A stretch of DNA of 36,619 bases from a bacterium (GTDB taxonomy: Bacteria; Auribacterota; UBA3054). The translations under genes were made by a program, and so were the position numbers. Below the pieces are notes generated by a model. The model worked only from the letters and a program-made list of their open reading frames with translations, had not been told where the DNA came from and searched no databases. Position 1 is the first letter of the stretch. Every line of letters begins with the position of its first letter. The stretch covers positions 1 to 36,619 of the forward strand of contig JAFYHD010000181.1 in the NCBI GenBank assembly GCA_017539325.1. The letters are read 5' to 3'. Shown one piece after another: positions 1 through 36,619 of the stretch.

Positions 1-47
1 ACAGAGCCCGAGAAAAAGACCGCCTCTCTTAACGAGCCGGAAATTTT

Positions 48-1763
48 TTGATCGGCCTCGCTTCCAAGGATCATTTCGAAGCGGTCAGATCTTTCCTGGA
101 AAACAAAAGCGCCAAGAATGTGAAACTCCTCTACAAGGAGCCGCCCGTAATTGAAGCTGAGTTCTCAGCCTCTTTAGTCGCTTCGCTTGTCAAAATGAGC
201 GAAGTGATGAACGTTGAAAGGAAGGCCAAAAAGAAACTGATGAACGAAGTGGCCAGGACCGAAGGCCTCATGAACGTGGAGGCGGTGAACGAGACCGGCT
301 ACAAAGGGAAAGGCGTGACGGTCGTCGTTGCTGACACCGGCTTGGACAGCGGAGACTTTTCCAATATCCACGACGACTTCCAGGATAAAAACGTCATCGG
401 CGTCGTCGGCGAAGCCAACACCTCGAGAACCGACTGGAGCGACATCAACGGCCACGGGACGCACGTGGCGGGCTCCGCTACGGGCACGGGCGCCCACTAC
501 GGCGGCCGGTACGCCGGCACGGCACCGGAAGCCGACCTTTACTTCCTCTGCATCGGCGACAGTTCCGATTATCTGGTAGACATAACGGACGGCGACATAG
601 AGAGAGCCTATGCCGCCGGCGGCAGGGTCATAAACAACAGCTGGGGCTCGTCATCCTGGAATTACGGGGGCGAATATAATGCCGAAGCGCAGCGTTACGA
701 CACTATTTCAAGGCAGTATCCCGATCTGCTTTTGATCTTCGCCGCCGGGAACGAAAACTGCAAGATCGATCTGGAGAACAATTTCAGCCTTTCTTACGAG
801 GGCGTCACCAAGAACTGCCTGACGGTGGGCGCCTCGGAAAACTACCGCCCGGAGCTCTCCTACTACTACTACGGCATGCTTTTCGACGACATTGACATCG
901 ACGACCCCTATTTCTACGACCAGCCCGCCGAGCCGAACAACAAAACGCAGCAGGGCATGGCCTGCTTCTCAAGCCGCGGCCCCGCCAAGGACGGCCGCTC
1001 AAAACCCGACATCGTGGCGCCGGGCACCTGGATCTATTCTGTGGAATCGCTTTACGACGACACCAACGATGGCGAAAGAAGCTCCTGGTACACTTACAAG
1101 TTCGGCACTTCCATGGCCGCTCCCTTGACCGCCGGAGCCTGCGCCGACATCATCCAGTTCCTGAGGGAAAAGAAACAAATTCCCGCTCCCTCCTCCGCCC
1201 TTGTTAAAGCCGTGATAATAAACGGCGCCAGAAGCATGGGCAACGGCCAGTTCGACGACGCCGTCGAGATCCCAAGCGAAGTCCCCAACCACGTCAACGG
1301 CTTCGGACATGTCGACCTTGCTACCAGCCTAGTGCCCGCGGCGGGCGAACTCTTCGTAGCGGAAGGCTCCATAGAAGAGACCGGCAGCGAAGCGGCCTAT
1401 TCCTTCACCAAGGCCGGCGACGGTCCCCTTTCCGCCACGCTCTGCTGGAACGACTATCCCGGAACGCCCGGCGCGTACGTTGCCCTGGTCAACGATCTCG
1501 ACATCACCGTAACTGTTGGGGAAGACACCTATTATGCCGGTGGGAAAAATATCCACAACGATTTCCTCAACAACTGTGAGCGCGTCCAACTTAGTGACAT
1601 TCCTCCCAACAAAAAGGTCGAGATCAAAGTTTCCGGCTACAGCGTCATGGAAGGCCCCCAGAGTTTCGCGCTCTGCGTTTCCGGCGCTAACGCCGTTCCC
1701 GAACCGGCCTTCGCTTTCATCTCTTTACTTATCGCTATGCTTTTTATCAAAAAGGTTGGATAA
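48..1763 (+). CDS. Secreted subtilisin-like serine protease (S8) with PEP-CTERM anchor, 5' end missing
   Basis: This is a subtilase with a complete catalytic set: Asp in VVVADTGLDSGD, His in GHGTHVAGS, oxyanion Asn in AAGNEN and Ser in GTSMAAPLTAG. A beta-rich domain follows, and the protein ends in VPEP, a hydrophobic stretch and KK, which is the PEP-CTERM (exosortase) layout. It should be exported and processed at the cell surface. The TTG at 48 is not a convincing start. The neighbouring paralog has about 150 more N-terminal residues (signal peptide and prodomain), and bases 1-48 read well in another frame (TEPEKKTASLNEPEIF) before meeting TGA at 49. The true gene therefore probably begins upstream of the window and is frameshifted, or mis-sequenced, in the T run at 44-49. 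It ends 4 bp before the next subtilase, so the two are probably co-transcribed. The family call is sure; the 5' end is unresolved. Confidence 0.9.
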   Translation: MIGLASKDHFEAVRSFLENKSAKNVKLLYKEPPVIEAEFSASLVASLVKMSEVMNVERKAKKKLMNEVARTEGLMNVEAVNETGYKGKGVTVVVADTGLDSGDFSNIHDDFQDKNVIGVVGEANTSRTDWSDINGHGTHVAGSATGTGAHYGGRYAGTAPEADLYFLCIGDSSDYLVDITDGDIERAYAAGGRVINNSWGSSSWNYGGEYNAEAQRYDTISRQYPDLLLIFAAGNENCKIDLENNFSLSYEGVTKNCLTVGASENYRPELSYYYYGMLFDDIDIDDPYFYDQPAEPNNKTQQGMACFSSRGPAKDGRSKPDIVAPGTWIYSVESLYDDTNDGERSSWYTYKFGTSMAAPLTAGACADIIQFLREKKQIPAPSSALVKAVIINGARSMGNGQFDDAVEIPSEVPNHVNGFGHVDLATSLVPAAGELFVAEGSIEETGSEAAYSFTKAGDGPLSATLCWNDYPGTPGAYVALVNDLDITVTVGEDTYYAGGKNIHNDFLNNCERVQLSDIPPNKKVEIKVSGYSVMEGPQSFALCVSGANAVPEPAFAFISLLIAMLFIKKVG

Positions 1764-1767
1764 ACTC

Positions 1768-3900
1768 ATGAAAAAACTTTTCGCCATTCTCCTGCTTTAC
1801 TCTCTTTCTGTTCCCCTTTCAGCTGATCCCGGGCTGATCAGACTCGCCAACGCTGTGATCGATCCGTCTTCGCCTAAAATCGCCGGCACTGAAACGATCG
1901 GATCCTCCCCCACCGCCGAGGGCCAGTACCAGTTCATCGTGCAGCCGGAACGCAATTTCAGCGCGGCGGATATGCAGGAAATAGCCGCGCTCGGCTTGAA
2001 GAAGATCGGCCTCATTCCTCCCAACGCCTACATCTTCCTGGCCAGCAAGGATCAGATAAAAACTCTTGAAGAGATCTTCCCTCTTATTTATTGCGGCGAA
2101 TACAAACCGGAATACAAGATCGTCTCATTGGGATTCCAAAACAGGATCACGTCAACGGACGCTTCCGAAAAAGTTCTGTTGGGCCTTGCAACCATTGAAA
2201 GCTATGACGCGGTAGCGGAATTTTTGAAAGAGCGAAACGTCGCGGAATTCAAGCTGCTCCACAACGATCCTCCCGTCGTTGAGGTGAAGATCCCTCTTTC
2301 CCTGGTTCCTGATCTTTCGAAATTAAGCGGCGTTCTGTCCGTCGAACCCAAGCCTAAAAAGAAACTCATGAACGACGTCGCCAGATCCGGCGAGCTGATG
2401 AATGTCGATTCCGCCAACGAATCCGGTTATACCGGAAAGGGCGTTATGGTGATAGTGGCGGACACCGGTTTGGACAGCGGCGACCTTGCCACTATCCACG
2501 ACGACTTCCAGAACAAGAACGTCATAGGCGTCCTGGCTGAAAACAACGACAAAGCCGAGGATTGGCGCGACATACACGGACACGGTTCGCATGTAGCTGG
2601 TTCGGCGACCGGGACCGGCGCCCATGAAAACGGCAAATACGCCGGAACAGCCCGGGACGCGGACCTGTACTTCATACGCTTTCTGACCGACTCGGGTGAG
2701 ATTGTCGAACTTACGGACGGCGATATTTCAAAAGCTTACAACGCCGGCGGACGCGTAATGAACAACAGCTGGGGATCCGGCTACTCAGGTTTCAAGGGCG
2801 AATACAATTCCGAAGCGAAACTCTACGACAGTTTGAGCAGAAAATATCCCGATTTCCTCATATTATTCGCCGCGGGCAATGAAAATTACGAATTCAGCAC
2901 CAAAGATAATTGCACCCTCGGCATGGAAGCTGTGGCTAAAAATATTGTTACCGTCGGCGCCGCGGAAAGTTACCATCCGGAATTCACCACAACTTACGGT
3001 CAGCTTTACGGAAGAACTTTAGACTCCTCCAGTCCCTATTACAACGACAAGATTGGTGAACCGTACAACCAAACACAGCAAGGCATGGCCTGCTTTTCCA
3101 GCAGAGGCCCGGCAAAGGACGGCAGAGCAAAACCGGATATCGTAGCACCCGGCACCTGGATCAATTCTGTGAAATCCCTCTACGACGACATCAACCAGGG
3201 AGAGAGAAAATCTTATTACACTTACGATCACGGGACATCCATGGCCTCGCCTCTGACCGCCGGCTCCGCCGCCTGCGTTTTGCAGTATCTCAAAGAAAAC
3301 ACCGACATCGCCGCCCCCTCCTCCGCGCTCATTAAAGCTGTTCTGATCAACGGCGCCAGAAATATGGGCAAGGGGCAGTTCACCAACCGCACCGAGATCC
3401 CGGAAGTCACACCCAACTGCGTGAACGGTTTCGGACATGTCAACCTTAATGAGAGCCTTGATCCCTCCCGCGGCGAACTGTTCGCCATGGAAGGCACGAT
3501 TGAAGAAACCGGGAAGACCGTTTCCTATTTCTTCACCAAGGAAAGCGAGGGCCCTGTTTCCGCGACACTTTGCTGGACAGATTATCCCGGCACAGTGGGC
3601 GCGCAGCTAGCCTTGGTCAACGACCTTGACATAATCGTGAGCGACGGTGAGAACGAATATTATTCCGGCGGTCAAAGCGAATCCAACGATCACATCAACA
3701 ACATAGAGCGCTGCCAGGTCGGCGACTTCCCTGCTGGGAGCAGCATAGAAATCAGGGTTAGCGGCGTCAGCATCATGGAAGGACCCCAGGCCTTCGCGCT
3801 CTGCGTTTCCGGCGTGGACGAGGTCGTTCCTGAACCGGCCTCCTACGCGGTTATCCTCATTTTCATGGCATTCTTTACATTAGCAAGAGCCAGATCTTAA
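1768..3900 (+). CDS. Secreted subtilisin-like serine protease (S8) with PEP-CTERM anchor
   Basis: This is a 710-residue subtilase paralogous to the gene just upstream. The ATG at 1768 is chosen because it gives a clean signal peptide (MKKLFAILLLYSLSVPLSA) and follows the previous stop by 4 bp; the open frame extends further upstream only by overlapping that gene. After the signal come an N-terminal prodomain-like region (to about residue 220), then the catalytic domain with Asp in VADTGLDSGD, His in HGHGSHVAGS, Asn in AAGNEN and Ser in HGTSMASPLTAGS. A C-terminal beta domain and a VPEP, hydrophobic, RAR tail complete it, typical of PEP-CTERM proteins sorted by exosortase. No exosortase is in the window. 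The substrate is unknown. Its stop overlaps the stop of the convergent gene in a shared TTAA. Confidence 0.95.
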   Translation: MKKLFAILLLYSLSVPLSADPGLIRLANAVIDPSSPKIAGTETIGSSPTAEGQYQFIVQPERNFSAADMQEIAALGLKKIGLIPPNAYIFLASKDQIKTLEEIFPLIYCGEYKPEYKIVSLGFQNRITSTDASEKVLLGLATIESYDAVAEFLKERNVAEFKLLHNDPPVVEVKIPLSLVPDLSKLSGVLSVEPKPKKKLMNDVARSGELMNVDSANESGYTGKGVMVIVADTGLDSGDLATIHDDFQNKNVIGVLAENNDKAEDWRDIHGHGSHVAGSATGTGAHENGKYAGTARDADLYFIRFLTDSGEIVELTDGDISKAYNAGGRVMNNSWGSGYSGFKGEYNSEAKLYDSLSRKYPDFLILFAAGNENYEFSTKDNCTLGMEAVAKNIVTVGAAESYHPEFTTTYGQLYGRTLDSSSPYYNDKIGEPYNQTQQGMACFSSRGPAKDGRAKPDIVAPGTWINSVKSLYDDINQGERKSYYTYDHGTSMASPLTAGSAACVLQYLKENTDIAAPSSALIKAVLINGARNMGKGQFTNRTEIPEVTPNCVNGFGHVNLNESLDPSRGELFAMEGTIEETGKTVSYFFTKESEGPVSATLCWTDYPGTVGAQLALVNDLDIIVSDGENEYYSGGQSESNDHINNIERCQVGDFPAGSSIEIRVSGVSIMEGPQAFALCVSGVDEVVPEPASYAVILIFMAFFTLARARS

Positions 3901-4190
3901 TCCGTCCAAGTCATCTCTTTTTCGACTTCGTAAAACTTTTGGCCGTCCCAAATAGGGGCGTCAAGGAAAGCTTGCGCGCATTCTCCACGCTCTTTGCTTT
4001 CATGAGACCAAACATAGCCTTGACATAAAGGATCTTTTGAATCATAAGGCTCTTCAATCTCTAATGTTAGATGATGAATCCCATCTTCATACCATCCCTG
4101 AACAAAATATTTTTTCCCACGGAAAAGAAAATACATTTCAGTGCCGTAATATAAATTGTCGACAAATTCTTTTACATCTCCATCGATCAT
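3897..4190 (-). CDS. Small acidic hypothetical protein, possible immunity or antitoxin-like partner
   Basis: This is a 97-residue protein with no signal peptide or membrane segment, rich in acidic and aromatic residues (YYGTEMYFLFRGKKYFVQGW near residues 13-32, ending EVEKEMTWTD). I do not recognise a named domain. From memory, similar short proteins sit beside MGGRG-type proteins in Firmicutes mobile DNA, but this has not been verified here. Its ATG overlaps the stop of the upstream gene by 4 nt (ATGA-type), implying translational coupling and a shared job. The size, acidity and coupling to a basic small protein would fit an immunity or antitoxin role; that is inference only. The stop is nested with the stop of the convergent subtilase. 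Confidence 0.7.
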   Translation of the reverse strand: MIDGDVKEFVDNLYYGTEMYFLFRGKKYFVQGWYEDGIHHLTLEIEEPYDSKDPLCQGYVWSHESKERGECAQAFLDAPIWDGQKFYEVEKEMTWTD

Positions 4191-4555
4191 ATTTTTACTC
4201 CCACAAAATATTTTTTAAAGTGTTTTCTCATAGCTTTTGGCATCCTATGGGTGGTCCTGTTGAAATTGTCGTCGTAAGTATGATAATGTAGAACCGGTTT
4301 ATCTTTAGGACCTATTTTACCTTCCCTGTGATATGCCAATTCGTACCTTAATTTATGCTCTTTGTTGTAGAGTCTCATCTCGCGAAAAGTACCATCAGGA
4401 TTGAGTTTTATATAGGCCCAACTTGAATGCGATTCCTCCGGTAAGCTGTGTTTACCATTAAGTCCTGTCAGCACTTTTATTCCTTTGATTTTTCCGGAAG
4501 TCTTGTAAGTGTATCGAACATTTTTTCCGTTTGCATAAGTTCCGCGTCCTCCCAT
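4187..4555 (-). CDS. MGGRG-type small basic protein (phage or toxin-like)
   Basis: This is a 122-residue, strongly basic protein that opens with MGGRGTY and ends with a His/Lys-rich region (LHYHTYDD near residue 90, then RMPKAMRKHFKKYF). The MGGRG start and the later YNKEHKLRYELAYH and LHYHTY segments resemble small proteins found in Firmicutes phages and conjugative elements, sometimes as the tail of head-morphogenesis or toxin proteins. That resemblance is from memory and no search was run. It is the middle gene of a three-gene operon: 1 nt after the DUF4417 gene and overlapping the 97-residue gene by 4 nt. A nucleic-acid-binding or toxin role is possible from its charge and conserved His residues. 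No catalytic motif can be assigned. Confidence 0.65.
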   Translation of the reverse strand: MGGRGTYANGKNVRYTYKTSGKIKGIKVLTGLNGKHSLPEESHSSWAYIKLNPDGTFREMRLYNKEHKLRYELAYHREGKIGPKDKPVLHYHTYDDNFNRTTHRMPKAMRKHFKKYFVGVKI

Positions 4556-4556
4556 A

Positions 4557-5174
4557 TTATTTCTTGCTCCTATTATTATACTCTATCACTACAATTTCCC
4601 CATCCATACCCTTGAATGTTTTCCCGTAGCAAATAACTGTTTCTGGACTTATGATTCTCAACATTTCTTTATATCCGAGCATAAATTTATGCTCACTCTT
4701 TCTGCACCCTAGCGTACTGACAGCCACGACCGATCCTCTTTCCACTCCGTCAAAACAAAAATCAAAGCTTTGGCTGGTGCTCCAACTGATCGTGGGAATA
4801 ACACTTAATCCTTTTGACTGCCAATAAAAACCACACCAACGATTCTGCCCAACATTGCATATTTGCTGCCATAATGGCATTTCGGCATACAGAGAAAAAT
4901 CAGGCGTTAACACGAAGGCGTATTGAGAAAGTTTTTGAAAACTTCTGTCCGGATGACGAAACACATCTCTAAATCTATAATCATCCACAAAGAAGTGCAC
5001 TCCCTTTAACCTGTTCCCGTCACTATCATGCGGTTTCGTATCCGAATATGGGATAAGCTGGATTTTATCAATATCGATAGTCTGCCTTCTCACCAAAGGC
5101 AACTCATACTTACCCGTTTGTTCGGATGAATTTCTTAAAAACAGAGGATCTTTTCTCATAATTTTAGCATTCAT
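4557..5174 (-). CDS. DUF4417 family protein
   Basis: This is a 205-residue protein that matches the DUF4417 pattern as I know it. It has an IQLIPYSD entry, then VHFFVDDYRFRDVFRHPD, LTPDFSLYAEMPLWQQICN, a central GLSVIPTISWSTSQSFDFCFDG, VVAVSTLGC, and a C-terminal PETVICYG. Members are common in phages, conjugative elements and other mobile DNA; the molecular function is unknown. It is the first gene of a tight minus-strand operon with the MGGRG-type and 97-residue proteins. The operon is visibly AT-richer than the proteases on one side and the housekeeping genes on the other, which together with the family distribution suggests horizontal acquisition. No strong Shine-Dalgarno is seen before the ATG at 5174. 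Confidence 0.8.
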   Translation of the reverse strand: MNAKIMRKDPLFLRNSSEQTGKYELPLVRRQTIDIDKIQLIPYSDTKPHDSDGNRLKGVHFFVDDYRFRDVFRHPDRSFQKLSQYAFVLTPDFSLYAEMPLWQQICNVGQNRWCGFYWQSKGLSVIPTISWSTSQSFDFCFDGVERGSVVAVSTLGCRKSEHKFMLGYKEMLRIISPETVICYGKTFKGMDGEIVVIEYNNRSKK

Positions 5175-5396
5175 ATTTAATGCACTGTTTAAAACTATGC
5201 ATTGTAATTATCCTCATTGTAAATCGATCTATGTTTACTTTTTGTTATTTTTGTTTATCGCTTAATGAAACGAAAAATTATTTATCTTTGAGCATGTTTA
5301 TAAGAACAACCGGATGAAAATTAGGGATTTTACACTTCTCTGCTTTGGAGATTTTCTGTATTGGCAATTAAGTTCCGAATTCTTTTTTCCCACTTG

Positions 5397-5423
5397 CGCT
5401 ATGTCTTTTTATAGCGTTTTTTT
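5397..5423 (+). terminator. Orphan intrinsic terminator
   Basis: The arms CGCTAT (5397-5402) and ATAGCG (5411-5416) pair perfectly around an 8-nt loop and are followed by seven T residues (5417-5423). The T tract is on the plus-strand side only, so it acts on plus-strand transcripts. No plus-strand gene ends nearby: the closest is the subtilase stopping at 3900. It therefore either ends a small RNA or shields the promoter just downstream. Confidence 0.6.
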
Positions 5424-5440
5424 AATCTCTTGCGTTTACG

Positions 5441-5468
5441 TTGAATTTATTGTGAAATGAGGGATAAT
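5441..5468 (+). promoter_or_regulatory. Sigma70-like promoter for the AlbA_2-type regulator
   Basis: TTGAAT (5441-5446) and GATAAT (5463-5468) are spaced by 16 bp. They lie just upstream of the ATG at 5491, which has a GGAG Shine-Dalgarno at 5481-5484. The implied leader is very short. Confidence 0.5.
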
Positions 5469-5490
5469 AACCATAAACCTGGAGTGATAT

Positions 5491-6888
5491 ATGCAGCAGC
5501 AAGAGAATCAAAACATCGAATATAAGGAGATCTGGAGAGACGAGTGCCTGAAATGGATATGCGGCTTTGCCAACGCTCATGGCGGAACCATCTATGTCGG
5601 AGTCAATGATTCCGGCAAAGTTATTGGCCTGCAAAATGTCAGAAAACTTATGGAGGATATTCCAAATAAGATCCAATCCAGTTTAGGGATCATAGCTGAC
5701 GTAAACAAACATACAGAGAATGGGCTGGACTACATCGAAATAATAGTTGAGCCGAGCTCTTTCCCAATCAGTTATCACGGCGAGTTCCACTATCGCTGCG
5801 GAAACACAAAACAGCAGCTTAGAGGAATGGCCTTATCGGAATTTGTCATGCGTAAACTTGGCGTCCACTGGGAGGACGGAACAGTAGATAACTTAACTGT
5901 TGATGATCTGGACGAGGAAAGCTTTAGGATATTTAAGAGAGAAGCTCTTCGCAAAAAACGAATGACCAAGGAAGAACTTGACATTCCCAGAGAAGAACTC
6001 CTTAACAAACTGCAGCTAATGGAAAACGGCAAGTTGAGACGATCAGCGGTACTTTTGTTCTACCACGATCCTTCGATCCTTCAGAACGGCACTCATGTTC
6101 AGGTTGGTAAATTCGCCAACAGGGTAGATATTTTATACCACGACATGCTGGAAGGATCTTTGATAACGACGGCTGACAAAATTGTTGACTTGATTTTCTT
6201 AAAGTATTTGAAAGCAAAAATTACTTTTGAGCATGACAGACGAATGGAAACATACCCGTACGCTCGCGAAGCCGTTCGCGAGGCAGTATTCAACGCTATG
6301 ATACACAATTGCTACATTCCGGGAACTCCCATACAGATACGCATCGACGAGGACGAGATGATGATAAGCAATACCTGCGTTCTGCCTGAGGGATGGGATT
6401 TGGATTCTTTCATGACCAAACACTCTTCAAAACCATATAATCCCAATGTGGCAAAAGTTTTTTATCTCGCCGGATATATTGAGCATTGGGGACGAGGAAT
6501 CGAAAATATCTTTGACGCTTGCAAGAAACTCGGAGCCGAACCTCCGGTGTACGAATTAATTGGATATACCTTGCAAGTACATTTGAAGGCGTTAAAAAGT
6601 GCGTTGATTGATGAGCAAAAACTTTCAGATGTCGGGAAGGATGTCGGGAAGGATGTCGGGAAGGATGTCGGGAAGGATGTCGGGAAGGATGTCGGGAAGG
6701 ATGTCGGGTTAGCCAACAAAATTATCGGATTAATTCTGAATAACCCAAAAATAACAATTCCAGAAATTGCCAAAAAAATAGAAGTAACATCAAGAACCAT
6801 TGAGCGAGAAATTAAAAAATTACGAGAAAGTGGATATTTAGTTCGTGTAGGTGGCAGAACCTTTGGACATTGGGAAGTCAAAGATTAG
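5491..6888 (+). CDS. AlbA_2/Schlafen-type ATP-binding transcriptional regulator with DVGK repeat
   Basis: This 465-residue protein has three parts. An N-terminal AlbA_2 (Schlafen AAA_4) domain begins at NIEYKE and includes WICGFANAHGGTIYVGVNDSG. A middle domain of the RecG-like/HATPase_c_4 type contains YPYAREAVREAVFNAMIHNCY and GRGIENIFDACKKLG. A C-terminal winged helix contains ITIPEIAKKIEVTSRTIERE. Such proteins are often annotated as putative transcriptional regulators or wrongly as RecG helicases; their ligand is usually unknown. The linker before the winged helix is six perfect DVGK units plus DVG, encoded by an identical 12-bp DNA repeat. The ATG is supported by GGAG six bases upstream. 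It stands alone between an accessory operon and convergent priA. Confidence 0.85.
   Translation: MQQQENQNIEYKEIWRDECLKWICGFANAHGGTIYVGVNDSGKVIGLQNVRKLMEDIPNKIQSSLGIIADVNKHTENGLDYIEIIVEPSSFPISYHGEFHYRCGNTKQQLRGMALSEFVMRKLGVHWEDGTVDNLTVDDLDEESFRIFKREALRKKRMTKEELDIPREELLNKLQLMENGKLRRSAVLLFYHDPSILQNGTHVQVGKFANRVDILYHDMLEGSLITTADKIVDLIFLKYLKAKITFEHDRRMETYPYAREAVREAVFNAMIHNCYIPGTPIQIRIDEDEMMISNTCVLPEGWDLDSFMTKHSSKPYNPNVAKVFYLAGYIEHWGRGIENIFDACKKLGAEPPVYELIGYTLQVHLKALKSALIDEQKLSDVGKDVGKDVGKDVGKDVGKDVGKDVGLANKIIGLILNNPKITIPEIAKKIEVTSRTIEREIKKLRESGYLVRVGGRTFGHWEVKD
6628..6708 (+). repeat. Perfect 12-bp tandem repeat in coding sequence
   Basis: The unit GATGTCGGGAAG is repeated six times without mismatch (6628-6699), followed by a partial GATGTCGGG (6700-6708). 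It encodes DVGK units. Because 12 bp is four codons, gain or loss of units keeps the frame and only changes linker length between the sensor part and the winged helix. Confidence 0.95.
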
Positions 6889-6894
6889 TATTTT

Positions 6895-6930
6895 AAAGTA
6901 TCAAAGTGATACTTTGGATGATACTTTGGA
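6895..6930. repeat. Overlapping inverted and direct repeats just after the regulator gene
   Basis: AAAGTATCA (6895-6903) and TGATACTTT (6907-6915) form a perfect 9-bp inverted repeat with a 3-nt spacer. TGATACTTTGGA then occurs twice in tandem (6907-6918 and 6919-6930). The block starts 6 bp after the regulator's stop. It could be a protein-binding site or a weak terminator; no T tract follows. Confidence 0.75.
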
Positions 6931-6947
6931 GACATAAAACTTTCGTA

Positions 6948-6971
6948 ATTTTATTGTCTGAACAATAAAAT
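6948..6971. terminator. Hairpin between convergent genes, possible bidirectional terminator
   Basis: The arms ATTTTATTGT (6948-6957) and ACAATAAAAT (6962-6971) are perfectly complementary around the loop CTGA. The hairpin sits between the stop of the plus-strand regulator (6888) and the stop of minus-strand priA (7007). The stem is AT-rich and has no separate T tract, so its strength as a terminator is uncertain. Confidence 0.45.
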
Positions 6972-7006
6972 ATGGTGATCTTTTCGTTAAATTATAGCAA
7001 TTGCGC

Positions 7007-9247
7007 TCAGACGGGATCGACGTCGACTTGGCATTTGACCAGAGAAGTGCTCTTGAGGTTTGCCTTGATAGGACGCAGAAGCGTTTCCATGGCGCGCATG
7101 ACGTTATTTACGCGCATGTGCAATTGCCAGCGGTATTCGTTGAAGGCGAAGGAGGGATAGGCCTCCTCCACTTCCGTCAGATAGAAGTAGCCGGGCAGGG
7201 CTTTGGAAAGGCTTACTATCTTCTTCCTGGCCTTGCTGGCGGCTTCGTAGGCTTTGGCGCTGTCCTTGGAGCGGAAGATTATTTCTATGATGTGGCTGAA
7301 GGGAGGATAATTCAGCGTCCTGCGCTCCTCCAGCTCTTTTTTGACGAAGCCGTCCCAGTTGCTTTTGGTGGCGAAAATCAGCGTAGCGTCTTCCGGTGTG
7401 AAGGACTGCACGATGGAGCGGCCGGCTTTGGCGCCTCTGCCCGAGCGGCCCACCACCTGGGTGACCAGTTGGAAAGTCCTTTCACCGGAGCGGAAGTCCG
7501 GGGTGTTGAGGGAAATGTCAGCGTTCAAAACGCCCACCAAAGTCACGTTGTGGAAGTCCAGTCCCTTGGCGATCATCTGGGTGCCTAAGAGAATGTCGAA
7601 CTCGTGGGAGGCGAAATCGGAAAGGATCTTTTCGTGCGCTCCCCTTTTGTTGGTTGTGTCGCGGTCCATGCGGCCTATCTTCGCTTCCGGGAACATGGCG
7701 TGGAGAAGATTCTCAACTCTCTGCGTGCCGTAGCCGGCGGGCTTGAGCTGCGTTCCGCATTCCTGGCAATTGTAGGGCGGAGCGTAATCCTCGGTGTAGC
7801 CGCAAAGGTGGCATTTCAGCTGGTTGTCCCTTTTGTGGTAGGCCAAAGGAACTGAGCAGCTGGGGCATTTTTTAGTTTCGTAGCATTCCGGGCAGATGAG
7901 CCTGGGAACGTAGCCGCGGCGGTTCAAAAACAGAATGGCCTGCTCTCTTTTACCTAGGCATTCCGTCAAAGCGGATTTTAGGGAACGCGAGATGAGCCCG
8001 AACTGTGAGGCGACCTGGACTTCCTTGTTGAGATCGACCAGTTCCGTCTTGATGTCGGCTACGGCGCAGACTCTTTTCGTGAGGCTAAGAAGCGCGTATT
8101 TGCCAAGCTTGACGTTGCGGATGCTTTCCAGCGAGGGCGTGGCGGAGCCAAGAATGACCGGGCAGTTTTCCAGCTTCGCGCGCATGACGGCCAGGTCCCT
8201 GGCGTTGTAGTAGGGCGCCTCGCCGTTCTGCTTGTAGCTGCCCTCGTGCTCCTCATCCACTATGACGCAGCCGAGGTCGCTTACGGGCGAAAAGATGGCG
8301 GAGCGGGCGCCCACGACCACTCTCGCGCTGCCTTCCCTGATGCGCCACCACTGGTTGTGGCGCTCCTTGTCGCTCTGGGCGCTGTGAAGCACGGCGACTT
8401 TCGAGCCGAAGCGGCCGCGGAAGCGGTCGGCGGTCTGGGGAGTAAGGGCGATCTCGGGGACGAGCACGATGGCCGTCTTGTTGGCTTTGAGGGCTTCCTC
8501 GATGATGTGCAGGTAGACTTCCGTCTTGCCGCTGCCTGTGACGCCGTGCAGAAGGAAAGCGGCGAACTCATTGCGCTTCTCCAGAACTTTTTCCACGGCG
8601 GTCTTCTGGTCTTCCGTTAATTCGGGCGGAACATTGGGAAGGGCCGCCTCGTCGTCCCTCAGGGACCAGTGCTGTTCCAAGGCCGTTTCCAAAACGCCCG
8701 CTTTTTCCAGCGCCCTTATGGAAGCGAGGTCGCATTCCGACCTTTCTTTCAGCTGCTGAAGAAGAAAGGGCGTCTTCTGGTCGGATGAACCTTTTCTCAC
8801 GATCAGGCAGCGCAGGATATTGCGCTTTTTCCAGAAACGCTCGGGAGTGTTTTCGTAAAGCTCGTTCAGTTCCTTCAGATCTTTTTTTATCTTGACCACG
8901 TGCACCATGCCGCAGTCGGAAGCGCGGTGGCGGACGGGCGCCGGGAGGAAGCATCTCAAAGCCTGACCCAAGCCGCAGAAATAATACTCCGAGACGAAAA
9001 GCGCGAGACGCATCAGAGGGGAAGTGATCATCGGCTTCTTGTCGACCAGGGAAAGAATGTCTTTCAGCTTCACGCCTTCAGGAACGGCGGGATCTTCATC
9101 CACTATGTAGCCGATCCTCTGGGAATGACCCAAAGGCGCCATGACGCGCGTTCCCATTACCGCGCCGGCTCTCAGATCTTCCGGAACGCTGTATGTGTAA
9201 TGGGTGTCGAGGTTGGCCTCGAAGGCTATGGAAACGTAACTTGGCAT
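7007..9247 (-). CDS. priA: Primosomal replication-restart helicase PriA
   Basis: This 746-residue protein is of typical PriA length. It has the N-terminal 3' DNA-binding domain, a Walker A in HGVTGSGKTEVY, the DEEH box in VIVDEEHEGSYKQ, helicase motifs (LGSATPSLES; LNRRGYVP; GTQMIAKGLDFHNV; QVVGRSGRG) and the eight-cysteine zinc-binding insertion (CPEC, CPSC, CHLC, CQEC). PriA reloads the replisome at stalled or repaired forks. It is the last gene of the minus-strand housekeeping run, 9 bp after tatD, and converges with the AlbA_2-type regulator. All key residues appear intact. Confidence 0.97.
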   Translation of the reverse strand: MPSYVSIAFEANLDTHYTYSVPEDLRAGAVMGTRVMAPLGHSQRIGYIVDEDPAVPEGVKLKDILSLVDKKPMITSPLMRLALFVSEYYFCGLGQALRCFLPAPVRHRASDCGMVHVVKIKKDLKELNELYENTPERFWKKRNILRCLIVRKGSSDQKTPFLLQQLKERSECDLASIRALEKAGVLETALEQHWSLRDDEAALPNVPPELTEDQKTAVEKVLEKRNEFAAFLLHGVTGSGKTEVYLHIIEEALKANKTAIVLVPEIALTPQTADRFRGRFGSKVAVLHSAQSDKERHNQWWRIREGSARVVVGARSAIFSPVSDLGCVIVDEEHEGSYKQNGEAPYYNARDLAVMRAKLENCPVILGSATPSLESIRNVKLGKYALLSLTKRVCAVADIKTELVDLNKEVQVASQFGLISRSLKSALTECLGKREQAILFLNRRGYVPRLICPECYETKKCPSCSVPLAYHKRDNQLKCHLCGYTEDYAPPYNCQECGTQLKPAGYGTQRVENLLHAMFPEAKIGRMDRDTTNKRGAHEKILSDFASHEFDILLGTQMIAKGLDFHNVTLVGVLNADISLNTPDFRSGERTFQLVTQVVGRSGRGAKAGRSIVQSFTPEDATLIFATKSNWDGFVKKELEERRTLNYPPFSHIIEIIFRSKDSAKAYEAASKARKKIVSLSKALPGYFYLTEVEEAYPSFAFNEYRWQLHMRVNNVMRAMETLLRPIKANLKSTSLVKCQVDVDPV

Positions 9248-9256
9248 GCTCGGCTT

Positions 9257-10003
9257 TTATAATACAAAAAAACGCTCCGCGTTTTTGTCAGTCAATTTTT
9301 CCGCTTCCTCTATGGTCAGGCCTGTCGCTTCCGCATACGCTTCGGCGACTTCCATCACCTGCGCGGGCCTGACGAAGGGAGGCCTAACTTTGTCGGTCCC
9401 GATATAGGGGCTGTCGGTCTCGAAAAGAACTCTGTCCCTTGGCACGAAGCGGGCCAGGTCGAGAACTTTTTTGGCGTTCGTTCTCGTTAGTGTTCCGGAG
9501 AAACTGACGTAGGCGCCAAGCTCGAGGAAAGGCTTGACCTGTTCCCTCGAGCAGGAGCAGCTGTGGAGCAGGAAAGGAACGCCGTACTCCTTGAGAGGCT
9601 CCAGAAGGTCGGAATAGGCCTTGCGGCAGTGGATGACTAGTGGTTTATCGTGTTTTTTGGCAAAGGCCGCTTCCCGGGCAAACCAGGCCGTTTGCTGGGG
9701 CTTCTGGCTGTCGTTAGGAACGTAATCGAGCCCGACTTCGCCGACGGCGAGGCATTTCGGATGTTTCACGAGCGTTTCCCTGAGCTCCGGATCGTCCCCT
9801 TCCGCAATGAAGAGCGGATGGACGCCGATGGCGAAATACACGAAGGGGTATTTTTCCGCGATGTCCCTGCCCCTTTGCCAAAAGTTTTTGCTGTAGGCCG
9901 GAACAAGGAAACTTCTTACGCCGGCGGTTTGAGCCTCATTTATCACGTTGTCCAGATCGCCATAGATAACTTCGTCAGTCAGATGGGCGTGGACGTCAAA
10001 CAT
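9257..10003 (-). CDS. tatD: TatD family metal-dependent hydrolase/DNase
   Basis: This 248-residue TIM-barrel hydrolase has the expected metal ligands: HAH in MFDVHAHLTDE, Glu in VGEVGLDY, His in VIHCRKAYSDLLE, His in LLHSCSC and Asp in FETDSPYIG. The family has 3'-5' exonuclease activity and is linked to DNA repair and quality control. The gene overlaps the end of the upstream radical SAM gene by 8 bp and lies 9 bp before priA, so all three are probably co-transcribed. The paralogs YcfH and YjjV cannot be distinguished from TatD by sight. Confidence 0.93.
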   Translation of the reverse strand: MFDVHAHLTDEVIYGDLDNVINEAQTAGVRSFLVPAYSKNFWQRGRDIAEKYPFVYFAIGVHPLFIAEGDDPELRETLVKHPKCLAVGEVGLDYVPNDSQKPQQTAWFAREAAFAKKHDKPLVIHCRKAYSDLLEPLKEYGVPFLLHSCSCSREQVKPFLELGAYVSFSGTLTRTNAKKVLDLARFVPRDRVLFETDSPYIGTDKVRPPFVRPAQVMEVAEAYAEATGLTIEEAEKLTDKNAERFFVL

Positions 10004-10931
10004 AGAAAAATTCTTTCCCGTCTTGGGTGCGGGAACGTATTTGGCCTTTCTTTAAGAGATCTTTTATGAGTGATTCGGTCTTTTCTTTCGGGTATCCTTT
10101 GGCTTCGATCAGATCTTCCAGGGACATTACCCTGTGGCTTAGGGTCTCCATTAGCTCTTCCTCGCTGACGGCTCTTTCCTCTTTGAGCGGCGCGGAATGA
10201 TAGGAGGCTATGACTTCCGCCTTGGGGATGAAGTAGCGCGCCCATTTTTCCATTTCTTCCCTCGGGATGGGCAGGACTTCTTTTTCGGCGGGCGGCCTGA
10301 CGGCGGTATTGAGCTGGACGCAGTTCACCTTCAGGGAGCGCGACAGGAGAGAAAGCGCGGTCATTTGATCCTCGTTGTCGTTGATGCCGGGAACGAGGAA
10401 AACTTCGAGGTCGACTCTCCCCTTTCCGCGGTATTCCTCGCAGAAAGTTTTGAGCCCGTCCAGATAATCGGCGAAGGGAAGGTCTGGCGCCGGGCGGTTA
10501 AGCTTCTTGAAGGTCTTTTCGTCCGCGGCGTCGAGGCTCGGCATGACAACGTCGGCTAAGAGCGCCGCTTCCCTCACTTCCTCGAGGTAGAAAAGCGTGC
10601 CGTTCGTAATGAGGCAGAGAGGAAGCTTGGTTATCTCCTTGGCGCCTTTTATGATCTCCGTCAGGGACTTGTAAAGTGTAGGTTCGCCGGAGCCGGCGAG
10701 CGTTACGATATCGGCTTCGCCGCCTTTGTCCTTCCAGTCTTTCAGTTCGCCTAAGACTTCCTCCACCGGGAAATAGTCTTTCCTTTCGATCGTTTTAGCG
10801 GTGGTGCGTCCGCACTCGCAGTAAACGCAGTCCAAGCTGCACGTCTTGAAGGGAATGAGGTCTATGCCCAGGGAACGTCCGAGCCTTCTGGAGGCCACGG
10901 GCCCGAAGATATGTTTATACTTGCTTGTCAT
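9996..10931 (-). CDS. Radical SAM protein, COG0731 (wyosine-synthase-like)
   Basis: This 311-residue protein opens with [22 protein letters not shown] and has the radical SAM cluster ligands CSLDCVYC (C-x3-C-x2-C), then a GSGEPTLY segment that fits the SAM-binding GGE-type motif. The C-terminal ~70 residues (SEEELMETLSHRVMSLEDLIEAKGY onward) look like a winged-helix DNA- or RNA-binding domain. COG0731 is related to TYW1, but bacterial members have no settled function. It overlaps the upstream uracil-DNA glycosylase gene by 17 bp and the downstream tatD by 8 bp, which places it in a DNA-repair-flavoured operon. Confidence 0.88.
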   Translation of the reverse strand: MTSKYKHIFGPVASRRLGRSLGIDLIPFKTCSLDCVYCECGRTTAKTIERKDYFPVEEVLGELKDWKDKGGEADIVTLAGSGEPTLYKSLTEIIKGAKEITKLPLCLITNGTLFYLEEVREAALLADVVMPSLDAADEKTFKKLNRPAPDLPFADYLDGLKTFCEEYRGKGRVDLEVFLVPGINDNEDQMTALSLLSRSLKVNCVQLNTAVRPPAEKEVLPIPREEMEKWARYFIPKAEVIASYHSAPLKEERAVSEEELMETLSHRVMSLEDLIEAKGYPKEKTESLIKDLLKKGQIRSRTQDGKEFFYV

Positions 10932-11718
10932 TCAGATACTTCATGACCATTGTGACGTCGTTCCAGACTTTCCTTCTCACTTCCACGGTGTATTCCCTGA
11001 GGACGTAGGAGGGATGATACGTCGGCATAACGGGGATCGCCATGCCGTCTATTCTCAAAGTGTGGAAAGCGCCGCGCAAAGCGTTGATGCCGGACTTGGT
11101 GTTCAAAAGGTAGCGTGAAGCGAAGGCGCCGAGCGCGATTATGACCTGCGGCCGCACGATCCTTATCTGGCAGGCCAGCATCGGGGTGCAGTTGTCGATC
11201 TCGTTGGGCTGGGGATCGCGGTTCATGGGCGGGCGGCACTTCAAAACGTTGGCGATGTAGACGCTCTTTCTCGGTATCTTCATGCCTTTTTCGATGATGT
11301 CCGTCAGAAGCTCGCCGGCCCTGCCGACGAAAGGTTCTCCCTGCAGGTCTTCATCTTCCCCGGGCGCTTCGCCGATGAACATGATCTTCGCCTCGGGGTC
11401 GCCGCTGCCGAAGACCAGGTTGCTCCTGGATTGACAGAGGGCGCACTGCCTGCAGCCGAGGGCGTATTCTTTCAAACGTTTCAGCTCTTCCGTTTTGGAA
11501 CCAGAGCCAATTCTGAAGGGTTCCCTGAATTTATTGAGCGGTTCGCTCTCGACCTTCTTGGCCGGTTTTTTGGCGGCGGCTGTTTTCTTTGCCAGATAAG
11601 CCTTGACGTCGCCCGGGTCGGGAGGAAGCGATTCTGGCGCTACTTTTTCCCAATTGCCGAGCGTTATCTCCTGGCGGAGATAGTCTTTTATTAGGGGTAT
11701 CAGGGAGCTGTTACTCAT
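10915..11718 (-). CDS. Family 4 uracil-DNA glycosylase (iron-sulfur)
   Basis: This is a 267-residue protein from the ATG at 11718 ([18 protein letters not shown]). An upstream ATG at 11802 lies inside the previous gene and gives a poor N-terminus. The glycosylase motif [22 protein letters not shown] is followed by [15 protein letters not shown] and the C-terminal motif TYHPSYVLR. Four Cys positioned as 4Fe-4S ligands are visible (CRQCALC, KCRPP, NCTPML). It removes uracil from DNA for base excision repair. The residues before about 90 are a Lys/Ala-rich linker. It overlaps the preceding transferase gene by 8 bp. Confidence 0.94.
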
Positions 11719-12880
11719 CTTTTTTCGGCTCTTCCATATCTCCGCGGCGCCTGACGCCCCAGAGTCTGGTGACGTCCAGGACGCCGAATTTCTTAAAGCC
11801 AAGGAGTATGACGATCGTCAGCACGACGAGGATTATCCCGGCGTACTGGTTGCTTCTAAGAGAGAGAGCCAAAGCCGCCAAGCCTAAGAGCAGACAGAAG
11901 CCGTAAAGCACCAGAACTGTCTCGGGGTGCGTAAGCCCGCTGTACATGATCTTGTGATGGATGTGCTGGGCGTCGGACTGGAAGGGGTTCTCCCTTCTGA
12001 CCGTCCTGCGCAGGAAAGCCAGCGTCGTGTCGAGGATGGGAAGGCCCAAAGCGATGATGGGGACTAAGAGGGCGACGCTCGTGGCGCTGATCTGCGAGCT
12101 CCTTATCGCCATGCAGGCCACCAGGAAGCCAAGGAAAAGCGCTCCCCCGTCTCCCAAGAATATCTTGGCGGGATAGAAGTTGTAGCGCAAAAATCCCAGC
12201 ACGGCGCCCAGGACGATGGCGCAGACGACGCTCGGGAAAATGAAGAGCGTGAACTGCTCGGGCCTGGTGTGGGAGAGCATCCTGGAATTGACGAAAATGA
12301 CGGCCGCCACGATGAAGATGATCCCGCCGCACAGCCCGTCCAATCCGTCGGAAAGGTTGATGGCGTTGGTGATGCCGACGAGCCAGATCAAGGTGAAGGC
12401 GATGGCCATCCAGGGATAGAAATCCAGCGTCGGACCGAAGGGGTTCGTGATCTTGGCGATCACGATGCCGTTGCCGATGACAAGGCAGCTCGCCACGATC
12501 TGGAAGACGAACTTCGTCGCCCAGCTGAGCTGCAGAAGGTCGTCGACCACGCCGAGCACGGCCACGATAAGCAAACCGCCGAAAATGGCCAAAGTCTGCG
12601 GCTGCAGGAACTCTTTGGCGACGGTGGGATTGAGGAAGGCCGCCAAAACGGCTGTTAGGGCGAAAGCGGCTACGAGCGCCGCTCCGCCGAGCCTCGGGAT
12701 CTGGCGGTTGCCGATGTGGCGTCCGCCGACCGGGCCGAAGAGTTTCTTCTTCAGGGCGAAAGCGAGCGTGAACTTTGTGAAGAGCAAAGTCAGTATGAGG
12801 GCGACAACGAACAGCACTATGAAGAGCGCCGGCTTAACTTCGCCCTGAGGAGTTGAGAAAAATTCGTAGATCCTGCTCAT
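11711..12880 (-). CDS. WecA/MraY-family undecaprenyl-phosphate sugar-1-phosphate transferase
   Basis: This is a 389-residue polytopic membrane protein with about ten hydrophobic segments. It has the family's cytoplasmic motifs in order: VVDDLLQLS (Asp pair), NAINLSDGLDGLCGG, IFLGDGGALFLGF and DAQHIHHKI. These enzymes transfer a sugar-1-phosphate (often GlcNAc-1-P) from UDP-sugar to undecaprenyl phosphate to start O-antigen, enterobacterial common antigen or teichoic-type polymers. WecA/TagO-like is more likely than MraY because of the HIHH loop and the neighbourhood, which has no mur genes. Its start codon overlaps the stop of the DUF2059 gene as ATGA, implying translational coupling. Confidence 0.92.
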   Translation of the reverse strand: MSRIYEFFSTPQGEVKPALFIVLFVVALILTLLFTKFTLAFALKKKLFGPVGGRHIGNRQIPRLGGAALVAAFALTAVLAAFLNPTVAKEFLQPQTLAIFGGLLIVAVLGVVDDLLQLSWATKFVFQIVASCLVIGNGIVIAKITNPFGPTLDFYPWMAIAFTLIWLVGITNAINLSDGLDGLCGGIIFIVAAVIFVNSRMLSHTRPEQFTLFIFPSVVCAIVLGAVLGFLRYNFYPAKIFLGDGGALFLGFLVACMAIRSSQISATSVALLVPIIALGLPILDTTLAFLRRTVRRENPFQSDAQHIHHKIMYSGLTHPETVLVLYGFCLLLGLAALALSLRSNQYAGIILVVLTIVILLGFKKFGVLDVTRLWGVRRRGDMEEPKKDE

Positions 12881-13302
12881 TTATCGGCTGTGAGCGATTT
12901 CACGCACTCGCTGGTGTAGGCTTTGGACACCGCCATGGTGTCCTTCATGATCGCGTCCTGGGCTCTGAGCCAGGCGTTGCCGGGCTCGCTGTGGTAGAAA
13001 TCAAGCAAGGCCTGGATGGTCTCTTTGCTCAGGTGGCGTTCGTAAACGGGGATGACGCGCCGCATAAGTACGTCGGTCTTTATGGCCTTCCTTAAGCTGG
13101 GCCTGATCTCCTCCGGCATGGCGGCCACGATGGAGTTGATGGAAAAATCCAGCGTGGAATACATGTCGGTCGCCATCATCAGTTTGATCACCAGATCGCG
13201 TTTTTCTTTGGCTTCCAGATTCACGAAACCGGAATTCTGGGCCAGAAGGAGTGAGGCTCCTCCCAAAAGGAAGAAAACTATCGCAAAAAATACGCGGCGC
13301 AT
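12877..13302 (-). CDS. Secreted DUF2059 domain protein
   Basis: This protein of about 141 residues has a signal peptide (MRRVFFAIVFFLLGGASLLLA) followed by a DUF2059-like helical domain: LVIKLMMATDMYSTLDF, then PVYERHLSKETIQALLDFYHSEPG, ending in a conserved basic/acidic helix. The function of DUF2059 is unknown; members are periplasmic. The ATG at 13302 is chosen over a GTG at 13308 because AGGGGG lies five bases before the ATG but directly abuts the GTG. The gene sits 16 bp after trigger factor and overlaps the transferase start by 4 nt. Confidence 0.85.
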   Translation of the reverse strand: MRRVFFAIVFFLLGGASLLLAQNSGFVNLEAKEKRDLVIKLMMATDMYSTLDFSINSIVAAMPEEIRPSLRKAIKTDVLMRRVIPVYERHLSKETIQALLDFYHSEPGNAWLRAQDAIMKDTMAVSKAYTSECVKSLTADK

Positions 13303-13318
13303 AAACACCCCCTATTTA

Positions 13319-14614
13319 TTATTGTTCGGTAACTTCAGCTTTGGAAACGACGAACCTAAGGGTCTTCTCCTGAAGGATGCCGCTTCTCAGTTCGTCCAAT
13401 TTGCCGGACTGCTCGAACATTCTGAAGACCCACGTCACGGGACGCCCGAACATTCTGGCGTATTCCTGCAGACGGGGCATGATGTCGTCGGCGGTAAGAA
13501 CGATCTTCTCCTTGTCGGAGATGTAGCCGATGATGAATTCGGCGGCCACGTCGGTCTTAGCGCGCTCTTCGCACTGCGGCTTGATCTTTTCGGCTTCCTT
13601 CTGGAGCTCTTCCTCCTTCATTCCGCCTCTCATCTTGTTTTCCAGCTCGCGGCGCATGATATTGTTGGTCTGAGCTTGGACGAAATACGGAGGCAGCGGA
13701 ATGGGATTGTTCTTGACGAGCTGCTCTCTGGCGAGTTCGCAAAGGCGGTTCTGCTCCACTTCAGCTTTGTTCTGGGTGAAGGCTTCCTTCACCTTGACGC
13801 GCAATTCGTCGACCGTCTTGATGTTCGGGTCGATCTTGGCGGCCAGTTCGTCGTTCACTTCCGGAACGGAGCGTTCCCTGATGCTCTCCAAGGTGACCGT
13901 GAAGGTCAGTTTCTGGTCGCGGTATTCCTTCATGAAGAACTCGGAGCCGGAATTGAGCTCGAAGGTCTTCGTTTCGCCTTTCTTCATGCCGGCGATCTCG
14001 GCGCAGAAGCCGGGAGCCGGAGTGTTGCGGTCCTGAGCCACTTCGACCCAGGCGGAGTCTCTCTTGAAGACTTCTTTTTCGCCCAAGGTCGCTTTGTAAG
14101 TGCAGACGGACCAGTCGCCGAACTTGGCCGGACGGTCGGTCTTCACTTCTTCGTAGGTGGCGAAGCGCTCGGCAGCCAAAGCGATCTCTTTCTCAACTTC
14201 CTCGTCGGTCACTTCCGTCTTGCGGCCTTTCAATTTCAATCCGGTGTACTGGATGTTCTCGACCTTGGGGGCGACTTCGAATTCGATTTCGAAAGAAAGA
14301 TCGCCTTCGGCGGGATAGACCGGCTTTTCCTTCATGCCAGGCTCAGTGACGACATGCAGACGGTACTGTTTGACAAGGGCTTTGACGACCTTGTTGATCA
14401 TGTCGTCCATCGCTTCCTGTTCGAAATATTCCTTGAACTTGGCCTCGACCATGGAACGCGGGGCTTTGCCGCGGCGGAAACCGGGCAGTTCGATCATTTT
14501 GCTGTTCCTGAGGAGGGCGCTTTCGTAAGCGGCTTTAAGCTCCTTCTGGCCGACGGTGGCTTTCACGACCACTTCGCAGGGAGTCTTCGTTGATATTTCA
14601 GCTTTGATTGCCAT
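13319..14614 (-). CDS. tig: Trigger factor, ribosome-associated chaperone
   Basis: This 431-residue protein is the usual length for trigger factor. The N-terminal ribosome-binding domain carries the signature PGFRRGKAPRSMVEAKF near residues 45-62. A middle FKBP-like PPIase domain follows (FGDWSVCTYKA to LTFTVTLESI), then a long helical C-terminal substrate-binding domain (VPEVNDELAAKI onward). It binds nascent chains at the ribosome exit. In many bacteria tig precedes clpP-clpX. Here it follows gyrA by 33 bp and precedes a DUF2059 gene instead. Confidence 0.96.
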   Translation of the reverse strand: MAIKAEISTKTPCEVVVKATVGQKELKAAYESALLRNSKMIELPGFRRGKAPRSMVEAKFKEYFEQEAMDDMINKVVKALVKQYRLHVVTEPGMKEKPVYPAEGDLSFEIEFEVAPKVENIQYTGLKLKGRKTEVTDEEVEKEIALAAERFATYEEVKTDRPAKFGDWSVCTYKATLGEKEVFKRDSAWVEVAQDRNTPAPGFCAEIAGMKKGETKTFELNSGSEFFMKEYRDQKLTFTVTLESIRERSVPEVNDELAAKIDPNIKTVDELRVKVKEAFTQNKAEVEQNRLCELAREQLVKNNPIPLPPYFVQAQTNNIMRRELENKMRGGMKEEELQKEAEKIKPQCEERAKTDVAAEFIIGYISDKEKIVLTADDIMPRLQEYARMFGRPVTWVFRMFEQSGKLDELRSGILQEKTLRFVVSKAEVTEQ

Positions 14615-14647
14615 AAATTTAATCTGATTGTTTTGGTTATATTTAGT

Positions 14648-17176
14648 TTATTCTTTTTCCGTTTCATTTTCCTCGGGCAGGAGTTCGCCCTGGGTCGGGC
14701 CGGACTCTTCCCCGCCCTCTTCCTCGGCTTCTTCCAATCCGGTCGTGAAGACTCGGGCGGCGGCGACCAAAGAATCGCCTTCGTCAAGCCTGGCGGCCAA
14801 GACGCCCTGGGTGTTGCGGCCGATCTCGCGGAACTCGCCGGCGCGCGTCCTGATCAGCTGCCCGCCCTGCGTCACCATGACGATCTCGGTGGTGGGATCG
14901 ACGGTGAAGGCGGAGACCACCTTGCCGTTCCTTTCGGTCGTCTTGATAGCGATCAAGCCTTTGCCGGCGCGGCGCTGGATATGGTATTCGTGGAAGGTCG
15001 TGCGCTTCCCGTAGCCCTGTTCCGTCAGGACCAGGACGCTGGTGTTCTCGTCGCTGACGACTTCCATGCCGATGACGTAGTCGTTGTTCTCGAGCTTGAT
15101 GCCTCTGACACCCTTGGTGTTGCGGCCCAGCTCTCTGGCGTCCTGCTCAGAGAAGCGGATGGACATGCCGTTCCTGGTGAAGAGAATGACGTCGTCGTTG
15201 CCGCCGGTCATCTTGGCCGTGCAGATGGTGTCGTCGTCTTCCAAATTGATGGCGATAAGGCCGCTCTTGCGCATATTGCGGAACTCGTTGAGTTTCGTCT
15301 TCTTGACGATGCCTTTCCTCGTGCAGAGGATGACGCTCTGGGTGTCGTTGAAGCCCGTCACGCGCAGAATGGAAGAGATCTTCTCTCCGCTCTCCACCTG
15401 AAGGAGGTTGACGATCGCCTTGCCGCGGGAATCGCGCGGCATCTGCGGGATCTCATAAGCTTTGAGCCAGTAGACCTTGCCGGCGGAAGTGAAGAAGAAC
15501 AGATAATCGTGCGTGGAAGCCGTGAAGACCTGCTCCACGAAATCCTCTTCCTTCGTGCCAACGCCGCGTATCCCGCTTCCGCCTCTGTGCTGGCTTCTGA
15601 AAGCCGAGACCGGGCAGCGTTTGATATATCCGGAGTGCGTCACGGTGATGACGGTCGTCTCGTTGGCGATAAGGTCTTCCATCTTGAGGTCGTCCGCGGA
15701 ACCCGCGAGAGCGGTGCGGCGCTCGTCGCTGTAGCGCTTCTTGAGGTCTTCCAGTTCGTCGATGATAAGGCTGATCAAAACCTTCTCGTCAGACAAAACG
15801 CTCTTTAAGAAAGCGATCTCTTTCATAAGGTCAGCCAGTTCCTCTTCCAGCTTTCCGCGTTCCAGACCGGTCAGCTGATAGAGTCGCATGTCTAAGATCG
15901 CCACGGCCTGGGGTTCGGTGAAGCCGAACTTGTTGATGAGGCCGACTCTCGCTTCGTCACGGTCCTTGCTGGCCCTGATCAAAGCCACGACCTTGTCGAT
16001 GATGTCGAGGGCTTTCAGGAAGCCTTCCACGACGTGCGCGCGCTTCTCAGCCTTGGCCAGGTCGAAAGCGGATCTTCTCGTCACCACTTCTTTCCTGTGG
16101 TTGACGAAGCTGTGCAGGCACTGCTTGAGGCCGACCGTCCTGGGCTGCCCGTCTTCGATGGCGATGAGGATCGCGCCGAAGGTCATCTGCAGCTGCGTGT
16201 GCTTGTAGAGCTGGTTCAGGACCACGTCGGGTATCTCGCCTCTCTTCAGTTCCACCACGATGCGGATGCCTTCCTTGCTGGATTCATCCCTCAGGTCGGA
16301 GATGCCGGTGATCTTCTTGTCGTTGACCAGTTCGGCGATCGAGGTGACGAGGTTGGCTTTGTTGACGGTGTAGGGTATCTCGGTGATGACGATGTTGTCT
16401 TTGCCCATCTTTCCGGGCTCGACGCCCGCCGCGCCTCTTATTTTCAGCCTGCCGCGGCCCGTCTTGTACATGTTGATGATTTCTGAGTTGCCGCAGATGA
16501 TGCCGCCCGTCGGGAAGTCCGGCCCGGGCAGGACGGTCATAAGTTCCTGAAGCGACACTTCCGGATTCTTGATGAACATGACGAGAGCGTCGCAAAGTTC
16601 GCCCAAGTTGTGCGGCGGAACGTTGGTCGCCATACCGACGGCGATGCCGCTCGTGCCGTTCAGAAGAAGCTGCGGGACTTTCGTCGGCAGCACCGTAGGC
16701 TCGGGAACGGTCTCGTCGAAGTTCGGCATGAAGTCCACGGTGTCCTTGTCGATGTCAGCCAGCATCTCTTCCGCCAAAGCGGTCATGCGGCACTCGGTGT
16801 AGCGGTAGGCCGCGGCGGAGTCGCCGTCGATGGAGCCGAAGTTGCCCTGGCCGTCCACCAGAGGATACCTCATGCTCCAGGGCTGCGCCATGCGGACAAG
16901 CGTGTCGTAAACGGCCGAGTCGCCGTGGGGATGGTACTTCTTCAAGACTTCGCCGACCACGCCGGCGCACTTGGAGTATTTTCTGTTGTGCAGAAGACCT
17001 TCCCGGAACATCGCGTAAAGAACGCGGCGGTGCACCGGTTTCAAACCGTCCCTGACTTCCGGCAGGGCGCGGCTGATGATCACGCTCATGGCGTAATCGA
17101 TGAAGGATTTTTTCATCTCGGCCGATACGGAGACCGGCTGGACTTTTTCAGTGCTTGTGTAAAGATTCTGATCCAT
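14648..17176 (-). CDS. gyrA: DNA gyrase subunit A
   Basis: This 842-residue protein starts with a family-specific N-terminus (KKSFIDYAMSVIISRALPEVRDGLKPVHRR). The quinolone-resistance region reads HPHGDSAVYDTLVRMAQ, with Ser87 and Asp91 at the positions of E. coli Ser83 and Asp87, so it is wild type there. The catalytic Tyr is in AYRYTECR (about residue 126). The C-terminal beta-pinwheel blades follow from about residue 510, including the GyrA-box-like QHRGGSGIRG, and an acidic tail (EEAEEEGGEE) ends it. It forms the A2B2 gyrase that introduces negative supercoils. It lies 13 bp after gyrB. Confidence 0.98.
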   Translation of the reverse strand: MDQNLYTSTEKVQPVSVSAEMKKSFIDYAMSVIISRALPEVRDGLKPVHRRVLYAMFREGLLHNRKYSKCAGVVGEVLKKYHPHGDSAVYDTLVRMAQPWSMRYPLVDGQGNFGSIDGDSAAAYRYTECRMTALAEEMLADIDKDTVDFMPNFDETVPEPTVLPTKVPQLLLNGTSGIAVGMATNVPPHNLGELCDALVMFIKNPEVSLQELMTVLPGPDFPTGGIICGNSEIINMYKTGRGRLKIRGAAGVEPGKMGKDNIVITEIPYTVNKANLVTSIAELVNDKKITGISDLRDESSKEGIRIVVELKRGEIPDVVLNQLYKHTQLQMTFGAILIAIEDGQPRTVGLKQCLHSFVNHRKEVVTRRSAFDLAKAEKRAHVVEGFLKALDIIDKVVALIRASKDRDEARVGLINKFGFTEPQAVAILDMRLYQLTGLERGKLEEELADLMKEIAFLKSVLSDEKVLISLIIDELEDLKKRYSDERRTALAGSADDLKMEDLIANETTVITVTHSGYIKRCPVSAFRSQHRGGSGIRGVGTKEEDFVEQVFTASTHDYLFFFTSAGKVYWLKAYEIPQMPRDSRGKAIVNLLQVESGEKISSILRVTGFNDTQSVILCTRKGIVKKTKLNEFRNMRKSGLIAINLEDDDTICTAKMTGGNDDVILFTRNGMSIRFSEQDARELGRNTKGVRGIKLENNDYVIGMEVVSDENTSVLVLTEQGYGKRTTFHEYHIQRRAGKGLIAIKTTERNGKVVSAFTVDPTTEIVMVTQGGQLIRTRAGEFREIGRNTQGVLAARLDEGDSLVAAARVFTTGLEEAEEEGGEESGPTQGELLPEENETEKE

Positions 17177-17189
17177 ATATGTCTATCCT

Positions 17190-19688
<2,499 letters not shown>

Positions 19689-19712
19689 TTATTAGTTATT
19701 TATATTATAGAT

Positions 19713-19741
19713 ATCCTATCAAAAAGGCCGAAAATTGTCAA
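19713..19741 (-). promoter_or_regulatory. Sigma70 promoter for the gyrB-gyrA operon
   Basis: On the minus strand TTGACA (19741-19736, a perfect -35) is followed after 17 bp by TAGGAT (19718-19713). A second -10-like TATAAT lies just downstream (19709-19704). The gyrB ATG is 37 bp beyond the TAGGAT. Confidence 0.75.
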
Positions 19742-19752
19742 AACCGCCCACT

Positions 19753-19801
19753 CAAAAAAAGCTAACCGCCTTTTAAAGCCCTCCAAGGCCCCAAAAGGCG
19801 G
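19753..19801 (-). terminator. Intrinsic terminator after the first large secreted paralog
   Basis: Arms of nine bases (CCGCCTTTT and AAAAGGCGG, at 19766-19774 and 19793-19801) pair around an 18-nt loop that has a small inner stem. On the minus strand they are followed by TTAGC and a run of seven T residues. This ends transcription of the secreted-protein cluster just before the gyrB promoter. Confidence 0.75.
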
Positions 19802-19838
19802 TCTTACCCATTAAGCACGGCTCCCCCTACGGGCGCGG

Positions 19839-22800
19839 CTATCTCTTAGGCGCCAGAGCCTTCAATTTTTCAACCACGTCATTTCTGCCCTTCTTCGCGC
19901 ACCAATCGAAGAAATATTTAAGATAACGATAGTTATACTCATGTTCCATCAGACCGCTCTTCTCGATGATCGCGCAAAAATCATCGGCGCAGCTGGCGGG
20001 GCTGTCATCGGTTAACCGCTTGGTCAGGAATGGTATATCCCCCGTTATCGGCCCGCCTTCCTTCCTAATGAAGGAAATTAGTTCCGCGAACTCCTTGGGA
20101 TCATCGGTAAAGCAGGCCAATTCAACGGCATAAGGCAGACTGTGCTCTTTTTCCCAGCCCCCTTTTACGAAAGACTGGAACCAGTTGGTCTCGGACAATT
20201 GCCCAAGCCTTCTCAAAGTAAGCAGGTCATGTTTCGGCAGTTTCGTCAGATACGGCAGAACTATCTCTTTAGCAAGCTTCATTTGGTAATCATTATAACC
20301 GGACCAGAGCCAATACGTTCTCAAAACACTTTCAAGATCTTTTTCCGCCTGAGCCTGCAGCCATTTTTTGTCAAATTCTTCCCGATCAGGGAAAAGCGTC
20401 TTGTGTAATTTTCTTATTTCACGTCTTTCAAAGTGACGCCTTATCGCGTCAAGCGCTTGAAAATAGTCCTCGTGATCTTCCGGAATAAGATAGACCTTTT
20501 CCGCAGGATAATTATCAACTAAGAACGTCAAAGCTTCTTCCGCGTGTTTTCGTTCAGAGAGAACTGTACAATATTGCTTAAGCAAGGCCAGACATTCCGG
20601 ATGCTCTTTCAACGCTTCTTTAGCGTATTGAATAAAAATCTCCTCCTGCCCGTATTCCTTGCAAAAAGCGAACGTCTCTTCAATATCCCATTTGAACAGA
20701 CTAGGCATGTAAATGGAAGGCTGCCATCGGTCGCCATATCCGAACACGTTCCTCTCAAAATCGTTAGTCTCATGATAATGCAGCCTGGAATAATCAAGAG
20801 TATTCAAAACTCTTTCGGCTACTCTTGGAAGTTCGTTGGTCTGATCAAGAAAAACCAGCGCATCCGCCACCTGGTAAAAAGTTATTGAATCAAGTATTTC
20901 GTAAGCGGCAGAACTACCGGAAAAAAGCGATGCGATATGGTTTCGTCTTAAACACTTTTCGTTGACGGACGCGTTGACCAGAGCATCGACGAATTCTTGG
21001 AAGGTAAAATGCCCGGCTTTTTCGCAATTCTCCAAAAGCCTCGTCTTGAGTTCCTCCTTTATAATTCCGGTGTTGTCTTTCAAATTTTCCAGCGGAAATT
21101 TCGCGAAATCAAGCCAGTTTGCCACCGCCTCGGATAATTTGTCCGTAAAAAGCAGTCTTTTCCAAAGCGGCAACCATTCGCTTTGGGAGTGCCTGAAGTA
21201 ATAGGTCTGCTTTTTTGTCGACACTGGAGAATATTCAATTTCCTTCTCTATTTTTTCTTCAAGCGCCTTTTTAGGATCGTAATAGGTGATTTTATCTTTC
21301 CGTTCTGTGTTTTTCAGGATAGAATCAACTTCACTTGCAACTTCAGGAACGTTCTTTGAAAGGCACCATTTCTTAAACCGTTCAGCATAATAAGGAAAAT
21401 CAGGATTGCTCTTTATATCGCTTCCCTGTATCATGTCGAGAATAATCTTGGCGCAAGATGAGGGGTAATTATCCCTAAGGCTGACAATAATGCATGATAT
21501 CCCCACTTGGTCTTTCTCGGGAGATAAGATCCTCAAACAGTTTGTAAACTCCTCCGGATCGTCGGTAAGAGTGGCTAGATAAAGTGCGCAGAAAATATTG
21601 TCTTCTTTTTTCAGCTTTTTCCTTAGGTAACACTTGAAATCATCCTGATCAGATATCTCGGAAAGCCTTCTGACAATCGATAAAGAAGGCTTTTCAACGT
21701 TTTCAAGCATCGGCTTAACCAACTTTTTTTTGATTTCATCATAAGAAAGATACGTCAGAGAGGAATGCGATGGGCTTTGGCCTTCCCAAAACCATCCGGC
21801 ACTTCGGCAGAACTCATGAGGATTGTGATAGAGTTGCCATTGAAGCACCTTAAAAAGAGGAGACGGCTCTTCCCTGGTGCTTATAGTATCATTCAATGAA
21901 ACGCGCAATCCTGCATATTCAGGGTAAGCTTCCGTGAAAGTGCATATCTTATCAACATTAAAATGCTTATTTAAAAACTCTATGGCTTTTTCCCTATTAC
22001 CAAGGCGCTCACAATAAAATTTCGTGAGAAAAAAACAATTGCTTTGAGTATCGGCAAAACTTTCAAGCTCTTTAAAAAAACTGTCCTTAATGCCGCAGCG
22101 TTCAGCGAACATAAACAATTCCCACCATTTGCCGATAATATCATTCTTAATTAACTTATAATAGCCTTCGAAACTAAAAGTAGTTATATCTCCCAAAGAT
22201 TGTTCGCCTAATGTGCTGCCGCAAAATTCTCTATAATCTCCTTTTTTCAGTTCCTCCAACTTGTCCAGCAAAATCTTTTCACCACCGTTTTTCAGGCTAA
22301 GAATTTTCAGTACATCGCTTACGCTTTTAAAATTATAAGAATATCTTGTAGCTGTTTTTTTCTGTTCATTCTTTGAAAAGTACATATAAGCATAGCACGC
22401 CGGATAACAGCAGTTCCCATCCGTACGCATCTTTAAAAGCGCATCGGAAAAATCATCCAGCGTGAAGTGGCCTGGTTCTTCGCAGAGTTTTTTAAATTCA
22501 GTCGCAATGTTCAAAAAATGAGAATCGTCCGGCCAAGTAGGATTGTCGACTTGACACAGGAAAAAGAGCGGGACTTTCGCAAAGTTTAGCCAGTTGGTGA
22601 CGGACTCCGCCAGCGTTCCGTTCAATAGAATCTCTTTCCAAACCGGCAGCCATTCTTCCTTTGGAGCTGTTCTGTGATATTCCCACTGCGCTTTGAGAGG
22701 ATCGGATATTTCCTTTTCCTTGGCGTATTTCTCAATGTTCTCTTTCAATTTCTGGGAAGGAGAAAGAGATGTTTCTTCCGCCATTGAAACAACGGAACAG

Positions 22801-22850
22801 GCGAACGCGAAAGCTATAAGCGCGAGCAAAATATAATTGAGCTTTTTCAT
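19839..22850 (-). CDS. Large secreted two-module protein, unknown family (paralog 1)
   Basis: This is a 1003-residue protein from the ATG at 22850, chosen for its signal peptide (MKKLNYILLALIAFAFACSVVSMA) and an AGGAG seven bases upstream. No known domain is recognised. It contains two homologous modules of about 500 residues. Each begins with an EWLPxWK...NWLxFAK block (near residues 66 and 557), followed by a HFTxxxFxDAL block. Each ends with a RRL..S, GWEKE-like, TDDPxEF, PASCA and F..WC series. It is predicted all-helical and soluble after export, resembling a solenoid, with scattered Cys and no enzyme motif. Paralogs lie directly upstream in the same orientation. It is AT-richer than the gyrase genes next to it. 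A surface or periplasmic role in protein binding is possible but not shown. Confidence 0.85.
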   Translation of the reverse strand: MKKLNYILLALIAFAFACSVVSMAEETSLSPSQKLKENIEKYAKEKEISDPLKAQWEYHRTAPKEEWLPVWKEILLNGTLAESVTNWLNFAKVPLFFLCQVDNPTWPDDSHFLNIATEFKKLCEEPGHFTLDDFSDALLKMRTDGNCCYPACYAYMYFSKNEQKKTATRYSYNFKSVSDVLKILSLKNGGEKILLDKLEELKKGDYREFCGSTLGEQSLGDITTFSFEGYYKLIKNDIIGKWWELFMFAERCGIKDSFFKELESFADTQSNCFFLTKFYCERLGNREKAIEFLNKHFNVDKICTFTEAYPEYAGLRVSLNDTISTREEPSPLFKVLQWQLYHNPHEFCRSAGWFWEGQSPSHSSLTYLSYDEIKKKLVKPMLENVEKPSLSIVRRLSEISDQDDFKCYLRKKLKKEDNIFCALYLATLTDDPEEFTNCLRILSPEKDQVGISCIIVSLRDNYPSSCAKIILDMIQGSDIKSNPDFPYYAERFKKWCLSKNVPEVASEVDSILKNTERKDKITYYDPKKALEEKIEKEIEYSPVSTKKQTYYFRHSQSEWLPLWKRLLFTDKLSEAVANWLDFAKFPLENLKDNTGIIKEELKTRLLENCEKAGHFTFQEFVDALVNASVNEKCLRRNHIASLFSGSSAAYEILDSITFYQVADALVFLDQTNELPRVAERVLNTLDYSRLHYHETNDFERNVFGYGDRWQPSIYMPSLFKWDIEETFAFCKEYGQEEIFIQYAKEALKEHPECLALLKQYCTVLSERKHAEEALTFLVDNYPAEKVYLIPEDHEDYFQALDAIRRHFERREIRKLHKTLFPDREEFDKKWLQAQAEKDLESVLRTYWLWSGYNDYQMKLAKEIVLPYLTKLPKHDLLTLRRLGQLSETNWFQSFVKGGWEKEHSLPYAVELACFTDDPKEFAELISFIRKEGGPITGDIPFLTKRLTDDSPASCADDFCAIIEKSGLMEHEYNYRYLKYFFDWCAKKGRNDVVEKLKALAPKR

Positions 22851-22914
22851 GGGACACTCCTTTCGGGGAAATTGTGAATAACTACCATATCTATTATACA
22901 ATAACCCTTGTCAA
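22851..22914 (-). promoter_or_regulatory. Conserved upstream block of paralog 1
   Basis: This 64-bp block before the ATG is nearly identical (four mismatches by eye) to the block before paralog 3 (29394-29457). It contains TTGACA (22914-22909) and TATAAT (22898-22893), but only 10 bp apart, so they are not a standard pair. The TATAAT, or a -10-like hexamer about 17 bp after the TTGACA, may serve. Similarity stops exactly upstream of the TTGACA, at a run of 14 A residues. Confidence 0.5.
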
Positions 22915-22990
22915 AAAAAAAAAAAAACGCCTATAAGTTGGCTTATATAAGATGGTTATATATGCAAGCCCGTTCTTTCGCGGCTATGCC

Positions 22991-23044
22991 AAAATGGACA
23001 GGTGTCCATTTTAGTAACCACCAAAATGGATAGGTGTCCATTTT
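22991..23044. repeat. Two tandem perfect/near-perfect palindromes
   Basis: The arms AAAATGGACA (22991-23000) and TGTCCATTTT (23003-23012) flank GG. A second copy, AAAATGGATA (23023-23032) with TGTCCATTTT (23035-23044), has one changed base. With flanks the two copies form a 26-bp direct repeat at a 32-bp period. They lie 7 bp after the stop of paralog 2, so they may act as A/T-flanked bidirectional terminators, or as a dyad-symmetric protein-binding site or REP-like element. Confidence 0.85.
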
Positions 23045-23050
23045 AGGAAA

Positions 23051-25981
23051 CTAAATCTGTTGTTTAAGCGAGTTAAGTTTGTCCGCTAGGTCTTTTCTTC
23101 CTTTCTTTTCACACCACTCGATAAAATGACCCAAAAAACGCCGATTGTATTCTGTTTTCAACATTCCACTTTTTTCAACGAGCGTCATCATATCATCAGC
23201 GCAAGAGGCTGGGCTATCATCATTCAATCTATAGGTTAAAAACGCTACGTCTCCTAACTTGGGGCAGCCTTCCTTTGCGATGAAAGAAAGCAATTCGGCA
23301 AATTCTTTGGGGTCTTCTGTAAGGCAGGCCTCTTCTATCGCAAAAATAAGATTTTTATTCTTCTCCCAGCCTTCTTTAACGAAAGCCTTGAACCAGTTGG
23401 TTTCGGAAACCTCTTCCAAGCGGCGCAAAGTCAGCATATCCTGCTTGGGCAAAGCCGCCAAATAGGGCTGAACAACTTCTTTTTTTAATTGATCTCTGCG
23501 CTGGTTGGAACCATACCAATAATCATACAATCTTAAAGTTCTTTCACAATTATCTTCCAGCTGAGTCTTGAGCCATTTTTTTGTGATCTCTTTACTATCC
23601 CAACCTATGCTGTCGATGAATTTATAGGATTCTAAATTATCATCCGCAATATGATAAATCTTATCCAAGGTGTAATTCTTTTCTACAAAGGCAACCGCTT
23701 CCTGCTTTTTATCTTGTTTTATTAGTTCTAAACAATATTTATCAAGCAAAGGCAAAGCTTCATAATGTTCTTTAAGCGCTTCCGGAGCATATTTTAAAAA
23801 AACATCCTCTTGTCCATATTCTTTGCAGAAAGACCATCGGTTCTCAAGATCCCAAACAAATGCGCTTGGACCAATAATATCGGCCACCCAACGGGATGGA
23901 CCATCTTTGCGCCCGACGCATATTGAACTCTCGTGATGAAAAATTCTGGTGCTTTGCAGCAAAGAATAATCAAGAGCATCTAGCACCTTTTCAGCAACTC
24001 TGTGAAGCTCGTTGGTCTGATCAAAGAAAACCAACGTGTCGGCCACCTCGTAAAAAGTGGTAGTTCTAAGGCATTTTTCGATGGCTCGAGTATCTGAAAA
24101 AACTATAAAATCTTTCCTATGATAATAGTTTTTATCCACAGTTGGGGCGTTGATTAGAGCATCTATAAACTCCTGAAAGGAAAAATGGCCTTCTTTTTCA
24201 CAGGCCTCCAAAAGCCTAAATTTCAGTTCTTTTTTTATTATGCCTGCTTTGTCCTTCATTTTTCCCATTGGAAATTTTGCAAATTCTAACCAATTGGTGA
24301 CAGCCTCTGACAAATCGTCCGGGGACAGCAGTTTTTTCCAACGTGGCAACCACTCTGTCTGTGAGGTTTCTTTATAATATTTTTCTCTTAATTTTAATCT
24401 TAATCCTAGAGCATCTAAAAAAGGGATCTCTTTAAGCTCTTTTGGGGAATCCGAATCACTTTTTCTAGCTATTTCCTCGGTGTTTTGAAGAATAGCATCA
24501 ATTTCTGAAGCCGCCCCGGTGATATTTTTGGCAAGACACCATTTTTTAAAATGTTTGCCATAAAAAAGAAAATCCGGGTTATTATCAATTTTGCTCTTTC
24601 TTATCATTTCCAGGATTGGTTCGGCGCAGGAGGCGGGGAAATTTTCCCTCAGGTTTAAAATAATGCAAGATACGCCCACCTGATTTTCCAAGCCGGTCAG
24701 TAATTTTAAGGAAGCCTCAAATTCTTCAGGGTCTTCAGTCAAAGCTGCCAGAAACATCGCCAAATTGATATCTTCTCGCTTTTTAAGCTTATTTCTTAGG
24801 TAAGATTTGAAATCCTCCGGCTCGGAAATCAAAAAAAGTCTTCTTATAACTGAGAAGGAGGGATAGTCTTCATCTTCGAGTATTGGTTTAATAAAATGCG
24901 TCTTTTCGTGAACATAATGATCATAATCGTAATCGTTTTCCAACCCTGGCCCGCTCCAGAACCATTCTGCTTGATTGCAGAAATTATCACGATTATAATA
25001 CAACTGCCATGTAAAAAATTGAAATATAATCGAACTGCGATAAGGCTCGTCCAAAGTAATATTCAAATTCCTGCATAAGCTAACATATTCCGGCAATGCC
25101 TCTGTCAGAGTGCAGACTTTATCCAACGGGAAATTGCTTTGAACTAATTCTTTTGCCAATTCTTTATCACGCAGAAAGTTGTAATAGTATTGTGTCAAGA
25201 AAAAGCAATTGCTTTTTAGGCTAGCCACTTTTTTCAGTCCGTCCAAAAATGCCGTTTTGGTATTGTAATGCAAAGAAAATCTATACAATATATCCCACTT
25301 CTTCAAGATGCCGTTTTTCTTAGGGATCGATAAATAATCGCAGGTGCTCATGTCACCTAGCACTGGCTCCTTGGTTGTAATACCGCGAAATTCTCGATAA
25401 TCGCCTTTTCTTAAATCCTCGGACAATTTAAGAGTTATTTCATCCAATTTATCGTTAAGTCCCAAAAGCTTTAAAACATCACAGAGGTCGTAAATGTTGT
25501 AAACGCTATTTTTGGCGCAGAATTTTCTGTTTTCACTAGCTTGTACTAGATTTGATATGTTTAAAATACCGTCTTTGCACTCAAGCAATTTATTGGCAAA
25601 TTCGCTGGCGGTAAAATAATTTGAAGAAGCGCATTTCTCATAAAATAAGGTTCTTAACCTTTCGCTTACATCATTGTTATGCCCAAGGACGTAAGGAAAA
25701 TGTCCCCTTGCTAAATAGATCCAAAAGTAGGTGTGCATTGATGAGTGGGGAAAAAGTATTTTTTCCCACAGGGGAAGCCATTTTTCCTTGGGAGTTGCCT
25801 TGTAGTATTCCTCGTAAACATCCATCGGTTTAGCGATATCATTTGCTTTCCCAAATTCCTCAATGCTTTTAGATAACTCAACATATGCGTCATAAGGATA
25901 ATCACTATCAGCGAAAGAATTATTGCAAATCGCAATCATTAAGCTCGCCGACACAAGCAAAAGATAGTTGAGTCTTTTCAT
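23051..25981 (-). CDS. Large secreted two-module protein, unknown family (paralog 2)
   Basis: This is a 976-residue paralog of the genes on either side. The signal peptide is MKRLNYLLLVSASLMIAICNNSFA, and AGAGGA lies upstream of the ATG at 25981. It has the same two-module plan: KWLPLWEKIL near residue 64 and EWLPRWKKLL near residue 541. Each module then has the F...EF...AL, ADTLVFFDQTNELHRVAEKVL-type and TEDPxEF...PASCA blocks, and ends ..HFIEWCEKKGRKDLADKLN. Sequence identity with paralogs 1 and 3 is spread along its whole length but is clearly lower than between the N-termini of 1 and 3, so it is an older copy. No known domain is recognised. The 226-bp region before it contains a relic of a serine acetyltransferase gene. 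Confidence 0.85.
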   Translation of the reverse strand: MKRLNYLLLVSASLMIAICNNSFADSDYPYDAYVELSKSIEEFGKANDIAKPMDVYEEYYKATPKEKWLPLWEKILFPHSSMHTYFWIYLARGHFPYVLGHNNDVSERLRTLFYEKCASSNYFTASEFANKLLECKDGILNISNLVQASENRKFCAKNSVYNIYDLCDVLKLLGLNDKLDEITLKLSEDLRKGDYREFRGITTKEPVLGDMSTCDYLSIPKKNGILKKWDILYRFSLHYNTKTAFLDGLKKVASLKSNCFFLTQYYYNFLRDKELAKELVQSNFPLDKVCTLTEALPEYVSLCRNLNITLDEPYRSSIIFQFFTWQLYYNRDNFCNQAEWFWSGPGLENDYDYDHYVHEKTHFIKPILEDEDYPSFSVIRRLFLISEPEDFKSYLRNKLKKREDINLAMFLAALTEDPEEFEASLKLLTGLENQVGVSCIILNLRENFPASCAEPILEMIRKSKIDNNPDFLFYGKHFKKWCLAKNITGAASEIDAILQNTEEIARKSDSDSPKELKEIPFLDALGLRLKLREKYYKETSQTEWLPRWKKLLSPDDLSEAVTNWLEFAKFPMGKMKDKAGIIKKELKFRLLEACEKEGHFSFQEFIDALINAPTVDKNYYHRKDFIVFSDTRAIEKCLRTTTFYEVADTLVFFDQTNELHRVAEKVLDALDYSLLQSTRIFHHESSICVGRKDGPSRWVADIIGPSAFVWDLENRWSFCKEYGQEDVFLKYAPEALKEHYEALPLLDKYCLELIKQDKKQEAVAFVEKNYTLDKIYHIADDNLESYKFIDSIGWDSKEITKKWLKTQLEDNCERTLRLYDYWYGSNQRRDQLKKEVVQPYLAALPKQDMLTLRRLEEVSETNWFKAFVKEGWEKNKNLIFAIEEACLTEDPKEFAELLSFIAKEGCPKLGDVAFLTYRLNDDSPASCADDMMTLVEKSGMLKTEYNRRFLGHFIEWCEKKGRKDLADKLNSLKQQI

Positions 25982-26034
25982 AACGCTATCCTCTGGAAGA
26001 ATGATTTAAAGAAAAACTCCATGTACATTCTACT

Positions 26035-26059
26035 ATATTTTTGTGAAAAACAAAAATAT
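26035..26059. repeat. AT-rich inverted repeat upstream of paralog 2
   Basis: ATATTTTTGT (26035-26044) and ACAAAAATAT (26050-26059) are perfectly complementary around five bases. The repeat lies 54 bp upstream of the ATG of paralog 2 on the minus strand. It could be an operator or a weak terminator of the upstream unit. Confidence 0.5.
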
Positions 26060-26098
26060 AAACACAATATTACTAACAAATTAAATGAAAAAACTCTT

Positions 26099-26179
26099 TT
26101 ATGAGCGGAAGGTGACGACTGCGCCGGGGGCGACGTTGGATGTCACCCAGCTTTTGCCGCCTATTACGGCCGACGAATA
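26099..26179 (-). pseudogene. Relic of the 3' end of a second serine acetyltransferase gene
   Basis: Reading the minus strand to the stop at 26101-26099 gives about 25 codons ending IGGKSWVTSNVAPGAVVTF-RS-stop. The end of the intact cysE at 30214 reads IGGNSWVTEDVPPGTLVTF-RS-stop. The match covers the last hexapeptide turns and the exact C-terminus. Similarity stops upstream near 26177, where the frame soon meets a stop. The fragment lies between the end of paralog 3 and the start of paralog 2. Confidence 0.8.
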
Positions 26180-26207
26180 GTTGCAATGCTTAAATCATTA
26201 AAACTTA

Positions 26208-29200
26208 TTAACGGTTTCTTTTTGCAGTTTTTCCTTGGGCAATTTTTGATTTAACTTCTTCAGCAACAGCATTGTCACCTTTGCTTTCGCACCATTCCAT
26301 AAATATCTGCAATTGCTTTAGGGCGCTGTATTCGTCCGTAAGTTCGTTTGTCTCTATCAAACTCAAAAAAGATTTTGCACAGCTTGCAGGGGTTTTTTCA
26401 TTTAATTTTCCTATTAAGAAACAAATATCTCCCTTATTCAAGTATTTGTTCTCAGCCAAAAACGCCACAAGTTCTTCAAATTCCTTGGGATCATCCGTCA
26501 AGCACACCTTCTCAACAGCGAATGGCAGGGTTTTCTCCTTCTCCCATCCTGTGTTAAGGTAATCTTTAAACCAGTTTGTCTCTGATATTTGCCCAAGTCG
26601 GCGCAAAGAACTAAAACTCTGTTTCGGCATAGCCAGAATATAAGGCTTTACGACTTCCTTGGCTATAGCTATCCTCTTCTGGTCCAAATTAAACCAGAAC
26701 CAGTACGCTGTTAAAAAAGCCTCTATATCCTTTTCCATCTGCGCTTTTACGCTGTTCTTATCAAGTTCATCTTGACTAGGGAAGAATTTATCCACTCCGC
26801 ATTCTTCCATGCGTGCATCAACGTCTATCCCAAAAAATTTATCCATAAAGTAATTATGGAGCGTTGCTTCGATACTACTACAGTTTTGCACCGCTCCGGG
26901 AACAGGATAAAACTTTTCAGGCGGATAATTATTTCTTACAAAATCCCAAGCCTCTTCTCCCCTCTCTTGTTCAACGAGGTATGAGCAGTAATTCTGAAGC
27001 AATAAAAATTCATCAGGATGCTCTTTAAGGATCTCCTTAACAGCATTCTCGTAAGCATCGCAAGCCCCGAAATCTTTGTAGTCTTTGCAGAAACAAAAAG
27101 CCCACCAAACATCGGGAGTGTTATTTGGACTCGAAACCGGCATGCTGCCACGCTGATAAGAGCAAATTTCGCCACCCTCTCTCAAGTCCAACTCACCGGA
27201 TTTGGAAAAATCCAAGCTTTTCATAAGCCTGGTTGCCAAACGCGGTATCTCATTGGTGCAACCCAAAAACACAAGCGCGTCAGCTATCTGATAAAAAGTC
27301 AGGGAATTCCGCAGACGTTCAGCCCTGTCAATGTCAGAATACCACCCAGCAGAATTCACTGGGTCAATTGATTCGCTGACAGGAGCTTTGACAAGAGCGT
27401 CCACAAATTCATTAAAAGTGAATTGCCCATTCTCTTCGCAATATTTTCTGAAACGGTCGTTCAATTCCCTCTTTAAAGTGCCGCTGCTGTCCTTAAGGTT
27501 GTGCATCGGGAACTTAGCGAATATAAGCCAATTGGAAACGGACTGGGAGAGATTTCCGGAAACAAGGATTTGTTTCCATGCCGGCATCCATTCGCGCTGA
27601 GGATTATTTTTATAGTAAATTTCCTTTCTTGAAATTGGAAACAAATTTATCGTTTTGCTTATCTTTTCGTCAAGAAATCTTCTGGGGTCGTTTCTCCACT
27701 CCGGTTCTTTCACTTTTGTCTCGCGGATCAGTTTGTCCAGTTCAGATACCACAGCAGTTTCACCAACCTTATCACACCACTTTCTGAATTTATCGGCATA
27801 ATACGGGAAATCGTGATTGGCCGCAATTTCGCTCGCCTTTATCAACTTCAATATGCCATCTGCGCAGGAGGCGGGAAAATTATCTCTTAAATTGGTTATG
27901 ATGCAGGCCACTTCCGCTTCGTTTATGCGTATGAGGCATTCTCCCGACAATCTTGGTTCTTTATGCGTCAAAACTTCCACGGCTTTTGCAAAATCTTCCG
28001 GATCGTCTGTTATAACGGCCAGTTCGAAAGCCACCGCATTATTCGGCTGTTTTTGTCTTGCTGATTTTTCTTTAAACTTTTTCCCTAAATAATCTTTGAA
28101 ATCCTCAATATCAGACTGCTCGCCTAAACGCCTTATGGTGTATTCGGAATGGTAATCCAAACCTTCCAGCATCGGCTTAGCTATTTTTCTTTTAGCTTTA
28201 CTGTAACTGTCGAATTTGTTTTTCCTGCCGCTTTCCCAAAACCATTTTCCCCATTCGCAAAACTGAGGTGCGTTGGAATACAGCTGCCACATGACCACCT
28301 CGCAATCTCCGCCTGGCTCTCTTCCGGAACGATATATAGGCATTTCCAATTCGTTGCATAAAGAAACATACCCTTCATATGCGCAAGGCATTTTGCAAAT
28401 CTTCTCTAAGGGATAAAACTTTTTAAGGAACTCGCGCGCGGTTTCGCGATCGTCATAGTCGCAGAGAGTATCGCAATAAAGTTTTGCCAGCGGAAAGTAA
28501 TTCGAATGAATTTCCGCAGCCTCTTTCAAGCCTTTCACAAAGGTATTTTGCATTCTGCAATGATTGGCCAGCCCGGAAAGCCCTAACCATACCGAATTAT
28601 TGCCTTTAAAAGAAATTTGCGTATCGATGCTCGGCTGGCTCGCTGTCCAATCAATACTGATATCATGATCATAATAAGGATCATCTGTAGTGTTCTTGAT
28701 CAACGGGATATCGTCAAACGTTGAATCAATGTCTCCCAAGCAGCGATTTTTGTAAAAAGTTTGAACAAATTCATTATAATTCGCTTTTTTCAATCTCTCC
28801 AGCCATGCAGATATGATATTTTCTATCTCCTTAGTCGAGCCCAAAAGTCTCAGCGCATCGCATACGTTGAAAAAATGATAAGAGTTCTTGGTGGCCCATG
28901 TTTTATGTTCACTTTGACCAGCGTATTTAAATAAATCGCCAGCCGGATAACAGCAATCACCATCTGTGCGCACCTTTAAAAGCGCGGCGGAAAAATCATC
29001 CAGCGTGAAGTGGTCCGGTTCTTCGCACAACTTTTTAAAATCAGTCGCGATATTCAAAAAACGAGAATCGTCCGGCCAAGTAGGGTCATCGACCTGACAC
29101 AGGAAAAAGAGCGGCACTTTCGCAAAGTTGAGCCAGTTGGTGACCGACTCCGCCAACGTTCCGTTCAATAGGATCTCTTTCCAAACCGGCAGCCATTCTT

Positions 29201-29393
29201 CCTTCGGCGTTTTTTCGTGATATTCCCACTGCGCCTGAAGAGAATCAGATATTTCTTTTTCCTTGGCATATTTCTCAATGTTCTCCTTCAATTTCTGAGA
29301 GGGGGAAACGGGCGTTTCTTCCGCCATTGAAACGACGGAGCAGGCGAAAGCGAAAGCTATGAGCGCGAGCGGAAGATAATTGAGCTTTTTCAT
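26208..29393 (-). CDS. Large secreted two-module protein, unknown family (paralog 3)
   Basis: This is a 1061-residue protein from the ATG at 29393, chosen for its signal peptide (MKKLNYLPLALIAFAFACSVVSMA) and an AAAGGA upstream. It is the longest of the family. Module 1 begins with EWLPVWKEILLNG near residue 66, module 2 with EWMPAWKQIL near residue 600. Both show the later PASCA (TPASCAKSFLSLIE in module 2) and ..FMEWCESKG endings. The first ~145 residues are almost identical to paralog 1, after which the two diverge abruptly. The C-terminus ends in a basic stretch (AQGKTAKRNR). No known domain is recognised. It is transcribed toward paralog 2 and follows the truncated paralog at 29467. Confidence 0.85.
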   Translation of the reverse strand: MKKLNYLPLALIAFAFACSVVSMAEETPVSPSQKLKENIEKYAKEKEISDSLQAQWEYHEKTPKEEWLPVWKEILLNGTLAESVTNWLNFAKVPLFFLCQVDDPTWPDDSRFLNIATDFKKLCEEPDHFTLDDFSAALLKVRTDGDCCYPAGDLFKYAGQSEHKTWATKNSYHFFNVCDALRLLGSTKEIENIISAWLERLKKANYNEFVQTFYKNRCLGDIDSTFDDIPLIKNTTDDPYYDHDISIDWTASQPSIDTQISFKGNNSVWLGLSGLANHCRMQNTFVKGLKEAAEIHSNYFPLAKLYCDTLCDYDDRETAREFLKKFYPLEKICKMPCAYEGYVSLCNELEMPIYRSGREPGGDCEVVMWQLYSNAPQFCEWGKWFWESGRKNKFDSYSKAKRKIAKPMLEGLDYHSEYTIRRLGEQSDIEDFKDYLGKKFKEKSARQKQPNNAVAFELAVITDDPEDFAKAVEVLTHKEPRLSGECLIRINEAEVACIITNLRDNFPASCADGILKLIKASEIAANHDFPYYADKFRKWCDKVGETAVVSELDKLIRETKVKEPEWRNDPRRFLDEKISKTINLFPISRKEIYYKNNPQREWMPAWKQILVSGNLSQSVSNWLIFAKFPMHNLKDSSGTLKRELNDRFRKYCEENGQFTFNEFVDALVKAPVSESIDPVNSAGWYSDIDRAERLRNSLTFYQIADALVFLGCTNEIPRLATRLMKSLDFSKSGELDLREGGEICSYQRGSMPVSSPNNTPDVWWAFCFCKDYKDFGACDAYENAVKEILKEHPDEFLLLQNYCSYLVEQERGEEAWDFVRNNYPPEKFYPVPGAVQNCSSIEATLHNYFMDKFFGIDVDARMEECGVDKFFPSQDELDKNSVKAQMEKDIEAFLTAYWFWFNLDQKRIAIAKEVVKPYILAMPKQSFSSLRRLGQISETNWFKDYLNTGWEKEKTLPFAVEKVCLTDDPKEFEELVAFLAENKYLNKGDICFLIGKLNEKTPASCAKSFLSLIETNELTDEYSALKQLQIFMEWCESKGDNAVAEEVKSKIAQGKTAKRNR

Positions 29394-29457
29394 GGGACTA
29401 TCCTTTCGGTGAAATTGTGAATAACTACCATTTCTATTATACAATAACCCTTGTCAA
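29394..29457 (-). promoter_or_regulatory. Conserved upstream block of paralog 3
   Basis: This 64-bp block is nearly identical to the one before paralog 1 (22851-22914), including TTGACA (29457-29452), TATAAT (29441-29436) at 10 bp spacing, and the Shine-Dalgarno region. Its left edge lies 9 bp after the stop of the truncated paralog, so the block seems to have arrived together with the paralog 3 gene. Confidence 0.5.
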
Positions 29458-29466
29458 ATCTTTCGG

Positions 29467-30213
29467 TTATTTGGAATCAAGACGCGAGTTTGGCTGATAC
29501 TTTAAAAAGACCGGCAAACAGCCGTATGTTTCACAAAAGCGGCGAGCCCCGGCTAGGTCATGGGAAAATATTCTATCCAAAAAAACATCTTCATTAGGAT
29601 CCGCTGGCTTGTCGAGAGATTTCATCACTCTTTCGGCGACTTTCGGAAGCTCGTTGGTCAGATCCAGGTAAACAAGCGCGTCGGCCAGATTATAAAAAGT
29701 GATTGAAAATCTAACCTCGTCCGCGGCGCGAGAGAGTGACAGGAATTTAGCCGAGGAGTTGGGCAGGAGGCATTTCTCGTTGACCTCGGCATTGACAAGA
29801 GCAGAAGTAAATTTCTCAAAGGAATAATGGCCTTCCTTTTCGCAGCCGGCTTTCAATTTCTCTTTCAGTTCCAGCCGAACGCTTTCGTTGGTTATGCTGC
29901 TCATGTAGGTGTTGGAGAACCTTAGCCAATTTTTGACGGTATCGGAAAGGTCATCCTGGACAAGAATTTTTTCCAAAAGCGGAAGCCATTCCTCTTTCGG
30001 CGTCTTCGCGAAGTACTCTGTTTCGTCATCAACGAGCCAGCGCCTCGTTTCGTTGTTCTCTTTGCTGAATTTGTATATTTTTTCCCACAGCTGGCTGAAA
30101 GGATCGGGTTTGCAAATATCTAGAAACGCGGACACACTGAAATCGGTCTGCGGAAAATCCGCAACCACTGTAAGGGACGCAAAAAGAATGGCGAAAAAGA
30201 ATACGCGGAACAT
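29467..30213 (-). CDS. Truncated secreted paralog (half a module, paralog 4)
   Basis: This 248-residue protein has its own signal peptide (MFRVFFFAILFASLTVVA) and covers only the first half of one module of the large secreted family. It has EEWLPLLEKIL, DTVKNWLRFSN, HYSFEKFTSALVNAEVNEKCLLPN, LADALVYLDLTNELPKVAERV and RRFCETYGCLPVFLKYQ. It then ends in an unrelated short tail (PNSRLDSK) exactly where the paralogs continue with an EALKEH-type helix. The start codon directly abuts the stop of cysE, with no gap. It is either a true short member or a gene cut by the insertion of the paralog 3 unit; the position of the break next to that unit's upstream block favours the second. Confidence 0.75.
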   Translation of the reverse strand: MFRVFFFAILFASLTVVADFPQTDFSVSAFLDICKPDPFSQLWEKIYKFSKENNETRRWLVDDETEYFAKTPKEEWLPLLEKILVQDDLSDTVKNWLRFSNTYMSSITNESVRLELKEKLKAGCEKEGHYSFEKFTSALVNAEVNEKCLLPNSSAKFLSLSRAADEVRFSITFYNLADALVYLDLTNELPKVAERVMKSLDKPADPNEDVFLDRIFSHDLAGARRFCETYGCLPVFLKYQPNSRLDSK

Positions 30214-31092
30214 TCAGGAGCGGAAGGTGACAAGGGTGCCTGGAGGGACGTCTTCGGTGACCCAGCTGTTGCCGCCTATAGTGGCGCCTTTGCCTATGGT
30301 GATGTCGCCGAGGATGGTGGCGTTAGCGTAGATGATGACGTCGTCCTCGATGGTGGGATGGCGTTTACTGTTCCTGGCTTCCCTGGCGTTGGGTGGGAAG
30401 GATTTGGCGCCTAAGGTGACGCCCTGGTAGAGTTTGACGTTTCTGCCTATTACGGTGGTTTCGCCAATGACGACGCCGGTGGCGTGGTCGATGAAGAAGC
30501 GCTCGCCTATTTTGGCGCCCGGGTGAATGTCAACGCCGGTCCTTCTGTGGCCGTACTCCGTCATGATCCTGGGGATAAGGGGAACGCCCATGGAATGAAG
30601 CTCATGAGCCAGGCGCTGAATGGCGATGGCTAGGAAGCCCGGATAGCAGAGGATCACTTCCTCCTTGGCGAAGCAGGCGGGGTCGCCGTCGTAGGCGGCC
30701 TCTATGTCGGTCTTGATTAGGGATCTTACTTTGGGGAGAGTAAGGAGGAAGACTTCCGTAAGGGAAGCGGCTTTGGCTTCGCAGCGGGATTTGTCGCAGT
30801 CGGGGCGTTCGTCTCCCCTGCAGACATAGTTGATGCCTCTCAGGATCTGCTCGGTAAGCTTCGCCTTGACTTCCTCAAGGCGGTAGACCGTGACCGCCGC
30901 GAAGTTCGCTTTAGTCAGACGCTCGGAACCGAAAAAGCCGGGAAGGACGAGAGCTAAGAGCGCCTCGGTTAAGGAAGCGATGTCGTCGCTGCTCGGCAGG
31001 TTCAGTCCGTCGATATGGTTGATGTTGCCGTCCTCTTTGTAGCTTTCGACTAAGTTGGAGGCGGCGTCGCTGACTAGTTTGTTATTGGGCAT
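30214..31092 (-). CDS. cysE: Serine O-acetyltransferase (EpsC/CysE type)
   Basis: This 292-residue enzyme makes O-acetylserine from serine and acetyl-CoA, the first step of cysteine synthesis. An N-terminal helical domain with RCEAKAASL and IKTDIEAAYDGDPA is followed by the left-handed beta-helix: EYGHRRTGVDIHPGAKIG, FFIDHATGVVIGETTVIG, LYQGVTLGAKSFP, HPTIEDDVIIYANATILG, GATIGGNSWV. The conserved Asp and His of the active site are in VDIHP and IDHATG. The long N-terminus is of the EpsC-like type. It follows a PTS IIA gene by 7 bp, and a truncated secreted paralog abuts its stop. A decayed copy of its 3' end lies about 4 kb away at 26099. Confidence 0.95.
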   Translation of the reverse strand: MPNNKLVSDAASNLVESYKEDGNINHIDGLNLPSSDDIASLTEALLALVLPGFFGSERLTKANFAAVTVYRLEEVKAKLTEQILRGINYVCRGDERPDCDKSRCEAKAASLTEVFLLTLPKVRSLIKTDIEAAYDGDPACFAKEEVILCYPGFLAIAIQRLAHELHSMGVPLIPRIMTEYGHRRTGVDIHPGAKIGERFFIDHATGVVIGETTVIGRNVKLYQGVTLGAKSFPPNAREARNSKRHPTIEDDVIIYANATILGDITIGKGATIGGNSWVTEDVPPGTLVTFRS

Positions 31093-31099
31093 TTTGTTT

Positions 31100-31570
31100 T
31101 TAATTCTCGAATGCCGCTATCGTGTCGATAGCTTCCTGGGGAGTCTTGACCTGGGCCAGTTTCTCTCTCACTTCGCTCTTGCCTAAGAGGCGGGAAATGC
31201 GCGCCATGGCGTGGAGATACTGGTTGTTGTCGCCGGAATCGGGGGCGATGATCAGGATCACCAGATTGACCGGAAGGCCGTCAAGCGCGCCGTATTCGAT
31301 GGGGCGGGCGGGACGGGCCAAAAGGACGGAGATCTCGTCGACCTGGCTGGACTTGGCGTGCGGGAAACCGATGCCGCGTCCGATGCCGGTGTTGCCCAGC
31401 GCTTCGCGCTCGGTCACTTCCCTGGCCAGGGCTTCCGGATCAGCGATGTTGTTCACTTCCGAGAAGGTCTTGATGATCTTGGCCAGAAGAGCGTCTTTTT
31501 CCTTCTCTTTCACGTCGAGAAGAATGTTCTTGGGAGTTAAGAGATTGGAGAGTTTCAGTTCGTTCATCAT
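31100..31570 (-). CDS. PTS EIIA (PtsN/fructose-type) domain protein
   Basis: This 156-residue protein is a single EIIA type-2 domain. The phosphorylatable His is in IGRGIGFPHAKSS (about residue 70), preceded by REALGNTGIG and followed by APDSGDNNQYLHAMARISRLL, typical of the family. Stand-alone members often act in the nitrogen PTS or in regulating K+ and stress responses rather than sugar uptake. No EIIB or EIIC gene is nearby. It sits 1 bp after a universal stress protein gene and 7 bp before cysE, so a regulatory role seems more likely than transport. Confidence 0.9.
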   Translation of the reverse strand: MMNELKLSNLLTPKNILLDVKEKEKDALLAKIIKTFSEVNNIADPEALAREVTEREALGNTGIGRGIGFPHAKSSQVDEISVLLARPARPIEYGALDGLPVNLVILIIAPDSGDNNQYLHAMARISRLLGKSEVREKLAQVKTPQEAIDTIAAFEN

Positions 31571-31571
31571 G

Positions 31572-31988
31572 TTACTTTACCACTAGCACCGCACAAGGTG
31601 CGTGTTCGATTAATTGCTGAGCCAGGCTCGCCTGACCGAGGCCGGGAGCGTGGCCGATTATAATGAGATCAACGCCGTATTCGGAGGCCAGTCTCGGGAG
31701 AACTTCTTCCGGATATCCGGACTCCTGGAGAATGACGATCTGCGCGCCGGCGCTTTTTGCTGTTTCTTCGGCGTCATAAAGATAACACCAGCCGTTTTCT
31801 TCCAACTCGACCTCAGCCTCCGCAAGGCTTTTCTCGCCGCTGCGGGTAAGCTGGATGACCGTCTGGCGGTTCACGACGTTCACCGCTATGATGGTCGATT
31901 CCAGGCCGGAGTAATCCACGGCCACATCAAGCGCGGCCCGGGATTCTTTGCTGGCGTCAACATAGAGCAGGATGTTTTTCGGTTTCAC
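31572..31988 (-). CDS. Universal stress protein (UspA family)
   Basis: This is a 138-residue single Usp domain. It starts KNILLYVDASKESRAALDVAV and ends with IIIGHAPGLGQASLAQQLIEHAPCAVLVVK. The usual ATP-binding motif is G-2x-G-9x-G-S/T. Here GHAPG is present but the following residues (LGQASLAQQLIEHA) lack the G-S/T pair, so ATP binding is doubtful and it may be the UspA-like, non-ATP type. It lies 7 bp after the V-ATPase subunit D gene and 1 bp before the PTS IIA gene in the same operon. Confidence 0.9.
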   Translation of the reverse strand: MKPKNILLYVDASKESRAALDVAVDYSGLESTIIAVNVVNRQTVIQLTRSGEKSLAEAEVELEENGWCYLYDAEETAKSAGAQIVILQESGYPEEVLPRLASEYGVDLIIIGHAPGLGQASLAQQLIEHAPCAVLVVK

Positions 31989-31995
31989 GTTTCAC

Positions 31996-32613
31996 CTACT
32001 TTTGCAAATTCATTTTTACTTTCTTGCGCTGGAAGAAGCTCTGGCGCTCCCCCTCTTCAAGAGATTCCGAGATGAATTTGATGGTATCCCCGGCGTTGGG
32101 GATAGTGATGTTTTCAAGAGCGTTCACGCGGCGCTGCGTCTTCTGGACTTCCTTGGCCAGACGCGAGAGCGTCAGGGCCGACTTGGCGTATTCCAGAAGG
32201 AGAGGGACCACTTCGGAGAAACTCTTGACAGCGGAGTCGAAACTTTCGGAAGTGCCGAGCAGTCCCAGTTCCGCGGTCTCAGGCGCTTTTTCCAACTCGA
32301 GTTCCGGGAGCATCACGCCCATGACGGTATGCTCGCGCATGCTGACTTCCAGGGGTTCCCTGAAAGCGAAGTTGGCTCGCTCTATCTCTTCGGAGCCCAT
32401 TTCGACATAGGCGTCGTAAAGGTCTCCGTAGGCTTTCTGCAGCGCTTCGTTGAGCCTCCTCTGCAAATGGGAGATCCCGTGGATGACTTGCATCATTTCC
32501 ATGATGAGGACTTCCCTTTTGCGGTCCAACAGCTCATAGCCGTCTTTGGCGAACTTCAGTTCGCTTTGCAGCTTGAAGAGATTGGACTTGGTTGGAGGCA
32601 TCTTGAGGATCAT
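31996..32613 (-). CDS. atpD: V-type ATP synthase subunit D
   Basis: This 205-residue protein forms the central rotor stalk of V/A-type ATPases. The N-terminus (PPTKSNLFKLQSELKFAKDGYELLDRKREVL) is the family signature, and the protein is two long coiled-coil helices with a short central head. The C-terminal RLAKEVQKTQRRVNALENITIPN block is also typical. AGAGG is upstream of the ATG at 32613. It couples ATP hydrolysis or synthesis in the A3B3 head to ion movement. In most operons D follows B directly; here a secreted protein gene lies between them. Confidence 0.96.
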   Translation of the reverse strand: MILKMPPTKSNLFKLQSELKFAKDGYELLDRKREVLIMEMMQVIHGISHLQRRLNEALQKAYGDLYDAYVEMGSEEIERANFAFREPLEVSMREHTVMGVMLPELELEKAPETAELGLLGTSESFDSAVKSFSEVVPLLLEYAKSALTLSRLAKEVQKTQRRVNALENITIPNAGDTIKFISESLEEGERQSFFQRKKVKMNLQK

Positions 32614-32622
32614 AAGGACCTC

Positions 32623-32800
32623 TTACTTCTCCGCGGGCTTCTCGGCAGGTTTGGCTTCTTCTTTTTCAGCGGGCTTGGCTTCGGCTTTCTCAGCCGGCTT
32701 TTCAGCGGGCTTGGCCTCTTCCTTTTCAGCAGGCTTTTCAGCAGGCTTTTCAGCAGGCTTGGCTTCCTCTTTCTCGGCGGGCTTGGTCTCTTCTTCCTTT
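32623..32800 (-). repeat. Degenerate coding repeat (KPAEK tail)
   Basis: Imperfect 12- and 24-bp units encode (EEA)KPAEK repeats at the C-terminus of the secreted protein. The units differ by synonymous changes, so the repeat is older than the perfect DVGK repeat at 6628. Confidence 0.75.
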
Positions 32801-33225
32801 ACGGCTTCTTCAGATTCGGATTCAGAAGAGGGAGCGGTCACAGTACCGCCTTTAAGAGCGGGATCCTTGACTTCCGTGGCGGGAGCTTCGGGTTCAGGGT
32901 CCTCTTTCTTCATCGTGATCTCCAGGGGCTCCATGTCCTCTTCGTCTTCGTACATCTCGGTGCCGAAGGAAGCCTGGGACATGATGTAGCCGTCTTTTTC
33001 CGCTTTCACGGAGTAACGGTTGCCGGGCACAAGATCGTCGCTCGTGATCTTGAACTGGCCTCTGGCGTCGGTCTTGCTCTTGATGCTTTCCTTGCCCCAG
33101 ACGGAGACGTCGACGCCCGCCATGGGAGAGTCGTTTTCATCGGTCACCGTGCCTTTCAGGGTTCCGGCGAAAGCGCCGAAAGAGATCATGAGAAGGACGG
33201 CTGCGACGGTAAGTTCAGTTTTCAT
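32623..33225 (-). CDS. Secreted carboxypeptidase-regulatory-like protein with KPAEK repeat tail
   Basis: This is a 200-residue protein with three parts. A signal peptide (MKTELTVAAVLLMISFGAFA) comes first. Then comes one carboxypeptidase-regulatory/CNA-B-like beta domain (GTLKGTVTDENDSPMAGVDVSVWG, TDARGQFKI, YSVKAEKDGY; residues ~21-105). The C-terminal tail (from about residue 140) consists almost wholly of KPAEK, EEAKPAEK and AEAKPAEK units. Pro/Glu/Lys repeats of this kind span the envelope or bind cell wall in other proteins; here the role is unknown. It lies between V-ATPase B (17 bp) and D (9 bp) in the same direction, which is unusual because nothing in its sequence suggests an ATPase subunit. 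Confidence 0.8.
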   Translation of the reverse strand: MKTELTVAAVLLMISFGAFAGTLKGTVTDENDSPMAGVDVSVWGKESIKSKTDARGQFKITSDDLVPGNRYSVKAEKDGYIMSQASFGTEMYEDEEDMEPLEITMKKEDPEPEAPATEVKDPALKGGTVTAPSSESESEEAVKEEETKPAEKEEAKPAEKPAEKPAEKEEAKPAEKPAEKAEAKPAEKEEAKPAEKPAEK

Positions 33226-33242
33226 ATTTTTCGTTCCTGTTG

Positions 33243-34640
33243 TTATTTTTTGGGAAGGTATTTTTCTATTTCCTCGCGACTGACACGGGTAAGTTCTCGT
33301 TCCGGCAGGATGCTCATCAGTTCCCAGCCGATCCTTAGGGTGTCGCGGATCGAGCGGTCCTCGGAGAAGCTCTGGCGGACGAAGGTGTTTTCGAATTCCT
33401 CGCCGAAGCGCATGTAAGCTTTGTCGGTGTCGGTCAGTTCCTCGGCGCCAATGATGGAGGCGAGGCTTCTGACGTACTCCACTCTGGAATAGGCGGCGTA
33501 GAGCTGACTCGACCAGTTCGGGTGATCTTTCCTGGTGTAGCCTTCGCCGATGCCGTCCTTCATGATACGCGAGAGGGAGGGGAGAACGTTGATGGGCGGA
33601 TAAATGCCCTTGGCGTGCAGTTCCCTGCTGACCACGATCTGGCCTTCCGTGATGTAGCCGGTAAGGTCTGGCACCGGGTGCGTGATGTCGTCGTTCGGCA
33701 TCGTGAGGATCGGGAGCTGCGTGATGGAGCCTTTGCTGCCGGAAACGCGGCCGGTGCGCTCGTAAAGGCTCGCCAGGTCGGAGTAGAGGTAGCCGGGATA
33801 GCCTTTGCGGCTAGGCACCTCGCCACGGGCGATAGCGACTTCGCGCAACGATTCGCAGTAGTTCGTCATGTCGGTAAGGACGACCAGCACGTGGTGTCCG
33901 CAGTCGAAAGCGAGATGCTCGGCCAGAGTCAGCGCGATCCTCGGCGTCACGATGCGCTCTTCGGGAGGATCGTTCGCGAGGTTGAGGAACATCGCGGTGT
34001 TCATTATGGCGCCGGAGCTCTCGAACTCTTTGCGGAAATACTGCGCGACGTCGTATTTGACGCCCATGGCCGCGAAGATTATGGAGAACTTGTCGCTAAG
34101 GGGATTGCCCTCGCCGTCCACGATCTTCGCCTGGCGGACGATCTGGGCCGCCAGTTCGTTGTGCGGAAGACCGTTGCCGGAGAAGATGGGAAGCTTCTGT
34201 CCGCGGATCAGCGTGTTCATGCCATCGATGGACGAGATGCCAGTCTGGATGAACTCCCTTGGGTAAACGCGGGAAACGGGGTTGACAGGCTCGCCGTCGA
34301 TGGATCTGGTCACGCCGCCGAAAGGTTCGCCGCCGCCGTCAATGGGACGGCCGAGGCCGTCGAAAACGCGGCCCAACATTTCCTCGCTGACCCTGGCGGT
34401 CAGGGAGTGCCCCTTGAAGCAGACTTTCGTCCTGCTGGGAGAAAGTCCGCCCGTGCCTTCGTAAACCTGGATGAGCGTAAGGTCGGAACTGACGTCGAGG
34501 ACCTTGCCGTGACGGTTCGTTCCGTCAGGCCCTTTTATCTCGACGACTTCACCATATCCGGCGCCGACCACTCCGCCGATCCCTAGGATAGGACCGGAGA
34601 GGCGCGATACTCCCGTATATTCTCTGGTAAGATCGTTCAT
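33243..34640 (-). CDS. atpB: V-type ATP synthase subunit B
   Basis: This is a 465-residue non-catalytic B subunit. It has [54 protein letters not shown] (the B-type loop in place of a Walker A), [37 protein letters not shown] and [30 protein letters not shown]. The C-terminal helical domain ends [24 protein letters not shown] precedes the ATG. The catalytic subunit A, which normally precedes B, is absent: a tRNA-Leu gene lies 23 bp upstream on the same strand. The A, E, I and K genes must lie elsewhere. Confidence 0.97.
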
Positions 34641-34663
34641 TTATGATCCTTTTATTTCACGTA

Positions 34664-34747
34664 TGGTGCGAAAGGCGGGACTCGAACCCGCACGTCATCA
34701 ACACCAGAACCTAAATCTGGCGCGTCTACCAATTCCGCCACTCTCGC
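34664..34747 (-). tRNA. tRNA-Leu (anticodon UAG)
   Basis: The minus strand gives an 84-nt tRNA with CCA encoded. Acceptor arms are GCGAGAG and CTTTCGC; the anticodon stem-loop CCAGA-TTTAGGT-TCTGG has anticodon TAG, and a T arm with GGTTCGAGTCC is present. The D loop TGGTAGAC and the short variable arm (TGTTGATGACGT) fit a class II leucine tRNA. It decodes CUA and probably other CUN codons. Confidence 0.97.
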
Positions 34748-34771
34748 ATTCTTTTATTTTCAGTATCTTTC

Positions 34772-34800
34772 ATTGTAGTTTTTTCGTGGTTTTTAGTCAA
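34772..34800 (-). promoter_or_regulatory. Sigma70 promoter for tRNA-Leu (and probably the V-ATPase operon)
   Basis: On the minus strand TTGACT (34800-34795) and TACAAT (34777-34772) are spaced by exactly 17 bp, and the tRNA 5' end is 24 bp beyond. No separate promoter or terminator is seen in the 23 bp between the tRNA and atpB. Confidence 0.75.
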
Positions 34801-34846
34801 ATGACGCTAAGGCCGGAGAAGAGGTGAACTTCGACGCCGTTTTGCT

Positions 34847-34875
34847 TTGCAATTTTTCCAGCATGGTGGTATAAT
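34847..34875 (+). promoter_or_regulatory. Extended -10 promoter for the secretin gene
   Basis: TTGCAA (34847-34852) and TATAAT (34870-34875) are spaced by 17 bp, with TGG directly before the TATAAT giving an extended -10. It is divergent from the tRNA promoter. The secretin ATG is at 34932, with AGAGG at 34919-34923. Confidence 0.75.
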
Positions 34876-34931
34876 GAAGAGATAATTAGAATTTAATATG
34901 CAGAACCATACATAAAAGCAGAGGTCAGCAA

Positions 34932-36619
34932 ATGTCAAACCATTCCGGCAAGATCTTATTCGCAGCCGCTCTACTGACGGTCTCCTTTGTCTGGGCCATT
35001 CCGCCCGGACAGCAGGTCCCTCCGTCGCCCAGGAGCAGCACGACCACGCAATCAGGTACGTACCAGCAGACCCAGCAGCAGAGAGCCCAGGACAACACTC
35101 CTCAGGGATCGATCACCGTATCGGGCACCCTGGAGAACCAGCTGCGCGCGCTGGATCCAACCAACACTGTGGACTATAGCGAAGGCAGCTTCGTGCTGAA
35201 CTTCGAAGACGTCGACATCCGCTACGTCCTGCTGCTTTTGGCCCATATTACCGGAAAGACCATTCTCCCCGAGAGGAGCATGGCCAAAGACACCATCACG
35301 ATAATCGACCCTAGGCCCCTGACGAAGACCGAAGCCAAGAGCCTTATCTTCACGACCTTGAGATCGCGCGGCTTCACCATCGTCGAAAACGATTACCTAA
35401 TAAGGATCGCGACCGTGGCCGACGCGCCGGGCGAACCTATCAAAACGGTCCTGCCTACTCAGGCCGAGCTTGATTCCGAAGACATCATCAGGACCCAGAT
35501 AATCTATCCGAAATACGTTCCGGCCAAACAGCTGGCCGATACTATCAAGCCCTTGATGAGCAGACTGGGCGGCAGCTCCATAGTGGACGAGAACGCCAAC
35601 ATCTTAATGCTCTTCGACAACGGCGCCAACATTAAAAGGCTGCTTGAGATCATCGATCTCATCGATACGGAAAAAGCCGGCAGCGACATCGACATCAGGA
35701 TCGTGCCGATGGAATACGCCGACGAATACGAAATGGTCAACAAGCTCGAGCAGATCTTCAACTCCCCTGTGCTTTCCGACGAATCCGCCAGGCAGATGAC
35801 ACTGCAGCGCAACACCTCCTCCGGAACTGTCATCAACAGGGCGAACCCTCCCCAGCCCGCCGAGAACGCCAGCATGTCCCTTGGGAAATCAACGGCGAAC
35901 GTTTCCAAAGCGACTTTCATTCCGGACGATCGTCTTCACGCGGTGATAGTGATTTCCTCTCGTCAAAACTTCCCGATGATCCTGGCCCTGATCCACGACC
36001 TTGACACGCCTTCCAAGAACAGCGACGAGATGTACCGCATCTATCCCCTCCAGCACGCCAAGGCCGAGGAGATCAGTTCGACGCTGGTCGCCATGTTCGG
36101 CTCAGACTCCGTCTCGAGATCCACATCCTCTTCCAGTTCTTCGCAGAACCGCAACATTTCCGGCAACCGCAATCAGATCAATTCCGGCAGGTCCACCTCT
36201 TCCTCCCGTTCATCAGGCACGAGGACTTCCAGCAGCGGCACGAGCTTCCTCTCCGGCAAAGTGAGCTTCCAGATCGACGAGCCCAGCAACTCTTTGATCA
36301 TCATGACGAGCCCGCAGTATCTTGACGCCGTATTGGCCGTCGTAAAGAAGCTCGACCAGCGCACGCCCCAGGCTTATATCGAAGCCATCATCGTGGAAGT
36401 GACAAGGGATAAGGACTTCGACTTCGGCGTCGGCTGGCAGAAAGTTTTAGGCAAAGGCGAGCACGTCAACCTTATCCAGGCCCTCGACACGACCATGGCC
36501 CCCGCCCTTGAATCCGGAAGAAAAGAGATCGTTCCCGACAACATGAAGGGCTTCAACTACGCCTTCGGCAAATACGACAAGTCCGGAAACTTCGACCCCT
36601 ACTTCACGCTGCAGACCGA
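34932..36619 (+). CDS. gspD: Type II secretion system secretin GspD, 3' end beyond window
   Basis: The frame is open from the ATG at 34932 to the window end (562 codons seen). A signal peptide (HSGKILFAAALLTVSFVWA) is followed by a Gln/Thr-rich stretch and an N0 domain (LNFEDVDIRYVLLLLAHITGKTIL). N1-N3 repeats follow: IYPKYVPAKQLADTIKPLM with DENANILMLFD; IVPMEYADEYEMVNKLEQIF with DDRLHAVIVISS; YPLQHAKAEEISSTLVAMF with DEPSNSLIIMTS. The secretin domain then begins at PQAYIEAIIVEVT. It forms the outer-membrane gate of a type II secretion system. Long Ser/Asn/Arg-rich insertions (about residues 395-440) interrupt the third repeat. The usual partner genes are beyond the window. It could carry the secreted proteases, but that is only inferred. 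Confidence 0.92.
   Translation, partial: MSNHSGKILFAAALLTVSFVWAIPPGQQVPPSPRSSTTTQSGTYQQTQQQRAQDNTPQGSITVSGTLENQLRALDPTNTVDYSEGSFVLNFEDVDIRYVLLLLAHITGKTILPERSMAKDTITIIDPRPLTKTEAKSLIFTTLRSRGFTIVENDYLIRIATVADAPGEPIKTVLPTQAELDSEDIIRTQIIYPKYVPAKQLADTIKPLMSRLGGSSIVDENANILMLFDNGANIKRLLEIIDLIDTEKAGSDIDIRIVPMEYADEYEMVNKLEQIFNSPVLSDESARQMTLQRNTSSGTVINRANPPQPAENASMSLGKSTANVSKATFIPDDRLHAVIVISSRQNFPMILALIHDLDTPSKNSDEMYRIYPLQHAKAEEISSTLVAMFGSDSVSRSTSSSSSSQNRNISGNRNQINSGRSTSSSRSSGTRTSSSGTSFLSGKVSFQIDEPSNSLIIMTSPQYLDAVLAVVKKLDQRTPQAYIEAIIVEVTRDKDFDFGVGWQKVLGKGEHVNLIQALDTTMAPALESGRKEIVPDNMKGFNYAFGKYDKSGNFDPYFTLQT

What the first reader, a model, noticed from the sequence alone, without database searches (positions are those of the whole stretch)
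19839..30213. Undescribed secreted protein family, tandemly expanded and internally duplicated
Three proteins of about 976-1061 residues plus a 248-residue relative lie head-to-tail, all with signal peptides. Each large protein is two copies of one ~500-residue module: EWLPxWK and NWLxFAK near residues 65-90 of each module, then FxDAL, ADALVFLDQTNELPRVAERV-like, RRLGQxSE, TDDPxEF, PASCA and F..WC. I recognise no Pfam-type domain or catalytic motif. The regular helical blocks suggest a solenoid scaffold. Two levels of duplication (module, then gene) plus a terminator isolating the cluster from gyrB point to a selected surface or periplasmic system of unknown function.
Basis: partly seen in the sequence, partly recalled or inferred. 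Interest (0 to 1): 0.75.

Follow-up and report, generated by a model that had tools for sequence, protein, structure and literature searches.

The report
Shuffled array of secreted helical proteins
A bacterial genus of a poorly known phylum carries a private family of exported, all-helical proteins whose genes are added, swapped and recombined between two housekeeping genes, so that nearly every strain has a different set; their task is unknown but probably involves binding something outside the cell.

Summary
Three genes (1003, 976 and 1061 aa) and a 248-aa relative lie head to tail between cysE and gyrB. Each large protein is two diverged ~490-aa modules; the small one is the N-terminal half of a module. 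No Pfam, NCBIfam, PHROGs, PADLOC or PDB sequence match is significant. AlphaFold2 gives a confident all-helical solenoid (pLDDT 89) that resembles TPR/HAT proteins only in general shape. The family is in all 8 held genomes of the genus and in none of 376 others. The six genomes where it can be read hold different sets (D; A; A-like; B-A; nuclease-D-truncated C; D-C-B-A). The window keeps a 74-bp displaced cysE 3' end between C and B, the scar of an insertion anchored in cysE. Parts of A and B are 98-100% identical to another species whose gyrB is only 91% identical. A dyad (CCAAAATGGA-N6-TCCATTTTGG) was found in these genomes only at this locus. Best reading: exported ligand-binding scaffolds whose repertoire is exchanged between strains. 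Ligand and function are not shown.

The parts
19839..22850 (-). Gene A, 1003 aa, signal peptide plus two modules (M1 21294-22769, M2 19842-21293); mosaic gene
   Evidence: mosaic: residues 101-500 have dS about 0 to A of G001, flanks dS 1 or more
23051..25981 (-). Gene B, 976 aa, two modules (M1 24470-25897, M2 23054-24469)
   Evidence: about 98% identical in DNA to B of G004
26208..29393 (-). Gene C, 1061 aa, two modules (M1 27708-29312, M2 26211-27707)
29467..30213 (-). Gene D, 248 aa, N-terminal half of one module, of the second-module type; start codon overlaps the cysE stop
26097..26170 (-). Displaced 3' end of a cysE gene (last 24 codons, IGGKSWVTSNVAPGAVVTFRS-stop), scar of an insertion anchored in cysE
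   Evidence: 97% to the tail of G004/G005 cysE, 74% to the window's own cysE tail in the last block
30214..31092 (-). cysE (serine O-acetyltransferase), left border of the hotspot; its last ~60 bp are of a different allele type (type 1, with D)
17190..19676 (-). gyrB, right border of the hotspot
22989..23012 (-). Locus-specific dyad, copy 2: AAAATGGACACCTGTCCATTTTGG
23021..23044 (-). Locus-specific dyad, copy 1: AAAATGGACACCTATCCATTTTGG; the DNA shared with G004 ends here
22851..22914 (-). Leader of A, promoter-like (TTGACA ... TATAAT) with ribosome-binding site, shared with C; preceded by a T15 run
   Evidence: sequence; no transcription data
29394..29457 (-). Leader of C, nearly identical to that of A
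   Evidence: sequence
19764..19803 (-). Intrinsic terminator (18-pair stem, T run) between the array and gyrB, conserved in the genus

Best explanation
A, B, C and D belong to an undescribed, genus-restricted family of exported alpha-solenoid proteins. They most likely act as ligand-binding scaffolds in the periplasm or outside the cell. Their genes are accessory cassettes in a recombination hotspot between cysE and gyrB. New cassettes enter by recombination anchored in the 3' end of cysE: the incoming DNA brings its own cysE tail, and the old tail is pushed downstream with the older genes, as at 26097-26170. Homologous exchange then makes mosaic genes such as A. SHOWN here: family, two-module build, predicted solenoid fold (prediction only), genus restriction, variable gene content, displaced cysE tail, exchange between species, purifying selection. 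INFERRED: export (signal peptides), binding function (from the fold class and lack of any catalytic motif), and that the variable partner is biological (phage, competitor, host or food polymer), because the repertoire differs between strains. My confidence is about 0.85 for family plus hotspot and about 0.5 for the whole statement including the binding role.
For: No significant match in Pfam, NCBIfam, PADLOC, PDB sequences, phage or plasmid records, and only a negligible partial PHROGs hit. AlphaFold2 on one module with 18 sequences: pLDDT 89, pTM 0.84, about 27 helices and no sheet. The two-module model is weaker (pLDDT 77). Foldseek finds only TPR/HAT/HEAT-type solenoids at low TM-score (best 0.28). 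Genus restriction: 8 of 8 genus genomes, 0 of 376 others at E 1e-5; 0 of 36 others in the phylum at 1e-4. Content differs by genome. cysE tail has two allele types and the window holds both, one displaced. B and the middle of A are 98-100% identical to G004 while gyrB is 91%; dS 0.04 for B and about 0 for A residues 101-500 against 0.40 for gyrB. G001 and G004 share a ~100% block inside A with 91-95% flanks. omega 0.13-0.37 for the locus genes against 0.05-0.07 for gyrB.
Against: No ligand, localisation or expression data. Export is read from N-termini by eye. Low omega shows constraint, not diversifying selection, so a variable biological partner is an inference. Sequences are metagenome bins: some mosaic joins could be assembly chimeras between co-occurring strains. 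The displaced cysE tail shares only about 17 bp with cysE at its left junction and has diverged, which speaks against a simple mis-join, but no reads were checked.
Confidence: 0.5

Rival explanations
1. The array is a poly-immunity store: exported inhibitor or immunity proteins against toxins of competing strains, kept as a growing list as new ones are added, like the immunity gene arrays of Vibrio cholerae type VI clusters.
For: Tandem diverged paralogues, export, exchange between species, displaced 3' end of the anchor gene, the same growth rule as proposed for V. cholerae arrays (homology-facilitated illegitimate recombination; PMC5361080).
Against: From general knowledge, known periplasmic immunity proteins are mostly small (roughly 100-250 aa); these are about 1000 aa with two modules. 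No toxin gene is linked in any of the loci read. The anchor is cysE, not an effector.
Confidence: 0.15
2. The proteins are envelope scaffolds with an ordinary cellular job (assembly, stress, peptidoglycan or secretion), and the variation in copy number is mostly neutral gain and loss at a permissive spot.
For: Purifying selection, a member of the wider family in every genus genome including other loci, each large gene with its own promoter-like leader.
Against: Repertoires differ in all six readable genomes, including one with only the 248-aa D (G002) and one with only A (G001); mosaic exchange is concentrated inside the gene bodies.
Confidence: 0.22
3. The genes are low-G+C cargo of a mobile element or phage with no role of their own in the cell.
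For: G+C 38-46% against 54-59% around; a YhcG/DUF1016 nuclease gene sits in the same slot in G005.
Against: No integrase, transposase or phage gene in the array; no relative in 50,697 phage and 72,556 plasmid records (single-protein tblastn) or in IMG/VR (narrow scan with A alone); long open frames under purifying selection.
Confidence: 0.1

Closest known systems
TPR and HAT repeat solenoids (e.g. Naa15, OGT, PRP6/CTR9-type proteins)
   Same: Right-handed-type stacks of helix pairs by Foldseek resemblance; W/F/A patterns such as NWLxFAK recall HAT helices; weak sub-threshold Pfam HAT and TPR_19 hits
   Different: No Pfam model reaches its cut-off, best TM-score 0.28, no regular repeat found by profile self-comparison, and the proteins carry signal peptides
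Recombination hotspots flanked by core genes and lacking mobile elements (Oliveira et al. 2017, PMC5635113)
   Same: Accessory genes change between two core genes (cysE, gyrB), no integrase seen, exchange reaches into the border genes
   Different: Here the content is almost all one private protein family, and a displaced border-gene 3' end is kept inside the array
Immunity gene arrays of Vibrio cholerae type VI clusters (Kirchberger et al. 2017, PMC5361080)
   Same: Additive insertion anchored on one homologous side, older genes and a 3' fragment pushed downstream, mosaic genes from exchange
   Different: No effector or secretion genes; proteins four times larger or more; anchor is a metabolic gene

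Membership tests
TPR (Pfam TPR clan) | Significant match to a TPR model | tested here: not met
   Best is TPR_19 E 0.06, 14 bits against a cut-off of 25
TPR (Pfam TPR clan) | All-helical two-helix solenoid | tested here: inconclusive
   Module model is all-helical with pLDDT 89, nearest PDB folds are TPR proteins but at TM-score 0.28 or lower
HAT repeats | Significant match to the HAT model | tested here: not met
   HAT E 0.04, 14 bits against 21
HEAT / Sel1 repeats | Significant match to a HEAT or Sel1 model | tested here: not met
   No hit listed up to E 1; HEAT-type folds (karyopherins) appear only as weak fold matches
Core-gene-flanked hotspot of gene turnover | Different accessory genes between the same two core genes in related genomes | tested here: met
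   Six different contents between cysE and gyrB in G000, G001, G002, G004, G005, G007; cysE link of G004 and G007 rests on contigs that start inside cysE
Core-gene-flanked hotspot of gene turnover | Homologous exchange across the region | tested here: met
   Sharp identity steps
Poly-immunity array | Additive arrays with displaced 3' remnants | tested here: met
   26097-26170
Poly-immunity array | Cognate toxin or effector gene | tested here: not met
   None in the array or in the loci read
Poly-immunity array | Protein neutralises a toxin | not testable with these tools
   Needs an assay

The most novel reading that the evidence does not exclude
The dyad CCAAAATGGA-N6-TCCATTTTGG is a site-specific recombination or control site private to this locus, and the array is a dedicated cassette system for diversifying exported solenoid proteins. 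In support: the dyad was found nowhere else in the genus genomes searched, it sits upstream of A-type genes and of the truncated C of G005, its inner 6 bases vary while the arms are fixed, G007 carries the inner 6 bases of G004 in inverse orientation, and the DNA shared with G004 ends at the dyad in the window. A plain operator or a stem-loop would look much the same.
Probability: 0.1. Interest if true: 0.75.

Novelty: new variant of a known kind. Interest (0 to 1): 0.47.

Why it matters
It gives a dated, readable example of how a private family of large exported proteins grows: insertion anchored in the 3' end of a housekeeping gene, then exchange between species inside the genes. If the proteins bind phage, competitors or host material, this is a strain-variable interaction system in an uncultured lineage where no such system has been described. 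It also offers a new predicted alpha-solenoid family for structural work.

Tried and rejected
Known repeat families (TPR, HAT, HEAT, Sel1) by Pfam, NCBIfam and PDB sequence search: nothing above threshold. DDT, Sec7, DExH18_N, DUF4734 and similar Pfam hits: short, below cut-off, inconsistent between members. Phage or plasmid origin: no hit. Defence family: no PADLOC hit for A-D. Regular short repeat inside the module by profile self-comparison: not found. Dyad as an intrinsic terminator: it folds well as RNA together with its twin (z -4.6) but has no U run after the stem, so I leave it open. The interval in G003 and G006 could not be read (no gyrB contig found there, whose empty answer has no positive control).
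Full report
WHAT IS THERE. The window is one contig (C150) of a 1.99 Mb draft genome bin. On the minus strand, between cysE (30214-31092, called by NCBIfam) and gyrB (17190-19676), lie four genes. I name them in window order: A 19839-22850 (1003 aa), B 23051-25981 (976 aa), C 26208-29393 (1061 aa) and D 29467-30213 (248 aa). Transcription runs D to A. All four start with a signal-peptide-like stretch. G+C is 38-46% in these genes and 54-59% in gyrB, gyrA, cysE and the next genes; G+C at third positions is 40-55% against 64-81%. A, B and C hold 27, 23 and 32 cysteines.

MODULES. A, B and C are each two modules of about 475-535 residues. Module 1 against module 2 of the same protein scores 364, 248 and 375; the best of 200 shuffles each is 68. 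In a tree of ten full modules, all first modules and all second modules form two clades with 100/100 support. So the module duplication is older than the split into A, B and C. D matches the first ~200 residues of a second-type module (35-44% identity) better than of a first module (24-29%). The same half module stands alone as 234-288 aa exported proteins in G001, G003, G005 and G007. Single-module relatives of about 620-1280 aa, at 20-29% identity, lie in other slots: between argH-like and mazG-like genes in G000, G005 and G006, next to the mazG-like gene in G003:C43 and next to argH in G003:C117, and elsewhere in G004. They too are low in G+C (41-45%).

FOLD. No Pfam family reaches its cut-off, NCBIfam gives none, PHROGs gives only a negligible partial hit, PADLOC gives none for A-D and PDB sequences give none that matter. 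AlphaFold2 with 18 module sequences gives an all-helical model, pLDDT 89, pTM 0.84. The full two-module protein with 8 sequences is less certain (pLDDT 77, pTM 0.56). Foldseek against the PDB finds only general helical solenoids: Naa15, SPINDLY and OGT TPR domains, PRP6/CTR9-type HAT and TPR proteins, karyopherins, with TM-score at most 0.28. So it is a solenoid by shape, and not a recognised member of TPR, HAT, HEAT or Sel1. These are predictions; no structure was measured.

SPREAD. A profile of 18 modules finds the family in 8 of 8 held genomes of the genus and in none of 376 others, among them 36 of the same phylum. A is not found in phage, plasmid or IMG/VR collections by single-protein searches. 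gyrB is only about 56% identical to the nearest named genomes that were returned (Kiritimatiellae, Omnitrophota, Victivallaceae). I therefore do not name the phylum.

THE GAP BETWEEN cysE AND gyrB IS A HOTSPOT. Contents read in cysE-to-gyrB order: G002 D; G001 A; G007 an A-like gene; G004 B-A; G005 a YhcG/DUF1016 nuclease gene, D and a C-like gene cut short at 723 codons (one stop); window D-C-B-A. In G004 and G007 the array contig starts inside cysE. In G003 and G006 the interval could not be read. In G004, G006 and G007 the assemblies break at nearly the same place in cysE (codons ~195-213), as expected if the population holds more than one version of what follows.

THE SCAR. Between C and B, at 26097-26170, lies the 3' end of a cysE gene, in frame with its stop: AVIGGKSWVTSNVAPGAVVTFRS*. 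cysE in this genus has two kinds of 3' end over the last ~60 bp. Type 1 occurs in the window and G002, directly joined to D. Type 2 occurs in G001, G004, G005 and G007. Types differ by about 23-26% there, while most of the rest of the gene differs by about 5-12%. The scar is type 2 (92-97% to type 2 tails, 74-77% to type 1). Together with what follows it (B and its downstream dyad, 26170-23021) it is about 98% identical to G004. The simplest history: a cysE-B-A-gyrB arrangement as in G004 received an insert [type 1 tail-D-C] anchored in cysE, and the old tail was pushed downstream. [quoted passage not shown] Many hotspots without mobile elements show recombination at flanking core genes (PMC5635113).

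EXCHANGE BETWEEN SPECIES. Against G004, B is about 98% identical and window 22441-21241 (middle of A) about 100%, while A falls to 73-83% on both sides of that block and gyrB is 91%. In codons, A residues 101-500 have dS about 0 against G001, residues 601-1000 have dS above 1, B has dS 0.04, and gyrB has dS 0.40 against G004. G001 and G004, two other bins, share a ~2.2 kb block in A at 98-100% with flanks, including gyrB, at about 90-98%. A is therefore a mosaic. Caveat: in metagenome bins some such joins can be assembly chimeras.

SELECTION. omega is 0.13-0.37 for A, B and D pairs, with C at 0.15 on near-saturated dS, against 0.05-0.07 for gyrB and 0.11-0.12 for cysE. The genes are constrained, more loosely than the core. 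There is no gene-wide sign of diversifying selection; with mosaic genes these pairwise values are only rough.

CONTROL REGIONS. A and C have nearly identical 64-bp leaders with promoter-like and ribosome-binding sequence. The A-type leader follows a T run of 12-18. Upstream of it lies a dyad, CCAAAATGGA-N6-TCCATTTTGG, one copy in G001, G004, G005 and G007 and two in the window. With up to 2 mismatches it is nowhere else in the window's genome, and with the pattern it is nowhere else in the genus genomes. G007's copy has a changed outer arm (seen) and so was missed by that pattern. Operator, RNA stem or recombination site: not decided. The terminator 19764-19803 belongs to the gyrB side and is there in all readable genomes.

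HOW IT MOST LIKELY WORKS. Shown: private family, helical prediction, variable repertoire, insertion scar, exchange, constraint. Inferred: exported, long helical scaffolds without catalytic motif bind a partner by their surface; strains differ in which proteins they carry because the partner varies. The invariant W/P/C/F residues of the N-half probably hold the fold, since they are shared by all members. I give 0.5 to the whole statement. Rivals: poly-immunity (0.15), ordinary envelope scaffold with neutral turnover (0.22), mobile-element cargo (0.1).

VERDICT. Real, undescribed, of moderate interest. The fold class and the hotspot behaviour are known kinds; the combination in one private exported family is new.

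Noticed in passing
window 4187-6888: Another low-G+C patch (38-43%): a 122-aa ORF, a DUF4417 gene and a Schlafen/AlbA_2 plus RecG-C-like regulator with a (DVGK)n repeat, beside priA.
   Followed up: partly
window 48-3900: Two subtilase (S8) genes in tandem in overlapping frames; the second ends in a PEP-CTERM-like tail (VPEPASYAVILIFMAFFTLARARS).
   Followed up: partly
L156 7247-8299 (G005): YhcG/DUF1016 PDDEXK nuclease gene (PADLOC candidate PDC-S02) sits in the same cysE-gyrB slot.
   Followed up: yes
L146, L147, L148, L149, L150: A second slot, argH to mazG/lipB-like genes, holds a diverged low-G+C single-module relative of 620-1196 aa in G000, G003, G005 and G006, possibly a second hotspot for the same family.
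   Followed up: partly
L152 4198-16608 (G003), L154 (G007): Half-module genes lie beside ATPase_2/AAA genes and tandem ~555-aa exported proteins; one tested has an FGE-sulfatase domain, a fold often used by diversity-generating retroelement targets; no retroelement search was made.
   Followed up: no
L111, L112, L113, L114, L115: Three independent draft genomes break inside cysE at almost the same codons (about 195-213).
   Followed up: partly

Follow-up and report, generated by a model that had tools for sequence, protein, structure and literature searches.

The 72 nucleotides between the second and third of four paralogous genes downstream of cysE in the window (the whole 36,619-nucleotide stretch of DNA analyzed here, from a genome hereafter called G000) are a genuine 3′ tail of a cysE gene, with a match far above chance. 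We hold, with slightly better than even confidence, that the stretch from cysE to gyrB is a variable island driven by recombination and that the relic is a junction scar within it, where an inserted unit of cysE type-A tail, p1, and p2 displaced a type-B tail together with its cargo. The relic and p3 are arranged here as the only cysE and p3 are in the congeneric genome G004, and therefore two alternative cysE–gyrB islands lie in series: an A tail–p1–p2 haplotype followed by a B tail–p3–p4 haplotype, stacked with a cysE tail as the seam. The features of the locus are as follows.

30,214 to 31,092, minus strand: intact resident cysE (serine acetyltransferase), type-A tail
29,467 to 30,213, minus strand: p1, a 248-aa secreted-like paralog whose ATG abuts the cysE stop codon; present in G002 and G005 too
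26,208 to 29,390, minus strand: p2, a 1060-aa secreted-like α-solenoid paralog with a 5′ part common with p4
26,171 to 26,207, minus strand: junction DNA of 37 bp from the p2 stop codon to the relic, forming the left edge of the relic block
26,099 to 26,170, minus strand: relic, the last 23 codons and stop codon (TAA) of a type-B cysE, from DNA matches and diagnostic sites
25,982 to 26,098, minus strand: relic–p3 spacer of 117 bp, collinear with the cysE–p3 spacer of G004 (13 mismatches of 115)
23,051 to 25,981, minus strand: p3, a 976-aa paralog, third from cysE (41 mismatches of 2926 nt versus p3 of G004)
22,989 to 23,046: two locus-specific palindrome copies; the G000 and G004 sequences diverge from here
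19,839 to 22,847, minus strand: p4, a 1002-aa mosaic paralog
17,190 to 19,676, minus strand: gyrB, the conserved right-hand flank

The relic (26,170 to 26,099, minus strand, 72 nt) translates to AVIGGKSWVTSNVAPGAVVTFRS followed by a stop codon, which is the C-terminal tail of the cysE product. An earlier note on this DNA had reported a cysE 3′ end here, and this was borne out by DNA matches to the intact cysE ends of four congeners, G001, G004, G005, and G007 (92–94% identity, E-values of 7.8e-34 to 1.2e-21). In a search of its own genome (a draft assembly of 1,990,726 bases in 183 contigs with 4.14% contamination), the 24-residue relic peptide had no match apart from its own locus and the C-terminal end of the intact cysE product (E-value of 2.8e-6, 70% over 23 aa). 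The extent given in the note, about 25 codons at 26,099 to 26,179, is right at the stop codon (26,099) and too long at the other end, where homology starts at 26,170, or at 26,173 with one more alignable residue, leaving 23 codons and TAA. The note also placed the relic directly before paralog 2; the 117-bp spacer intervenes, and the next gene is p3. The relic DNA was only 81% identical to cysE of G002 and 77% identical to the resident cysE, and an ungapped alignment with the latter gave 76% over 67 nt (family D14), with short exact runs only. Because the relic is nearer to the cysE of other species than to its own, it is no duplicate of the resident cysE. No exact match to a 29-base relic pattern was found in viral contigs. 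In a wider set of genome contigs, from which near records may be absent, cysE had only distant relatives, with 46–58% identity among the 80 matches kept.

The last 72 nt of the congeneric cysE genes split into two types, separated cleanly at eight sites. Type A comprises the resident cysE and that of G002, the nearest relative of G000 by gyrA and gyrB (96%), and type B comprises G001, G004, G005, and G007. The relic is type B at all eight sites, which does not support a duplication of the cysE end and a secreted gene within this genome, as the earlier note had proposed. The three of four order-level relatives with a readable tail (L011–L013) have Ala at the position where type B has Ala; type B is therefore weakly favored as the older type, in an order- and phylum-level comparison that used solely rows displaying a cysE tail. 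The relic contains no internal stop codon and a single base absent from all six other congeneric cysE ends compared, and so it is truncated rather than visibly decayed. This base changes the Asn of IGGN, present in the other six ends, to Lys, which fits lost constraint, yet it amounts to little decay.

Both flanks of the island were readable in six of the eight genus genomes; G003 and G006 were left out because gyrB was not found there, and the loci of G004 and G007 were each read from two contigs that break inside cysE. The gene orders, in gene direction, are as follows.

G000: cysE(A)–p1–p2–relic–p3–p4–gyrB
G001: cysE(B)–p4–gyrB
G002: cysE(A)–p1–gyrB, without relic, p3, and p4
G004: cysE(B)–p3–p4–gyrB, with its sole cysE intact
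G005: cysE(B)–YhcG-type nuclease gene–p1–short p2–gyrB
G007: cysE(B)–p4-like gene–gyrB

Thus, cysE and gyrB were constant and the content between them was different in all six loci. The window's cysE–gyrB interval holds only p1–p4, and no integrase or transposase gene was found in it. The extra gene of G005, between cysE and p1, encodes a DUF1016/YhcG PDDEXK nuclease (L070:15250–16296), and it looks as if G007 retains the first bases of this insertion.

The relic, spacer, p3, and palindrome form a single collinear BLAST block with G004 (3,150 bp, 97.9%), which begins exactly at the relic edge (26,170) and stops at the palindrome end after p3 (23,021); in G004, the same spacer and p3 follow the intact type-B cysE. 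The parts of this block differ in divergence. The relic differs from G004 at 5 of 72 positions and the relic and spacer together at 18 of 187, and the spacer is comparable with the p4–gyrB spacer (15/157; Fisher p = 0.69). Because of this resemblance, the linkage of tail, spacer, and p3 seems to date from about the time when the G000 and G004 lineages split. By contrast, p3 is less diverged than the relic–p3 spacer (Fisher p = 5e-8) and differs at 5 of 300 fourfold sites, versus 21% of those in gyrA/gyrB; p3 itself was therefore probably overwritten later by recent exchange. A single recent arrival of relic and p3 from the G004 lineage was dropped as an explanation, as the relic and spacer are far more diverged than p3. 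The gene p4 is a mosaic of several sources: its ends are divergent, and about 1.2 kb in its middle (gene-direction coordinates of about 14.1 to 15.3 kb; about 22.5 to 21.2 kb in the window) match G001 and G004 at about 100% identity. Identity was also uneven across vatD, pts, and cysE, and together with the near-identical tracts in p3 and p4 this may point to recombination in cargo and flanks. The promoter and 5′ part of p4 are shared with p2 (85% over 612 bp), and the two genes diverge further on.

In the mechanism that we propose, DNA of a related strain carrying the cysE A tail–p1–p2 unit would undergo homologous recombination within the resident cysE at one end, and illegitimate joining would attach the other end about 72 bp short of the end of that gene; alternatively, a single crossover would bring the DNA in as a circle. 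The resident cysE would remain intact with a new tail, the old tail and its cargo would be shifted about 4 kb downstream, and parts of p3 and p4 would later be overwritten by interspecies homologous exchange. Displacement is supported by the type-B relic behind a resident cysE that is type A, like that of sister G002. Recombination is supported by the p4 tract, nearly 100% identical to G001/G004 despite a 7–10% difference in gyrA/gyrB between G000 and these genomes, and the earlier suggestion that the cluster expanded by recombination at cysE is upheld. Against displacement, the relic occurs in only one of the six loci. A 151-bp query spanning the 37-bp junction had no significant match past the relic edge in any of the eight genus genomes, so the donor end was not found and no microhomology is demonstrable. 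Only two short stretches, of 72 and 115 bp, underlie the order of events, and the A tail–p1 arrangement of G002 without relic, p3, or p4 counts against the proposed order: these parts were lost from G002, or else the B block arrived later.

This later arrival is the main rival, which we regard as possible though doubtful: a cysE(A)–p1–p2–…–gyrB locus would have imported the type-B cysE tail, spacer, p3, and palindrome between p2 and p4, and the tail would have come along because the donor fragment broke inside its cysE. The sharing of A tail–p1 with the relic-free G002, the low fourfold divergence of p3, and the end of the block at the palindrome, where two copies stand in tandem, all favor it. 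However, it would need joining with little homology at both ends, and the divergence of relic and spacer, far above that of p3, excludes one recent joint arrival from the G004 lineage.

It is improbable that a whole second cysE(B) formerly lay between p2 and p3 and that a deletion spared only its tail, a reading near that of the earlier note. Such a deletion would be expected to leave an identical scrap, but an intact second cysE, for which the note had suggested looking in related genomes, was seen at this spot in none of the six loci (G004 has its only cysE there), the relic has one unique base in 72, and a motif scan of the loci yielded no further tail fragment.

An assembly chimera of two coexisting strains is very unlikely. 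The draft state of the assembly, its contamination level, and the contigs that end inside cysE in three of the eight genus genomes would suit it, but a chimera requires a shared k-mer at the junction, and the 37 bp before the relic are unlike cysE. These contig ends (L069/G004, L073/G007, and L074/G006) lie very close to one another, at about codons 207–212, and are possibly assembly forks from strain mixtures.

Islands such as SCC elements in rlmH integrate at the 3′ end of a gene and leave it restored, and the present locus resembles them in its regenerated gene end and displaced old end but differs in that neither a recombinase nor a conserved core site was found. That the relic is the attachment-site duplicate of an integrative element targeting the cysE 3′ end is hardly credible: the two tails are direct repeats flanking p1–p2 and insertion there would restore cysE, but the interval has no recombinase gene, the tails are just 76% identical with short exact runs, and the island lacks identical att cores at both ends.

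The cargo of the island here is solely a genus-restricted, apparently secreted α-solenoid family. The proteins p1–p4 gave no Pfam match above the cut-off and no NCBIfam match, and they are called secreted from hydrophobic N-termini judged by eye in the translations. A p2–p4-type profile, built from eight members including a short one, detected relatives in 8 of 44 phylum genomes, namely all eight of this genus and none of the 36 others, and no relative of p2–p4 was found in viral contigs. AlphaFold2 predicts an all-helical solenoid for p4 (mean pLDDT of 77.7, pTM of 0.59). The Foldseek matches were generic α-solenoids with TM-scores of 0.22 or less among the 50 matches listed, and no function is therefore assignable to p4.

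A 24-bp palindrome (≤1 mismatch) was present in four of the eight genus genomes (the window at 22,989 to 23,046, G001, G004, and G005; a degenerate copy is in G007), solely inside this island and at the borders of secreted-gene units. Upstream of p4, a hairpin-like stretch and T run (22,913 to 22,927) adjoin a TTGACA…TATAAT-like promoter, and the run is 15, 14, 14, 12, and 18 T residues long in G000, G001, G004, G005, and G007, respectively, as in phase-variable promoters. We give little credence to the idea that this locus is dedicated to cassette exchange, with the palindrome as exchange site, cysE as fixed end, and the 12–18 T tracts as expression switches; if it were, the cysE tail would ride with incoming cassettes, and the family would be one of genus-specific secreted solenoids.

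The stacking scar reflects a process of a kind already known from other bacteria. In the circle and single-crossover model that Jackson et al. 2009 (PMC2935791) outline for displacement of Rhs C-terminal tips, a conserved gene gains a new 3′ end and cargo, and the old end is shunted downstream, headed by a small piece of the anchor gene, as is the relic–p3 unit. The V. cholerae T6SS effector modules, for which Kirchberger et al. 2017 (PMC5361080) propose, in outline, one-sided homology and illegitimate joining, likewise show module stacking, a displaced 3′ end of the old gene, and spread via homologous recombination. Against the Rhs tips as outlined, the anchor here, a gene for a housekeeping enzyme, remains intact and the cargo consists of separate secreted-like genes; with the T6SS modules, as outlined, what is displaced is an immunity gene or the 3′ end of an effector gene, whereas here it would be a cysE tail and an intact secreted-like gene. 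The island works like such module displacement, yet it is no member of these families, because its anchor is cysE, in place of a polymorphic toxin, and no toxin or immunity gene or pair was identified. It fits the class of integrase-free hotspots, as outlined by Oliveira et al. 2017 (PMC5635113) with a model of double recombination exchange in flanking core genes: variable cargo lies between constant core flanks in 6/6 loci, no mobile-element gene (integrase or transposase) was found in the window interval, and recombination may extend into the flanks. It differs from those hotspots, in the same outline, in that two cargoes are stacked here with a legible seam. No paper on this cysE/gyrB locus was found, as judged by titles and abstract openings.

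These results suggest that alternative sets of secreted genes at one chromosomal spot can be stacked and not merely swapped, with the end of a housekeeping gene as the tag. Displaced gene tails may serve as a search tag at hotspot-flanking core genes to detect and order stacking events, and the locus points to an uncharacterized, apparently secreted protein family exchanged between species. Elsewhere in the window, Rfam at the gathering threshold identified one tRNA only (34,667 to 34,747), and a 12-bp unit is repeated 6.8 times with no mismatch at 6,628 to 6,708, inside an open reading frame, where it encodes repeated DVGK.
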